A DNA stretch of 54,949 nt, taken from the NCBI RefSeq assembly GCF_000177675.1, contig NZ_ADGX01000054.1, positions 1 through 54,949 on the forward strand. The letters are read 5' to 3'. The notes beneath the pieces are model-generated. The model did not search any database. It was given only the letters and a program-made list of their open reading frames with translations, and was not told where the DNA came from. The DNA is from Parafrankia sp. EUN1f. GTDB lineage: Bacteria > Actinomycetota > Actinomycetes > Frankiales > Frankiaceae. The translations under genes and the position numbers were made by a program. Shown here piece after piece: positions 1 to 54,949 of this stretch (positions are counted from its first letter, which is position 1; the number at the start of each line of letters is the position of its first letter).

Positions 1-457
1 CGTCGCTGCGCAGCGCGTAGCCGTTGCCGTTGCTCCCGGCGGCGATGGCGCGGATGTCCTCCAGGCCGGCGACCTGGACGGGCACGTTGCTGTTGATGAT
101 GGTGCCGTTGCCGAGCTGGCCGACGTTGTTGAGGCCCCAGGCCCAGACGGTGCCGTCGCCGTTGAGCGCGAACCCGGAGCCGGCCCCGCCCGCGATGGCG
201 CGGACGTCGTCGAGGCCGGTGAGGTCGGTGACCGGCACGGGGCTGAAGCTGGGCGTGCCGGTGGTGCCGTTGCCCAGCTGCCCGAAGGTGTTGTGCCCCC
301 AGGCCCGGGCCGCGTACGACGGGGGCGCGAACGCGTACTCCGCTCCGGGCAGCTCGCTCGTGGTGGGTGCAGCGCTCGCGACCGCGGGCAGTGCCACCGT
401 GCCGGCTGCGGCCAGCACCACCGCCCAGGTTCCGATCCGCCGCTGTCGACTTGGCAT
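1..457 (-). CDS. Secreted RCC1-repeat beta-propeller protein, N-terminal part (cut by window edge)
   Basis: These are the first 152 codons of a secreted RCC1-repeat protein; the remainder lies beyond the left edge. The ATG at 457 opens a signal peptide with a basic start (MPSRQRR), a hydrophobic stretch at about residues 10-27 and an AVASAA cleavage region. The mature part shows RCC1-type repeats of about 50 residues, with AWGHNTFGQLGNGT near residue 52 and AWGLNNVGQLGNGT near 106, each followed by a beta-rich segment containing IAxGxxxGxAL. RCC1 propellers are binding scaffolds, and no partner can be named here. The Clp_N gene lies 127 bases upstream on the same strand. The family call is firm but the function is open. 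Confidence 0.85.
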   Translation of the reverse strand, partial: MPSRQRRIGTWAVVLAAAGTVALPAVASAAPTTSELPGAEYAFAPPSYAARAWGHNTFGQLGNGTTGTPSFSPVPVTDLTGLDDVRAIAGGAGSGFALNGDGTVWAWGLNNVGQLGNGTIINSNVPVQVAGLEDIRAIAAGSNGNGYALRSD

Positions 458-584
458 CTGCGCGCCTCCGTACTGGTGGGTGTCATCCTCGAACCCCCGA
501 CGAACACGGAGAGTAGTTGCGTGACCTGTTCGACTATTCAGCTTGTTTAAATGTTCGCTATGCCGCGTGTTGGCGGCGCCCGTC

Positions 585-1364
585 TCAGGGGCGCGCCTTC
601 GGGGCGGGATCCGGTGTGGCGGTGGCGGATGGGCCGCTGACGGCGAGGGCGAGCAGCTGGCGGAGATGGGTCTCCGCGCCCGGTTTGGTGACACCCAGGG
701 ACGTCAGTGGGCCGGCGCCGTCCTCCAGCTCCAGCAGCGCGAGCAGGATGTGCTCGGTGCCGACGTAGCTGTGATCCAGCCGCAGGGCCTCGCGGAAGGT
801 CAGCTCGAGAGCCTTCTTGGCGCGCCCGTCGAAGGGGATGAGGTCGGGTACCTCCGCGACGGGCGGCGCCAGGTTCGCGGTCGCCGCCTCGCGCACGGCG
901 GCGAGGGGGGCGCCCTGGGCGACGATCGCGGCGGCGCCGAGCCCGGCGGGGTCGGCGAGCAGGCCGAGCAGCAGATGCTCCGCGGTGATCTCGGCGTTGC
1001 CGGCGGCCCGCGCCTCGTTCTGCGCGGCGACCACGGCGTTGCGGGCCCGCTGGGTGTAGCGGCCGAAACCCTGTGCCGGGTCGAGGCTTTCCGGCTCGCC
1101 GGGCTCCTTGGGGACGAACCGCTTCTGTGCGGCCTGCTTGGTGACGCCCATGCTGCGCCCGATCTCCGTCCAGGAAGCGCCGGAACGACGGGCCTGGTCG
1201 ACGAAGTGGCCGATGAGGTGGTCGGCCACGTCGCCGAGGTGGTCGGCGACCAGCACGGCGCCGGACAGCTGCTCGAGGGCGTCGGCGTGGGTCTTCTTGA
1301 TCGCGGCGATCAGATCGTCGAGTCGGACGCTGTTGCTGAGGGCGGTCGGATCGATGTCTGCCAT
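585..1364 (-). CDS. Clp_N-domain protein with internal helix-turn-helix
   Basis: A 259-residue protein with no ATPase module. Residues about 12-60 form a helical segment. Residues about 60-82 read as a helix-turn-helix (SGASWTEIGRSMGVTKQAAQ). The C-terminal half carries two Clp_N repeats, centred on AEHLLLGLLADP (about 129-140) and TEHILLALLELEDG (about 203-216). Actinobacterial proteins of this layout are annotated as Clp amino-terminal domain proteins; their role is poorly defined, and DNA binding is inferred from the HTH. I chose the ATG at 1364 rather than an in-frame one at 1400 because the promoter and two palindromes lie between 1367 and 1413, so translation from 1400 would run through its own operators. 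The gene probably regulates itself. Confidence 0.8.
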   Translation of the reverse strand: MADIDPTALSNSVRLDDLIAAIKKTHADALEQLSGAVLVADHLGDVADHLIGHFVDQARRSGASWTEIGRSMGVTKQAAQKRFVPKEPGEPESLDPAQGFGRYTQRARNAVVAAQNEARAAGNAEITAEHLLLGLLADPAGLGAAAIVAQGAPLAAVREAATANLAPPVAEVPDLIPFDGRAKKALELTFREALRLDHSYVGTEHILLALLELEDGAGPLTSLGVTKPGAETHLRQLLALAVSGPSATATPDPAPKARP

Positions 1365-1366
1365 GG

Positions 1367-1413
1367 CGTCAACTCTAGGTTGACGATCGATTGGCGTCAA
1401 CCCAAAGTTGACG
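1367..1413 (-). promoter_or_regulatory. Twin palindromic operators overlapping a leaderless promoter of the Clp_N/HTH gene
   Basis: There are two 19-base palindromes of the form CGTCAAC-N5-GTTGACG, at 1367-1385 (spacer TCTAG) and 1395-1413 (spacer CCAAA), with starts 28 bases apart. On the minus strand TTGACG (1400-1395) and TAGAGT (1377-1372) are separated by exactly 17 bases, which makes a good -35/-10 pair. Transcription would then start at about 1365, next to the ATG at 1364, giving a leaderless mRNA. The -35 lies in one palindrome and the -10 in the other, so a bound repressor would cover both. The likely ligand is the HTH protein encoded here; that is inference. Confidence 0.7.
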
Positions 1414-1472
1414 CTAATCGGATCTCCGTCGTCCCTGTCCGCTCCGGACTGTTGTCGGTCGTGGTGCGAGTG

Positions 1473-2333
1473 TCAGTCGGTGGTACGACGCCGGTAGAGG
1501 GCGACCGCCAGCGGCGCGCACACCGCGACGATGGCCACCGACCAGAGCACCGCGGCCAGGACCGGATGCTGCATGGGCCAGGCGTGGGAGGCCGCGGACG
1601 GATTCGGGTTGCCGAACAGGTCCCGGGCCGCCGCGGTCACCGCGCTGACCGGGTTCCATTCGGCGATCGCCCGCACCACGCCCGGCATGCCCGCGGTCGG
1701 CACCATCGCGTTCGACACGATCGCCAGCGGGAACAGCAGCACCAGCGCGATCGACTGGGCGCTCTCCGGACCCTCGCTGACCATGCCCAGGCAGGCTGTG
1801 CCCCAGGCCAGCGCGTAGCTGAACAGCAGCGGGATCGCGAGCGCGCCGACGAACCCGGCGAGGGAGGTGTCCGGCCGCCAGCCGATCGCCAGGCCCGTCA
1901 GCAGCACGATCGACATGCAGACCGCGGCCGCGAGCACGTCCGACAGCGAACGGCTGACCAGGACGGCGGCCCGCCACATCGGCAGGGTCCGGAACCGGTT
2001 GACCGCGCCGGTGCGCAGGTCGTTGCTCAGCCCGACCGCGGTACCCATCGCCGAGGTGGTGAGGTTGAGCGCGACCAGTCCGGGGATCGCGAAGTCCTTG
2101 TAGTCGCCGCCGGCGACGCTCACCCCGCCGCCGAGGACGTAGACGAACAGCAGGGTGAACAGCACCGGCTGCACGGTGATGTCGGACAACTGCAGGGGCT
2201 CGCGGGCGATGTGCACCAGGTTGCGCCGGGTGAGCACGACGACATCGCGCACCGCCCGGCTGACGGCGCCGGTCCGCGCCGGCGCGGCGAGGGCCGCGGC
2301 CGGGCCGCCCGTGGTGATCGTGAGCTCGGACAT
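1473..2333 (-). CDS. ABC-2 type exporter permease (DrrB-like)
   Basis: A 286-residue membrane subunit of a drug or lipid exporter. An N-terminal cytoplasmic tail of about 55 residues (VVLTRRNLVHIAREPLQ) is followed by about six hydrophobic segments (for example PVLFTLLFVYVLGGGV, VLAAAVCMSIVLLTGLAIG, IALVLLFPLAIVSNAMVP). GMPGVVRAIAEWNPVSAVT near the end is characteristic of the DrrB/ABC-2 family. The ATG at 2333 shares one base with the stop of the ATPase gene, so the two are translationally coupled and form one transporter. The substrate is unknown. The divergent TetR gene at 3467 is the likely regulator. Confidence 0.85.
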   Translation of the reverse strand: MSELTITTGGPAAALAAPARTGAVSRAVRDVVVLTRRNLVHIAREPLQLSDITVQPVLFTLLFVYVLGGGVSVAGGDYKDFAIPGLVALNLTTSAMGTAVGLSNDLRTGAVNRFRTLPMWRAAVLVSRSLSDVLAAAVCMSIVLLTGLAIGWRPDTSLAGFVGALAIPLLFSYALAWGTACLGMVSEGPESAQSIALVLLFPLAIVSNAMVPTAGMPGVVRAIAEWNPVSAVTAAARDLFGNPNPSAASHAWPMQHPVLAAVLWSVAIVAVCAPLAVALYRRRTTD

Positions 2334-3364
2334 CAGGCCACTCCCACCGGGCGCGCCGCGCGGTCGTCGTCGGAACGGTCGTCGTCGGAACGGTCGTCGG
2401 GACGGCTGTTCGGACCGGGCTCGGAGGCGATGCCCGGGGTGCCCGTGAGCGCGAAGAACACGTCGTCGAGGGACGGCGCGTGCACGACGACGTCGTCGAC
2501 CAGCGCCCCGACGCCGTCCAGGGCCCGGATGACCGCTGTCGCCACGCCCGAGCCGCCGCGCACCGCCGCGCGCAGCCGCCGCCCGGCAGCGTCGATGTCG
2601 ACGCGGCCCTCGACGAGGGGGTGCAGCGCCGCCGCCGCGCCGGCATGCGCGGCGGAGAGGGTGATCTCCAGGCGGTGGCCGCCGATCGTGGTCTTGAGCT
2701 CGTCGGCGGTGCCGCGGGCGACGACCCGCCCGTGGTCGATCACGACGATGTGGTCGGCGAGCGCGTCGGCCTCCTCCAGGTACTGCGTAGTCAGCAGGAT
2801 CGTGGTGCCCGCGGCCACCAGGTCGCGCACGACCTCCCACATCCGCGCCCGGCTGGTCGGGTCCAGGCCGGTGGTCGGCTCGTCGAGGAACAGCACCGCC
2901 GGCCGCGCCACCAGGCTCGCGGCCAGGTCGAGGCGGCGGCGCATGCCGCCCGAATAGCCCTTGAGCACGCGGTCGGCGGCGTCGGTCAGCTCGAACCGCG
3001 CCAGCAGCTCGCCGGCGCGGTCGGCGGCGGCCCGCGAGCGCAGGCCGCTGAGCTCGGCGATCATCCGCAGGTTCTGCCGGCCGGTCAGCGCCTCGTCGAG
3101 GGTGGCGTCCTGGGCGGTCACCCCGATGCGGCGCCGGACCTCGCCGGCCTGGGTCACCACATCGAACCCGGCCACGCTGGCCCGGCCGGTGTCCGGCCGG
3201 GCCAGCGTGGTCAGGATGCGCACCGCGGTGCTCTTACCCGCCCCGTTCGGGCCGAGCACGCCGAGGATCGTCCCCGCGGGGACGTGCAGGTCGACCCCGG
3301 CCAGGGCCTGGGTGTCGCCGTAGCGTTTCGTGAGGCCGGTGGCCTCGATCATCGTCTGGTCCAC
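2333..3364 (-). CDS. ABC exporter ATPase (DrrA-like)
   Basis: A 343-residue ATP-binding subunit paired with the permease that follows. Walker A is GPNGAGKST (about residue 40), the signature is GYSGGMRRRLD (about 138), and Walker B is VLFLDEPTTGLD, followed by a switch region (LLTTQYLEEADAL). The C-terminal DrrA-type domain contains a region typical of daunorubicin-resistance ATPases. The start is probably the GTG at 3364 behind a G-rich site; an ATG at 3352 is an alternative. The acidic and arginine-rich tail (DDRSDDDRSDDDR) is encoded by a short tandem repeat. Divergent transcription from tetR and paired sites at 3390-3431 suggest repression relieved by a ligand that the pump exports. Confidence 0.88.
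   Translation of the reverse strand: MDQTMIEATGLTKRYGDTQALAGVDLHVPAGTILGVLGPNGAGKSTAVRILTTLARPDTGRASVAGFDVVTQAGEVRRRIGVTAQDATLDEALTGRQNLRMIAELSGLRSRAAADRAGELLARFELTDAADRVLKGYSGGMRRRLDLAASLVARPAVLFLDEPTTGLDPTSRARMWEVVRDLVAAGTTILLTTQYLEEADALADHIVVIDHGRVVARGTADELKTTIGGHRLEITLSAAHAGAAAALHPLVEGRVDIDAAGRRLRAAVRGGSGVATAVIRALDGVGALVDDVVVHAPSLDDVFFALTGTPGIASEPGPNSRPDDRSDDDRSDDDRAARPVGVA
2363..2392. repeat. Short tandem repeat (2 x 15 bases) in the ATPase gene tail
   Basis: The unit ggtcgtcgtcggaac occurs twice in tandem and is followed by a partial third copy. On the coding (minus) strand it encodes the repeated Asp/Arg/Ser tail of the ABC ATPase. The unit is a multiple of three, so copy-number change would lengthen or shorten the tail without shifting the frame. 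Confidence 0.7.
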
Positions 3365-3389
3365 GTGACCGCCCCCGATTCGTCAGTAA

Positions 3390-3431
3390 CTTGCCGGCAG
3401 GTAAGATAAAACTTACTTGCCGCAAGGTAAG
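3390..3431. promoter_or_regulatory. Paired TetR-type sites between tetR and the ABC exporter
   Basis: Two imperfect inverted repeats of the form CTTGCC-N4-GGTAAG lie at 3390-3405 and 3416-3431, 26 bases apart, in the 102-base gap between divergent genes. The two 16-base copies differ at only a few central positions. Their position and duplication fit an operator bound by the adjacent TetR protein that controls both directions. Confidence 0.6.
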
Positions 3432-3466
3432 TAACATGAGGTCGTCGCGTCAAGTAGGTTGAGATC

Positions 3467-4072
3467 ATGCCCAGACCCCCCGCGCCGGCTGCAGGGGAGA
3501 AGAGCACCCGGGAACGGATCCTCGACGTCGCTCTCGAGCTGTTCACGCACTCCGGCTACGAGGCGGTGTCGCTGCGTGAGATCGCGCAGCGGCTGAACAT
3601 CACCAAGGCCGCGCTGTACTACCACTTCGCCAGCAAGGACGACATCCTGCTGGCGCTGCACCTGCGGCTGCACGAGCTGGGGCGGGCCGGCTTCGAGGAC
3701 CTGGAGGCCGACCTCGCCAGCCCCGACCGGTGGCCCGCGGCGCTGGACCTGATCGTCGGCGCCATGCTTGCCAACCGGACGCTGTTCCTGTTCCACATGC
3801 GCAACCACCACGCGATCGAGCGGTTGCCCGACCACCACGGCCAGGGCGGGAGCCACTCCGATCTGCAGGAGCGCCTCCTGCGGATCCTGTCCAACGACGA
3901 GGTGCCGATCGAGCGGCGGGTGCGGCTGGCCTGCGCCCTGGGCGCGATCGTCGGAGGCTTCCTGCTCGGCAGCGAGGTGTTCGCCGGGGTCGGCGACGAG
4001 GATCTCGGCGTCATGGTCCGCGCCACGGTCGGTGACCTCATGCGCCCGGCCGCACCCCACCCGCCCTCCTGA
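3467..4072 (+). CDS. TetR-family transcriptional regulator
   Basis: A 201-residue regulator. The N-terminal DNA-binding domain is complete: [13 protein letters not shown] (helix 1), then the [23 protein letters not shown] at about residues 38-57, followed by SKDDILLAL. The remaining 140 residues form a variable helical ligand-binding domain. The ATG at 3467 follows a weak purine-rich site. The gene is divergent from the DrrAB-like exporter, and two repeated operator-like sites lie between them, so it most likely represses the exporter and itself. The inducer is unknown. Confidence 0.88.
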
Positions 4073-4128
4073 CCACTCTCGGTGCCCTCCTGGCGCCGCC
4101 GCATGGTCGCTCGTGTCACGATCAGGTC

Positions 4129-5780
4129 GTGACGGCAGGCGAGGAACCGCCGGCGACGAGCCGCCGGCGCTTTCTGGACACGACCCTGCGGCTGACGGCG
4201 TCCGGTGCGTTCACCGCCGCCGCGGGGACCCTGGCCGCCGGCTGTGACGGGTCCGGCGTCGCGGGCGATGCCGCCGGCGCCGGCGGCGGCAGGCGGGCGG
4301 TGACAGGCGCGGGCGCGGTGCGGCGGCCGTTCACCACCGGCACGCCGGGGCCGGTCACCGCGCAGGACCTCGTCGACGCCGACACGCTGTGGGGCTGGGT
4401 CGACCGGATGACCGCGGTGGGCCCCGGCACACCGGGTCGGCGGCGCACCGCGGCCACATCGACGACCTCGAGCGCCAGCTGCGCGGCTACGGCCTCACCG
4501 TGACCCGTCATCCGACCCGGCTCGCGCAGTGGCTGGCCCAGCGATGGTCACTGCAGGTCACGGACGCCGGCGGTACCGCCTGGACTGTTCCGGTCGCCTC
4601 CTACCGGCCGCGCTCCGGTGAGACCGGGCCGGCCGGGGTGACCGGCCCCGTGGTCGACCTGGGCCCCGGTGACGAGGCGGCCTACCAGGCTGCCGCCGGT
4701 GCCGGTGCCGGCGGCGCGGCGGCGCCGCTCACCGGGGCGGTGGTCGTCGTCGACGCACCGATCGCCCGGCTGCACGCCTCGGTGCTCACCGATCTCGCCT
4801 ACGCGGTGCATCCCCCCACCGCCCGCGCCGAGTTCGCGCAGGAGGACTACTCCCGCGTCTGGCTGGGGGTGCCACCGGCCCCCGACCTGGCCACCGCCCG
4901 TTCCCACGGCGCCGTCGCCATGATCGAGATCTCTGATCAGAGCCCGGCGCTGGCCGCCGGCCAGTACACCCCGCACCAGCAGGAGCACGCCGGGCTGCCG
5001 GCCCTGCGGCTGGACCGGGAGTCCGGCGCCCGGCTGCGCGCGCTGCTCGCCCGCGGCCCCGCCCGGGCCACGCTCGTGCTGACGGCTGACCGGCGCGAGA
5101 CCACAGTGGACTACCTGCTCGCCCGGCTGCCGGGCGCCGGACCGCCCGGCGCCCGGGCGGGCGCCGTCCTGGTCGCGACCCACACGGACGGGCAGAACGC
5201 CGTCGAGGAGAACGGCGGACCCGCGCTGTGCGCGCTCGCCGAGTACTTCAGCCGTTTCCCGGCCAGCACGCGGTCCCGTGACCTGCTGTTCATGTTCTCG
5301 CCGAACCACATGACCGCCGACGGCGCCACCGTCAAACCGGATGCCTGGCTGCGGGCCCACCCCGAGATCACCGCCGGGGTGGAAATGGCGCTCGTCGCCG
5401 AGCACCTGGGCACCCTCGGCTGGGACGACCAGGGCGGCACCGGCCCGTACCGGGCGACCGGGCGCACCGAACCGGTCGCGGTCGCCGTCGGCAACAGCGA
5501 CACGCTGCGCACCCTGGCAGACGACGAGGTCCGCACCAGCCGCCTGACCCGCGCCGGCATCCAGAAGCCCTTCCAGAACGGCCTGTACGGGGAGGGCACC
5601 TTCGCCTACCGGCTGGGCATCCCCACCATCGCGATGATCACCGGCCCGGCGTATCTGCTGCAGGTCGCCCCGGGCGGCAACCTCGACAAGCTCGATCGCG
5701 CGCTGCTGCACCGGCACACGGTCTTCCTGGCCCGCCTGCTCCACCGGATGATGGAGCTGCCCGGCGACATCCCGCGCTAG
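4129..5780 (+). pseudogene. Tat-exported lipoprotein, M28-peptidase-like, interrupted by a frameshift
   Basis: A GTG at 4129 opens a twin-arginine signal (SRRRFLDTT) ending in a lipobox (LAAGC), so the product would be a folded, lipid-anchored extracellular protein. The first frame continues to WVDRMTAVGPGTPG, and the homology then continues in another frame as AAHRGHIDDLERQLRGYGL through to the stop at 5780, about 550 residues in all. One extra G in the run at 4434-4436 would join the frames. The C-terminal part contains ATHTDGQNAVEENGG, which resembles the metal-binding H-x-D ... E-N region of M28 aminopeptidases; an inserted PA-like segment is possible. As written the gene is broken. It may be a true pseudogene or a sequence error. 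The exact substrate class is uncertain. Confidence 0.65.
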
Positions 5781-5848
5781 GCCCGCAGCGGCGCCGGCCC
5801 GCGACGCCGTGGACCCACGGCGCACGGAATCTCGGAGCCGCCGACCCC

Positions 5849-7114
5849 TCAGCGCGCCGGTGCCGGGGCCGGGCGGAACAGGCCCGGGGTGGGGGAGCAG
5901 GCGGCGCGCAGCGTACGGGCCGGGCGGCCGAGCAGATAGCCCTGGCCGAAGCCGATACCGATCTCGGTGGCCGTCCGCAGCTCGGCGGTGGACTCGATGC
6001 CCTCCGCGATGACCTGGCCGCCGATCTCCCGGGCGACGCTCACGATGGCGGCCGCGACCGCGCGCCGCGCCGGGTCGACGTCCATCCGGTGGGTGATCAG
6101 ATAGTCCAGTTTGACGATCTCGGGGCGCAGTTGGATGAGCTGTTCGAGCCCGGAGTAGCCGGTGCCGGTGTCGTCCACCGCGATGCGGGTGCCCAGCGAG
6201 CGCAGCGCCTGGATGTCGCGCATGACCACCGGGTCGGTGCTGAAGTACTCGTGCTCGGTGATCTCCACGATGACCCGGTCGCAGGCCCCGAACGACCGGA
6301 GCAGCCCCAGCAGGCCGGAGGCGATCGTGGCCGGTGCGGCGTTGAGCGACAGTGCCACCGAGGGCGGCAGGCCGGGCAGCACGGTGAGCGCGTGCCGGAT
6401 CGCCGCCAGCTCCAGCTCGGTGCCCAGGCCCAGCTGGGCGGCGACCTTGTACCAGCCTTCCGGGTCACGCTGGGAGCCGGGGAACCTCGACAGTGCCTCG
6501 ACCCCGGCGATGCTGCCGTCGGCGAGGCTGACCACCGGCTGGAACACGATCTGGGGCCCACCGTCGTCGATGATGTCGCTGATGATCCGGGAGAGGTGGC
6601 TGCGGGACTCCCACACCCGGCGCAGATCGATCACCGCGTCGCGCAGGAACGCCGCCAGCAGGTCGACGAACTGCCCGTCCCGGGGCCGCAGGTGCGGCCG
6701 CGGCTGCCGCCCGAAGCAGCCGACGATCCCGTAGACCTCGTCATCGGTGTCGTAGACCAGCGCTGCCGCGTAGGAGCCGATGTCGAGCCCGTGCACGATC
6801 GGGGCGTCGGCGGTGCGCTGGTCGGCGTGGGTGTCCGGGATGACGATCGGGGCGTCGTGCGCGAGCTCCGCGGGGTACAGCGCGGCCTGACGGCGGATGG
6901 TGCTGCCCGGCTGCAGCCCGAAGACGGACGGGTCGCCGTCGAAGACCTGCAGGAGCAGGTACTGCTCGTCGAGCCGGCCGAGGAACGCGACGTCCATCGT
7001 CAGGTGCCGGCGCAGGACGCCCAGCAGATCGGCCACCGAGGGATCGGCCTGGATCTGCTCCGTGCCGGGGTCCAGTGGTTTCGCCGGGCCCACCGGTGAC
7101 GCCGTGCGCGCCAT
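5849..7114 (-). CDS. GAF-EAL cyclic-di-GMP phosphodiesterase
   Basis: A 421-residue cytoplasmic protein predicted to hydrolyse cyclic di-GMP. A GAF-like sensor domain spans about residues 25-165, followed by an EAL domain from about 185. The EAL signature is present (GVEALSRF, about 206), as are the metal and catalytic motifs: LNAAP, EITEHE, DDTGTGYSGLEQL, the lysine in EIVKLD, and IAEGIES, then GQGYLLGRP. The usual DDFGTG is DDTGTG here, while the acidic residues are kept, so activity is plausible. I chose the ATG at 7114 because GAGGGAG lies seven bases upstream; a longer in-frame form could start at 7207. The signal sensed by the GAF domain is unknown. The gene lies 117 bases downstream of corA on the same strand. 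Confidence 0.85.
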   Translation of the reverse strand: MARTASPVGPAKPLDPGTEQIQADPSVADLLGVLRRHLTMDVAFLGRLDEQYLLLQVFDGDPSVFGLQPGSTIRRQAALYPAELAHDAPIVIPDTHADQRTADAPIVHGLDIGSYAAALVYDTDDEVYGIVGCFGRQPRPHLRPRDGQFVDLLAAFLRDAVIDLRRVWESRSHLSRIISDIIDDGGPQIVFQPVVSLADGSIAGVEALSRFPGSQRDPEGWYKVAAQLGLGTELELAAIRHALTVLPGLPPSVALSLNAAPATIASGLLGLLRSFGACDRVIVEITEHEYFSTDPVVMRDIQALRSLGTRIAVDDTGTGYSGLEQLIQLRPEIVKLDYLITHRMDVDPARRAVAAAIVSVAREIGGQVIAEGIESTAELRTATEIGIGFGQGYLLGRPARTLRAACSPTPGLFRPAPAPAR

Positions 7115-7231
7115 GGCACCACTCCCTCGCGCCACTGGTTTGCGCCTGCTGCTCCTGCGCCTGCTGCGTTGCTCCCCGCTAGGCATGCCCGCCCCACCCG
7201 GGGACACACCAGGGTTCGGACACCCCGGGGC

Positions 7232-8506
7232 TCAGAGCCAGCCGTTGCGGCGGAACGCCCGGTAGAGGGACAGGCAGATGACAGCCATCAGCGTGAGCAC
7301 CGCCGGGTAGCCCCAGACCTCGCGCAGCTCCGGCATGTGCTCGAAGTTCATCCCGTAGATGCCGGCGATGGCGGTCGGGACGGCGCCGATGGCGACCCAG
7401 GCGCTGATCTTGCGCATGTCCTCGTTCTGGGCGATCGTCACCTGCGTCAGCGTCGCCTGCAGGATCGAGGACAGCAGCTCGTCGAGGTGGGCGACCCGCT
7501 GGGTCACCTGGACGAGGTGGTCGAACACGTCCCGGAAATGGTCGCGCACGTGCGGGTCGATCATCGGCAGGGCGGTGTCCGACAGCATGCGCAGCGGCCC
7601 GTTGAGCGGGGTGACGGCGTGCTTGAACTCCAGCAGCTCGCGCTTGAGCTGGTAGAGCTTCTCCACCGGGGCCCGGGCGGAGCGCTCGAACACCAGCGCC
7701 TCGACGGCGTCGACGTCGGCGTCGAGGCGTTCCACCAGCGCCAGGTAGTTGTCGACGATCCCGTCGCACACCCCGTGCAGCACCGCGGACGGCCCGTGGC
7801 GCAGCATCGCGGGCTGCGCCTCCAGGCTGGCGCGCAGCTGCTCCAGGGCACCGTGGTTGCCGTGCCGCACGGTCACCACGAAGTCCGGGCCGATGAAGAC
7901 CATCACCTCGCCGGTGACGACGACCTCGGTGTCCTCGGCGATCTCGTCGTGCTCCACGTAGCTGGCGGTCTTGAGGACCATGAACAGGGTGCTGCCGTAC
8001 AGTTCGATCTTGGGGCGCTGGTGGGCGACGATGGCGTCCTCCACCGCGAGCTCCGGCAGGCCGTAGAGCTCCGCGATCGAGGTGAGCTCGGTGTCGCTGG
8101 GCTCGAACAGCCCCACCCAGGCGAACGCGCCGTGGTGGCGGCGGGCGATGCGGGCCGCGGTGAGCAGGTTCGAGCCGTCGGGCACCCGGCGGCCGTCGGC
8201 GTAGACGTGGCAGGCCACCACCCGTCCGGACGGGGCCTCGCCCGTGCCGGGGGCGGGCAGCCGGCGCTTGGGCCGGGCCCGCACCAGGGAGACGGGGCGG
8301 GCCAGCGCGCCGGCGAGCAGGTCCCGCAGCGCGCCCACCCCGTGGTCGTGGTCGTGGTCCGCGCCATGCTCGGTGGACGGGTCAGCCAGACGGTCGGGAT
8401 CCTGCTCAAGGTTCACGCCGTCCGCCTCCGCACGATCACTCCCGTTCCCGTCGCCGTCTGCCCGACATTCCCCGCTCGGCAGGATCAAATCCCGCCGAGT
8501 CGTCAT
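7232..8506 (-). CDS. corA: CorA-family magnesium/divalent metal transporter
   Basis: About 424 residues. A long cytoplasmic N-terminal domain (HGAFAWVGLFEP, ELAVEDAIVAHQRPKIE) and a coiled region (LKRELLEFKHAVTPL) precede two C-terminal membrane helices. The GMN signature is present as YGMNFEHMP between the helices, and the protein ends in a basic tail (YRAFRRNGWL). CorA proteins form pentameric channels for Mg2+ and related ions in the plasma membrane. The N-terminal extension contains a histidine/aspartate patch (HGADHDHDHG) that could bind metal; that is inference. The ATG at 8506 has AGGA five bases upstream and is preferred over one two codons upstream. Confidence 0.9.
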   Translation of the reverse strand: MTTRRDLILPSGECRADGDGNGSDRAEADGVNLEQDPDRLADPSTEHGADHDHDHGVGALRDLLAGALARPVSLVRARPKRRLPAPGTGEAPSGRVVACHVYADGRRVPDGSNLLTAARIARRHHGAFAWVGLFEPSDTELTSIAELYGLPELAVEDAIVAHQRPKIELYGSTLFMVLKTASYVEHDEIAEDTEVVVTGEVMVFIGPDFVVTVRHGNHGALEQLRASLEAQPAMLRHGPSAVLHGVCDGIVDNYLALVERLDADVDAVEALVFERSARAPVEKLYQLKRELLEFKHAVTPLNGPLRMLSDTALPMIDPHVRDHFRDVFDHLVQVTQRVAHLDELLSSILQATLTQVTIAQNEDMRKISAWVAIGAVPTAIAGIYGMNFEHMPELREVWGYPAVLTLMAVICLSLYRAFRRNGWL

Positions 8507-8591
8507 GTCCATCCTGGCGGACGAGGGAGAAGGGGGAACGCCCGGCCGGCACCAACCGCCTGCCGGGCCCGCTGCCACGGCGGGCCCGCGG

Positions 8592-9353
8592 TCAGGCCTT
8601 CGGGCCGCCGGCGACGTAGAGGATCTGCCCGGAGACGAAGCTCGCGGCCTCACCGACGAAGAACGACACCGCGCCCGCGATGTCGGTGACCTGCCCGGGG
8701 CGGCCGACCGGGATCGCCGCCGTCGCCGCGGCCACGTACTCCTCCCAGCCCACACCCATGCGCTGGGCGGTCGCGCGGGTCATGTCACTGACGATGAAAC
8801 CGGGCGCGACGCAGTTCACGGTGATGCCGAACTTGCCCAGCTCGATCGCCAGCGTCTTGGTGAAGCCCTGCAGGCCGGCCTTGGCGGCCGCGTAGTTCGC
8901 CTGCCCACGGTTGCCCAGCGCCGAGATGCTGGACAGGTTCACGATCCGGCCCCACCTCGCGTCCACCATGTACTTCTGGGCGGCCCGTGACATGAGGAAC
9001 GAGCCGCGCAGGTGCACGCCCATGACCGCGTCCCAGTCGACCTCGGTCATCTTGAACAGCATGTTGTCGCGGGTGATGCCGGCGTTGTTGACCAGCACGG
9101 TCGGCGCGCCCAGCTCGGCGGCGACCCGGGCGACGGCCGCGTCGACCGCGACCGCGTCGGCGACGTCGGCGCCGAGGCCGATCGCCTTCCCGCCGGCGGC
9201 GATGATCGCCTCGACGGTGCCCTTCGTCGCGGACTCCTCCAGGTCGAGCACGGCCACCGCCAGGCCGTCGCCGGCCAGGCGCTGCGCGATGGCGGCGCCG
9301 ATGCCACGAGCGGCTCCGGTGACGATCGCGACGCGGGTTGGGGACTCGGGCAC
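8592..9353 (-). CDS. FabG-like 3-oxoacyl reductase (SDR family)
   Basis: A 253-residue classical short-chain dehydrogenase. The nucleotide-binding motif is TGAARGIGAA (about residue 14), NNAGITRDN is present, the catalytic Ser is in NLSSIS and the Tyr/Lys pair in NYAAAKAG. The sequence ASFVSGQILYVAGG near the C-terminus is typical of FabG-type reductases, which reduce 3-oxoacyl thioesters with NAD(P)H. The GTG at 9353 has AAGGAG eight bases upstream. The reading frame stays open far upstream, antisense to malate synthase; this is a composition artefact and not part of the gene. Whether it acts in fatty acid synthesis or beta-oxidation cannot be told from sequence. Confidence 0.87.
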   Translation of the reverse strand: MPESPTRVAIVTGAARGIGAAIAQRLAGDGLAVAVLDLEESATKGTVEAIIAAGGKAIGLGADVADAVAVDAAVARVAAELGAPTVLVNNAGITRDNMLFKMTEVDWDAVMGVHLRGSFLMSRAAQKYMVDARWGRIVNLSSISALGNRGQANYAAAKAGLQGFTKTLAIELGKFGITVNCVAPGFIVSDMTRATAQRMGVGWEEYVAAATAAIPVGRPGQVTDIAGAVSFFVGEAASFVSGQILYVAGGPKA

Positions 9354-9549
9354 GGGAACGTCTCCTTCGGCGACGGTGGCGGGCGCAGGCCACGCACGGC
9401 GGCCCGTCGCAGCCAAGTCAACCGGCCCACCGCGCCCGCCGCCACCGCGCTGACCTGGTCCTTTGTCACGCTGTGCGGTCAGCTGGCCGGACCGGTGCCA
9501 GGTGCAGGCACCGGGTGGCGCGAGTCCGTCGCCCACCCGCGGCCACGGA

Positions 9550-9590
9550 TAGAATTCCGTCATACGAAGTGGATGTTCCAGCTGGTGGAA
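9550..9590 (+). promoter_or_regulatory. Candidate aceB promoter and IclR-type operator
   Basis: The 294-base gap between the FabG-like gene and aceB contains TAGAAT (9550-9555), a plausible -10 box, and a perfect inverted repeat TTCCA-GCTGG-TGGAA at 9576-9590, downstream of the expected start site. IclR-family sites are often of the TGGAA/TTCCA type. The iclR gene is coupled to aceB, so this is a reasonable operator for feedback control. There is no convincing -35. The rest of the gap shows no gene. Confidence 0.45.
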
Positions 9591-9647
9591 AATCAGGCTC
9601 GTCAGCCGATCCGCGCAGACGTCGCCGATCCGTGAAGGAGAACCGTG

Positions 9648-11305
<1,658 letters not shown>

Positions 11306-11309
<4 letters not shown>

Positions 11310-12133
11310 CCTCGCCGGCGGCCGATCCGCCAGTGGACCCACCAGTGGACGGCGCACCGAGCCCGCCGCCCGCGCCGGAACGGGCGGCGGGCTCGGTGCA
11401 GTCCGTCGACCGTGCGCTCGCGCTGGTCGAGCTGCTGGCCGCGGCCGGCGACGGCGCCGGGCTCACCGACCTCGCCCGCGCCACCGGCCTGCCGCAGCCG
11501 ACCGTCCACCGGCTGCTGCGGGCGCTGCACGAACGCGGCTGGGTGCGGCAGGACGCCGATCGCCGCTACGCGCCCGGTGCCCGGCTGATCGGGTTGGGCA
11601 ACGCGGCGCAACGGCTGCTCGCCGCCGGCGCCGAGCCGTTCCTCGGCGAGGCCGTGGCGGTGTCGGGGGAGACGGCGAACCTCGCGGTCCTGGAAGCCGA
11701 CCAGGTGGTTTACGTGGCGCAGGCCGCCTCGCCGCGCCGGCTGCGCATGTTCACCGAGATCGGCAACCGGGCGCCGGCGCACAGTACCGGGGTGGGCAAG
11801 GCCATGCTGGCGTTCCTGCCGGAGCCGGCACTGCGGGCGCTGGTCGAGCGCAGCGGCCTGCCGCGGCGCACCGCGACCACGATCACCGACCCGACGGCAC
11901 TGCGCGCCGAGCTCGCCGCCATCCGACAACGGGGCTACGCGACGGACGACGGCGAGGAGGAGGCGGGTGTGCGCTGTGTGGCCTTCCCGCTGACGGACCT
12001 GTCCGGCCGGGCGCCCGCCGCGCTGTCCGTGTCGGGCCCGGCCAGCCGGATCACGGCCGCCGACGTCGAGCCGCTCGCGGCCCGGCTGCTGCCCGTCGCC
12101 GCGGCCTGCGCCGACCATCTCCTGCGCCGCTGA
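11306..12133 (+). CDS. IclR-family transcriptional regulator
   Basis: A 275-residue regulator translationally coupled to aceB by an ATGA overlap. After a Pro/Ala-rich N-terminus, the winged HTH lies at about residues 33-95 ([20 protein letters not shown], then [13 protein letters not shown]). The C-terminal effector domain carries typical IclR segments: [32 protein letters not shown] and GVRCVAFPL. IclR proteins commonly control glyoxylate-shunt genes, and the coupling to malate synthase suggests that role here. The TTCCA-N5-TGGAA site at 9576 is a candidate target. Confidence 0.9.
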
Positions 12134-12155
12134 CTCGTGGAACAGGAAACCAGAA

Positions 12156-12204
12156 CAAGATAGTCAACAGTGTTGACGCGCCGGTACGAACCAATATGAT
12201 CTTG
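12156..12204 (+). promoter_or_regulatory. 49-base promoter/operator element, copy 1
   Basis: From outside in, the element has CAAGAT (12156-12161) and its complement ATCTTG (12199-12204) at the ends, and a perfect 15-base palindrome GTCAACAGTGTTGAC at 12163-12177. TTGACG (12173-12178) and TATGAT (12195-12200) are 16 bases apart and read as a strong promoter that overlaps the palindrome. Transcription would give a leader of about 85 bases before the hydrolase ATG at 12294. A second copy of the same length and spacing lies at 14100-14148. Confidence 0.7.
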
Positions 12205-12293
12205 AAGCGTCGGCCCATGTCGGGCTGATCGTAGAAACGCCTGGTTTCCCGGGACCTCGGCGGCGGAACCGTCCGCCCTGATCCTGACTGGCG

Positions 12294-14033
12294 ATGAGAC
12301 TCCACACTTCCGACATCCGGTCGGCCACCAGACGACAACCCAGCAGGCAACCCCTCGGCAGGCATCGTGGCGGCGTGCGGCGCGGCCGCGGGCAGCTACC
12401 CGCGCGCGGTACCGCGCTGGGCGCGGCGATGCTCGTCGGCGCCGCGTCACTCGTCGTGGGACGCGCCGGCGCGTCGGCCGCGGCCCTTCCCGTGGCAAGT
12501 GGGAATCCCCTGCTCGCCCCCTTCGAGAGCCAGCCGGCGCGCTGGCATGAGTGCCAGGTCGGCCCGAACGACGCGGTCGGCGGCTACCTGGACGCCGTCG
12601 GCGCGCAGTGCGCCGACGTCAGCGTTCCGCTGGACTACGCACGCCCGACCGGACGGACGATCACCCTGGGGCTGGCCCGGATCCGCGCGGTGGACCAGGC
12701 GCACCGGCGCGGGCCGCTCATGGTCAACCTGGGCGGGCCCGGCGGCGGCGCGGTGGACGCCATCGCCGACATCCGCGCGATGCTCGGCCCGGTGGCGGAC
12801 CGCTTCGACCTGGTCGCGATGGATCCCCGCTTCGTCGGGCGCAGCTCGGCGCTGGACTGCGGGCCGGCCCTGGGCGCCGACTGGCTGCGTGCCGCCGGGC
12901 CTGACCGGGACAGCTTCGAGCGGGTGGCCGACGAGCAGGCCGCGACGGCCGCGGGCTGCTCGTCGCACGCGGATGTGCTGCCGTTCGCCTCGACCCGCAA
13001 CACCGCGCGGGACATGGACGTCGTCCGCGCGGTGCTCGGGGCGGCCACGACGTCCTACCTGGGCTACTCCTACGGCACCTACCTGGGTGCCGTGTACATG
13101 CAGATGTTCCCGGACCGGGTGGACCGGTTCGTCCTGGACAGTGTGGTGGATCCCGCCACCTACACCCCGCGGGTGCTGCGCGGCAGCGGCGATCTGCTCG
13201 AGGCGGCCCTGGGGGAGTGGGCGGCCTGGGCGGCCGGGCAGGACGCGCAGCTCGCGCTGGGGCGTACCGCCGCGCAGGTGCTGCGTACCGTCGACCGGAT
13301 CTACCAGGCCGCCGCACGCCGGCCGTTGACCGTGGACGGTGTGCGCTACGACGCGTCGGACGTCCCGCGGCTGCTCATCGCTTCGCTGACCGATGACAGC
13401 GAGGACGCCGCGGCGGTTCTCGCGATGGGCGTGCGTGCCTTCGCGGACGCCGCGGACGGCCGTGCCCCGGCGACGAACCCCTACCTCGCAGAGTTCCTCC
13501 AGGGGCTCGCGACGGATGGTCCGGCCCTGCCCGGTGCCCGCGCCCACGCACAGGCGGGAACCGACGCCGGCCCTGGTGGCTCGGTGGTCAGTGCGTTCCA
13601 GAGCGCGCAGCTGGCGGTGCTGTGCGGTGACGTGCCGGCGCCCCGGATCGCCGGTGACTATCTGGCCGACATCCGCCGGCACACGGGCGCACAGCGGCAT
13701 GTGGCCGGTGCCATCTGGAACATCACGCCGTGTGCCTACTGGCCGGTGCGGCCGGTGGAGCCACCGACGCGGGTCGCGAACGCGGTTCCGGCGCTGGTCG
13801 TCGCCGCCGAGAAGGACAACCGCACGCCCTACGCGGGTGCCCGGGCCCTGCACCGGGTGTTGAGCGCCTCCCGCCTGGTGACGCTTCGGGACGCCCGGGT
13901 ACATGGGGTGTACCCGGGACGCAGCGGGTGCGTGGACGGCGCGGTCAACGCCTATCTGCAGAACGGGACGTTGCCGAGGGCCGACGTGACCTGTACTCGG
14001 CCGCCGGCCGCGGTGGGCTCACCGCCGCAGTGA
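12294..14033 (+). CDS. Secreted alpha/beta hydrolase, tripeptidyl-aminopeptidase type
   Basis: A 579-residue exported hydrolase. A long arginine-rich N-terminus leads into a hydrophobic segment (ALGAAMLVGAASLVVG) and an Ala-rich cleavage region, consistent with export. The mature enzyme begins near FESQPARWHECQVG. Family motifs are the oxyanion region MVNLGGPGGG, MDPRFVGRSS, the nucleophile elbow GYSYGTYLG, and a C-terminal TAP-like region with the acid in AEKDNRTP and a histidine in ARVHGVYPG. Related Streptomyces enzymes release tripeptides from protein N-termini; the substrate here is not shown. The gene stands alone, bracketed by the two 49-base elements at 12156 and 14100, the first of which is its likely promoter. 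Confidence 0.85.
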   Translation: MRLHTSDIRSATRRQPSRQPLGRHRGGVRRGRGQLPARGTALGAAMLVGAASLVVGRAGASAAALPVASGNPLLAPFESQPARWHECQVGPNDAVGGYLDAVGAQCADVSVPLDYARPTGRTITLGLARIRAVDQAHRRGPLMVNLGGPGGGAVDAIADIRAMLGPVADRFDLVAMDPRFVGRSSALDCGPALGADWLRAAGPDRDSFERVADEQAATAAGCSSHADVLPFASTRNTARDMDVVRAVLGAATTSYLGYSYGTYLGAVYMQMFPDRVDRFVLDSVVDPATYTPRVLRGSGDLLEAALGEWAAWAAGQDAQLALGRTAAQVLRTVDRIYQAAARRPLTVDGVRYDASDVPRLLIASLTDDSEDAAAVLAMGVRAFADAADGRAPATNPYLAEFLQGLATDGPALPGARAHAQAGTDAGPGGSVVSAFQSAQLAVLCGDVPAPRIAGDYLADIRRHTGAQRHVAGAIWNITPCAYWPVRPVEPPTRVANAVPALVVAAEKDNRTPYAGARALHRVLSASRLVTLRDARVHGVYPGRSGCVDGAVNAYLQNGTLPRADVTCTRPPAAVGSPPQ

Positions 14034-14099
14034 GACCGTCTGCCGGTGTCCGCCGAGCTCTGCTGGTCGGGCCGGACACCGGCATCCCACTCCTCCCCT

Positions 14100-14148
14100 C
14101 AAGATAATCAACAGTGTTGACGACCCGGCGTTGCCATTTTTGATCTTG
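14100..14148 (+). promoter_or_regulatory. 49-base promoter/operator element, copy 2
   Basis: This copy has the same architecture and length as copy 1: CAAGAT at 14100-14105, the core TCAACAGTGTTGA at 14108-14120, TTGACG at 14117-14122, 16 bases, TTTGAT at 14139-14144 as a weaker -10, and ATCTTG at 14143-14148. The outer hexamers and the palindrome are conserved, while the bases between palindrome and -10 are not, which points to selection on the sites. It lies in a 373-base gap (14034-14406) before the dienelactone hydrolase gene. I see no gene in the remainder of that gap. Confidence 0.65.
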
Positions 14149-14406
14149 ATTCACCTCACGAGATATTTGATCTCCCGCATCCACCTCCAAGCCAACCCCT
14201 GCACCGGGCTGAACCGCGTTCCTTGATCATTTTGATGCGTACCGGTTCGGCGTCGGCAGGCAAAAGCGGAACCCGCCTGTCACATCGCCGCGTCCTGCCT
14301 GGTAGACGTCTTGTGATGTGGGTGGGCCGCGTCGAGGTCACCTGCCGGTGCTCGCCTACCGGGCCCGGGGCATCGGGTGACATGACTGAAGGCGAAGGTG
14401 CGGACA

Positions 14407-15159
14407 ATGGCGTTTACCCGGCGTGATGTAGTGACAGCGGACGGCGTGCTCGACACCTATCTGTTCGCGCCAGGCGGCGGAGCCCCGGCGCCGGTCGTGA
14501 TCATGCTGGCGGATGCCTTCGGCGTGCGGGACACGGTGCTGGGCATGGCGCAGCGACTGTCCAGGTCGGGCTATCTGGTCGCGCTGCCGAACATCTTCTA
14601 CCGGACGGATGAGGCGACCACCGGCTCGGTCTCGACGGATTTCTCGGATCCGTCGCTGCGGGCGAAGATGGGCGAGCGTTTCACCCGGGCGACCCCGCAG
14701 GCGGTGATGACAGATCTCGGTGCGCTGCTCGATTCGCTCGCGGGCGAGCCGGGTGTGCTGGAGGGCCCCGCCGGGATCATCGGGTACTGCATCGGCGGCC
14801 GGCTGGCGTTCACCGCGGCGACCGTACTTCCGGAGCGGATCGCGGCGGCGGCGTCGATCCACGGTGGCGGGCTGGCGACGGACGATCCGTCGAGTCCGTA
14901 TCACCAGGCCGGGCAGATCCAGGGCGCGGTGTACATCGCGGCAGCGCGGAACGACAACCATCACACCGAGGCGGACCATGCGCGGCTGCTGGCCGCGTTG
15001 GATGACGCGAAGGTCGACTACGAGGCCGAGGTGCTCCCGGCGTTGCACGGCTTCGCGATGCCGGATTTCGCCGTGTACGACGAGGCGGCGGCTGAGCGTC
15101 ACTGGGAGCGGTCGCTGGCACTGTTCGATCGGACGCTTCGGGCACCGGCGGCCGGCTGA
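14407..15159 (+). CDS. Dienelactone hydrolase family protein
   Basis: A 250-residue cytoplasmic alpha/beta hydrolase. The family nucleophile is a cysteine in GYCIGGRLAF (about residue 124), the acid lies in AARNDNHH, and the histidine is in LPALHGFAMPD. The N-terminus (DGVLDTYLFAPGG, VIMLADAFGVRD) matches the DLH family. Such enzymes open dienelactones or act on related esters. The length is normal. I chose the ATG at 14407, which follows a GAAGG site. The upstream 49-base element is shared with the secreted hydrolase gene, suggesting that the two enzymes are produced under the same condition. Confidence 0.85.
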   Translation: MAFTRRDVVTADGVLDTYLFAPGGGAPAPVVIMLADAFGVRDTVLGMAQRLSRSGYLVALPNIFYRTDEATTGSVSTDFSDPSLRAKMGERFTRATPQAVMTDLGALLDSLAGEPGVLEGPAGIIGYCIGGRLAFTAATVLPERIAAAASIHGGGLATDDPSSPYHQAGQIQGAVYIAAARNDNHHTEADHARLLAALDDAKVDYEAEVLPALHGFAMPDFAVYDEAAAERHWERSLALFDRTLRAPAAG

Positions 15160-15214
15160 ACCTCGCCTGATCCGCGTCTGGTCCGCCTGGCCGGCTGAGC
15201 GGGGCTGAGCCTGG

Positions 15215-16533
15215 CTAGGCGGTCTCCGTCGTCGTCTCGGTTTCTCCGACCGGAGCCGGCTCCCCCGCCCGTGGCGGTGGGGCGAGGTGTGTGAGGTGGG
15301 TGCGGGCGGCGCGGAGCTCGGTGGTGAGGTCGTCGACCTGGCGTTCGGCGCGTTCCGCGCGGGTGCGAGCTTCCGCGCGGGCGTCGGCGAGGGCGGCGAG
15401 GCGTTCAGCGGCGGCCTGCTGTTCGGCGTGCAGGCGCGCCGCCGCTTCGGCGCGGAGGTGTTCGAGCTGCTCGGTGGCGGCGGCGCGGGCGTGTTGGAGT
15501 TCTTCGGCCGCGGCGGCGCGGGCACGTTCGGCGTCGGTTTTGGCCGCGGTGTGCAGGCGGGCCAGTTCGTCGCGTTCGCGGCGGGCGTCGTCGCGGATGC
15601 GGTCGCGGTCGGCCCGTAGATGGTCGCGGTCGGCGCGGAGCTCGGCGAGGTTCGCGGCGTCACGTTCGGCGGTCTGCGCGGCGGTGTGCAGGGCGGCGGT
15701 GAGTCGGTCGCGTTCGGCGGTGAGTTCGGTGCGGGTGCGTTCGGCGGCGGCGTGGATGCGGGTGATCTCGCCGGCTGCGTCGGCGCGGGCGCGGTCGATG
15801 TCGGCGGCGGCGCGGGCGCGGGCTTCCCGGATGCGTTCCTCGGCGGTGGCGTGTGCTTCGGCGACGGCGGCCGCGGCTTCGGTGTGGGCGGTGGCGGCGG
15901 CGGCTTCGCTGGCGGTGAGGCGCGCTTCGGCGTCTTCGAGGGCGGCGACGGCTTCGGCCGCGACGGCTTCGGCTTCGGCGCGGGCGCTGTGTTCGGCCCG
16001 GGCGGCCTGTTCGGCGCGGACGGCGCGGGCGACGGCTTCGGCGACCCGTTCGGCGGCTTCGGCTTCGGCGGCTTCGACCTGGGCTTCGGCGCGGGCGACG
16101 TCGCCGAGGCTGGCCATTTCGCGGGCGAAGGCGTCGAGGTTGCGGGTGAGGTCGGTGGTGAGGGTGCGGATCTGGGCTGCGAGTTCGTCGGCGCGCAGCC
16201 GGCCGCTGGCCAGGGGGCGGTGGGTGGTGGGACGTCCGCTGGCCTGGTCGGGACCGGTGGCGGTGTCGCGGCGGGCGAGGTCGCGGCGTCGGCGGTAGGC
16301 GGCGAGCCGGTTGTGGTTGGGGTCGTCGCAGTAGGCCGGGGGGCGTCCGGGGCGTTCGGTGGGGGTTATCGGCCGGTCGCAGCCGGGGAACGCGCAGGTC
16401 GGTGTCGTGGTGGCGGTGTTGCTTGTTGTGGCGGGGGTGTGCTGTCGGGGGCGGGCTGGCCGGGGGCCGCGGCGGCTGTGGGCTCGTCGTCGGTGGGGGT
16501 GGGAGTCGTCGCGGTGTCCTCGGCCGGGCTCAT
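15215..16533 (-). pseudogene. Cys-motif plus long coiled-coil protein, frameshift near the N-terminus
   Basis: The natural start is the ATG at 16533, opening MSPAEDTATTPTPTDDEP. That frame stops after about 56 codons, while the main frame begins without a usable start and runs to 15215. One missing C/G in the five-base run at 16433-16437 explains this, and third-position composition switches frame at the same place. Downstream is a short Cys/His motif (CAFPGCDRPI ... AYCDDPNHNR), possibly a zinc ribbon, then about 330 residues of Ala/Glu/Arg-rich heptads (for example AERDRLTAALHTAAQTAE), a long coiled coil, and an acidic Thr-rich tail. The architecture suggests a structural or DNA-associated protein. 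Function is unknown. A sequencing error is at least as likely as real inactivation. Confidence 0.6.
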
Positions 16534-16660
16534 GCTCCGGTTCTACCGGATGGACCAGGTGACCGAGCGTGTGCGGCACGTGTGCCGCCTTGTTCCTTGT
16601 GTTCGGCGGGGTGGTGGGGGTGGTTGGTGCGGGTTGCGGGGCGCCCGGGATGCTGGGGGC

Positions 16661-17353
16661 ATGTTGGATGAGCAGGGCTGGGAGCAGCGGTACGCGTCGC
16701 GCGAGACGGTGTGGAGTGGTCGTCCCAACGGCCAGTTGGTGGAGCGGGCGGGTGGGTTGGTGCCGGGGCGGGCGTTGGACGCCGGCTGTGGTGAGGGGGC
16801 GGACGCGTTGTGGTTGGCGGAGCGTGGCTGGCAGGTGCTGGCGGTGGATTTCTCGGCGACGGCGTTGCGGCGGGGGAAGGCCGCGGCGGTGGATCTGGGG
16901 CGGGCTGTGGCGGCGCGGGTGATGTGGATGCGGGCGGATGTGATGACCTGGTCGGGGTTGGATGCTCCGGTTGGGCGTTCTGGTGGTGAGGGTGGGCGGC
17001 CGGCGCGGGTGCCGCGGTTCGAGACCCGGTTTGATCTGGTGTCGGCGCAGTTCGTGCATGTGCCGGCTGATCGGCGGGCTGGGTTGGTGGCGCGGCTGGG
17101 TGGTGTGGTGGCGCCGGGGGGTTCGTTGCTGATGGTGGGGCATGATCCGGCTGATCTGGCGTTGGGGATTGCCCGTCCGGAGGCGGCGGATTTGTGTGCG
17201 GCGGTGGAGCTGGCGGGGTTGTTGGATCCGGTGGAGTGGGAGGTGTTGGTGGCGCAGGCGTGTCCTCGGCCGGTGGTGGTGGATGGCGGGGAGGTTGTTG
17301 TTCACGATGCGGTGCTGCATGCTCGGCGCCGGTTGGTTGAGTCTGTGGGCTAG
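16661..17353 (+). CDS. Class I SAM-dependent methyltransferase
   Basis: A 230-residue soluble methyltransferase. Motif I is LDAGCGEGADALWLA (about residue 39), followed by VLAVDFSATAL (the acidic residue that contacts the SAM ribose) and RADVMTW. FDLVSAQFVHVP and GGSLLMVGHDP correspond to the later Rossmann strands. The N-terminus WEQRYASRETVWSGRPNGQL is typical of TehB/thiopurine-methyltransferase-like proteins that act on small toxic molecules. The insert at residues 105-120 is Gly/Arg-rich and variable. The ATG at 16661 follows a G-rich site. The gene is divergent from the coiled-coil gene and heads a co-directional set running to 21.1 kb. Confidence 0.85.
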   Translation: MLDEQGWEQRYASRETVWSGRPNGQLVERAGGLVPGRALDAGCGEGADALWLAERGWQVLAVDFSATALRRGKAAAVDLGRAVAARVMWMRADVMTWSGLDAPVGRSGGEGGRPARVPRFETRFDLVSAQFVHVPADRRAGLVARLGGVVAPGGSLLMVGHDPADLALGIARPEAADLCAAVELAGLLDPVEWEVLVAQACPRPVVVDGGEVVVHDAVLHARRRLVESVG

Positions 17354-17403
17354 TTCGGGTTTCTGGCTGGCGCTGCCGGCGGTTCGGGGTAGTGTGCGGC
17401 GCC

Positions 17404-17784
17404 GTGGCGGTGTCGCGGCGGGTTTTCGTGTCGTTGGACTGTGCCGAGGGCTCGGAGGGGCTGTTGGCGCGGTTCTGGGCGGCGATGCTGGGTGGGGAGG
17501 TGGGGTTCACCGGTTCGACGGGTGCGGTGGGGGTGCGTGCGGAGGGTTTGTGGATTGTGGCGTTTCCGGTGCCGGGGTATGTGGCGTCGACGTGGCCGCA
17601 TGCGGGGGTGCCGAAGCAGATTCATCTCGATCTCGCGGTGGTGGATCTTGAGGCTGCGGTTGCGGAGGCGGTGCGGTTGGGTGCGGTGGCGGCTGCGGTG
17701 CAGCCGGATCCTGGCCGGTGGCGGGTGTTGTTCGATCCGGTTGGTCATCCGTTCTGTCTGACGACGGCGGCTCCGTCGGAGTGA
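17404..17784 (+). CDS. VOC (glyoxalase/bleomycin-resistance) family protein
   Basis: A 126-residue single VOC-type fold: RVFVSLDCAEGSEGLLARFWAA at the N-terminus, IHLDLAVVDLEAAVAEAVRLGA in the second half, and the C-terminal strand RWRVLFDPVGHPFCLTT. The family includes dioxygenases, isomerases and drug-binding proteins; this single-fold member resembles actinobacterial glyoxalase-like proteins of unknown substrate. The start is one of two in-frame GTG codons (17404 or 17410). Its stop overlaps the start of the NUDIX gene (GTGA), so the two are co-translated. Confidence 0.78.
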   Translation: MAVSRRVFVSLDCAEGSEGLLARFWAAMLGGEVGFTGSTGAVGVRAEGLWIVAFPVPGYVASTWPHAGVPKQIHLDLAVVDLEAAVAEAVRLGAVAAAVQPDPGRWRVLFDPVGHPFCLTTAAPSE

Positions 17785-18317
17785 GCCGGGGTGAGGCTGG
17801 CGGGGATCGGCGGCCGACGTCTGGTCGGCGGGCGGGCCGTCGGGGGCCGGTGGCGCTGCGGTGTCTGGGGGCGTCCGCGCAGGTGCCGTTCGCGGCGGTG
17901 ACGAGTGTCAGTGTGGTGGTGGTTGCTGGGGATGGTGCGTTGGTGTTGGCGGATCTGGCGCGTGGGTGGGATCTTCCCGGTGGTCATGTGCAGCGGGGTG
18001 AGACGGGGGCGGAGCAGACGGCGCGGCGTGAGGTGTGGGAGGAGGTTCGGGTTCGGGTCGGGGTGTTGGAGCCGGTCGAGGTGATCGAGTCGGATCTGTT
18101 CGGTGCTGATGATCTGACCTACATGCTGGTTTTCGTGGCGCGGGTGGCTGAGTTCGCCGAGTGGTCCGGTGGGTTGGAGTCGGCGGGGCGGGTGGTGGAG
18201 TCGGCGGAGGAGTTTCTTGCTCGTTATCGGGGTGGGGATCCGGTGCTGATGCGGCATCTGGTGGAGCGGGCGTTGGCGGTTCTGGGTATGGGGATCCGGC
18301 CGGCTGATTCGTCGTAG
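17781..18317 (+). CDS. NUDIX hydrolase
   Basis: A 178-residue hydrolase of nucleoside-diphosphate-linked compounds. The NUDIX box is GGHVQRGETGAEQTARREVW followed by EEVRVRV. It keeps the glutamates of REUxEE but has arginine where the consensus has the final glycine. The flanking strands VVVVAGDGALVLADLARGWDLP are typical. The GTG start at 17781 overlaps the VOC stop. The C-terminal 70 residues are helical and not diagnostic. Its substrate cannot be predicted. Confidence 0.8.
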   Translation: MSRGEAGGDRRPTSGRRAGRRGPVALRCLGASAQVPFAAVTSVSVVVVAGDGALVLADLARGWDLPGGHVQRGETGAEQTARREVWEEVRVRVGVLEPVEVIESDLFGADDLTYMLVFVARVAEFAEWSGGLESAGRVVESAEEFLARYRGGDPVLMRHLVERALAVLGMGIRPADSS

Positions 18318-18370
18318 CGGGTCGTCGGTGGTCCGCCGGTGTGTGGTCGGGTTGTATTGTTGGTGGTTTT

Positions 18371-19177
18371 GTGCGGGTGACGGTGCGGGTTTACTGGCTG
18401 CTTCTGGCGGCCGGGTTTCGCCGTCAGGCGACGTATCGGCTGGCCGCGTTGAGCGGGCTGGTCACGAATGTGACGTTTGGGTTGTTGAAGGTGGCGGTGC
18501 TGCTCGGTGCGGTCCGGGCGGCGGGTGGCGAGGTCGGCGGGTATGACGTCGCGCAGATGAGTACGTATATCTGGCTGTCGCAGGCGATGCTCGGTTCGGT
18601 GAACTTCTGGGGTGCCAGTGAGTTCGCGGAGCGGATCAAGGACGGTCAGGTCGCGGTGGATTTCCTGCGGCCGTTGGATGTGCAGGCCGCGACGGTGACG
18701 GTGGAGGTCGGGCAGGGGTTGTTCGCGTTTCTTCCGCGGGGGGTGCCGCAGCTTGCGATCGGTGGGCTGGTGGTCGGGATGACGTGGCCGCGGTCGGTGG
18801 TGCTGGTGGTGTTGGGTGTGGTGAGTCTGCTGATGGCGGTGGTGATCTCGGCGGCGACGGTCTATCTGGTGGCGACGGCGGGGTTCTGGCTGGTGGAGAC
18901 CCGTGGGGTGCAGCTGGTGTACATGGTGGCGTCGGGGTTTCTCGCCGGGTTGTTCGTGCCGATCAGCCTGTTTCCGCGATGGTTGGAGCTGGTGGCGCAG
19001 GCGACGCCGTGTCCGTCGATGCTGATGTATCCGGTGACGATCCTGGCTGATCGGGTGGATGTGGCTGGTGCGTGTGTGCTGCTGGCGGTGCAGGGTTTCT
19101 GGCTGGTGGTTGTCGGTGGGGCCGGTCAGGTGCTGACGCGGGCGGGGCGGCGGCGGTTGGAGATCCAGGGTGGTTGA
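18371..19177 (+). CDS. ABC-2 family exporter permease, first subunit
   Basis: A 268-residue membrane subunit with about six hydrophobic segments. QMSTYIWLSQAMLGSV and EFAERIKDGQVAVDFLRPLD are typical of the two-permease ABC-2 exporters (COG4587/COG3694 with a COG4586 ATPase). That family includes a methyl-viologen exporter described in Synechocystis. The GTG at 18371 is the likely start. The stop lies inside the next permease gene (8-base overlap), so the three transporter genes form one operon. The substrate is unknown, possibly a cationic toxin or a lipid. Confidence 0.8.
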   Translation: MRVTVRVYWLLLAAGFRRQATYRLAALSGLVTNVTFGLLKVAVLLGAVRAAGGEVGGYDVAQMSTYIWLSQAMLGSVNFWGASEFAERIKDGQVAVDFLRPLDVQAATVTVEVGQGLFAFLPRGVPQLAIGGLVVGMTWPRSVVLVVLGVVSLLMAVVISAATVYLVATAGFWLVETRGVQLVYMVASGFLAGLFVPISLFPRWLELVAQATPCPSMLMYPVTILADRVDVAGACVLLAVQGFWLVVVGGAGQVLTRAGRRRLEIQGG

Positions 19178-20075
19178 GCCGCCTGCTGTCGAGCCGCTGG
19201 CGGCGGTGTCTGCCGTGGCGTCGGCCGCTGTGGCCGCGTCGGGGCCGGTGGTGGCGGAGCCGGTTGCGGGGTGGCGGGATCGGCTGCGTCCGTATCGGGC
19301 GGTGTTGGCGTCACGGGCCCGGTCGCAGCTGTCGTATCGGACGAACTTCGTCCTGGATCTGGTCAGTTCGTTGTTGTCGGCGGTGGTCGAGCTGGCCGAG
19401 GTGTGGGTGGTGTTCCATGCGGCGACGCGGCTGGGTGGGTTGGAGTTCCGGCAGATGCTGCTGGTGTTCGGTCTGGCTGATCTGGCGTTCTCGCTGGCGG
19501 ATCTGGTGTTCGGGCATTGTGATCGGCTGCCGACGTATCTGCGGGCGGGCATGTTGGACGTGTTCTATCTGCGGCCGCAGCCGCTGCTGGCGCAGCTGAT
19601 CACCAGTGAGGTGAGTCTGCGGCGGTTGGCGCGGGCGTCGGTGGGGCTGGTCGCGTTGGTGGTGGGGCTGGTGCTGTGTGACATCGACTGGCGGCCGGCG
19701 GCGGTGGTGTTGCTGGTGAGTTCGCTGCTCAGTGGGGTGGCGGTGTTCGCGGCGCTGTTCGTCGCGGCGGGGGGCCTGCAGTTCTTTCTGGTGGATGGTC
19801 GGGAGATGACGAACGCGTTCGTGTACGGGGGGCGGTATGCGGCGACGCAGCCGGCTTCGGTGTGGGGGCGGCCGTTGCGGCTGGTGTTCGGGTTTTTCGT
19901 CCCGATGGCGTTCACGGGGTATCTGCCGGCGCTGGTGTTGTTGGGGTTGCCGGGGCCGGTGTGGTTGCCGGGGTGGCTTGGCTGGTGTGCTCCGGTGGCG
20001 GCGGTCTGGGCGTGGTCGGTGGCGTTGGGGTGCTGGCGTCTGGGTGTTCGGCACTATCAGGGAGGTGGCGGTTGA
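19170..20075 (+). CDS. ABC-2 family exporter permease, second subunit
   Basis: A 301-residue membrane subunit. An Ala/Val-rich N-terminus of about 35 residues is followed by YRAVLASRARSQLSYRTNFV, LADLVFGHCDRLPTYLRAG and MLDVFYLRPQPLLAQL, which match the partner permease family, and about six membrane segments. FVYGGRYAATQPASVWG lies in a conserved loop. The GTG start at 19170 overlaps the first permease by eight bases, and its stop overlaps the ATPase start, so the subunits are made in a fixed order. Partner prediction is strong; the transported compound is not known. Confidence 0.8.
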   Translation: MVEPPAVEPLAAVSAVASAAVAASGPVVAEPVAGWRDRLRPYRAVLASRARSQLSYRTNFVLDLVSSLLSAVVELAEVWVVFHAATRLGGLEFRQMLLVFGLADLAFSLADLVFGHCDRLPTYLRAGMLDVFYLRPQPLLAQLITSEVSLRRLARASVGLVALVVGLVLCDIDWRPAAVVLLVSSLLSGVAVFAALFVAAGGLQFFLVDGREMTNAFVYGGRYAATQPASVWGRPLRLVFGFFVPMAFTGYLPALVLLGLPGPVWLPGWLGWCAPVAAVWAWSVALGCWRLGVRHYQGGGG

Positions 20076-21124
20076 GCGCGGAAGGTCTGCTGCCGCGGGC
20101 GCGGGGCTCGGCGGAGGTGCCGGCCGCCACCGGAGAGACCGTGGTGGAGACGGTCGGGTTGACGAGGCGGTTCACCGTTCGTGAGGGGGTGCGGCGCCGG
20201 CAGGTGAGCGCGGTCGAGGACCTCACGGTGCGGATCGGTGCGGGTGAGGCGGTCGGGTACATCGGTGCGAACGGTGCCGGGAAGTCGACGACGATCAAGA
20301 TGTTGGCGGGGATCCTGGTGCCGACGGCGGGCACCGTGCGCACATGTGGGTTGCGTCCGGTGAAGGATCGGCGGCGGCTGGCCCGTCAGATCGGGGTGGT
20401 GTTCGGTCAGCGGTCGCAGCTGTGGTGGGACCTTCCGGTGTGGGAGTCGTTGCGGATTCTGGCGGCTATTCATGCGCTGCCGGCGGCGCGGCGGCGGGCG
20501 CGGACGGATGAGCTGGTGGAGCGGTTGGAGATGGCGGAGTTCTGGTCCGTCCCGGTGCGTCAGCTGTCGTTGGGGCAGCGGATGCGGGCGGAGATCGCCG
20601 CGGCGTTGCTGCACTCCCCCCGGCTGGTGATTCTGGATGAGCCGACGATCGGGCTGGATGTGCTGTCGAAGCAGCGGTTGCGGGAGTTCCTCGTCGAGGA
20701 GCGGGCGGCGTATGGGACGACGTTGCTGTTGACGACGCATGACATGGGTGATGTGGCGCGGCTGTGTGAGCGGGTGCTGGTGATCGACCATGGGCGGTTG
20801 GCGTTCGATGGTGCGTTGGCGGGTCTGGCGGGGGCGGCGGGGGCGGATCGGGTGCTGGTGGTTGACCTCGCGGAGCCGGCGGCGGATCTGGAGGTGGCGG
20901 GTGTGGTGGCGGCGCGGCATCTGGGAAGTGAGGGTCGTGGTCTGCGTCAGCGGTTGGCGTTCGACGCGGAGGCGACGACCGCGGCGCGGGTGCTGGCGGC
21001 GGTGTCGGCGCTGGTGGAGGTGGTGGATTTCCGGGTGGAGGAGCCGGATATCGAGGATGTGGTTCGTCGTCTCTATGCGGCGACGCGTCACCCGCCTGAC
21101 GCCCCGGCGGCCAGACGTTCATAG
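20072..21124 (+). CDS. ABC exporter ATPase of the two-permease ABC-2 family
   Basis: A 350-residue ATPase. Walker A is GANGAGKST (about residue 68), the Q-loop is VVFGQRSQLWWDLP, the signature is QLSLGQRMRAE, and Walker B is LVILDEPTIGLD, followed by TTHDMGDVARLC. WWDLP after the Q-loop and SLGQRMR are typical of COG4586 ATPases. The start is a TTG at 20072 that overlaps the permease stop (TTGA) and has GGGAGG six bases upstream; no ATG or GTG in frame fits as well. The C-terminal 110 residues form a small extra domain. With the two preceding permeases it makes one exporter. Confidence 0.85.
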   Translation: MSAEGLLPRARGSAEVPAATGETVVETVGLTRRFTVREGVRRRQVSAVEDLTVRIGAGEAVGYIGANGAGKSTTIKMLAGILVPTAGTVRTCGLRPVKDRRRLARQIGVVFGQRSQLWWDLPVWESLRILAAIHALPAARRRARTDELVERLEMAEFWSVPVRQLSLGQRMRAEIAAALLHSPRLVILDEPTIGLDVLSKQRLREFLVEERAAYGTTLLLTTHDMGDVARLCERVLVIDHGRLAFDGALAGLAGAAGADRVLVVDLAEPAADLEVAGVVAARHLGSEGRGLRQRLAFDAEATTAARVLAAVSALVEVVDFRVEEPDIEDVVRRLYAATRHPPDAPAARRS

Positions 21125-21238
21125 CCGGAGGATCGTCTGCGCCGAGCTGTTGTCCGGGGTTTGGTGAACCGCTACGTGTGACCGTGCGTCTGTATCGCCA
21201 TGGGAACCTGTCTGGTCGGTGTTTCGCGTCGGTTTGCC

Positions 21239-22372
21239 ATGACCTGGCGGGCCGCTGTTTCCTGCTGCCGCGGCCCGCACGGACGGCACGGCCGGCGGCG
21301 TGGCCTGCGCGCGATGGTGTGGGTGCCAGTCGCGGTGCTGCTGGTCGGCGGTCTGGCCGTGGCGTGTGCGCCGGCGGGCGGCGATGTGACGGGCCGGCGT
21401 GGGCCGGAAGCCGCGGCATCAGGCGACCATGGGGCAGGCGAGGTGTCGGAGGTGTCGGAGGCGGGGTGGCGGTCGGAGTCGTTTCGGGACATGGTGGTGG
21501 AGGTCCCGGCCTCGTGGGAGCCCGCGCCGGCGCCGGGCAGCGACTGGTGCGCCGCGGTCGAGGGCCGGCGGGCTGCCTTTCCCGCCACGCCCTATGTCGA
21601 CGGTGAAGGTCCTTACCGGGCCGTGATGACGATTGGCTGCCCGGGCGGTGGGGAGGGGCCGGACCTGCATGGCGGCGGTGTGCCTCGTGAGTACTGGTCG
21701 CCGCACGTCTGGTTCGCCGCCACGCCCACTGCGGGCGGGGTCGAGGAGGTGCCGGACGGGCGGGTCAGTGCGCATGGCTGGACCCGTCTCGTCCGCACGG
21801 TGGGCTCGGCGAAGGTGTTCGTCCTGACGGATGAGGCGCACCTCGACGACGCCGAGCGGATCATCGCCTCCGCGCGCCGGGTAGCGGTCGACGATCATGG
21901 CTGTGCTGTCAGTTCGCCGATCCAGGCCGGCGGGTTCGTCCGCCCAGGCGCGCCGTTCGATGTGGCCCGGCTCGACGCGGTGGACACGGTCGCGGTCTGC
22001 CATTACGACCTGAACAGCCCGGTGGGTAGCCCCGGGCTGTTGGCGTCCCGTGAGCTCGGCGGGGCCGAGGCCACCGCGCTGCTGGCGGCGATCAGGGCGG
22101 CGCCGGTCGGTGGTGGTCCGGACACGCCGGGGACCTGTGTGCAGGACATGTGGGGGAACACCGCGATCGTGCTTCGTCTGACGGTGGGCGGGTCAACCCA
22201 CGAGGCCTACGTCTACTTCGACTGGTGTTTCGGTAACGGCATCGATGACGGAACCAGGCTGCGGGCGCTGACCACCGGCAACTGCGCTCCGCTGTGGTCG
22301 GGACGGATCACGCAGTCAGCCGGAAGTGCGGCGCCGTTCCAGGTCTGCCATCCCGACAGCCGCCGTCGGTGA
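21239..22372 (+). CDS. Predicted lipoprotein of unknown function
   Basis: About 377 residues. A basic N-terminus (RGPHGRHGRRRGLRAM) precedes a hydrophobic segment VWVPVAVLLVGG and a lipobox-like LAVAC, so the protein is probably anchored on the outer face of the membrane. The mature part contains several cysteines (for example DWCAAV, IGCPGG, VCHYDLNSP, GTCVQDMWGN, FDWCFGNG), suggesting disulphides in two related lobes. I do not recognise a family. The ATG at 21239 gives a sensible signal peptide; an ATG at 21200 is also in frame. It follows the ABC exporter by 114 bases or less, and cotranscription is possible. Confidence 0.7.
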   Translation: MTWRAAVSCCRGPHGRHGRRRGLRAMVWVPVAVLLVGGLAVACAPAGGDVTGRRGPEAAASGDHGAGEVSEVSEAGWRSESFRDMVVEVPASWEPAPAPGSDWCAAVEGRRAAFPATPYVDGEGPYRAVMTIGCPGGGEGPDLHGGGVPREYWSPHVWFAATPTAGGVEEVPDGRVSAHGWTRLVRTVGSAKVFVLTDEAHLDDAERIIASARRVAVDDHGCAVSSPIQAGGFVRPGAPFDVARLDAVDTVAVCHYDLNSPVGSPGLLASRELGGAEATALLAAIRAAPVGGGPDTPGTCVQDMWGNTAIVLRLTVGGSTHEAYVYFDWCFGNGIDDGTRLRALTTGNCAPLWSGRITQSAGSAAPFQVCHPDSRRR

Positions 22373-22450
22373 GCTCGGATGGGGACCAGCCGACGACATC
22401 CGGCTATGAAGGCGGTAGAGCCGGTAGGGCTGATGTGGGAAGGTTGTTCG

Positions 22451-23146
22451 TCACTCGGGCCAGCGCAGGACGTGGGGTGCCTCTGGTAGTTCGTGGTCGA
22501 TCAGTCCGTGGGCGTGCTCCCGAGGTGCGGCGGAGGCCTGGTAGAGCTGTTGGCCGGGCAGGTAGCGCGCCTCGTAGCGTTCGCGGACGGTGGCGGGCGA
22601 GCCGAACAGGGCGACGTCGCGCTGCAGTGCGCGGCGTAGCGACTCGGCGGGGCTGATCTGGAGGAACACGGTGAGGTCCCAGCAGCTGCGTAGCTGGTCG
22701 CGGAGGAGGAAGACGCCGTCGACGATGAGGACGGCGTCGCTCGGTGCTTCGCGGGCGGGGCTGTCGAGTGGGGAGTCGTGGAGATGGTCGAACGCGGCCG
22801 TGCGGTAGCGCCGGTCACCGGCGGGGCTCAGTGGGTCCAGGAGATGGCGTCGTAGGGCGGTGTAGTCGAACGCGTCGAGGAAGTAGCCCTGCGGGGACAG
22901 CGACCCGCGGCGGCGACGCGTGGTCTGAGGCTGGTGGAAGCCGTCGACGCTGGCGCGGATGACGGGTCGACCTCGGTCGGTCAGGATGCCCGCGAGTTCG
23001 TCCGCCAGCGTCGTCTTGCCGGCAGCGTCAGGGCCGTCGATCGCGACGCGCAGCACCCGGTCCGGGCATGTGCCCAGCAGCAGGTCGGCGAGCGAGCTCA
23101 CGACGCGGTCGCGGGGGGAAGGTTCCGAAGCAGGATCGTTGATCAT
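22451..23146 (-). CDS. Uridine-kinase-like P-loop kinase
   Basis: A 231-residue P-loop protein. Walker A is AIDGPDAAGKTTLADEL (about residues 34-50), followed by VIRASVDGFHQPQ, which matches the substrate lid of uridine/pantothenate-type kinases, and SDAVLIVDGVFLLR as the Walker B equivalent. SLRRALQRDVALFG and YLPGQQLY fit the base-binding region. The ATG at 23146 is the start. Actinobacterial proteins of this type are annotated as uridine kinase, but the true substrate is often untested. It is divergent from the second P-loop gene, with 330 bases between. Confidence 0.8.
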   Translation of the reverse strand: MINDPASEPSPRDRVVSSLADLLLGTCPDRVLRVAIDGPDAAGKTTLADELAGILTDRGRPVIRASVDGFHQPQTTRRRRGSLSPQGYFLDAFDYTALRRHLLDPLSPAGDRRYRTAAFDHLHDSPLDSPAREAPSDAVLIVDGVFLLRDQLRSCWDLTVFLQISPAESLRRALQRDVALFGSPATVRERYEARYLPGQQLYQASAAPREHAHGLIDHELPEAPHVLRWPE

Positions 23147-23280
23147 GTGACGTGACGGTAGCGAGGAATCGCCCGGTCATCGGCTGTGCGTCGGGCGGTT
23201 CGACGGCGGGCCCGCTCGGGTGGAGCTGGAGCGGCTCTTCTTCCTGCGCGGCTCTGCGCCGTGTCGGCTACGGTGAACGC

Positions 23281-23322
23281 ATGTGCTGCTGCGCTGCTAT
23301 GACCACCCGGACCGCCGTCTAG
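23281..23322 (+). CDS. Candidate cysteine-rich leader peptide (13 codons)
   Basis: ATG-TGC-TGC-TGC-GCT-GCT starts a 13-residue ORF (MCCCAAMTTRTAV) ending at TAG. TACGGT at 23269-23274 is a fair -10 box that would start the transcript on the ATG. A GC-rich hairpin (23334-23355, core CCGCGGT/ACCGCGG) follows 11 bases later, then the kinase gene at 23477. Actinobacteria are known to use leaderless poly-cysteine upstream ORFs for cysteine-responsive attenuation, and three consecutive Cys codons fit that pattern. No good -35 is visible. The rest of the 23147-23476 gap shows no gene. Confidence 0.45.
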   Translation: MCCCAAMTTRTAV

Positions 23323-23476
23323 CGGCGGTACCAGGGCCGCGGTGACCGCGGTCCCGATGTCTGACCCGAGCCGGGCGGGCATCGCTGTGGCGTACCGCCC
23401 GATCGGTGTCCCCGCTGGCAGCCGTGTACGCGTTCAACGCTGCGCTGCCGGCTCGTCCTGCCTGATCAGGGGATTC

Positions 23477-24124
23477 ATGTCAGCGCCACAGCGATCCGAC
23501 GCAAAGGCACAGCGCCAGGAACCCTTCCCACGACCGTCCGCGACGGTACCCGCGGAGCGGCAGCTCGGCCTGTTCACGGAGCCCGATCCGCGCACTGTCA
23601 CGATGATTCTGATGGTCGGTCTTCCCGGTTCCGGGAAGACCACCCGAGCCAGGCAGCTCGCCGCGGCGCACCGGGCGCTGCGGCTGACCCCGGATCACTG
23701 GATGATCCCGCTGTTCGGTGAACCGATGGCCGACGGCAAGCGTTTCGTGCTCGAGGGGCGGCTTGTCTCGATCGCCCTGCAGGCGCTGCGGCTGGGAACC
23801 AGCGTCGTACTCGACTACGGGCTGTGGGGCCGCGACGAACGCTCGGCGCTGCGCTGGCTGGCACGGTCGGCCGGGGCCGCCAGTGAAATGGTCTATCTTC
23901 CCGTGGACACTGACACCCAGCTCGCCCGGATCGCACACCGTCAGGCCACAGCACCGCACCAGACATTCCCGATGAGCGCCTCCGACGTGGACCGATGGCG
24001 TGAGCAGTTCCAGGTACCGGACGCCGCCGAGCTCGACGGCGGCGAGATTCCCGGCCCCCCGCCCGGCTGGCCGGACTGGGCGCAGTGGGCGGCCGAGCAC
24101 TGGCCTACCTGCACCGACAGCTAG
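23477..24124 (+). CDS. AAA_33-type P-loop kinase
   Basis: A 215-residue P-loop protein. Walker A is MVGLPGSGKTTRARQLA (about residue 48). LTPDHWMIPLFGEP and VVLDYGLWGRDERS resemble small-molecule kinases of the AAA_33 group (polynucleotide-kinase or zeta-toxin-like). No partner antitoxin is visible, so a toxin role is not supported. The ATG at 23477 follows AGGGG by three bases. A possible Cys-rich leader peptide and hairpin lie upstream, hinting at attenuation. The substrate is unknown. Confidence 0.78.
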   Translation: MSAPQRSDAKAQRQEPFPRPSATVPAERQLGLFTEPDPRTVTMILMVGLPGSGKTTRARQLAAAHRALRLTPDHWMIPLFGEPMADGKRFVLEGRLVSIALQALRLGTSVVLDYGLWGRDERSALRWLARSAGAASEMVYLPVDTDTQLARIAHRQATAPHQTFPMSASDVDRWREQFQVPDAAELDGGEIPGPPPGWPDWAQWAAEHWPTCTDS

Positions 24125-24324
24125 TAGCCGTCACCGACCAGGCACCGCGGCGAAGCCGGACGGTTCCTGCGTGGGGTCTGCCACCGTGTCACGGTCGACG
24201 CCGGCCCGGAGGTTTGTTCGACGTTGTCGATCGGGTAGTCGGGCTCATCGGCTCGACCCGGTGCTCGGTCTTCGGTGTCTGTGTAGCCGTCGGCGTCGAC
24301 TCAGAGCCGACATCTACGCCCTCC

Positions 24325-24349
24325 TTGACAAATTTTTTGTCGGTAGGAT
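24325..24349 (+). promoter_or_regulatory. ArsR-type operator and promoter region
   Basis: A perfect inverted repeat GACAAA-TTT-TTTGTC lies at 24327-24341 and overlaps a consensus -35 (TTGACA, 24325-24330). TAGGAT (24344-24349) could be a -10 for a transcript that begins just before the ATG at 24359, although its distance from TTGACA (13 bases) is too short for both to be used together. The site is well placed for autorepression by the ArsR-like protein. Confidence 0.6.
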
Positions 24350-24358
24350 TCTCGGTGC

Positions 24359-24985
24359 ATGCTGGACGTGGCGGTGATCGAGGAGACGGGTGCGGCGGAG
24401 GCGTCGCTGGACCCGGTGCGGGCGCGGCTGCTGGCCGCGCTGGCGGTGCCGGGGTCGGCGACGACGCTGGCCGCGCAGACGGGGCTGACCAGGCAGAAGG
24501 TCAACTACCATCTGCGTGCGCTGGAGGCTCACGGGCTGGTCGAGCTGGTCGAGGAGCGCCGTAAGGGCAACTGCACCGAACGGGTCCTGCAGGCGACGGC
24601 CCGCTCGTATGTCATCTCACCCAGCGCCCTGGCCGACGTCGCTCCCGACCCGGACCGGTCCCGGGACCAGACGTCGGCGCGGTGGCTGATCGCGCTGGCG
24701 GCCCGGCTCATCCGGGAGGTCGGCGAGATGCTCGCCGGTGCCACGGCGGCACGCAAGCAGCTCGCGACGTTCGCGGTGGACAGCGAGATCCGGTTCGGCT
24801 CGGCGGCGGACCGGGCCGCGTTCGCGGCGGAGCTGTCCGACGCCGTCACCGCCCTGGTCAGCCGCTACCACGACGCCGCGGCGCCGGGCGGGCGGCCGCA
24901 CCGGCTGGTGATCGCCCTGCATCCCAGCCTGAAACCCCCGGGTGTACCGCCGGCGCACGCACCGGACGACGCCGCCACGCCCTGA
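24359..24985 (+). CDS. ArsR-like winged-helix regulator
   Basis: A 208-residue regulator. The wHTH spans about residues 15-85: DPVRARLLAALAVPGSATTL, then the recognition helix region TGLTRQKVNYHLRALEAHGL and the wing VELVEERRKGNCTERV. The C-terminal 120 residues are helical and lack a metal-binding cysteine pair, so metal sensing is unlikely. Similar regulators commonly sit upstream of dihydrofolate-reductase-like and SRPBCC genes, as here. The operator at 24327 and the tight downstream spacing point to autoregulation of a three-gene operon. Confidence 0.85.
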   Translation: MLDVAVIEETGAAEASLDPVRARLLAALAVPGSATTLAAQTGLTRQKVNYHLRALEAHGLVELVEERRKGNCTERVLQATARSYVISPSALADVAPDPDRSRDQTSARWLIALAARLIREVGEMLAGATAARKQLATFAVDSEIRFGSAADRAAFAAELSDAVTALVSRYHDAAAPGGRPHRLVIALHPSLKPPGVPPAHAPDDAATP

Positions 24986-25049
24986 CCGACAAACCGACAA
25001 TCTGCGACGCAGCCGCGTCGCAGGCGCACCCCTCACCAGGAGAACTCTG

Positions 25050-25613
25050 ATGCGCACCCTGATCGTGACCTCTTTCGTCTCCGTCGACGGCGTCATGGAG
25101 GCGCCCGGCGGGGAGTCCGGTTACCGCAACACCGGCTGGACCTTCAAGGACATCGACTTCGACCCCGCCGCCTACGAGATCAAGGGTCGTGAGCAGGAGG
25201 AGACCACCGCCCTGCTGCTGGGCCGCACCAGCTACGAGGCGTTCGCCCCGGTCTGGCCGACGATGGACGACTTCGCCGGCTACAACGCGATGCCCCGCTA
25301 CGTCGTGTCGACCACCCTCACCGCCGACGACGAGCGGTGGCCGGCGACGATCCTGCGTTCGGTCGACGACGTCGCCGCGCTCAAGGAGACCGACGGCGGG
25401 CCGATCGCCGTGCACGGCAGTGCGACGCTCGGCGCGAGCCTCGCCGACGCCGGCCTGGTGGACCGCTACCACCTGCTGGTGTTCCCGGTGCTGCTCGGTG
25501 CCGGCCGGCGCCTGTTCTCCGCCGCGGACAAGGACAAGACCATGCTGAAGCTCGTCGAGTTCGCCGCCTACGGCAACGGTGTCCAGAAGCAGGTCTTCGA
25601 CGTCGTACGCTGA
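25050..25613 (+). CDS. RibD_C / dihydrofolate-reductase-like protein
   Basis: A 187-residue NADPH-dependent reductase of the RibD C-terminal family. It begins MRTLIVTSFVSVDGVMEAPG, has LLLGRTSYEAFAPVWPTM (the dinucleotide-binding strand and helix) and a C-terminal block LVDRYHLLVFPVLLGAGRRL. The ATG at 25050 follows AGGAG. The gene lies 64 bases after the ArsR gene and 30 bases before the SRPBCC gene on the same strand. Members are seldom characterised; reduction of a small molecule is the general expectation. Confidence 0.85.
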   Translation: MRTLIVTSFVSVDGVMEAPGGESGYRNTGWTFKDIDFDPAAYEIKGREQEETTALLLGRTSYEAFAPVWPTMDDFAGYNAMPRYVVSTTLTADDERWPATILRSVDDVAALKETDGGPIAVHGSATLGASLADAGLVDRYHLLVFPVLLGAGRRLFSAADKDKTMLKLVEFAAYGNGVQKQVFDVVR

Positions 25614-25643
25614 GCCCGCCTGATCACCTGGAGGAGAACAGTC

Positions 25644-26408
25644 ATGTCCGAGTCCGACGCCGTGGACGATCCGCGCCGGTCGTCCGCGGCGGGTGCCGGG
25701 CGCGAGTTCGCGATCGAGCGCGAGCTGGAGGTCGAGGCGAGCCCGCAGGACTACTGGGATGCGGTCACCAGCGGGAACGCGGGCTGGCTGTGGCCCACAC
25801 CCCCACCGGAGCCCAGGGTCGGTGGCGCCGTGGCCGGCGGCGGGACGGTGCGCGCCTGGGAGCCGCCGCACCATCTGGTCCTGCGCCATGACGGGCCGGA
25901 CGGCTGGTTCAACCAGCTCGAGCACATCGTCGAGGCCCGCGACGGCGGCACGACGTGGGTGCGGTACGTGCACAGCGGCGTGTTCGTCGACGACTGGGAC
26001 AACCAGTACGACGGTGCCGCCGCGCACACCGACTTCTACCTGCACACCCTGGCCCAGTACGTCCGGGACTACACCGGTCGCCCGGCTGCCTGGGTGAACG
26101 TGGACGCGCCGGCGGTGTCGCTGGCGGGCGGGTTCGCGGTGCTGCGCCGCGCGGCGGGTCTCACCGATGTGCGCCCCGGCGACCGGGCGACCCTCAACCT
26201 GCCCGGCCTGGACCCGCTGGAGGTGACCGTCGACTATGTGGCGCCGCATTTCCTGGGCCTGCACACCGCCGACGCGATGTTCCGGGTGTTCGGCCGGGAC
26301 GCGTTCGGCGCACCGGTGGCCGTCGTCGCCCATCTGTTCGCCGCGGACGCCGACCCGGGTGCGGTCGAAAGTGCGCTGCGTACCTGGCTCGGTGAGATCT
26401 TCGCCTGA
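25644..26408 (+). CDS. SRPBCC (START/AHSA1-like) domain protein
   Basis: A 254-residue protein. Residues about 20-140 form an AHSA1-type SRPBCC fold: FAIERELEVEASPQDYWDAV at the start, RAWEPPHHLVLRH, then TTWVRYVHSGVF and a C-terminal helix (HTDFYLHTLAQYVRDY). Such folds bind hydrophobic ligands. The C-terminal part (TVDYVAPHFLGLHTADAMFR) is a further beta-rich segment, also of SRPBCC character. GGAGGAG lies seven bases before the ATG. It is the last gene of the ArsR operon and converges on the PLP enzyme 14 bases away. Confidence 0.82.
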   Translation: MSESDAVDDPRRSSAAGAGREFAIERELEVEASPQDYWDAVTSGNAGWLWPTPPPEPRVGGAVAGGGTVRAWEPPHHLVLRHDGPDGWFNQLEHIVEARDGGTTWVRYVHSGVFVDDWDNQYDGAAAHTDFYLHTLAQYVRDYTGRPAAWVNVDAPAVSLAGGFAVLRRAAGLTDVRPGDRATLNLPGLDPLEVTVDYVAPHFLGLHTADAMFRVFGRDAFGAPVAVVAHLFAADADPGAVESALRTWLGEIFA

Positions 26409-26422
26409 TCCGCCGAGGCGGG

Positions 26423-27376
26423 TCAGCTCCCGGCCGGAGCAGCCCGGTCGGGCGGGTCGGCGCACCGGCCGGTGATGACCGCGACGACCGTCGACCCGGG
26501 TGCGATCCGCCCGTCACCGGCCATCGCGAAGATCCCGTGCAGCATTTTCGCGACGTAGACCCAGTCCAGTACCACGCCATGGCGGTCGGCGAAGTCGGCG
26601 ATGAACCCGTCGAGGGTGGCGCTGCGGCGGGCGTAGCCACCGCAGTGGAAGTCCTCGACGACGGTCCAGTTCGCCGACACCGCGCCGAAGGTCGCCTGCT
26701 GCAGGGCGGCGACGTCGCCGGGCAGGAACCCGCCGCGCAGCACCGCCACCCCCACCGCGCGCCGCCGGCGGCCCGCGGGTTCCGCGAGGCCGGCGGCGAG
26801 ACCGGCGAGGGTCCCACCGGTGCCGGCCGGGACGAACACCACGTCCACGTCGGGGACCTGGGTGAGGAGCTCGGCGGCCAGCTCGGCGCAGCCGCGCACC
26901 GCCAGCGTGTTGCTGCCGCCTTCGGGAAGCAGGTAGAACCGGCCGAACCGGTCGTGCAGCTCGGCGTGCAACGCCGGGTCGTCGCGGGAGCGGTACCGGG
27001 TCCGGTCCAGGTAGCTCAGGCGCATCCCCCGCGCCGCGGCGGTGGCCAGCACCGGGTTGAGCGGGTGGTGTTCCTCCCCGCGGATCATCCCGATCGTCGC
27101 GAATCCCAGATGCCAGCCGGCGGCCGCGGTCGCGGCGATGTGGTTCGAGTACGCCCCGCCGAACGTCAGCAGGGTGTCATGGTCGGCGTCGGTGGCCGCG
27201 GTCAGGTTGTGGGTGAGCTTGCGCCACTTGTTCCCCGGGACGTCGGGGTGGATCAGGTCGTCCCGTTTCAGTAGCAGGCGCACATCGCGTGCGGTGAGGC
27301 GTTCGTCGGCCACCTCGACCACAGGTGAGGGCAGCCGCGGCACCAGCCCCGGCCCGGCCGGGCGGTGTCGTCCCAT
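26423..27376 (-). CDS. PLP-dependent D-cysteine desulfhydrase / ACC-deaminase family protein
   Basis: A 317-residue fold-type II PLP enzyme. The cofactor lysine is in GNKWRKLTHN (about residue 52) and the substrate loop is TFGGAYSNHIAATAAAG. The phosphate-binding region is VPAGTGGTLAGLAAGL. The family breaks down D-cysteine or 1-aminocyclopropane-1-carboxylate; the sequence alone does not separate the two. I chose the ATG at 27376. About 295 bases between this gene and the next (27377-27671) hold only a doubtful short ORF. Confidence 0.82.
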   Translation of the reverse strand: MGRHRPAGPGLVPRLPSPVVEVADERLTARDVRLLLKRDDLIHPDVPGNKWRKLTHNLTAATDADHDTLLTFGGAYSNHIAATAAAGWHLGFATIGMIRGEEHHPLNPVLATAAARGMRLSYLDRTRYRSRDDPALHAELHDRFGRFYLLPEGGSNTLAVRGCAELAAELLTQVPDVDVVFVPAGTGGTLAGLAAGLAEPAGRRRRAVGVAVLRGGFLPGDVAALQQATFGAVSANWTVVEDFHCGGYARRSATLDGFIADFADRHGVVLDWVYVAKMLHGIFAMAGDGRIAPGSTVVAVITGRCADPPDRAAPAGS

Positions 27377-27671
27377 CTGCTCACCCACCGGACCAGCCTG
27401 CCACCGCTCACCGACCGCACCGGCGCCGCGTCCATGATCTGGGTGTATTCCGGCGACGGCATGGGTTTCGCGGCTGTCCTGCAGAGCCTGGGGGTGTCGG
27501 TGCTTGATGTCGTCGCGTCGATGCGCAGGCTGGTCCTGCCGCCGGTCGAGGTCGCCCCGTTCACCCGGCCGCAGGTGACCCGCCACCCCCGCCTCTGAGG
27601 CAGAACGCCTCGGGCGGGGGTGGCGGTGGAGGCGGCCACAGCCGGGGTTGCGGCCGGGCCGCCTCCGACGG

Positions 27672-28468
27672 CTACCGGCTCACCAGGTCGGCGCTCCCAG
27701 CGCTCCCAGCGTTCCTGGTGTTCGCGGTGAGGTGGCGGGTGAAGAACAGCTCCGCGCTGGCCACCTCGAAGCGGGGCAGGTCCATGTGCCGGCCGGTGTT
27801 GGCGTGCAGGGTCTTCTCCGTGGACGCGAAGGCGTCGAACAGGGCCAGGCCGGCCTCGCGGGGCACGAGCTCGTCGTCCCACTGCAGCAGGAACTGCACC
27901 GGGACGGTGATCCGGGCCGCATCGGCGGTGAGATGGCGCGCGCCGACGAGACCGAACACGGCGGCGGTGATCCGCGGTTCGGCGGCGACCAGCGGAATGC
28001 CGATCATGGTGCCCAGCGACACCCCCCAGTACCCGACGGGCCCGCCGGGTGCGACGCAGTCGAGGGTCTCGAGTGCGTCCAGGGTGGCCTGCCATTCGGG
28101 GACGGCCTGGCGGGCGCGGGGGGCGTTGTCCTCGGCGATCAGGTCCGCCACGGGCTCACCCGCGGCCATCCGCCGTTGCAGTTCCGCGATGAACTGTTCG
28201 TCCGCGGTGGTTCGCGGCCGGTCACCGTGGCCGGGTGCGTCGATCGCCGCCGCGACGAACCCGCAGCGGGTCACGTAGCGCTGCGCGCGGGCCAGGACCC
28301 CGGGGGCGTGGCTGTGCTGGCCGCCGCCGTGGCCGAGCAGCACCAGCGGGCGGGGGTGGCGGTGTCGGTTCCGGCGGGGGACCACAGCGCGCCGGTGATG
28401 CCGTCGAGGGTGAATCGACGTTCCCAGACTCCGGACATGGTCGTCTGGGAGGTGACGTGCAGGTGCAT
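27672..28468 (-). pseudogene. Alpha/beta hydrolase with a frameshift in its N-terminal part
   Basis: The protein begins at the ATG at 28468 (MHLHVTSQTTMSGVWERRFT), runs to SPAGTDTATP, and then continues in another frame as PLVLLGHGGGQHSHAPGVLA through to the stop at 27672, about 265 residues. One extra C/G in the five-base run at 28352-28356 joins the frames exactly and restores Thr-Pro-Arg-Pro-Leu. Further motifs are DAPGHGDRP, the nucleophile elbow YWGVSLGTMIG, WDDELVPREAG (acid) and NTGRHMDLP (histidine), so the enzyme would be complete once joined. It may be a sequence error. An upstream leader at 28524-28598 suggests regulated translation. The substrate is unknown. Confidence 0.7.
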
Positions 28469-28523
28469 AGGTTCGTTGCCTTTCGGGATGCCTTTTTCTG
28501 GGCGCTCCCGACGGCCACCTGTG

Positions 28524-28598
28524 TCAGGCGGCGCGCCCCGCGGGACGGAAGAGGGAGAGCACCCAGCCGGATACAGCGGTAATGGGTCTCACCTCCTC
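28524..28598 (-). promoter_or_regulatory. Leader with a perfect Shine-Dalgarno and a short upstream ORF
   Basis: On the minus strand AGGAGGTGA (within 28598-28589) is an unusually complete anti-SD match. Seven bases after its GAGGAGGT core comes ATT-ACC-GCT-GTA, opening a 19-codon frame (ITAVSGWVLSLFRPAGRAA) that ends at TGA 28526-28524, 55 bases before the hydrolase ATG. Initiation would need ATT, or an in-frame GTG that overlaps the SD itself. The layout resembles translation-attenuation leaders, but the start codon is non-standard, so this is tentative. Confidence 0.4.
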
Positions 28599-28742
28599 AG
28601 GCCGCGGCGAACGGACACGGTGACGTTACCACCTCGGCTGCACCAAGCCGTCCGCACCGTGTGCGCCCGGGCACAACCTGCACGCAGCGGAGCCGACGCA
28701 TATCCCTATTGTTTCCCTGGTGACGATCAGGGGCGTGCTCGG

Positions 28743-29264
28743 ATGATGCGGGTGGTGCCGATTCTCGGTGCTCTTGTCGGTGTGGTGCTGACCGCCGGCT
28801 GCGGGGCGCTCGACATGGTGCCGGGGGATGAATGCACCGGCGATGATCGGCGTTTCGCGAAGAAGCTGGACGCGCTCACGGTGCTGGAGATCCGTCCCAG
28901 CGGCGCGAGCCTCATCGCGGGCGGCGCCAGCCATGGCTGTTCCGACAGCACGGCCTTCCCGTACGCGTCACGCTGGTACCACACCGGGATGTCGGCCGAG
29001 GAGATCGCGGACTTCTACCGTGACGCACTGCCCGCGGCCGGCTGGAAACTGCGCCACGCCGACCCCATCCACGCACAGCAGCGGGTGTTCTTCGGGGCGC
29101 GGCTGTGCTTCACCCGGCCGGTCGACGGGATCGAGACGTTTCTGTCGGTGGGCTTTCCCGGTGCTCTCGACGCCGGCCCCGAGGATGTGCTCGGGTCAGG
29201 CCCCGCCGATGTCGACCTGCATGTCATGGCCGACCCCGAGGACGGCTATGTGAACAACTGCTGA
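28743..29264 (+). CDS. Small lipoprotein of unknown function
   Basis: A 173-residue predicted lipoprotein. MMRVVPILGALVGVVLTAGC is a compact signal with lipobox LTAGC at residues 17-21. The mature protein has four more cysteines (DECTGDD, SHGCSDS, RLCFTRP, VNNC) and a segment SAEEIADFYRDALPAAGWKL that recurs in actinobacterial lipoproteins and suggests a compact alpha/beta domain. The function is unknown. It stands alone between the frameshifted hydrolase and the APC permease. Confidence 0.75.
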   Translation: MMRVVPILGALVGVVLTAGCGALDMVPGDECTGDDRRFAKKLDALTVLEIRPSGASLIAGGASHGCSDSTAFPYASRWYHTGMSAEEIADFYRDALPAAGWKLRHADPIHAQQRVFFGARLCFTRPVDGIETFLSVGFPGALDAGPEDVLGSGPADVDLHVMADPEDGYVNNC

Positions 29265-29402
29265 CGTTTCCCGCGTGGCTGGGTGGAGGCGCGCAGATGG
29301 TCGCTGCTGGCCTAGTACGGTCCGTCATGGGTTGGACCCAGGATTTCTGCGCCGTTTCGCGGGGCGGGGCGGGGCGGAGTCGGCGGAGGGTGAGTCCGGG
29401 GC

Positions 29403-30677
29403 ATGGCGTCGAAGGCAGTAGCTGAGCCGGTGCCGGACGAGCTGAGCCGGCGCCTGGGGGTGGCCGACGCGGTACTCGTCGGTCTGGGGGCGATGATCGG
29501 CGCGGGGATCTTCGCGGCGCTCGCGCCGGCCGCCCGGGCCGCCGGTTCCGGGCTGCTGATCGGCCTGGGGGCCGCGGCGGTCGTGGCGTACTGCAACGCC
29601 ACGTCGTCGGCGCGGCTGGCGGCCCGCTACCCGGCGTCGGGGGGTACCTACGTCTACGGCCGGATGCGCCTCGGTGACTTCTGGGGGTATCTGGCGGGCT
29701 GGGCTTTCGTGGTCGGCAAGACCGCGTCGTGCGCGGCGATGGCGTTGACCGTCGGGGCGTATGTGTGGCCGGGTGGGGCCCATGCCGTCGCGGTCGCCGC
29801 GGTGGTGGCGCTGACCGCGCTGAACTACGCCGGGGTGCACCGCTCGGCGTTGGCGACCAGGGTGATCGTGGCCGTGGTGCTGGCGGTCCTCGCCGCGGTG
29901 GCGGTCGCCGCGCTGAGCGCCGAGGTGGCGGAGGTGGACCGGCTGCGGGTCGGCGCGGACACGAGCGTGCGCGGGGTGCTGCAGGCGGCGGGCCTGCTGT
30001 TCTTCGCCTTCGCCGGGTACGCGCGGATCGCCACCCTCGGGGAGGAGGTCCGCGACCCGGCCCGCACGATCCCCCGGTCGATCGGGATGGCACTGGGGAT
30101 CACGCTGGTGGTGTACGCGGTTGTCGCGGTCGCCGTCGTGATGGTGCTGGGCCCGGGCGGACTGGCCGGGGCCACGGCGCCGCTGACGGACGCCGCGCGG
30201 GTCGCCGGGGCCGGCTGGCTGGTACCGGTGGTGCGGGTCGGGGCGGCACTCGCCGCGCTCGGGTCGTTGCTCGCGCTGATCCTCGGGGTGTCGCGCACGA
30301 CGTTCGCGATGGCCCGTGACCGGCATCTGCCGCACCTGCTCGCGGCGGTCCATCCCCGGTTCGCGGTGCCGCACCACGCCGAGGTGGCCGTCGGCGTGGT
30401 CGTCGCGGTCCTGGCCGCGACGGTGGATCTGCGTGGGGCGATCGGTTTCTCCTCCTTCGGGGTGCTGGTGTACTACGCGATCGCGAACGCCAGCGCCTGG
30501 ACGCTCAGCGCGGCGGAGGGCCGCCCGCCCCGGCTGGTTCCCGTCGTCGGGTTCGTCGGCTGCCTGCTGCTCGCGTTCGCGTTGCCGGTGTCGGCGGTGG
30601 CCGGCGGTGTTGTCGTGCTGGTCGCCGGTGCGGGCGTCTATGCCGCCCGCCGCGGGCGGGGTGCCCGGCGGCCGTAG
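29403..30677 (+). CDS. APC-superfamily amino acid permease
   Basis: A 424-residue membrane transporter with about 12 predicted helices. The N-terminal family motif is ADAVLVGLGAMIGAGIFAAL (broken first helix with the G-x-G unwinding). SARYPASGG-type loop sequence is present as AARYPASGGTYVYGRMR, and LFFAFAGYARIATLGEEVRD corresponds to the sixth helix and following loop. LGVSRTTFAMARDRHLP is also typical. It should move amino acids or related amines with a cation. The substrate is not predictable. The ATG at 29403 is the start. A LuxR-type gene overlaps its 3' end. Confidence 0.88.
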   Translation: MASKAVAEPVPDELSRRLGVADAVLVGLGAMIGAGIFAALAPAARAAGSGLLIGLGAAAVVAYCNATSSARLAARYPASGGTYVYGRMRLGDFWGYLAGWAFVVGKTASCAAMALTVGAYVWPGGAHAVAVAAVVALTALNYAGVHRSALATRVIVAVVLAVLAAVAVAALSAEVAEVDRLRVGADTSVRGVLQAAGLLFFAFAGYARIATLGEEVRDPARTIPRSIGMALGITLVVYAVVAVAVVMVLGPGGLAGATAPLTDAARVAGAGWLVPVVRVGAALAALGSLLALILGVSRTTFAMARDRHLPHLLAAVHPRFAVPHHAEVAVGVVVAVLAATVDLRGAIGFSSFGVLVYYAIANASAWTLSAAEGRPPRLVPVVGFVGCLLLAFALPVSAVAGGVVVLVAGAGVYAARRGRGARRP

Positions 30678-31095
30678 GGTCCAGAGGAGGAACCGCGTCG
30701 CCGAGCGGTTTCCCACGCTCGGCCTGCGCCTGGGCGACCCACGGCCCCACGTCCGCGGCAAGCTCCGTGAGTACGTCACGCTCGGGCGCGTGGGCGCGTG
30801 GGCCGTGCTGCGCGGCGCGCCGCTGCTCGACGGCGACGAGCCGGGACAGGTCCTCATCACGGTCGAGCCCGCCTCCCGCGACGACGTCACCGCGGTCATG
30901 ACGATCGCCTGCGCGCTCACCCCGCGCGAGGCGGAGGTCTGCGAGCAGGTCCTGGCTGGGCGTTCCACGGCGGACATCGCCCGTCAGCTCGTCCTCTCGG
31001 CCTACACCGTGCAGGACCACCTGAAGTCGATCTTCACCAAGGTCGGTGTCCGCAGCCGCGCGGAACTGGTAACCCGCCTGCGCGCCGGCGCCTGA
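30661..31095 (+). CDS. LuxR-type HTH protein, N-terminally short (possible remnant)
   Basis: A GTG at 30661 overlaps the end of the permease gene by 17 bases and gives 144 residues. The C-terminal 65 residues are a complete LuxR-type HTH: LTPREAEVCEQVLAGRSTAD, IARQLVLSAYTVQDHLKSIF, KVGVRSRAEL. The preceding 70 residues (GRVGAWAVLRGAPLLDGDEP, VLITVEPASRD) match the linker that in related actinobacterial regulators joins an N-terminal sensory domain of 200 or more residues, which is absent here. It may be a short free-standing regulator or a truncated gene; its 5' end merges with the permease gene, which favours truncation. Confidence 0.6.
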   Translation: MPGGRRVQRRNRVAERFPTLGLRLGDPRPHVRGKLREYVTLGRVGAWAVLRGAPLLDGDEPGQVLITVEPASRDDVTAVMTIACALTPREAEVCEQVLAGRSTADIARQLVLSAYTVQDHLKSIFTKVGVRSRAELVTRLRAGA

Positions 31096-31384
31096 GCCGG
31101 GGGCGCTCCCAACATCGCGGCCGCTCCGGTGGCTGGGGCTATCGGCGCAGGTGGTGGGCGATGGTGACGCGGTGGAAGGCTGGTCATCCCCGTTATCTCG
31201 CCGAAGCGGGCACCGTCCACGGCGCCGAGCTTCTCGCCGAACTGTCCGCCTTGACCTGGACTGGCAGTGCCAGCCCCACCGCCGCGGGCGTCGGCACCGA
31301 GACGGACGACATCGGCACCGGCCCGGTCCTTACAGACTCCGGTGGGTGTTCTCGTCGCGGGCTCCCACAGCGACCACGCTGCGA

Positions 31385-32146
31385 TCAGGCCGGTTTGCGG
31401 GCTTCGATGAGGAACCGTGTGGTGTGCGCCTCGAAGGGCCCGTGGGTGTGGATGTGGTCGTGCAGCGCCGCGAGCTGCGGACGGTAGCGGTCGACGGTGA
31501 ATCCCGGGACCATCCAGATCACTTTCCGTAGGAAGTAGATGACCGCGCCGACGTCGCGGAACTCGGTGTGCAGGGTCTCCATCCGCAGGTCGAGGACCTG
31601 CAGCCCGGCGGCTTCGGCGCCGGCGCGGGCCCGGTCGGGGTGGCGTCGGTGGCGCACCTCGGCGGGCTGCGGGCCGAGGAAGAACTCGACGAGCTCGAAG
31701 ACACTCGCCGGGCCGACCTGCTGGGAGAAGTAGACCCCTCCCGGGGTGAGGACGCGGCTGACCTCGTCCCAGCGGGTGGTCACCGGGTGGCGGCTGACCA
31801 CCAGGTCGAAGGTGTCGCCGGTGAAGGGCAGCGGTGTGTTGTCGGCCGCGGCGACGACCAGGACGCCGCGGGGTCGCAGCCGCGCGGCGGCCCGTGCGAG
31901 GTTCGGTGGCCAGGACTCGGTGGCCGCTGTCCGGGTCGCCAGGCGGGGCACGCCGCCGAGGACCTCCCCACCGCCGGTCTCAAGGTCCAGCGCGGTGGTG
32001 GCGCGTGCCATGCGCCGGCCCATCGTGTGCGCGTACCGCCAGGACGGGCGCTGCTCGCTGGCCCGCCCGTCCAGCCAGGAGAAGTCCCATCCGTCGACGG
32101 GCGCCGCCTCGGCCTCGGCGACCAGATCCTCGAATCGGCCCATCAT
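31385..32146 (-). CDS. SAM-dependent methyltransferase-like protein
   Basis: About 253 residues. MGRRMARATTALDLETGGGE is a motif I variant (LDLETGGGE), followed by RPRGVLVVAAADNTPLPFTG and DTFDLVVSRHPVTTRWDEV, then RVLTPGGVYFSQQVGPAS. These match methyltransferase family 11 with an N-terminal WDFSWLDGRA segment seen in actinobacterial relatives. The start is one of three adjacent codons (GTG 32149, ATG 32146 or 32143). It begins a few bases after the stop of the wHTH-membrane gene, so it is the last gene of a four-gene operon. Confidence 0.8.
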   Translation of the reverse strand: MMGRFEDLVAEAEAAPVDGWDFSWLDGRASEQRPSWRYAHTMGRRMARATTALDLETGGGEVLGGVPRLATRTAATESWPPNLARAAARLRPRGVLVVAAADNTPLPFTGDTFDLVVSRHPVTTRWDEVSRVLTPGGVYFSQQVGPASVFELVEFFLGPQPAEVRHRRHPDRARAGAEAAGLQVLDLRMETLHTEFRDVGAVIYFLRKVIWMVPGFTVDRYRPQLAALHDHIHTHGPFEAHTTRFLIEARKPA

Positions 32147-32152
32147 CACCGG

Positions 32153-33022
32153 TCAGTGTCGCTCAAGGATGTCGGGCTCGCCCGGTGACGGCATGGGCGG
32201 GCTGGTCTGCTGCCACCGTGGTGACGGTGTGCGCGCCTTCGTGGAACCTTCCCTCGCGGCGCGGTCCTCGCGGAGGAAACGGGCGACAACGATGGCGTAA
32301 GCGGTGACAGCGAAGACGACGATTCCCACCACGGTGGCGACGGCCCCGGACCTGATGACCGTGCTGTCGAGCCAGCCGGCGCCCTTGTCGGTCGCGCTGG
32401 CGGCGATGACGACTCCGAGGGTGCCGCCGAGGCAGCATCCGGATCCGATGCCGGTGCGGCTACGGACCCGTTTGCCGCCGAACCCGGAGGCCACCCCGCA
32501 GGGGACACCCAGGAGAACGGCTGTGACCAGGACACCGGCACCGATGTGGTGTGTGCCGAGGCCGAGCAGAAAACCGGTGACCATACCGACGAAGCCCGTG
32601 ACGAAGCGCTCCCCGGGCGGAGCGGGAGCAAGGGCGGCGCGGGCGGCGGTGGTGCCGTGGCTGGTGAGCCGGTACATCCGCTGCGGCTGGCGTGGTTGGT
32701 GGTCGGGATCGGGGTGGCCTGGTGCGGGTGGGGTGTCGTAGCTGCTGGACAGCCAGCCGGCGGCGTCGAGTCGGGCGAGGACTGTCGCGGTCGGGCGCCC
32801 GTGACGGCGGGTGAGTTCGTGTTCGCTGTAGCCACGGTGGGGGTCGCGCAGCAGGAACCGCAGCAGCATCTCGGTGGTCACGGCGAACGGAGGCTGCGAT
32901 TGCGAGGGCGTCTGTTGGCGACTGCGCACCCGGTAACCGTACTGATCGTCCTGCCCGCCGCCCCCGGTGCCGGCCCCGGCGCCGGATCGGCTTTCCGCCC
33001 GGGCACCTGCGACAAAACCCAC
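32153..33022 (-). CDS. PadR-like winged-helix domain fused to a membrane domain
   Basis: A 289-residue protein with two parts. Residues about 47-130 are a PadR-like winged helix: TTEMLLRFLLRDPHRGYSEH, ELTRRHGRPTATVLARLDAA, then MYRLTSHGTTAARAAL as the wing. Residues about 140-250 hold three or four hydrophobic segments (FVTGFVGMVTGFLLGLGTHH, VLVTAVLLGVPCGVASG, VATVVGIVVFAVTAYAIVVA). A membrane-tethered regulator is one reading; a transport accessory protein is another. The start at 33022 is uncertain because the first 45 residues are low complexity. The gene follows the multi-TM gene by 15 bases. Confidence 0.68.
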   Translation of the reverse strand: MGFVAGARAESRSGAGAGTGGGGQDDQYGYRVRSRQQTPSQSQPPFAVTTEMLLRFLLRDPHRGYSEHELTRRHGRPTATVLARLDAAGWLSSSYDTPPAPGHPDPDHQPRQPQRMYRLTSHGTTAARAALAPAPPGERFVTGFVGMVTGFLLGLGTHHIGAGVLVTAVLLGVPCGVASGFGGKRVRSRTGIGSGCCLGGTLGVVIAASATDKGAGWLDSTVIRSGAVATVVGIVVFAVTAYAIVVARFLREDRAAREGSTKARTPSPRWQQTSPPMPSPGEPDILERH

Positions 33023-33037
33023 GCTCGCGGGCGGCCG

Positions 33038-34099
33038 TCATCGCGGCGGCGCCGTCGACCTGCGGTGGGCGTGGGCCAGTAACACCAGCACCATCACCGT
33101 CAGCATGGCGTTCGCGGCGTATTTGGCCGGGTAGGACACGTCGCCCAGCGGGTCGACGACGAACGACAGGCCGGCGTTGACGAGCAGCGCGCCGCCGGCG
33201 GCGGCGAGGGCGTGCCGGCGTCCCCACCCTCGCCGGCGGGCGAGGATCGCCAGCAGCGCGGTGCCGCCGAGGAGGATCAGCAGGTCGACGGTGACACCGG
33301 GCCAGGTCGGTGGGAGCAGCTGGTGGGCGGTGAGCGCGATCATGACGGCGCCGGCGAGCAGCCACGGTCGGTGGCGGCGCCCCGCCGTGGGGATGACCGG
33401 TGGCGTGCGGCGGGGTGCCGGCCGTGGTGCGGCGAAGGCGGCCGCGGTGAGCAGGACGACGGCCAGGGCGGTGGCGGCGAGCTGTGTCGGGGAGGCGCGG
33501 AAGGTACGGCTGGCGTCGTCGTGGATCAGTGCCGCCGCCGCCAGGTACAGCACGGTCAGGGTGAGGATGCCGGGCCGGTGTAGCCAGGGGCGGTCGGCGA
33601 GGCGGGGCACGTAGGACTCGACGACGACGATCGGTGCGGTGAAGCTCCAGATGATGTGGCCGGTGAGGAAGTTCAGCAGGTAGTAGACGCTCAGGCCGGT
33701 GCCGCCGAGGAGGGTGGGGGTGCGGTCGTCGTCCCAGGTCGGGTCGCCGGTGAGGTGGGGGTTGAACAGGCTCTGGTCGACGAGTCCGGCCTGGGTGAGG
33801 CCGAACGCGGCGGCGAGCAGGATCAGGGTGGGCCAGCCGCCGCCGACGCGGCGGGTGATCTCGCGGATCAGGACGGCGACGGTGCCGTAGAGCGGGACGA
33901 AGATGATCAGCCCGGCGAGCATGGTCAGGGGCCGGCTGATGCTGTCGGCGTAGCCGATGAGGTATTCGGCGCAGATCGGGGCGAGGACCGCAAGCCCCGT
34001 GGCGGCGATCAGGCGCGTCCGCCGCGTCCGGCCCTGTGAGGGTGCCGGTGCCGGCCTGGCGGACTCCTGGGCCTGGCGGGGTCGTTCAGGTGCGGTCAT
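33038..34099 (-). CDS. Multi-pass membrane protein of unknown function
   Basis: A 353-residue integral membrane protein with about nine or ten helices, for example LAVLAPICAEYLIGYADSI, LTMLAGLIIFVPLYGTVAVL, YYLLNFLTGHIIWSFTAPIV and LTVMVLVLLAHAH. A short charged N-terminus precedes the first helix. VLIREITRRVGGGWPTLILL and FNPHLTGDPTWDDDRTPTLL are distinctive loops. I do not recognise the family. Its start overlaps the small membrane gene by 14 bases and the wHTH gene follows by 15, so the three are cotranscribed. Confidence 0.72.
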   Translation of the reverse strand: MTAPERPRQAQESARPAPAPSQGRTRRTRLIAATGLAVLAPICAEYLIGYADSISRPLTMLAGLIIFVPLYGTVAVLIREITRRVGGGWPTLILLAAAFGLTQAGLVDQSLFNPHLTGDPTWDDDRTPTLLGGTGLSVYYLLNFLTGHIIWSFTAPIVVVESYVPRLADRPWLHRPGILTLTVLYLAAAALIHDDASRTFRASPTQLAATALAVVLLTAAAFAAPRPAPRRTPPVIPTAGRRHRPWLLAGAVMIALTAHQLLPPTWPGVTVDLLILLGGTALLAILARRRGWGRRHALAAAGGALLVNAGLSFVVDPLGDVSYPAKYAANAMLTVMVLVLLAHAHRRSTAPPR

Positions 34100-34379
34100 G
34101 TCGGCTGATCGCGCTGCCCGCCGCCGCGACGAGCAGCCCGACGACGATCATGATGATGGAGCTGTAGATCTCGTAGCCGGCGGGTGTGAGATGGCGCAGG
34201 AAGCCCATCAGAGGTGGCCACCAGCCGAACGCCTCGCGGAGCAGGCCGCACAGGCCGCCGATGGTGAGGACGTCGCCGAGGACCTGCCCGGCGGCGGCCA
34301 CGGGCAGCAGCGCCGGATCGGGCTGTGGGTGCGGATGCGGGGACGGCTGGTCGGGCGGTGACTGGTCGGGGGCGCTCAT
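34086..34379 (-). CDS. Small two-TM membrane protein
   Basis: A 97-residue protein with a Pro/His-rich N-terminus (PPDQPSPHPHPQPDP) and two hydrophobic stretches (VLGDVLTIGGLCGLL and YSSIIMIVVGLLVAAAG). The ATG at 34379 has TACCGT (34392-34387) seven bases upstream, which fits a -10 box for a leaderless transcript. It is the first gene of the minus-strand operon and is divergent from the histidine kinase gene across 159 bases. The function is unknown. Confidence 0.65.
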   Translation of the reverse strand: MSAPDQSPPDQPSPHPHPQPDPALLPVAAAGQVLGDVLTIGGLCGLLREAFGWWPPLMGFLRHLTPAGYEIYSSIIMIVVGLLVAAAGSAISRHDRT

Positions 34380-34538
34380 GTGATCAACGGTAGGGAGCGC
34401 GGGTCGGCCGTCGCATCGGCCGGAGGACGGCGGGCCGGTGACGAAGGTGGGTGGTGGACCGCCGGGGTGTCATCCTTTGGTATCGCCTCTGGTGCGGGGC
34501 CTTTCGGGGCGGTTCGGGCCCGCGTAGATTGCCGGGGC

Positions 34539-35819
34539 ATGCCCCGTGTGCAGCGCACCGGGCGGGACTGGGCCGCCGACCTGGGGTTCGTGCTGTTCGC
34601 CGCCTGTTTCGCCGCGCTCACCTCGCAGACCGTCACGGTGACGGACGATCCGGGGCCGGTGTGGCGGGTGGTGGACCAGGTCGCCGGCGGGCTGGGATGC
34701 GCGGCGCTGCTGGCGCGGCGGCGATGGCCGGTGCCGTTGGCGGTGGTGCTGGTGGCCGCGGGGACGGCGACGCCGTACCTGACAGGCCCGGTGCTGGTGG
34801 CGGTGTTCACCGTCGCCGCGACCCGGCGGCGGCGGGTCACCGTGGGGGTGGCGGCGTTGGTGTTCGCCCCGCTGCCGCTGTTCCTGTGGAGGCTGGCGGA
34901 CCTGCCCGAAGCCCGGGCGGATCGTGCGGTGACCTATTTCGCGCTGGTCGCGGGGGCTGTGGGCTGGGGGTTGTTCCGGCGTTCGCGGGGGCAGCTGATC
35001 GCGTCGCTGCGGGCGCGGGCGGAGTTGGCGGAGGCGGACGCGGAGTTACGCGCGGACCGTGCCCGCCAGGAGGTCCGCGCCCAGATCGCCCGGGAGATGC
35101 ACGATGTGCTGGGGCATCGGCTGTCGCTGTTGAGCGTGCATGCGGGGGCGTTGGAGTTCAACACGTCCGCGTCGGCGGCGCAGGTCGCGGCGGCGGCGGG
35201 GGTGATCCGGGAGAACGCGCATCTGGCGTTGCGGGATCTGCGCGAGGTGATCGGTGTCCTCAACGACGGTGGTCCCGGCGACGAGCTGTGGCCGTCGGTG
35301 GGCCTGGCGGATCTGGGGCGGCTGGTGGCGGAGACGCGGGCGGCGGGGGCCGTGGTGGAGCTGACCGGGTGGGCCGGCGGGCTGGTGGAGGGGGTGGCTC
35401 CGCCGGCGGCGGTCGGGCGGGCGGCGCTGCGGATCGTGCAGGAGGCGCTGACGAACGCCCGGCTGCACGCACCGGGTGCGGTGGTCGCGGTGCGGCTGTC
35501 CGGCGGGCCGGGCCGGGGGTTGACCGTGGACGTCCACAGCGGGCCGGTGCCCTCGTCCCCCGGGTCGTCCGCCGCGTCGGACCCGCCGATGGCGGTGTCA
35601 CCGGTGCCGCGGCTGGCGTCGGGGTGGGCGGGTGGCGGTGCGACCGGTGGCGGGCGCGGTCTGGTCGGGCTGGCGGAACGGGCCCGGGTGGCCGGTGGTG
35701 TGCTGCGGGCGGGGCCGACCGTGGACGGGTTCGAGGTCCGGGCCTGGCTTCCGTGGGCCGGCGAACCCGCCGAGGACCGGGAGCCGGACCGGGAGGGAGC
35801 GGGGAGGCGGCGTGGATGA
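34539..35819 (+). CDS. DesK/NarL-type sensor histidine kinase (first pair)
   Basis: A 426-residue membrane kinase. Four or five hydrophobic segments fill residues about 12-145. The HisKA_3 phosphoacceptor is REMHDVLGHRLSLLSVHAG (His about 187), and the ATPase domain shows the N-box QEALTNARLHAPG and G-box GRGLVGLAERARV. A Gly/Ser/Pro insert interrupts the ATPase domain before the G-box. The ATG at 34539 lies eight bases after TAGATT (34525-34530), a likely -10. Its stop overlaps the response regulator start (ATGA). It is divergent from the minus-strand membrane operon, which may be its target. Confidence 0.88.
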   Translation: MPRVQRTGRDWAADLGFVLFAACFAALTSQTVTVTDDPGPVWRVVDQVAGGLGCAALLARRRWPVPLAVVLVAAGTATPYLTGPVLVAVFTVAATRRRRVTVGVAALVFAPLPLFLWRLADLPEARADRAVTYFALVAGAVGWGLFRRSRGQLIASLRARAELAEADAELRADRARQEVRAQIAREMHDVLGHRLSLLSVHAGALEFNTSASAAQVAAAAGVIRENAHLALRDLREVIGVLNDGGPGDELWPSVGLADLGRLVAETRAAGAVVELTGWAGGLVEGVAPPAAVGRAALRIVQEALTNARLHAPGAVVAVRLSGGPGRGLTVDVHSGPVPSSPGSSAASDPPMAVSPVPRLASGWAGGGATGGGRGLVGLAERARVAGGVLRAGPTVDGFEVRAWLPWAGEPAEDREPDREGAGRRRG

Positions 35820-36475
35820 TCGGTGTCCTGCTGGTGGATGACGACGCTCTGGTGCGGGCCGGGTTACGGCTGATGCTCGGCGGCGCCGGGGACATCGAGG
35901 TGGTCGCCGAGGCCGGGGACGGCGGGCAGGTCGCCGCGTTGGTCGCCGCGCACCGGCCCGCCGTGGTGTTGATGGACATCCGGATGCCGGGTGTCGACGG
36001 GGTGCGGGCGACCCGGATGGTGCGGGCGGTGCCCGGTGCGCCGGAGGTGCTGGTGCTGACCACGTTCCACACCGATGCCCATGTGCTGGGGGCGTTGCGG
36101 GCCGGCGCGGCCGGGTTCCTGCTCAAGGACACCGCCCCGGGTGACATCGTGGCGGCGATCCGCACGGTGGCCGCGGGTGATCCGGTGCTGTCCCCGGCGG
36201 TCACCCGCCGGCTCATCGACCAGGCCACCGCTGGTGGTGACGGTGGGCGTGACGATGTCGCCGCGCGGGCCCGGGCCCGGCTGGGGATGTTGGGGGATCG
36301 GGAGCGGGAGGTGGCGTTGGCGGTGGGTCGGGGCCTGTCGAACGCGCAGATCGCCCGGGAGCTGCACCTGGCGTTGCCGACGGTGAAGACGCATGTGTCG
36401 CGGATCCTGACCCGCCTCGACCTGAACAACCGGGTGCAGATCGCGCTGCTCGTCCACGACGCCGGCGTGCGGTGA
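35816..36475 (+). CDS. NarL-family response regulator (first pair)
   Basis: A 219-residue regulator. The receiver domain begins IGVLLVDDDALVRAGLRLML, with the phosphorylated aspartate in VVLMDIRMPGVDG (about 53), then VLTTFHTDAHVLGALRAGA and FLLKDTAP (lysine). The C-terminal LuxR-type HTH is LGDREREVALAVGRGLSNAQ, IARELHLALPTVKTHVSRIL. It is coupled to the kinase upstream by ATGA overlap and forms a complete two-component pair. It converges on the lipoprotein gene 30 bases away. Confidence 0.9.
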   Translation: MIGVLLVDDDALVRAGLRLMLGGAGDIEVVAEAGDGGQVAALVAAHRPAVVLMDIRMPGVDGVRATRMVRAVPGAPEVLVLTTFHTDAHVLGALRAGAAGFLLKDTAPGDIVAAIRTVAAGDPVLSPAVTRRLIDQATAGGDGGRDDVAARARARLGMLGDREREVALAVGRGLSNAQIARELHLALPTVKTHVSRILTRLDLNNRVQIALLVHDAGVR

Positions 36476-36505
36476 CGCCGGACGTCTGACGGCTTCCGGC
36501 GACGG

Positions 36506-37222
36506 CTACTGGCGGTTGATCTTGGCGGCGAGCTGCGTGACGAGCCCGGCTTCCAGATGGGCGTCGGGTGTCCGCCCGTCGGCGACGACGACGAGGGTGG
36601 CGAAGACCCGGCCGCCGCCGACGTGGATGACGTCCATGGTGGAGTCGGCCGTGAAGGTGACGCGGTGGGCGGAGAGTGCCCCGTCGGGGGTGGGCAGCTC
36701 ACGCATCGGGTCGTCGCCGCCGTCGGACATCGTCTTGTTCTGGCAGCTCAGGTAGTCGGGATGGCGCAGGGCGGCGGTCAGGGCCTGGACCTGGTCGGCG
36801 GTGTAGATCCCGGCCAGGGAGCCGATCTCCAGGCTCTGCTTCTCGCCGCGTTCGGAGGTGGCCTCGGAGGTGAACGTGTCGCTGTGCGCCTCGTCGGCGG
36901 CTTTGGGGCTGAGGGTGTCGGGGGCGACGCCGAGGCAGGTGGCGAGGTCCTTGTCGAACAGGTTGAGGGGGCTGTCGTCGCCGTCCTCGTCCATGCCCTC
37001 GGTCGGCGCGGCGGTGAGTCCGGTGGTCTCCGGGCCTTCGGTGAGGACGTAGTCCTTGGCCGCGATCGGGCCGGTCCGGCGGGGGATGTCCCCGATGACC
37101 CCGCCGTTCCCGTCGTCGCCGCAGGCCGCCGCGGTGAGCAGGAACAGCACGCTGGCCGCGGCGGTGCGCAGGCGCAGGCGGGTCTCGGATGCGGCGGAGG
37201 CGGCGGAGCCGACCAGGGGCAA
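36506..37222 (-). CDS. Predicted lipoprotein of unknown function
   Basis: A 238-residue lipoprotein. The best start is a TTG at 37222 with GGGAGAG four bases upstream, giving a signal peptide (RLRLRTAAASVLFLLT) and lipobox TAAAC. The mature protein has an acidic N-terminus (PTEGMDEDGDDSPLNLFDKD) and a beta-rich body (HRVTFTADSTMDVIHVGGGR, VFATLVVVADGRT) with two further cysteines (TCLGV, LSCQNK). It lies between two NarL-type systems, 231 bases upstream of the second one on the same strand. An extracytoplasmic sensing or binding role is possible but not shown. Confidence 0.68.
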   Translation of the reverse strand: MPLVGSAASAASETRLRLRTAAASVLFLLTAAACGDDGNGGVIGDIPRRTGPIAAKDYVLTEGPETTGLTAAPTEGMDEDGDDSPLNLFDKDLATCLGVAPDTLSPKAADEAHSDTFTSEATSERGEKQSLEIGSLAGIYTADQVQALTAALRHPDYLSCQNKTMSDGGDDPMRELPTPDGALSAHRVTFTADSTMDVIHVGGGRVFATLVVVADGRTPDAHLEAGLVTQLAAKINRQ

Positions 37223-37453
37223 CGGACTCTCCCAACAATCATGGGGGGCATACGGATGATTCACCCATTGTCGCCCCATGTATTCGGTTATGTGCGGCGC
37301 GAATCGGGTGGATGCACCCGAGCTCCCTGTCGCGTTCCCGACCCCGGACCCTGTCAACGAGAACGCGGTCCCGCTGTCACCACCCTCCCCACCTCGGACG
37401 TCCGGTGTCAGGGTGTCGAGAGGGGCCGCCGCCCACGACCCACGGTCGGAAGG

Positions 37454-38155
37454 TCAGACGACGCCGTGCTCGTAGGCGAAGACGACGATCTGGACGCGGT
37501 CACGCAGCGCCAGCTTGCGCAGGATCGCACCGACGTGGGTCTTGACGGTCGACTCACTGGCGAACACCAGCCTGGCGATCTCCGTGTTCGACAGGCCGCG
37601 GACCACCGCGAAGAACACCTCACGTTCCTTGCCGGTGAGCGACCCGAAGGCTGCCGGTGGCTGGGCGGGCGCACGGAACTCGTGGTCGAGCAGGCTGGTG
37701 AGATCCCGCGGGGCCAGGACGGCGTTGCCGGTGTGCACCGTGCGGATCGCGTCGCGCAGCTGGGCGGGGGTGGTGTCCTTGAGCAGGAACCCGCTCGCCC
37801 CATAGCGGATCGCGGTGGCCGCCCGGTCGTCGAGGTTGAACGTCGTCAGCATGATCAGCCGGACCGGTTTCGTGCGCCGGGCCACCCGCGCGGGTGCGAA
37901 GATCTGCCGGGTGGCCTCGACGCCGTCCATCTCGGGCATGCGGATGTCCATGAGCACGACGTCGGGGCGCAGGTCGTCGACCAGGCCGACGGCCTCGCGG
38001 CCGTCGGCCGCCGTGCCCAGGACCCGCATGCCGGGCTGCGCGTCGATGATCACCCGCACCCCCTCCCGGAAGAGCTCCTGGTCGTCGACGAGGAGAACAC
38101 CGATCGGTGCGCTCGCCGCCGCCGTCGCCTCGTCGGGCCCGACCGGCCCGGTCAT
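37454..38155 (-). CDS. NarL-family response regulator of the alr-ligase operon
   Basis: A 233-residue regulator. The receiver starts PIGVLLVDDQELFREGVRVI; the phosphoacceptor is in VVLMDIRMPEMDG (about 69), then LTTFNLDDRAATAIRYGASG and FLLKDTTP. The LuxR-type HTH is LTGKEREVFFAVVRGLSNTE, IARLVFASESTVKTHVGAIL. The ATG at 38155 overlaps the kinase stop (ATGA). It is the last gene of a four-gene set (racemase, ligase, kinase, regulator) in which every junction is an ATGA overlap, so it probably controls this operon. Confidence 0.9.
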   Translation of the reverse strand: MTGPVGPDEATAAASAPIGVLLVDDQELFREGVRVIIDAQPGMRVLGTAADGREAVGLVDDLRPDVVLMDIRMPEMDGVEATRQIFAPARVARRTKPVRLIMLTTFNLDDRAATAIRYGASGFLLKDTTPAQLRDAIRTVHTGNAVLAPRDLTSLLDHEFRAPAQPPAAFGSLTGKEREVFFAVVRGLSNTEIARLVFASESTVKTHVGAILRKLALRDRVQIVVFAYEHGVV

Positions 38156-39399
38156 GCCGATCGCCCGGACACCGAGGACAGCGTCGGTGACGGTGAGCGC
38201 ACCGGCAGGTTCGCCACCGCGGTGAATGTCGGCCCATCGGGATCCGCTGCCTGCCGGATGTCGAGGCTGCCACCGACGGACTCCAACCGCCGGCGCATAC
38301 CCGCGATTCCCTGACCGCCGCCGAGACCCCCGAGGCCACCGTGGGTACTGGCGGCGTCCACGGTGTTCGTCACCTCGATGATGAGCGTGGCCTCGGCGCT
38401 GTCCGGCGCGGGCCACCGCCGCTCGACGCGCGTCGGCCGGTCACGCCGGCCGTGCTTCAGCGCGTTGGTCAGCATCTCCTGCAACGTCCGATAGGCGACC
38501 GCGTCGAGTTCGGGTGGCAGTGGACGGGCCTCGCCGACCTCGGCCGCCTCGACCGGCTGGCCGCTGGAACGGACGGTGTCGATGAGCGAGTCGAGCCCGC
38601 CGCGCCGCCCCCGGTCGGGTTCCCGCGCCGGTTCGAGCACCTCCCGCACGTCGTGCAGCGACGAACGGGCGGATGTCGCGATGGTCTGCATGGTCGTCTT
38701 GAGCCTGGCGGGGTCGTCCAGGAACTGCGCCGACTCCGCCTGGGCGAGGATGACGGTCAGCGAGTGCCCGACCACATCGTGGACGTCGCGGGCGAGCCGG
38801 TTCTGGGCGTCACGCAGTCGGGCGATCTCCTGGGCCTGGCGGGCGTCGTGCTCGGCGACCTGGCGGGCGGCCTGCGCCGCGCGCGCCCCGGACAGGAACC
38901 GCATCATCAGGCCGGTCAGGAACGGTACGGCGAGGAACGTGACACCGAACAGGAGCAGGCCCCAGACGGTGATCTGCCGGCTGTAGCCGGTCAGCAGGTC
39001 GTACAGCACATGCCCCCCGCGGCCCCCCGCCCGCACCCCGAGCGAGCGAACCCAGGCCACGCCCAGCACCGGGGCGACACCGACCGTGGCGGCGGCGGCC
39101 AGCACCGTGGCGACCCGCCCCCAGCGCGCGGCGGCGAACAGCACCACCACCAGGGCGGCCTCGGCCAGCAGGACGGGTGTGCCGGCGACGAGCTGGACGA
39201 GGCCCGCGACCCAGGCCGTGCCCAGCGCGGCCGCGGGCTCCCACCGGGCGGCGACGACGGCGCCGGCGACCAGCAGCAGGAAGACGACGTCCATGACCGG
39301 CGAGTCGGCAGGCCGCCACGTCCGGTCAAGCTCCGCCACGCCGACGATGAGGATCGCCGTCCCGGCCGCGGCGGCGGCGAACCCCTCCTCGGCTCTCAT
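38152..39399 (-). CDS. DesK/NarL-type histidine kinase of the alr-ligase operon
   Basis: A 415-residue membrane kinase. Residues about 8-165 hold five or six hydrophobic segments (VVFLLLVAGAVVAARW, LLAEAALVVVLFAAARW, ITVWGLLLFGVTFLAVPF), and no large extracellular domain is visible. The HisKA_3 phosphoacceptor is ARDVHDVVGHSLTVILAQAE (His about 205). The ATPase domain has QEMLTNALKHGRRD and GGLGGGQGIAGMRRRLESVG. Its ATG at 39399 overlaps the ligase stop, and its stop overlaps the regulator start. Genetic coupling to a D-Ala ligase suggests that it senses cell-wall stress or a precursor; that is inference. Confidence 0.87.
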   Translation of the reverse strand: MRAEEGFAAAAAGTAILIVGVAELDRTWRPADSPVMDVVFLLLVAGAVVAARWEPAAALGTAWVAGLVQLVAGTPVLLAEAALVVVLFAAARWGRVATVLAAAATVGVAPVLGVAWVRSLGVRAGGRGGHVLYDLLTGYSRQITVWGLLLFGVTFLAVPFLTGLMMRFLSGARAAQAARQVAEHDARQAQEIARLRDAQNRLARDVHDVVGHSLTVILAQAESAQFLDDPARLKTTMQTIATSARSSLHDVREVLEPAREPDRGRRGGLDSLIDTVRSSGQPVEAAEVGEARPLPPELDAVAYRTLQEMLTNALKHGRRDRPTRVERRWPAPDSAEATLIIEVTNTVDAASTHGGLGGLGGGQGIAGMRRRLESVGGSLDIRQAADPDGPTFTAVANLPVRSPSPTLSSVSGRSA

Positions 39400-40520
39400 C
39401 CGACCCGCAGCCGGCCACGGCCGGCACCACGGCCGACGCGGTCGCCACGGTCGTCGTGCTGCCCCCCGGCCCCGACCGCGGCTACGGCTGTGGCTGTGGC
39501 TGTGGCGACCGCGTCGGCGATCAGCAGCTCCAGCAGCTCGGGGTAGGGCACACCGGCCGCCGCGAACATCCGCGGTACCTGCGAATGGCTGGTGAATCCT
39601 GGCATCGTGTTGACCTCGTTGAGCACCGGGCCGGCATCGGTGAGGAAGAAGTCGACCCGGGCGACACCGGCGCACCCGAGCGCGTCGTACACGGTGACCG
39701 CCGCCTCCCGCAGCACCCCCAGCTGCGCGTCGCTCAGCGGGGCGGGCACGAGGAACCGGGCGGAGCCGTCGTACTTGGCGGCGAGGTCGAAGAACCCGGC
39801 GTGCCCGGTGACGATCTCCAGCGGGGGAGCCACCGTCCGGGTGCCGTCGGGCCGGCCGAGAACGGCCAGGTCGATCTCACGGCCGTGGACCACCTCCTCG
39901 ACAAGCACCCGGTCATCGAGCGTCAACGCGGCCTCGACGGCGGCGGTGAGCTGCGCGGTGTCATGGACCAGGGACACCCCGTAGCTCGAGCCGGCCGAGA
40001 CCGGTTTGACCACCGCCGGCAGTGGGGCCATCACCGCGCCGGCGGCTGTCCGCGCCCGGTTCACCAGAATGCCAGGTGCGGTCCGGACACCGACGGCCTC
40101 GGCGACGAGCTTCGTCGCCCATTTGTCCATGGCCAGGGCGCCGGCCCGCACCGGGGAACCGACGTAGGGCACGCCGGCCAGTTCGCACAGTGCGGCCAGC
40201 GTGCCGTCCTCACCGCCCGGGCCGTGCAGCATCGGCACCGCGGCCACGCAGGACCGCAGCACCTCCACGGCACCGGCCAGCCCGACGAGGCGGCCCGCGT
40301 GGTCACGCCACTGGCCGTCGCGGTCGATGGTGAGGGCCGCCACGGCATGCCCGGCGGCGGTCAGGGCCTCGGTGACCGCCGCCGCGGAGGCGAGCGACAC
40401 CTCATGCTCACAGCTGGTCCCCCCGCCGATGACAACGACCCGGCTGGCGACCCGGCCTCCGGCCGTGGTGCCGTCCTCCAGCGCCGTGTCCTTCTGCTCC
40501 CGCATGGCGTTCTCCCTCAT
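39396..40520 (-). CDS. ddl: D-Ala-D-Ala/Van-type ATP-grasp ligase
   Basis: A 374-residue ATP-grasp ligase that joins D-alanine to a second D-residue for peptidoglycan. Landmarks are GGGTSCEHEVSLASAAAV, PMLHGPGGEDGTLAAL, the ATP-grasp PAVVKPVSAGSSYGV, EEVVHGREIDLAVLG and the metal motif VLNEVNTMPGFTSHS. The last block and QVPRMFAAAG match Van-type ligases (FTS-x-S-x-x-PRM) better than housekeeping Ddl (FTP). The omega-loop equivalent GFFDLAAKYDGSARFLVPAP resembles VanC/VanG-type D-Ala-D-Ser ligases. Second-substrate choice cannot be proved here. The last 35 residues are an Ala/Gly/Arg-rich extension encoded partly by a 6-base repeat. Both ends overlap neighbours by ATGA. Confidence 0.85.
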   Translation of the reverse strand: MRENAMREQKDTALEDGTTAGGRVASRVVVIGGGTSCEHEVSLASAAAVTEALTAAGHAVAALTIDRDGQWRDHAGRLVGLAGAVEVLRSCVAAVPMLHGPGGEDGTLAALCELAGVPYVGSPVRAGALAMDKWATKLVAEAVGVRTAPGILVNRARTAAGAVMAPLPAVVKPVSAGSSYGVSLVHDTAQLTAAVEAALTLDDRVLVEEVVHGREIDLAVLGRPDGTRTVAPPLEIVTGHAGFFDLAAKYDGSARFLVPAPLSDAQLGVLREAAVTVYDALGCAGVARVDFFLTDAGPVLNEVNTMPGFTSHSQVPRMFAAAGVPYPELLELLIADAVATATATAVAAVGAGGQHDDRGDRVGRGAGRGRLRVG

Positions 40521-41698
40521 CGCGTGGTCCGTTCCTCGGGGTCGGGGTGAGCGGTGACGACCCGGCGCAGCCGGGGCCCGAGTCCGGTGACGATCTCGTG
40601 CTCCAGCGTTGCGGCCCAGCGAGCCCAGTCCGCCGCCGTCGGCTCGCCGCCGTCCCCAGGACCGAACAGCGTCACCACGTCGCCGGCCCGCGCCGGGCAG
40701 GCGGCGGGATCGGGGCCGAGATCGACGACGGTCATGTCCATCGACAGGCGCCCGACCACCCGGCGGCGCACCCCGGCGACCTGCACCTGCGCACGCGCGG
40801 CGGCGCAGCGGGGCAGCCCGTCGGCGTACCCGACGGGCACCAGGCCGAGCCGGGTCGCCCGCGGGGACGTCCAGGTGTGCCCATAGCCGACCGCGGTTCC
40901 CGCCGGCACTGCGCGGACGGTGACCAGCGGGGCGGTCAGGCGCAGCGCCGGGCGCAGCCGCACACTGCCCGACTCGTCGATGCCGACCAGGCCCGCGCCG
41001 ATCCGGCTCAGGCTGTGATGGGTCCGCGGGTCACTCAGCGTCGCGGCCGTCGCCGCGAGGTGACGGTCCCGGGGACGCAGCCCGGCGCCGAGCGCGACCC
41101 GGACACCCCAGTCGAAGCATTCACGTCCCCGCCGGTTGGCCGGATGGCCGGGTTCGGCGGCGCAGGCGAGATGCCCCATCACACCGACGACGTGGACGAA
41201 ACCGGCCCGCTCGGCGCACCGTGCCGTGTGGCACAGGGACTCCCACTGCTCGGGCGGGGCGCCGTCGCGGGCCATCCCGGTGTCGAGCTGGAGATGGACA
41301 CCGGCGCCGGGTGTCTGACGGGCGACCGCCCGCAGGTGGGCGTGGCTGGGTACGGCGAGCTCCACCCCGGCGCGGGTCGCCTGGGTGAAGTCGGCGTCGA
41401 CCGGGTTGAGCCAGCTCAGCACAGGCTCGGTGAACCCCAGATCGCGCAGTGTGTACGCCTCGGCGACGCTGGTCACCCCGAACCGTGTCGCGCCACCGGC
41501 CAGCGCTGCCCGTGCGACATCGGCCAGCCCGTGCCCGTAGCCGTCGGCTTTCACCACGGCCATCACCTCGCCGGCCCCACAGGCACCGGCCTGGCGGCGG
41601 ATGGCGCTGATGGTGCGGACGTTGGCGGTGACCGCCGCGACGTCGAGTGTCAGCGTGGGACCGGTCGCGGCGGTCCGTCGCAGGGTGGCGGGTGTCAT
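40517..41698 (-). CDS. alr: Alanine racemase
   Basis: A 393-residue PLP racemase that supplies D-alanine, or possibly D-serine. The cofactor lysine is K50 in VVKADGYGHGLADVARAAL. The catalytic tyrosine lies in AVGYGHTWTSPRAT, and DESGSVRLRPALRLTAPL and LSMDMTVVDLG are typical. The N-terminus begins MTPATLRRTAATGPTLTLDV. The ATG at 41698 is the start; its stop overlaps the ligase start. It is the first gene of the operon, and a housekeeping alr elsewhere in the genome is expected. The 294 bases upstream (41699-41992) hold a direct repeat but no gene. Confidence 0.9.
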   Translation of the reverse strand: MTPATLRRTAATGPTLTLDVAAVTANVRTISAIRRQAGACGAGEVMAVVKADGYGHGLADVARAALAGGATRFGVTSVAEAYTLRDLGFTEPVLSWLNPVDADFTQATRAGVELAVPSHAHLRAVARQTPGAGVHLQLDTGMARDGAPPEQWESLCHTARCAERAGFVHVVGVMGHLACAAEPGHPANRRGRECFDWGVRVALGAGLRPRDRHLAATAATLSDPRTHHSLSRIGAGLVGIDESGSVRLRPALRLTAPLVTVRAVPAGTAVGYGHTWTSPRATRLGLVPVGYADGLPRCAAARAQVQVAGVRRRVVGRLSMDMTVVDLGPDPAACPARAGDVVTLFGPGDGGEPTAADWARWAATLEHEIVTGLGPRLRRVVTAHPDPEERTTR

Positions 41699-41893
41699 CC
41701 GGCCCGCCGAGGGCCGGCGCCCACCCGGACCCGGGCCGTGCCGAACGACCACCCGGGCAGGACGGGCGACTCGTGGTTCCCCCGCGGGGAACACGCCGCG
41801 ACACGCGGGGCGGCCAGCGATTTGGTCATGCCGGTCACTGTCGCCCCGCCGGGGGGCAGCCGGCCTCCTCCGGAGGAACCGGATCCCTGTCCT

Positions 41894-41932
41894 CAGGTAC
41901 CGCCTTCTCCGGACCAAGGGCCAGGTACCGCC
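41894..41932. repeat. Direct repeat CAGGTACCGCC upstream of alr
   Basis: The 11-base sequence CAGGTACCGCC occurs at 41894-41904 and 41922-41932, with starts 28 bases apart and each carrying the GGTACC palindrome. The pair lies about 195-235 bases upstream of the alr start in a gene-free gap. It could be a binding site for the operon's NarL-type regulator, but it is far from the start codon and no promoter was identified next to it. Confidence 0.4.
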
Positions 41933-41992
41933 AGGAAACGTCGTCAGGACGTCAGTCCGACAGCCGGGGCGCGGGGTCGACCTGCCGGGACG

Positions 41993-42379
41993 TCACATAT
42001 CCGGCGCCGCGGTGGGACGGGTGAACTCGGGCTGGTCGAGCAGCCGCAGCCAGCTTCCGTCGGGCTGGCGGCGCGCGACCTGCGCCCGAGCACCGGTCCC
42101 GTCGGCGGGTGGGGTCGAGGTGAGGGCGATGTCGCCGCTGACCAGCGTCGGCAGGGATGGTTCCGGTTCGAAACGGGGGCCGCCGGCCAGGACCTTCTCC
42201 CACAGCGCGTGGATGGCGCGGCGGCCCACCGTCTGGCCGCCGGGTGGGTAGGCGAGCACCGCGTCCGGTTCGTAGAGCGCGGCGACCCCGGCCGCGTCCC
42301 CGGCATTGGAACGTTCGACGAACAGGCGGGTGAGGTCCTCGGGACGCATGGCCTTCGCGTACTGCTCGTAGTCCGGCAT
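41993..42379 (-). CDS. SnoaL-like (NTF2-fold) protein
   Basis: A 128-residue protein of the NTF2/SnoaL fold: RPEDLTRLFVERSNAGDAAG, VAALYEPDAVLAYPPGGQTV, GRRAIHALWEKVLAG, and a C-terminal beta region (ALTSTPPADGTGARAQVARR). Such proteins are isomerases, hydrolases or binding proteins of about 130 residues. The ATG at 42379 has GGAAGG six bases upstream; an ATG two codons earlier would lack spacing. It is divergent from the LysR gene, which probably controls it through the box at 42482-42499. Confidence 0.78.
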   Translation of the reverse strand: MPDYEQYAKAMRPEDLTRLFVERSNAGDAAGVAALYEPDAVLAYPPGGQTVGRRAIHALWEKVLAGGPRFEPEPSLPTLVSGDIALTSTPPADGTGARAQVARRQPDGSWLRLLDQPEFTRPTAAPDM

Positions 42380-42481
42380 GGACATCCTTCCGTCGGGTGG
42401 CGCCGGGGCGCCCGGTGGAGGTGGCGCGGTGCGCTCTGTCCCTTCCCAGGCTGGCCGCCCCAGCCACAGAAGTCCAACACA

Positions 42482-42503
42482 TAGATCTTCTGCGATCTAG
42501 AAT
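42482..42503. promoter_or_regulatory. LysR box with adjoining -10 of the lysR gene
   Basis: TAGATC-N6-GATCTA (42482-42499) is a perfect 18-base inverted repeat of the T-N11-A type used by LysR proteins, lying between the divergent SnoaL-like and LysR genes. TAGAAT (42498-42503) overlaps its right edge and lies eight bases before the LysR ATG, so the lysR transcript would be leaderless or nearly so and directly blocked by bound LysR protein. Confidence 0.65.
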
Positions 42504-42511
42504 CTGTGGTT

Positions 42512-43405
42512 ATGGAGCTACGGCAGTTGGAGTACTTCGTCGCGGTCGCAGAGGAACAGACGTTCACACGGGCGGCCGCGCGGGTCCATATCAGCCAGTC
42601 CGGTGTCAGCGCCCAGATCCGCCAGCTCGAACGCGAACTCGGCACCGACCTGTTCGACCGGTCGACCCGCACCGCCACCCTGACCACGGCAGGCAAGGCC
42701 GCACTCGACCATGCGCGGGCCGCGCTCGCCGCCGCGGGTGAGCTACGCGAGGCGGTGGCCGCGGTGAGCGGCCTCCTGCACGGCGAACTGACCGTCGGGA
42801 TGGTCAGCGGCTGCACCGTGAGCCCCCTGTTCGACGCCCTCGCGGCCTTCCACCAGGCCCACCCCGGCGTGGAGATCCTGCTGCTGGAGGACACCTCCGC
42901 CCGGCTCATCCACCGGGTACGCGCGGGCGACGTCGACCTCGCCGTCGTCGGCACCTCCCACGCCGTCCCCGACGGGCTCGACGCGCTGACCATCACCCGT
43001 GATCGCCTCGTGGCCGCCGTCCCGGCCGGGCATCCGCTCACCCTGATCCAGCCGATCACCCTCGCCGACGTCGCCGGCCACCCGCTCGCGTGCATGCCAC
43101 CGGGCACCGGGCTGCGTACCGTGTTCGACCAGGCCTGCGCGGCCCGGCACGTCACCCCGAAGATCACCCTGCAGGCCAGCGCCCCGGACGCGATCGCCGA
43201 CCTGGCCACGCGTGGGCTCGCCGTGGGAATCCTCAGCAGTTCGATGGCCGGCGCCTACCGTGACCGGCTCACCCTCCTGCCCCTCGACGACGTCGACGAC
43301 CCCGCCGTGCTCGCCCTGATCTGGCGGAACACCCGCGGCCCGGCCGTGCGGGAGTTCCTCGCGCACGGCCGGGCCGCGTTCACCGGGCAGGATGCGGACC
43401 GGTGA
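42512..43405 (+). CDS. LysR-family transcriptional regulator
   Basis: A 297-residue LysR regulator. The N-terminal wHTH is MELRQLEYFVAVAEEQTFTR, AAARVHISQSGVSAQIRQLE, RELGTDLFDRSTRTATLT. The effector domain follows from about residue 90 (GELTVGMVSGCTVSPLFDAL, AVPAGHPLTL). The ATG at 42512 is preferred over a GTG six bases earlier because of the adjoining -10. It is divergent from the SnoaL-like gene with a LysR box between. The DUF218 gene overlaps its stop (GTGA). Confidence 0.9.
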   Translation: MELRQLEYFVAVAEEQTFTRAAARVHISQSGVSAQIRQLERELGTDLFDRSTRTATLTTAGKAALDHARAALAAAGELREAVAAVSGLLHGELTVGMVSGCTVSPLFDALAAFHQAHPGVEILLLEDTSARLIHRVRAGDVDLAVVGTSHAVPDGLDALTITRDRLVAAVPAGHPLTLIQPITLADVAGHPLACMPPGTGLRTVFDQACAARHVTPKITLQASAPDAIADLATRGLAVGILSSSMAGAYRDRLTLLPLDDVDDPAVLALIWRNTRGPAVREFLAHGRAAFTGQDADR

Positions 43406-43989
43406 ACGCGGCCCGAACGCGGCTGGTGGGTGCCTGCCTGCTGGTCGTGGGGGTGCTGGGATGGGGCGAGCTGGAACACTGGCGTGCATCACGGCGCCTG
43501 CTCGGTACGACCGCGCCCGCACCCGCGCCGCGGGGGGCAGGCGAGGTGGTGGTCGTGCTCGGTTTCCGTAACCGGTCGGAACGCATCAACGCGGTGAACC
43601 GGTGGCGGGTCCGGGCCGGGCTGCGTTCCCTCGAAGGTGTGGAGTCCCGGCTGGTCCTGGCCGGAGGCCCGGTGGGCGGCCCCCGGGCGGAGGCGGACCT
43701 GATGGCGGACTACGCCCGCGGTGCGCGCGGCTACCACGGCCCGCTGTCCGTCGACAGCGTCAGCCGCTCCACCTGGGAGAACATCGGCAACGTCATCCCC
43801 CTGATCGAGGACGCGGACCGGATAAAGGTCGTCTCGGACTCGCTGCACGCCGAGCGGGCCCGCGCCTACCTGTGGCGCCAGCGCCCCGACCTCGGCGCCC
43901 GCCTCGTCCGCGGTGGCGACCACCGCTTCGGTGAGCGGCTGCTTCTCAAACCGGCCCTCGCGCTGCTCGGGCGTCGGCGCCGGCGCTGA
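43402..43989 (+). CDS. DUF218 / YdcF-family protein
   Basis: A 195-residue protein with an N-terminal hydrophobic anchor (LVGACLLVVGVLGWGEL) and a DUF218 domain: EVVVVLGFRNRSERINAVNR, RLVLAGGPVGGPRAEADLMA, DSVSRSTWENIGNVIPLIED, ADRIKVVSDSLHAERARAYL. The family is proposed to act on cell-envelope precursors or SAM-linked ligands, with few members characterised. The GTG start at 43402 overlaps the LysR stop, so the two are cotranslated. Confidence 0.85.
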   Translation: MNAARTRLVGACLLVVGVLGWGELEHWRASRRLLGTTAPAPAPRGAGEVVVVLGFRNRSERINAVNRWRVRAGLRSLEGVESRLVLAGGPVGGPRAEADLMADYARGARGYHGPLSVDSVSRSTWENIGNVIPLIEDADRIKVVSDSLHAERARAYLWRQRPDLGARLVRGGDHRFGERLLLKPALALLGRRRRR

Positions 43990-44123
43990 CGGAATGGCTC
44001 ATGCTGTTCCGGGAGCGAGCGTGATCGTCACAGGATCCGCTGGTGGGTTTGGTGCGACTGCCGCCATGGTTCGTGGTCAACGGTAGGAGTGCCGGCCGCC
44101 GGGGCGGATGACGTTCGGCGCGG

Positions 44124-44951
44124 TCAGTCCAGGAAATCCATCAGCCGTTCGTTCAACTGCTTCGGCGTGGTGAGTGGCAGGGAGTGGTGGGTGGCTCCGG
44201 GGAGCAGCGCCACCTCGCCCCGCGAGAGCGTCCGGCGGGCTCTTTCGGCGACCTTGACGGCGTGGTGGGCGCGGCTGTGCTCCGCAAGCAGGACCAGTAC
44301 CGGCATGTGGAGGTCGGCGGCCCGCGGGCGGCCGCCGGTGACGAACTTGCGGCCGGGAACTGTGGTGGCCAGCGCGTAGAGACGCTGCCAGGTCTCGTCC
44401 GGGTGGACGTCCGCGGTCTCCCAGGACAGGAAGGCGCGGGCACGGGCCTCGCTCGGGCGGATCAGGGTGGGCAGTGCGCGCAGCAGGTAGCCAGGGCGGA
44501 ATCCGGCGAAGACCTGGGTCGGGTCGACGAGGGCGAGGCGGGCGACCCGCTGCGGGGCATGAAGTGCGTACCTGACGGCCAGCCAGGCGCCGTACGAGTG
44601 ACCGCACAGGTGCGTGCGGGCAAGCCCGAGCCCGTCCATCAGCGCATCCAGCCAGGATTCCAGATCGTCGGCGCTCTTCAACGCTGCCCCCCGGCGTTCG
44701 GTGCGGCCGGCGTCTCCCACCAGATCAACCGCATGGACCCGGTACTGCGTGCCGAGAGCCGGTGCGTTGGCGAACCAGACCAGGCCGGTGGCTGAGCCGC
44801 CGGGCAGCAGCACGAGCGGGCTGCCGTCCGCACGGCCGTACACATGAACCCGGGTGCGCCCGTACGGGGTACCGACGTCGCGCTCCTCGGTGGACTCGGG
44901 CCAGCGGGCGCGGAGCTCGTCGTAGACAAGATCGAAAGCGGACGGCGGCAC
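44124..44951 (-). CDS. Alpha/beta hydrolase
   Basis: A 275-residue alpha/beta hydrolase. The oxyanion region is SPLVLLPGGSATGLVWFAN, then the nucleophile elbow LCGHSYGAWLAVRYAL (Ser about 118), an acid in LLAEHSRAHHAVKVAE, and a C-terminal histidine in LPGATHHSLPL. A GTG start at 44951 has GAGGAA nearby. It is divergent from the MarR gene with an inverted repeat between, so it is probably the target of that regulator. The substrate is unknown. Confidence 0.85.
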   Translation of the reverse strand: MPPSAFDLVYDELRARWPESTEERDVGTPYGRTRVHVYGRADGSPLVLLPGGSATGLVWFANAPALGTQYRVHAVDLVGDAGRTERRGAALKSADDLESWLDALMDGLGLARTHLCGHSYGAWLAVRYALHAPQRVARLALVDPTQVFAGFRPGYLLRALPTLIRPSEARARAFLSWETADVHPDETWQRLYALATTVPGRKFVTGGRPRAADLHMPVLVLLAEHSRAHHAVKVAERARRTLSRGEVALLPGATHHSLPLTTPKQLNERLMDFLD

Positions 44952-44975
44952 GGAGATTCCTCTCGCTAGGCGATA

Positions 44976-44992
44976 ATCTCGTTCAGCGAGAT
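44976..44992. promoter_or_regulatory. MarR-type operator between the hydrolase and marR-like gene
   Basis: ATCTCG-N5-CGAGAT (44976-44992) is a perfect inverted repeat with a five-base spacer in the 66-base gap between divergent genes. The surrounding AT-rich bases (GATAATC, ATATTA) are likely promoter sequences in both directions. This is the normal position and form for a MarR autoregulatory site. Confidence 0.65.
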
Positions 44993-45017
44993 ATTAGAGA
45001 GGTCCGAGGGAGTGTGC

Positions 45018-45473
45018 ATGGACGATCAGAGCCCCGCGATGGGACTGGTTCACCTGCTGCGCGCGGTGACCGTGGAGTTCGACCTGCTGGGCGCCAGGTT
45101 CGCCGCGCGCCACGGGCTACATCCCACCGATGTGCGCGCGCTGATCCACCTGCTGGACGCGGCACGGGTCGGTACCCGTGCCACACCCGGGTGGCTTGGC
45201 GAGCAACTACGCCTGAACTCGGCCGGGACCACCGCCCTGGTGGATCGGCTGGAGCGGCTCGGACTGGTCCGCCGCAACAGGGACACAGCCGATCGGCGAC
45301 GGGTGCTGCTGGAGGTGGAGGAGAAGGCCACGGAACTCGGGTGGACCTTCTTCGGGCCGGTGATCGGCGAGGTGGTGGCAGCCGCGGACGGTTTCGAGGC
45401 GGGCGAGCTGGAGACGGTGCGTCGCTTTCTGACCTCGGTGTTGGAATCCGCCGGGCGGGCGCATTCAGCCTGA
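45018..45473 (+). CDS. MarR-family transcriptional regulator
   Basis: A 151-residue regulator. The wHTH is WLGEQLRLNSAGTTALVDRL, ERLGLVRRNRDTADRRRVLL, with the DxRxxR wing typical of MarR proteins (TADRRRV). N- and C-terminal helices for dimer formation flank it. GAGGGAG lies eight bases before the ATG at 45018. It is divergent from the alpha/beta hydrolase across the operator at 44976 and probably represses both. Confidence 0.88.
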   Translation: MDDQSPAMGLVHLLRAVTVEFDLLGARFAARHGLHPTDVRALIHLLDAARVGTRATPGWLGEQLRLNSAGTTALVDRLERLGLVRRNRDTADRRRVLLEVEEKATELGWTFFGPVIGEVVAAADGFEAGELETVRRFLTSVLESAGRAHSA

Positions 45474-45654
45474 GCAGGGTCGGGGACAGCAGTCATCGAG
45501 CGGAAGTGCGGTTCGATCGATCCCCGAGGCCGGTACAGCGCTACCTCTCATCCTGGCTGCTGGTCGAGGCCGGACCCGCCTCTGCCATTGGGGGGAGCGG
45601 CGTCTCGTTCTTTCGGAGGGTCTCCGACGCCTGGGCTGTCTCTAGGCTGGGTGT

Positions 45655-46797
45655 GTGTTCACCACCGGCCTGCGCTCGCTCTGGGACGAGCCCCGCGCCG
45701 CGGACACGCCCGAACGGGTGTGGCTCGACCGGGTGCTGGTCGGCGTGGTGATGGTGGCGGCGTTGCTCGAAGGAACCCTCCGAGAGGACGTCACCTGGCG
45801 GCCGGTCGTGACGATCGTGACGGTCGGACTTGCGCCGGTGCTGCTGTGGCGGCGTACTCACCCGTTGGTCTGCGTCGTGGTGGGCTTCGGCACCGGGATG
45901 GCGTTAGGACTGGCGAGCTGGCTGGGCGGGACCCCAGGCGTGGGCCTAAACACGATGATCTACATCCTGGTGCTCGTCTATTCGCTGGTCCGCTGGGGCT
46001 CAGGGCGTCAGATCGTGATTGGGCTGCTGGTGGTTGCGGTCGCCGCGGTGTTCAGCTTTGCGACCGACTACACCGGGCCAGCCGAGCTCTTCGGCGGGTT
46101 GGCGGTCCTGGCGGCGGCGGCAGCGGGCGGAGCGGCGTTCCGCTACCGCGCCGAGAGTCGGCGCCGGGCGCTCGACCAGGTCCGCAGCCAGGAGCGCGTC
46201 GGCCTCGCGCGCGAGCTGCACGACTCGGTCGCCCACCACGTCTCGGCGATCACTCTGCAAGCGCAGGCTGGCATGACGATGGCCGCGAAGCGACCTGAAG
46301 CGGCGCTCGAGGCGCTTGCGATCATCGAGGGGGAAGCGTCGCGGACGCTGGCGGAGATGCGAGCGATGGTCCGGGTGCTGCGTGACGGAGCGCCGGCGGA
46401 GTACGGTCCCCAGCCCGGCGTCGCCGACCTGGTGTTCCTCGCCCGCCGCGAACCGGACCCCGTCGTCGACGTGGAGTTGGCGGGTGATCTGGCCGGACTT
46501 CGGCCCCAGGTCGACGCCGCCGTGTACCGGATGGCGCAGGAGGCGCTGACCAACGCGCTGCGGCACGCCCGAAACGCCTCGCGTGTGGAGATCAGGGTCG
46601 TCGAGGGCGCAGGAAGGCTGCGGCTCCGCGTGACCGACGACGGCCAGATCGACCCGGCGCGGCCAGCGACCCACGGTTTCGGGCTGCTGGGGATGACCGA
46701 GCGCGTGCAGCTGCTCGGCGGCACGCTACGCGCTGGGCCGACGCCCGAGGGCGGGTGGGCGGTCGACGCCGAGCTGCCGATGGAGTTGCCCCTATGA
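45655..46797 (+). CDS. DesK/NarL-type sensor histidine kinase (third pair)
   Basis: A 380-residue membrane kinase. Residues about 24-165 hold four or five hydrophobic segments (VVTIVTVGLAPVLLWR, VVGFGTGMALGLASWLG). The HisKA_3 phosphoacceptor is ARELHDSVAHHVSAITLQAQ (His about 186), the N-box is QEALTNALRHARNASR, and the G-box is GFGLLGMTERVQLLGG. The start is a GTG at 45655. Its stop overlaps the regulator start (ATGA). About 180 bases upstream separate it from the MarR gene. Confidence 0.9.
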   Translation: MFTTGLRSLWDEPRAADTPERVWLDRVLVGVVMVAALLEGTLREDVTWRPVVTIVTVGLAPVLLWRRTHPLVCVVVGFGTGMALGLASWLGGTPGVGLNTMIYILVLVYSLVRWGSGRQIVIGLLVVAVAAVFSFATDYTGPAELFGGLAVLAAAAAGGAAFRYRAESRRRALDQVRSQERVGLARELHDSVAHHVSAITLQAQAGMTMAAKRPEAALEALAIIEGEASRTLAEMRAMVRVLRDGAPAEYGPQPGVADLVFLARREPDPVVDVELAGDLAGLRPQVDAAVYRMAQEALTNALRHARNASRVEIRVVEGAGRLRLRVTDDGQIDPARPATHGFGLLGMTERVQLLGGTLRAGPTPEGGWAVDAELPMELPL

Positions 46798-47450
46798 CGA
46801 CGCGCGTGCTGGTGGCAGACGACCAGGATCTGGTGCGCACCGGCCTGTCGATGATCCTTGACGCCCAGCCCGACATCGAGGTCGTCGGCCAAGCCGCCGA
46901 CGGCAAGGCCGCCGTCGAGCTGGCGCATCGGCTCCGCCCCGACGTGTGCCTGGTCGACATTCGGATGCCCGGGCTGGACGGCATCGAGGTGACCGAGCTC
47001 CTCGCAGGGCGGGGCGTAGCGGACCCCATCGCGGTGGTGGTGATCACGACGTTCGACCTGGACGAGTACGTCCACGGCGCGCTTCGGGCCGGAGCCCGAG
47101 GATTTCTCCTCAAGGATGCCGGGCCAGCGTTGCTGGTGCAGGCTGTCCATGCCGCCGCCGTCGGCGACGCCCTGATCGCGCCGAACATCACCCGCAGGCT
47201 GCTAGCGACCCTTGCCGCGGGGGCCTCATCGAAACGCCGTACCCAACCGATCGAGCCGCTCACCCAACGCGAGGAGGAGGTGCTGAAACTGGTCGCTGTC
47301 GGCCGCACGAACGCGGAGATCGCCGCCGAGCTGTTCATCAGCTTGACGACCGCCAAGACCCACGTCGCGAGCCTGCTGGCCAAGATCGGCGCCCGGAACA
47401 GGGTCGAGATCGCGATGTGGGCCTACGACACCGGCCGGGTGGGGCACTGA
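46794..47450 (+). CDS. NarL-family response regulator (third pair)
   Basis: A 218-residue regulator. The receiver is RVLVADDQDLVRTGLSMILD with the phosphoacceptor in VCLVDIRMPGLDG (about 54) and the lysine in FLLKDAGP. The LuxR-type HTH is LTQREEEVLKLVAVGRTNAE, IAAELFISLTTAKTHVASLL. It is coupled to the kinase by ATGA overlap. The gene for a four-TM protein follows 240 bases later. Confidence 0.9.
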   Translation: MTTRVLVADDQDLVRTGLSMILDAQPDIEVVGQAADGKAAVELAHRLRPDVCLVDIRMPGLDGIEVTELLAGRGVADPIAVVVITTFDLDEYVHGALRAGARGFLLKDAGPALLVQAVHAAAVGDALIAPNITRRLLATLAAGASSKRRTQPIEPLTQREEEVLKLVAVGRTNAEIAAELFISLTTAKTHVASLLAKIGARNRVEIAMWAYDTGRVGH

Positions 47451-47533
47451 ACCGAACCTGACGTACATGCACGACGACTGGTCCCGGCCGGGGCGACCGA
47501 GGCCCACAACGAGCGCAGTGCCTTCGTCACCTT

Positions 47534-47552
47534 CTGTCCAGTGTAGGGACAG
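47534..47552. promoter_or_regulatory. Inverted repeat upstream of the DUF6326-like gene
   Basis: CTGTCC-AGTGTAG-GGACAG (47534-47552) is a perfect 6-7-6 inverted repeat in the gap between the third response regulator and the four-TM protein gene. The form is typical of TetR-type sites, but no tetR gene is adjacent, so the binding protein is unknown. It lies about 140 bases before the ATG. Confidence 0.45.
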
Positions 47553-47690
47553 CGCGGCAGCGGCGGATCAGCCGAAAGCACGGGAGAGAGACCATCTCAT
47601 CGGCCAGGCGAACTCCGGCCTCCGGGCCGATGTGCCCGCCGCCGGGCTCAGCGATCGTGGACGTACCGATCCTCACCAACGACGGAGCCC

Positions 47691-48140
47691 ATGATGAGAA
47701 CGCGTCAACCCACCACCACACTGGAAGACCAGCCGATCCCGGTGAGAGCCAAGCTCGCCGCGGCGTGGACCAGCTTCATGTTCCTGTACGCCTACGTGGA
47801 CATTCTCAACTTCTTCACGCCCGGCGTCATCGAAGACGTCCTCGACGGCAAGGTCTTCGAGTTCGACCTCTCCCAGACCTTTTCGACCACGGCGCTGACC
47901 TTAGTGGCCATCCCGATCCTCATGGTCGTGCTGTCGATGACGCTGCCCGCCCGGGCGACCCGCATCACGAACCTCATCGTGGCCTCGCTCTACGTTCCCG
48001 TCACGGCATTCAACGCGGTGGGCGAGTCCTGGCTGTACTTCTACGGCCTTGGCATCGTACTGGAACTGATCCTGCTCGCCCTCATCGTGCGGTACGCCTG
48101 GACCTGGCCCCGCACCGTCGGCGACCAGCCCGGACCGTGA
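47691..48140 (+). CDS. Four-TM membrane protein (DUF6326-like)
   Basis: A 149-residue membrane protein. After a short N-terminus come four hydrophobic stretches: LAAAWTSFMFLYAYVDIL, LTLVAIPILMVVLSMTLP, ITNLIVASLYVPVTAFNAVG and YGLGIVLELILLALIVRYAW. FMFLYAYVDILNFFTPG is a distinctive first loop that matches my recollection of DUF6326 proteins. The ATG at 47691 (or 47694) follows GGAG. The function is unknown. Confidence 0.78.
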   Translation: MMRTRQPTTTLEDQPIPVRAKLAAAWTSFMFLYAYVDILNFFTPGVIEDVLDGKVFEFDLSQTFSTTALTLVAIPILMVVLSMTLPARATRITNLIVASLYVPVTAFNAVGESWLYFYGLGIVLELILLALIVRYAWTWPRTVGDQPGP

Positions 48141-48233
48141 AACCGTTCGCGCCCAGCAGCAAGCGTGAACCCAAGAACGGTCCCCGTCCTGTTCGAAGCC
48201 ATCTGCCTCGGCGCCGCGGTGTGGGCCTCTCGT

Positions 48234-48308
48234 GGCGGTGGCCAGGTAGCCGCGCCAGCGGGCCGGGACGAAGCTGGTCGGGGCGTCCTGCGGGACCTTG
48301 CGGGCGCC
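48234..48308 (-). pseudogene. Fragment of a Tn3-type transposase, opposite strand to the intact one
   Basis: The minus strand reads GARKVPQDAPTSFVPARWRG followed by YLATA, which resembles the C-terminal-domain entry block of a subset of Tn3-family transposases (KVPxDAPxxFVPxRW). It is not a copy of the intact transposase next to it, whose equivalent block reads DLVPSMWRRAVYAN. A stop codon lies 14 codons upstream, and no other part of the gene is visible. It looks like debris of an earlier insertion, but the match is short. Confidence 0.45.
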
Positions 48309-48431
48309 GGTGGTGTTCGGGGTCGAGGAAGAACCGTTCAGTCGTTGGCGCTAGCGAGGATCTAGGCCACGGTGTGGTCGGGTCCGCGATTCCCGTTCCC
48401 GCTGCGCGTCTGGCTGGTTACGTTCCGGGGT

Positions 48432-51400
48432 GTGCCGCTGGAGTTCCTGACTGATGCGCAGGTGGCCCGGTATGGCCGGTTTCAGGGGGTGCCGTCACGG
48501 GCGGAGTTGGAGCGGTTCTTCTTCCTGGATGACGTCGATCGGGGTCTGATCGCGGACCGGCGGGGTGATCACAACCGGTTGGGGTTTGTGGTGCAGGCGA
48601 CGACGGTGCGGTTCCTGGGGCTGTTCCTGGAGGATCCGCTGGATGTGCCGTGGCCGGTGGTGGAGTACCTCGGGCAGCAGTTGGGGATCGGAGACGTGTC
48701 GTGCGTGAAGCGGTACACCGAGCGGTCGAAGACGGCCTACGAGCATGCCTGGGAGATCCGCGACGCCTACGGGTTCCGCCCGTTCGAGGACGAGCGGGCC
48801 GCGGCTGAGTTCCGCCGGTTCCTGGATGGCCGGGCGTGGACGCACGCGGAGGGACCGGGCGCGCTGTTCGACGAGGGTGTCGGCTGGCTGCGCCGGGCGC
48901 GGGTGCTGCTGCCGGGGGTCACGGTGCTGACCCGGCTGGTCAACACGGTCCGCGAGGCGGCGGCGGGCAGGATGCATGCCACGCTTGCTGAGGCGGCCGC
49001 GGCGGCTGATCCGATGCTGCCGGGCGTGCTGGTTGGTGCGTTGGCGGTGCCGCCGGGTGGGCGGGTGTCGCGGTTGGAGGAGTGGCGCCGGGCGCCGACG
49101 CGGGTGTCGGGGTCTGCGCTGGTGAAGGCGTTGGACCGGGCGGCTGATCTGGCCGGGCTCGGGGTGCGGCGGGTGGACTGCTCGGTGGTGCCGGCGAACC
49201 GGCTGGCCTCGCTGGCCCGGTATGGGCTGGCGAGTAAGGCGCCGAGTCTGGCGGAGCTGGCCGAGCCTCGGCGGACCGCGACGCTGCTGGCGGTGGCGCG
49301 GCATCTGGACGCGGTCGCGGTCGACGACGCACTCGATCTGTTCGCGTTGCTGATGGCCACGAAGTTGATCAACCCGTCGCGGCAGGCGTCGAACGCCGAA
49401 CGGCTGGGCTGGCTGCCCCGCCTGGAGCGGGCATCGCGGGTGCTGGCGCTGGCCGGCCGCGCCCTGGTGGACGTTCTCGACGCGGCGGCGGCTCACGGCC
49501 GGGGTGTGGATGTGGCGGCGGCCTGGGCGGCGGTGGAGGCGGTGGCGCCGCGGGAGCGGGTCGCCGGCGCGATCGCCGTTGTCGAGGAGCTCGTGCCGGA
49601 CGATGACGGCTCGGCGGAGGTGGCGATGCGGGTGGCGCTCGCCGAGCGGTACCGCACGGTCCGCTCGTTCCTGCCGCTGCTGGGCGAGTCGTCGCTGGCT
49701 GCCGCTGCGGCTGGCCAGCCGGTGCTGGAGGCGGTGCGCGCGTTGCCGGGCCTCGCGGCCCGGCGGGTCAAGGCCAAGCCGCTGACACCGGAGGAGATCG
49801 ATGGCGATCTGGTGCCGTCGATGTGGCGACGTGCGGTCTACGCCAACCCGGACCTGCCCGACGGGGCGGTCGACCGCGACGCCTACGTGATCTGCGTGCT
49901 GGAGCAGTTGCATCGGGCGCTGCGGGTCCGCGACGTCTACGCCGTGCCGTCCCACCGGTGGGGCGATCCGCGGGCCCGGTTGTTGGCCGGGTCGGCGTGG
50001 ACGGCGGTGCGTGGGGACATCCTCGACGGGCTGGGCTTGTCCGGCCCGGCCGAGACCCATCTGCGCGGCCAGGTCGACGCGCTCGACGCGGCGTGGCGGC
50101 AGATGGCTGCCCGCCTCGCCGAGGCCGGGGAGACGGCGTCGGTGCGGGTCGTACCGGACGGCGACAGCCGGATGCGGCTCGCGGTCGAACGCCTCGAAGC
50201 GCTGGAGATTCCCCCGAGCCTGGAAGTACTGCGTGCGCGGACGGCGGCGATGCTGCCCCGCGTCGATCTGCCCGAGCTGCTGCTGGAAGTCCACTCCTGG
50301 ACCGGGTTCCTCGACGCCTACGTCCATGTCTCCGGCGCGGTCGCGCGGATACGGGACCTCCCACTCTCCGTCGCGGCGCTGCTGGTCGCCGAGGCCTGCA
50401 ACGTCGGGCTGACCCCGGTGACGAACCCGAACGACGAGGCGCTCACCCGCGGGCGGCTCTCGCACGTGGACCAGAACTACCTGCGGGCCGAGACCCACAC
50501 AGCGGCGAACGCCGCCCTCATCGACGCGCAGAGCCGGATCCCGATCGCCGCAGTGTGGGGTGGCGGCCTGCTCGCCTCCGTCGACGGGCTGCGGTTCGTC
50601 GTCCCGGTCCGCACCCTCAACGCCGGGCCGTCACCGAAGTACTTCGGCTACAAGCGGGGCCTGACCTGGCTGAACGCGGTCAACGACCAGGTCGCCGGGA
50701 TCGGTGCGAAGGTGGTACCCGGTACGCCCCGCGACAGCCTGCACATCCTCGACGTGCTGCTCAACCTCGACGCCGGCCCGAAACCCGAGGTCGTCGCGAC
50801 CGACGAGGCGTCCTACTCCGACCTGGTCTTCGGCGTGTTCCGGCTGCTGGGCTACCGGTTCTCCCCCCGGATCGCCGACATCGGCGACACCCGCTACTGG
50901 CGGGCCACCTGGCCCGGCGACCCCGCCGGCGACTACGGGCCGCTGAACGCGATCGCCCGCAACAAGGTCAACCTGCGCCGGATCCTCGACCACTGGCCCG
51001 ACCTGCTGCGCGTCGCCGGCTCCCTGGTCACCGGGCAGGTCCGCGCCTACGACGTGCTGCGGATGCTCGGCCGCGACGGCCACCCCACCCCGCTGGGGCA
51101 GGCCTTCGCCGAGTACGGCCGGATCGCCAAGACCCTGCACCTGCTCGCGATGGTCGACCCGCTCGACGACACCCACCGCCGGGCGGTGAACACCCAGACC
51201 ACCGTGCAGGAATCCCGCCACAAACTCGCCCGCACAATCTTCCACGGCCGCCGCGGACAGATCTACCAGGCCTACCGCGAAGGACAGGAGGACCAGCTCG
51301 GCGCGCTCGGCCTGGTCCTCAACGCGGTCGTGCTGTGGAACACCCGCTACCTCGACGCCGCCGTCACCGCCCTACGTGCCGCCGGCCATGTCGTGTCCGA

Positions 51401-51527
51401 GGACGACGTCGCCCGGCTCTCCCCGCTCGGGCACGCCCACCTCAACTGCCTGGGCCGCTATGCCTTCACCGTTCCGACCGGACCGGGACTGCGTCCCCTG
51501 CGTGACCCTGCCTGGTCGGACGAGTAG
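48432..51527 (+). CDS. tnpA: Tn3-family transposase
   Basis: A 1031-residue transposase, full length for the family. The N-terminus is VPLEFLTDAQVARYGRFQGV, PSRAELERFFFLDDVDRGLI, then GDHNRLGFVVQATTVRFLG. The catalytic triad is visible: first Asp in GGLLASVDGLRFVVP, second Asp in VVATDEASYSDLVFGVFRLL, and Glu in AEYGRIAKTLHLLAMVDP. I chose the GTG at 48432, where the family consensus begins; the frame is open to 48372. No resolvase gene is in the window, and I could not find convincing terminal repeats. Codon third positions shift from G-ending to C-ending about half-way through. Confidence 0.92.
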   Translation: MPLEFLTDAQVARYGRFQGVPSRAELERFFFLDDVDRGLIADRRGDHNRLGFVVQATTVRFLGLFLEDPLDVPWPVVEYLGQQLGIGDVSCVKRYTERSKTAYEHAWEIRDAYGFRPFEDERAAAEFRRFLDGRAWTHAEGPGALFDEGVGWLRRARVLLPGVTVLTRLVNTVREAAAGRMHATLAEAAAAADPMLPGVLVGALAVPPGGRVSRLEEWRRAPTRVSGSALVKALDRAADLAGLGVRRVDCSVVPANRLASLARYGLASKAPSLAELAEPRRTATLLAVARHLDAVAVDDALDLFALLMATKLINPSRQASNAERLGWLPRLERASRVLALAGRALVDVLDAAAAHGRGVDVAAAWAAVEAVAPRERVAGAIAVVEELVPDDDGSAEVAMRVALAERYRTVRSFLPLLGESSLAAAAAGQPVLEAVRALPGLAARRVKAKPLTPEEIDGDLVPSMWRRAVYANPDLPDGAVDRDAYVICVLEQLHRALRVRDVYAVPSHRWGDPRARLLAGSAWTAVRGDILDGLGLSGPAETHLRGQVDALDAAWRQMAARLAEAGETASVRVVPDGDSRMRLAVERLEALEIPPSLEVLRARTAAMLPRVDLPELLLEVHSWTGFLDAYVHVSGAVARIRDLPLSVAALLVAEACNVGLTPVTNPNDEALTRGRLSHVDQNYLRAETHTAANAALIDAQSRIPIAAVWGGGLLASVDGLRFVVPVRTLNAGPSPKYFGYKRGLTWLNAVNDQVAGIGAKVVPGTPRDSLHILDVLLNLDAGPKPEVVATDEASYSDLVFGVFRLLGYRFSPRIADIGDTRYWRATWPGDPAGDYGPLNAIARNKVNLRRILDHWPDLLRVAGSLVTGQVRAYDVLRMLGRDGHPTPLGQAFAEYGRIAKTLHLLAMVDPLDDTHRRAVNTQTTVQESRHKLARTIFHGRRGQIYQAYREGQEDQLGALGLVLNAVVLWNTRYLDAAVTALRAAGHVVSEDDVARLSPLGHAHLNCLGRYAFTVPTGPGLRPLRDPAWSDE

Positions 51528-51583
51528 TCGAGCGGCGTGGTCGCCGCGCACCGTGGCGAACTGTCTGGCCACGTGGTGTGTGG

Positions 51584-51618
51584 GAGGGAGCCCCAAGCGG
51601 CTAACAAGGGGCTCCCTC
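51584..51618 (+). terminator. Strong hairpin downstream of tnpA
   Basis: GAGGGAGCCCC (51584-51594) and its complement GGGGCTCCCTC (51608-51618) form a perfect 11-bp stem with a 13-base loop, 57 bases after the tnpA stop. No T-run follows, so it would be a GC-only terminator or an mRNA-stabilising hairpin. It could also be a DNA site of the transposon. Confidence 0.55.
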
Positions 51619-52045
51619 GGCCGAGCCGCCCGTCCGGACCAATCAGACGTCGTCTCGGGCAGGTCGCCGTGTAGGTACGTGACGCTGCAGGGATAGCTCA
51701 CCTGCCGCTGCGGGGATCCGGCTAGAGGGCCGGACTGATCCGGATGTCGGCATGGGGTTCGGCCCCTGCCACCTGCGGTTTCGAAGCTCAGGCTAATTGT
51801 TGGGCAACAACCCTTCGAACGTCCGCGAGTTGTTAGATGCCGGTCCGGCAGCAAGATCCATGGAGCGCTTTCGTTTGCTTATGAGCATTTCTAACAACCA
51901 ACCGGTGACAGGATCAGCCGCCCGCGCCACGATGTGGCGACGCCATGTGTCGATACCGGCTGGCTACCGGCATCAGCTCGGCGCCTGGCAACGCCCTACT
52001 CAAGTCCCGTCCGGACCAGATGTTGTGTCGAAAGGTCGTGTTTCT
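51619..52045. other. Gene-free gap before the STAND locus
   Basis: I see no supported gene in these 427 bases. The interval contains a perfect 14-base palindrome TTGTTG-GG-CAACAA (51797-51810) and, around 51850-51900, the most AT-rich stretch near here (CGTTTGCTTATGAGCATTTC), which is a plausible promoter region for the two genes that follow. Confidence 0.5.
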
Positions 52046-52267
52046 GTGCGTGGATATGTCCGAAATGGGTCAGGTGGCGGTCCGGGGATCGTCGTCCAGC
52101 TTGTCGCCCTGGTGATCATTATTGTCATCGTTGGTGTTCTCGTGCGGCAGGGTTACGACGCTGCGGCGGCGCTCTCCCTGGTCGGCGCCACAGCGGCTCT
52201 CTCGCTGGAGATCGTGCGGCGGATGTTCGATCTCAGCTCCGGTGACGCCGACCAGTCGACTGCCTAG
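52046..52267 (+). CDS. Small membrane protein, probable partner of the STAND gene
   Basis: A 73-residue protein with a GTG start at 52046, ten bases after AAAGG. The N-terminal ten residues are Gly/Arg-rich (VRGYVRNGSGGG), followed by a hydrophobic helix (IVVQLVALVIIIVIVGVLV), a short polar turn and a second apolar stretch (AAAALSLVGATAALSLEIV), then an acidic tail. It ends nine bases before the STAND-WD40 start, so the two are almost certainly cotranscribed. No family was recognised. Confidence 0.6.
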   Translation: MRGYVRNGSGGGPGIVVQLVALVIIIVIVGVLVRQGYDAAAALSLVGATAALSLEIVRRMFDLSSGDADQSTA

Positions 52268-52276
52268 ACCAGGGCT

Positions 52277-54949
52277 GTGCCCCGGCCCGAGAGGCCGGTA
52301 GACCCGTCAGACGGCCCCGTCGCGGAGTTCGCACTCCAACTGCGAGCTCTGCGACGGGGAGCCGGCCTGACCTACCGGCAGATGTCGGAGCGTGCGCACT
52401 ACTCGGCACCCACGCTTTCCTCCGCGGCCTCTGGGCAGGAGGTGCCCAGCTGGAACGTGGCGTGGGCGTATGTGGCCGCATGTGGCGTCCCGAGCAGCCA
52501 GCAGCAGTTGTGGCTGGAGCGCTGGCGGAGCCTTCCGCGCCCAGAAGCGGGCAGCGCACGCCACGCCAGTCCTGACCAGCCTCCGGGCAGTGCCCCTGGG
52601 GCTGGGGCTGTCACAGCCTCGGCACGGCAATCCACATCTGGAGCTGTCGCCAGTGAGGGCGGGTCAACCGTTCAAGATCCTGCGTTCATCAACACCCCGC
52701 AGGAGTTGGCTGCCGCGCTCGACGCGCTACGCCAACGCCTGGGTCTGTCTCTGGCAAACCTGGAGACGAAGGCCCGCCAACTGCCGCCGCGCAAGAACGG
52801 ACAGGCACGCTGGCTGCCCCGCAGCACCACATCAGACCTGCTCAGCAAGGGCCGACCATCTCAGGAGACGCTGGAGACGTTCCTCGCTGTGTGCGAGGTG
52901 CCAGCACAGGATGTCAGCCATTGGATCGCAGCCCTGCACCGTGTCCAGACCGCGATGTCAGAGGGACGTGGCGTCGCACGAGTGCCCGAGGTACCCGGGC
53001 CATCTCCGTTTCCAGGACTTGCCGCGTTCGACGCGAACCGAGCCACGATGTTCAGGGGCCGGGAGGCCGAGATTCGCCGGCTGACCGACCGGATGTTGTC
53101 GCTGGCGGACGCGGGCGAGCTGGTGGCGGTTGTGGGCCCGTCGGGGTGCGGCAAGTCGTCGCTGGTCGCGGCCGGTCTCGTACCCGCCCTGGCAGCCGAC
53201 GGCGATTGGTTGGTAACCCTGCCGATGAGCCCTGGCAGCCAGCCCGCCGCCGCGCTCGCCGCGACCCTGGCTGATGCAGGTCGCCGCCACGGCCTGGAGT
53301 GGGAAACCGAGACACTGACGCCCCAGCTGGACGACCCGCTCATGGTTGCCCACGTTGTCGGCGAGTTGCTGGCCGCGGCAGCGCCAGCGAAACGGCTGCT
53401 ACTGGTCATCGACCAGGCCGAGGAACTGCTCGTAAGCACCAGCGTGGAGGGCCGAAACCGGTTCCTGGCCCTACTGGCAGCGGCGAGCGTGGCACGAGCC
53501 CGGGTGGTCGCAACCCTGCGGTCGGAGTACCTCGACCCGCTTCTGGACGCATCCGCGAAGGCCGGGCTCACTGTGCACGCGGAGGCACTTGCGCCGCTAA
53601 CCCAGGACCGGCTGCCCGTAGTGATCGCCGAACCAGCCCGGTTGGCCGGACTGCATATCGACGACGAGCTTGTCACCCAGATGGTCCTTGATACCGGTGA
53701 CGGCCAGGCCCTCCCGCTGCTCGCCTACACCCTCCAGCGCCTCTCTCTGGCCGCCCAGGATGTGGACACAAACGTCCTGTCAGCCGGACTGTATGAACAG
53801 ATCGGCGGGGTCCGGGGCTCACTGGTTGACCACGCCGACGCCGCCCTCGCCGACGCCATCGCAGCCACCAGCCGCACCCGGCAGGAGGTTCTGGCCGCGC
53901 TGCTGCAACTGGCTACCGTCGACATCGACGAACGGCCCATCCGCCGCAGGCTCCTGCTCGACCACCTGTCAGACCCCATCCGCGCCCAACTCGACCCGTT
54001 CATCAACCGCCGGCTGCTGATCGTCGACACTCCGCCTACAGGGCCGGCCACGGTCGAAGTCGCCCATGAGCGATTCCTCACCGCCTGGCCTCCACTGACC
54101 CAGGCCATCGCCGACGACACGGACCGGCTGCGCCAGCGCGCCCAAGCCGAGACCGCCGCCTACGACTGGCAGCAAGCCGGCCGGCCGCGCGAACAGCTGT
54201 GGACCTATAACAGGGCCGCCGCCGTCCTCGGTCTCCTCGCCCCTGACGACCTCAGCCTGACAGCCCGGCTATTCCTAGTTACCAGCCGCCGCCGTGCCCG
54301 CCGCCGCCTCATCAACATGTTCACCGGCCTGACCGTCCTACTGCTGGTCGTCACCAGCCTAGGAGTCGTCGCCTCCCTGCAGAGCCAGAGGGCCAACGAC
54401 CAGCGTCGGATCACAGAACAGCAGCAGCGCATCGCGGTCGCCCGGCAGTTGCTCACCCTCGCTGACAGCGCCCGCGAGGCAGATACCACCACCGCCCTGC
54501 GCCTCGCTATCGCCGCCAACGACATCGCGCCTGGGGCCAGCGCCCGCAGCAACCTCCTGGAAACCCTTGGTACTACGCCACGCCAAATCAGCTCCCTGCT
54601 CACCGGCGACACCGGTCAGGTGAGCATGGTGGGATTCGGTCCGGACGGGCGGCTGCTGGCCACCGGTAGCAGCGACGGCACGGTGCGGCTCTGGGACATC
54701 TCCGACCCGACCCACCCACGCCAAATCAGCTCCCTGCTCACCGGCGACACCGGTCAGGTGAGCATGGTGGGATTCGGTCCGGACGGGTCGCTGCTGGCCA
54801 CCGGTAGCAGCGACGGCACGGTGCGGCTCTGGGACGATCGTCCGACCCGACCCACCCACGCCAAATCAGCTCCCTGCTCACCGGCGACACCGGTCAGGTG
54901 AGGCATGGTGGGATTCGGTCCGGACGGGTCGCTGCTGGCCACCGGTAGC
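52277..54949 (+). CDS. HTH-STAND NTPase with TM segment and WD40 repeats (3' end cut, indels near the edge)
   Basis: A very large regulator-like protein starting at a GTG (52277). Order: an XRE-like HTH (ALRRGAGLTYRQMSERAHYS, about residues 23-42), a Pro/Ser linker, a second HTH-like region (about 135-220), a STAND NTPase (GLAAFDANRATMFRGREAEI; Walker A VVGPSGCGKSSLVAAGLV about 285; Walker B LLLVIDQAEEL about 373), a helical C-terminal NTPase part, one TM helix (LTVLLLVVTSLGVVAS about 686), then WD40 repeats (GPDGRLLATGSSDGTVRLWD). In the third repeat two extra bases create a stop at 54899-54901, and one further base restores the repeat phase afterwards, so the true protein probably continues past the window. 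STAND-WD40 proteins act as switch-like sensors. Confidence 0.8.
54581..54949 (+). repeat. Tandem 138-base WD40 repeats, nearly identical at the DNA level
   Basis: Copies begin at 54581, 54719 and 54859, each opening with CGCCAAATCAGCTCCCTGCT. Copies 1 and 2 differ by only a few bases (for example GACGGGCGG versus GACGGGTCG, Arg to Ser). Copy 2 is 140 bases long because of a two-base gain near 54836, and copy 3 has one extra G near 54902. Such DNA identity marks recent amplification, and the array runs off the right edge. Confidence 0.85.

Follow-up and report, generated by a model that had tools for sequence, protein, structure and literature searches.

A polar, dif-facing terminus element of the Frankiaceae and its TetR-type candidate binder: a possible replication fork trap

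Replication fork traps are described from few lineages: Tus-type traps from a few gammaproteobacterial groups and plasmids, and RTP-type traps from some Bacillus, the two being presented as convergent inventions (PMC10331603). In outline accounts of the Tus-Ter system of Escherichia coli and its relatives, several short (23-bp) polar sites lie on both replichores, the innermost opposed ones flanking dif (PMC10331603, PMC8707476). RTP-Ter of Bacillus subtilis is summarized as a dimeric protein acting at a two-part asymmetric site, and tus and rtp are both described as autoregulated via a ter site in the promoter (PMC10331603). In other settings, TetR/tetO arrays serve as replication roadblocks (PMC9859026). 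Within the open-licence PMC literature, taken mainly at the level of abstracts, no such fork trap is reported in Frankia or other Actinobacteria.

The Frankiaceae element described here is like Tus-Ter in the length, number and polarity of its sites, in their presence on both replichores and in the position of dif between the innermost opposed sites. The likeness extends to the promoter of a TetR-family gene, which carries the palindrome of the element and to which the gene product is predicted to bind. With RTP-Ter, the candidate system would share a dimeric protein, a two-part asymmetric site and autoregulation. A homolog of Tus (Pfam Ter, PF05472) was found in none of 34 Frankiaceae genomes, the E. 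coli control being positive. Unlike Tus-Ter, the Frankiaceae candidate is of TetR type, with a palindromic core, sites that are nearly all intergenic, and a strong local skew zone; unlike RTP-Ter, it has a TetR fold, combines one palindrome with an AT-rich arm in place of two RTP half-sites, and belongs to another phylum. Our best reading of these data is a TetR-based analog of Tus-Ter and RTP-Ter, or a related polar terminus barrier.

Two copies of the element lie in the window, by which we mean the whole analyzed stretch of 54,949 nucleotides (contig NZ_ADGX01000054.1, here C343) from the Parafrankia sp. EUN1f genome (G000; 9.35 Mb, 396 contigs). A preliminary description of this DNA had seen them as a promoter/operator element occurring twice, with the same layout, around a hydrolase gene. 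The positions and layout are letter-exact in the window, and one copy precedes and the other follows the TAP-like ORF (Table 1). Copy 1 has the layout CAAGAT-AG-TCAACAGTGTTGA-N22-ATCTTG, with TTGACG-N16-TATGAT, and copy 2 the layout CAAGAT-AA-TCAACAGTGTTGA-N22-ATCTTG, with TTGACG-N16-TTTGAT.

Table 1. Positions of the element copies, their neighbors and associated features in Parafrankia sp. EUN1f (window coordinates unless a contig is named)
Feature	Position	Strand	Remarks
IclR-type regulator gene	11306..12133	+	ends 22 bp before copy 1; neighbor, not considered part of the system
Terminus element copy 1	12156..12204	+	core 12156-12178, AT-rich GATC arm to 12204
TAP-like alpha/beta hydrolase gene	12294..14033	+	between the copies; neighbor
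Terminus element copy 2	14100..14148	+	core 14100-14122; innermost known copy on this side of the terminus
Dienelactone hydrolase-family gene	14398..15159	+	after copy 2; neighbor
Strand-asymmetric zone	15200..22400	+	inside the innermost element; GC skew 0.17-0.40 per kb, AT skew to -0.56; about 0 before it
TetR-type gene (G000)	C372:33310-33933		about 1.2 kb from the dif-side element

Matches to TCAACAGTGTTGA with up to two mismatches number four in the window when counted by strand (two places), against 0.17 expected from shuffles. Genome-wide, the full pattern occurs at eight places (≤3 mismatches), and the core at ten (≤2 mismatches) or eleven (≤3); the reversed patterns gave no match, and 10 Mb of Markov sequence modeled on the window contained no core match at ≤2 mismatches. 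Because this one genome holds ten core copies, the element is a dispersed family and not a pair. The earlier view that the two copies are no recent duplication holds, the copies being conserved functional sites. Their orthologs lie on the minus strand of contig C7 of G004, at 413422 for copy 1, which points to dif by synteny, and at 411474 for copy 2.

The conserved part of the element is a 23-bp polar core, CAAGATARTCAACRNYGTTGACG, usually followed by an AT-rich arm that contains GATC. Across 100 aligned copies, the core positions appear strongly constrained except for the middle triplet, an appearance that is partly enforced, because the search itself permitted only 2-3 mismatches. GATC lies within 40 nt after the core in 88 of these copies (41 with the same spacing as in the window), and in a 40-nt stretch upstream of the core in 28. 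An initial search of 40 relatives placed the full pattern in 15 genomes of a single family, assigned to the Frankiaceae by named orthologs of the associated protein from Parafrankia, Frankia, Pseudofrankia and Protofrankia. Of 35 Frankiaceae genomes searched, 31 contain the core (≤2 mismatches), at 1 to 14 copies each and with none for the reversed control; in a class-wide sample of 393 genomes, it matched in three of the 358 outside the family, the same genome count as the reversed control. Members of genus g2 (Protofrankia type) have weaker sites, mainly of the form TARTCAACRNYGTTGACG, each of the five genomes, G018 included, having 6-8 of them at ≤1 mismatch. A search with this g2 form (≤1 mismatch) found no sites in G007, which is only 63% complete, G008 or G011. 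G002 also contains two near-perfect palindromes of the form CAAGATTGTCAAC-N3-GTTGACAATCTTG (C171:553-581 and C178:12537-12565), symmetric relatives of the element that read on both strands; these lie off the dif contig and were left out of the polarity count.

To place the copies relative to the terminus, dif was located by a pattern search allowing ≤3 mismatches. The dif of G009 is letter-for-letter the F. alni dif as published (PMC3025954). The pattern had no match in G000, G001, G004, G005, G010, G017 or G050. At the presumed dif of G000 (C372:~35347; L005:1740) and that of G004 (C7; L063:16053), the XerD arm TTATGTCAAGT is intact and the XerC arm strongly diverged, and the entries for these two genomes in the polarity table rest on the XerD half only; G010, G017 and the other genomes in which no dif was found were left out. 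On the 25 dif-bearing contigs, the strand reading 5'-CAAGATA...-3' runs towards dif in 90 of 90 tabulated copies, on both sides of it; this count includes six g2 copies, and orthologous copies from sister species are non-independent within it. Restricting the table to the long contigs of G009, G013, G041 and G014 gives 33/33 copies pointing to dif, and to one genome per genus (G009, G014, G004 and G012) 24/24. Eleven of eleven further sites, read by eye, point the same way (one each in G012 and G013, two each in G015, G021 and G006, and three in G018).

Eight contigs have sites on both sides; in all eight, the innermost opposed pair flanks dif, and the gap free of elements spans 46-151 kb with dif at one edge. 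On 22 of the 25 contigs (genera g1, g5 and g6), dif has its closest copy 167-387 bp away on the XerD side, and such a dif-adjacent copy was found in three of the four element-bearing genera; on the three tabulated g2 contigs this distance is 20-51 kb, again on the XerD side. Averaged over copies, the distance to dif is 1-11% of half a chromosome on the four long contigs. Where dnaA could be placed, the sites nearest dif are far from it; dnaA is roughly opposite dif in G009, G010, G017 and G041, and about 3.0 Mb from dif on the 8.2-Mb contig of G014. Contig C7 of G004 is collinear with the window between 425 and 382 kb, and C7 has its dif half-site near 341 kb. This synteny and the half-site position therefore place dif past the right end of the window, with both window copies pointing to it and copy 2 the inner one.

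The density of sites is highest around dif and falls off over more than 1 Mb, a distribution that also fits a terminus-domain organizer, where a TetR protein would mark the terminus for nucleoid organization or division coordination and forks would not be stopped. The core palindrome TCAACRNYGTTGA recalls the layout of matS, whose sites are likewise short palindromes confined to the terminus region, and SlmA, a TetR-family protein, offers a precedent, though the sites here are located at the terminus. matS sites are non-polar, however, and MatP is not a TetR protein. Full polarity towards dif is unexpected of symmetric mark-up sites, and the strand-asymmetric mutation step at the innermost sites, described below, also argues against an organizer, which we consider unlikely.

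Since every tabulated copy points to dif, the orientation of the element tracks dif and not genes. Gene context was assessed, with crude gene calls, for 108 intergenic copies flanked on each side by 1.2 kb or more; only three of 111 copies are intragenic, so matches are not scattered inside genes. The preliminary description had proposed a promoter/operator role, from which these data depart: a gene start lies in the -35/-10 direction of 43 of the 108 copies (within 300 bp in 28), and the other 65 are in non-promoter positions. The supposed -35 block, TTGAC, is half of the palindrome, and the supposed -10 block lies in the variable AT-rich GATC arm. A sigma-70 promoter/operator pair was rejected as a general explanation on this geometry and on the variability of the right arm. 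Nor is the element itself dif, given its many copies per genome and the separate dif nearby. The same context bears on the idea that these are ordinary TetR operators regulating scattered genes that happen to be near the terminus. The palindrome is of TetR type, one instance lies in the TetR promoter, and each window copy stands ahead of a gene on the same strand; yet the share of copies with promoter geometry, the location of 30 of the 108 between convergent genes, and an orientation set by dif rather than by genes leave this idea highly improbable.

The candidate binder is a TetR-family gene found in 32 of 35 Frankiaceae genomes; it is missing from G007 (63% complete), G008 and G011, the same three genomes that lack sites. 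It lies within 1.5 kb of an element in all six genomes of the window's own genus, Parafrankia, and in G002, G003, G004 and G000 a dif or dif half-site is within about 2 kb of it. All 13 genomes of g5 (Frankia) have one off-lying copy of the element, with the variant CATGAT, adjoining the gene. The element palindrome occurs upstream of the gene at 29 of the 30 loci opened, in g6 with one change, and was not found at the remaining locus, L187. Several g5 genes (L143, L144, L148 and others) show no in-frame ATG, GTG or TTG between operator and HTH; a non-standard start or an odd leader is possible in these genes.

The domains of the protein are Pfam TetR_N and TetR_C_1. In its AlphaFold model (pLDDT 85), a disordered arm of 24 N-terminal residues precedes a standard TetR fold, and the closest structural matches are PamR2, ActR and SimR; the TetR_N HTH, the TetR_C domain and the fold all place it in the TetR family. 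It shares with TetR/ActR/SimR-type regulators both domains, the fold and a palindrome in its own promoter. Unlike the sites of these regulators, those of the Frankiaceae ring the terminus with fixed polarity, and among the best 80 matches in the species-genome collection the 24 loci of at least 55% identity are all from Frankiaceae, the next relative, at 37%, marking the highest identity outside the family. A stretch N-terminal to the HTH, RTPRGTLS, is nearly invariant and could read the flanks of the element. The IclR-type neighbor was set aside as binder, as it is the TetR gene that co-occurs with the sites. The earlier proposal that one regulator co-controls both hydrolase genes is retained in part: one DNA-binding protein, of TetR type, probably recognizes both window copies, whereas co-control of the hydrolases finds no support in gene context or in the dif-fixed orientation.

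The innermost copies are further marked by a step in base composition. Of 19 innermost copies examined in g1, g5 and g6, 14 have an inside GC skew of at least 0.19, and up to 0.33 (8-kb means), against about 0 before. In ten genomes, the dif-side innermost copy separates 5 kb of outside sequence with a skew of about 0 (or as low as -0.13) from 8 kb of inside sequence with a skew of 0.21-0.33; the outside value of G000 is left out, and the best single step is 70-1030 bp inside the copy. The seven far-side innermost copies have inside skews of 0.28 (the EUN1f window), 0.30, 0.16, 0.15, 0.09, 0.09 and 0.03; the far-side step is present in G000 and G004, of moderate size in G014 and G023, weak in both G009 and G041, and missing in G013, for which the tested coordinate was offset by one base. 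G010 and G017 have inside skews of 0.21 and 0.195 and a step at the element, with no dif half-site found within about 1 kb. Along the window, 1-kb skew is 0.03 at copy 2, 0.21-0.40 at 15-21 kb and 0.17-0.20 at 21-23 kb, then 0.01, which places the step about 1.2 kb inside copy 2 and not at the element. A second, weaker rise (0.16-0.25 per kb) occurs at 33000-37000 of the window, with no element near. The extreme skew of the 15200-22400 zone yields long ORFs on both strands with an odd residue composition, and gene annotation there is likely to be unreliable.

In a wider count, skew exceeds 0.2 in 30 of 66 5-kb intervals labeled as inside innermost sites versus five of 491 others. The zones were labeled by hand before the count, and all five exceptions likewise lie inside innermost sites, two of them in G010 and G017, which had been left unlabeled. 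For G009, the rightward arm has a baseline skew of +0.022 and the leftward arm one of -0.023, and none of 20 sampled 5-kb intervals exceeds 0.13. The inside skew is thus some 15 times the genome's own, and its sign is that of an inward-moving fork at every stepped site. Just outside the dif-side copy the sign is weakly opposite in five of nine testable cases, an origin-like local pattern. Which side has the strong skew bears no consistent relation to the fork expected to arrive first by arm length, as judged from coordinates only. A coding-strand effect was rejected as the cause, since the sign is identical in co-oriented genes, counter-oriented genes and intergenic DNA, with the qualification that the gene caller is biased in the zone.

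On the five g2 dif contigs sampled, neither dif nor the innermost element coincides with a clear step; a modest step occurs at +15427 of G012 contig C52. Skew that no element explains was seen at 1-11 kb of G018 contig C53 (0.05-0.19) and in one 2-kb bin of G021 (-0.25). dif itself is excluded as the cause of the step by the g2 genomes, where dif without an adjacent element shows none, by the steps in G010 and G017 away from any dif half-site found, and by the far-side steps in G000 and G004. The far-side steps also weigh on a further reading, that of a polar site for another translocase (FtsK or SMC/condensin) or an Xer accessory site, guiding or stopping something beside dif. The copy so regularly placed next to dif on its XerD side favors this reading, but the far innermost sites of G000 and G004 are stepped without a dif, and on the three tabulated g2 contigs the nearest copies are tens of kilobases from dif. 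The copies are also too few for FtsK guide sequences, and we regard a translocase or Xer role as very unlikely.

A corresponding asymmetry is seen in substitutions between G009 and G041, polarized by G019 and counted on the strand of the element. Inside the innermost copy, C>T changes affect 72 of 1461 sites (0.049 per site) and G>A changes 26 of 2771 (0.009), a fivefold difference (p=3e-15); outside there is no C>T excess (55/2551, or 0.022, versus 77/2062, or 0.037). T>C is also high inside (0.064, with A>G at 0.025), contrary to what simple deamination would give; polarizing by parsimony with a single outgroup is therefore imperfect, and simple deamination is not the whole explanation. A repeat of the test within Parafrankia gave 8/879 versus 4/1580, from few events. 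The strand-asymmetric mutation step at the innermost sites implies that DNA is synthesized or exposed differently.

The direction of this asymmetry raises the possibility of a barrier with polarity opposite to that of Tus-Ter, which would impede inward forks or seed extra inward synthesis. This reading overlaps with a fork trap, having the same parts and the other direction, and the odds of the two are not exclusive. The inside skew, with the sign of an inward-moving fork at every stepped site and at about 15 times baseline, is in its favor, but sign alone leaves the direction of arrest unfixed, and we know of no chromosome-wide precedent for such a barrier; we hold it to be quite unlikely.

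Multiple terminus sites, polar and opposed on the two replichores, with dif between the innermost pair, constitute the arrangement of a fork trap. It is this likeness to Tus-Ter and RTP-Ter, together with the precedent of TetR/tetO roadblocks, that leads us to favor a TetR fork trap. We therefore interpret the element as a polar chromosome-terminus site of the Frankiaceae with a family-specific TetR-type binder, which most likely acts as a replication fork trap (probability roughly 0.6); TetR binding at the sites and fork arrest are what we infer here from genomic patterns. In such a trap, copies on both replichores facing dif would form a nested arrangement with dif at one edge of the gap. 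A bound TetR dimer would pass forks one way and stall them the other, and forks would meet inside the trap. The asymmetric flanks, with CAAGATA to one side and the AT-rich GATC arm to the other, might give the site its polarity; this source is a guess, because TetR dimers bind symmetric operators. To our knowledge, no polarity is known for TetR/tetO array roadblocks.

The sign and strength of the inside skew and the origin-like local pattern are not predicted by a simple textbook trap. Further points against a trap are the failure to find a Tus homolog in the 34 genomes, a fold like that of any ordinary TetR regulator, the missing step in the g2 contigs sampled, the weak or absent far-side steps in G009, G041 and G013 and, in the window, a step displaced about 1.2 kb from the element. 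The skew scar could form if a late fork overran a stalled one, so that DNA was re-copied inwards, or if forks restarted beyond the site with poor lagging-strand synthesis. The balance tips slightly towards a third, independently evolved chromosomal fork trap, TetR-based and in Actinobacteria, whose innermost sites leave a strand-asymmetric mutation scar of about 7-20 kb, as if extra or defective inward synthesis restarted repeatedly at the barrier. If this is true, a TetR-based trap in Actinobacteria would be a third origin of fork traps, the question of why traps exist would become testable with simple candidate parts, and the positions at which forks stall would be naturally recorded in the skew step.
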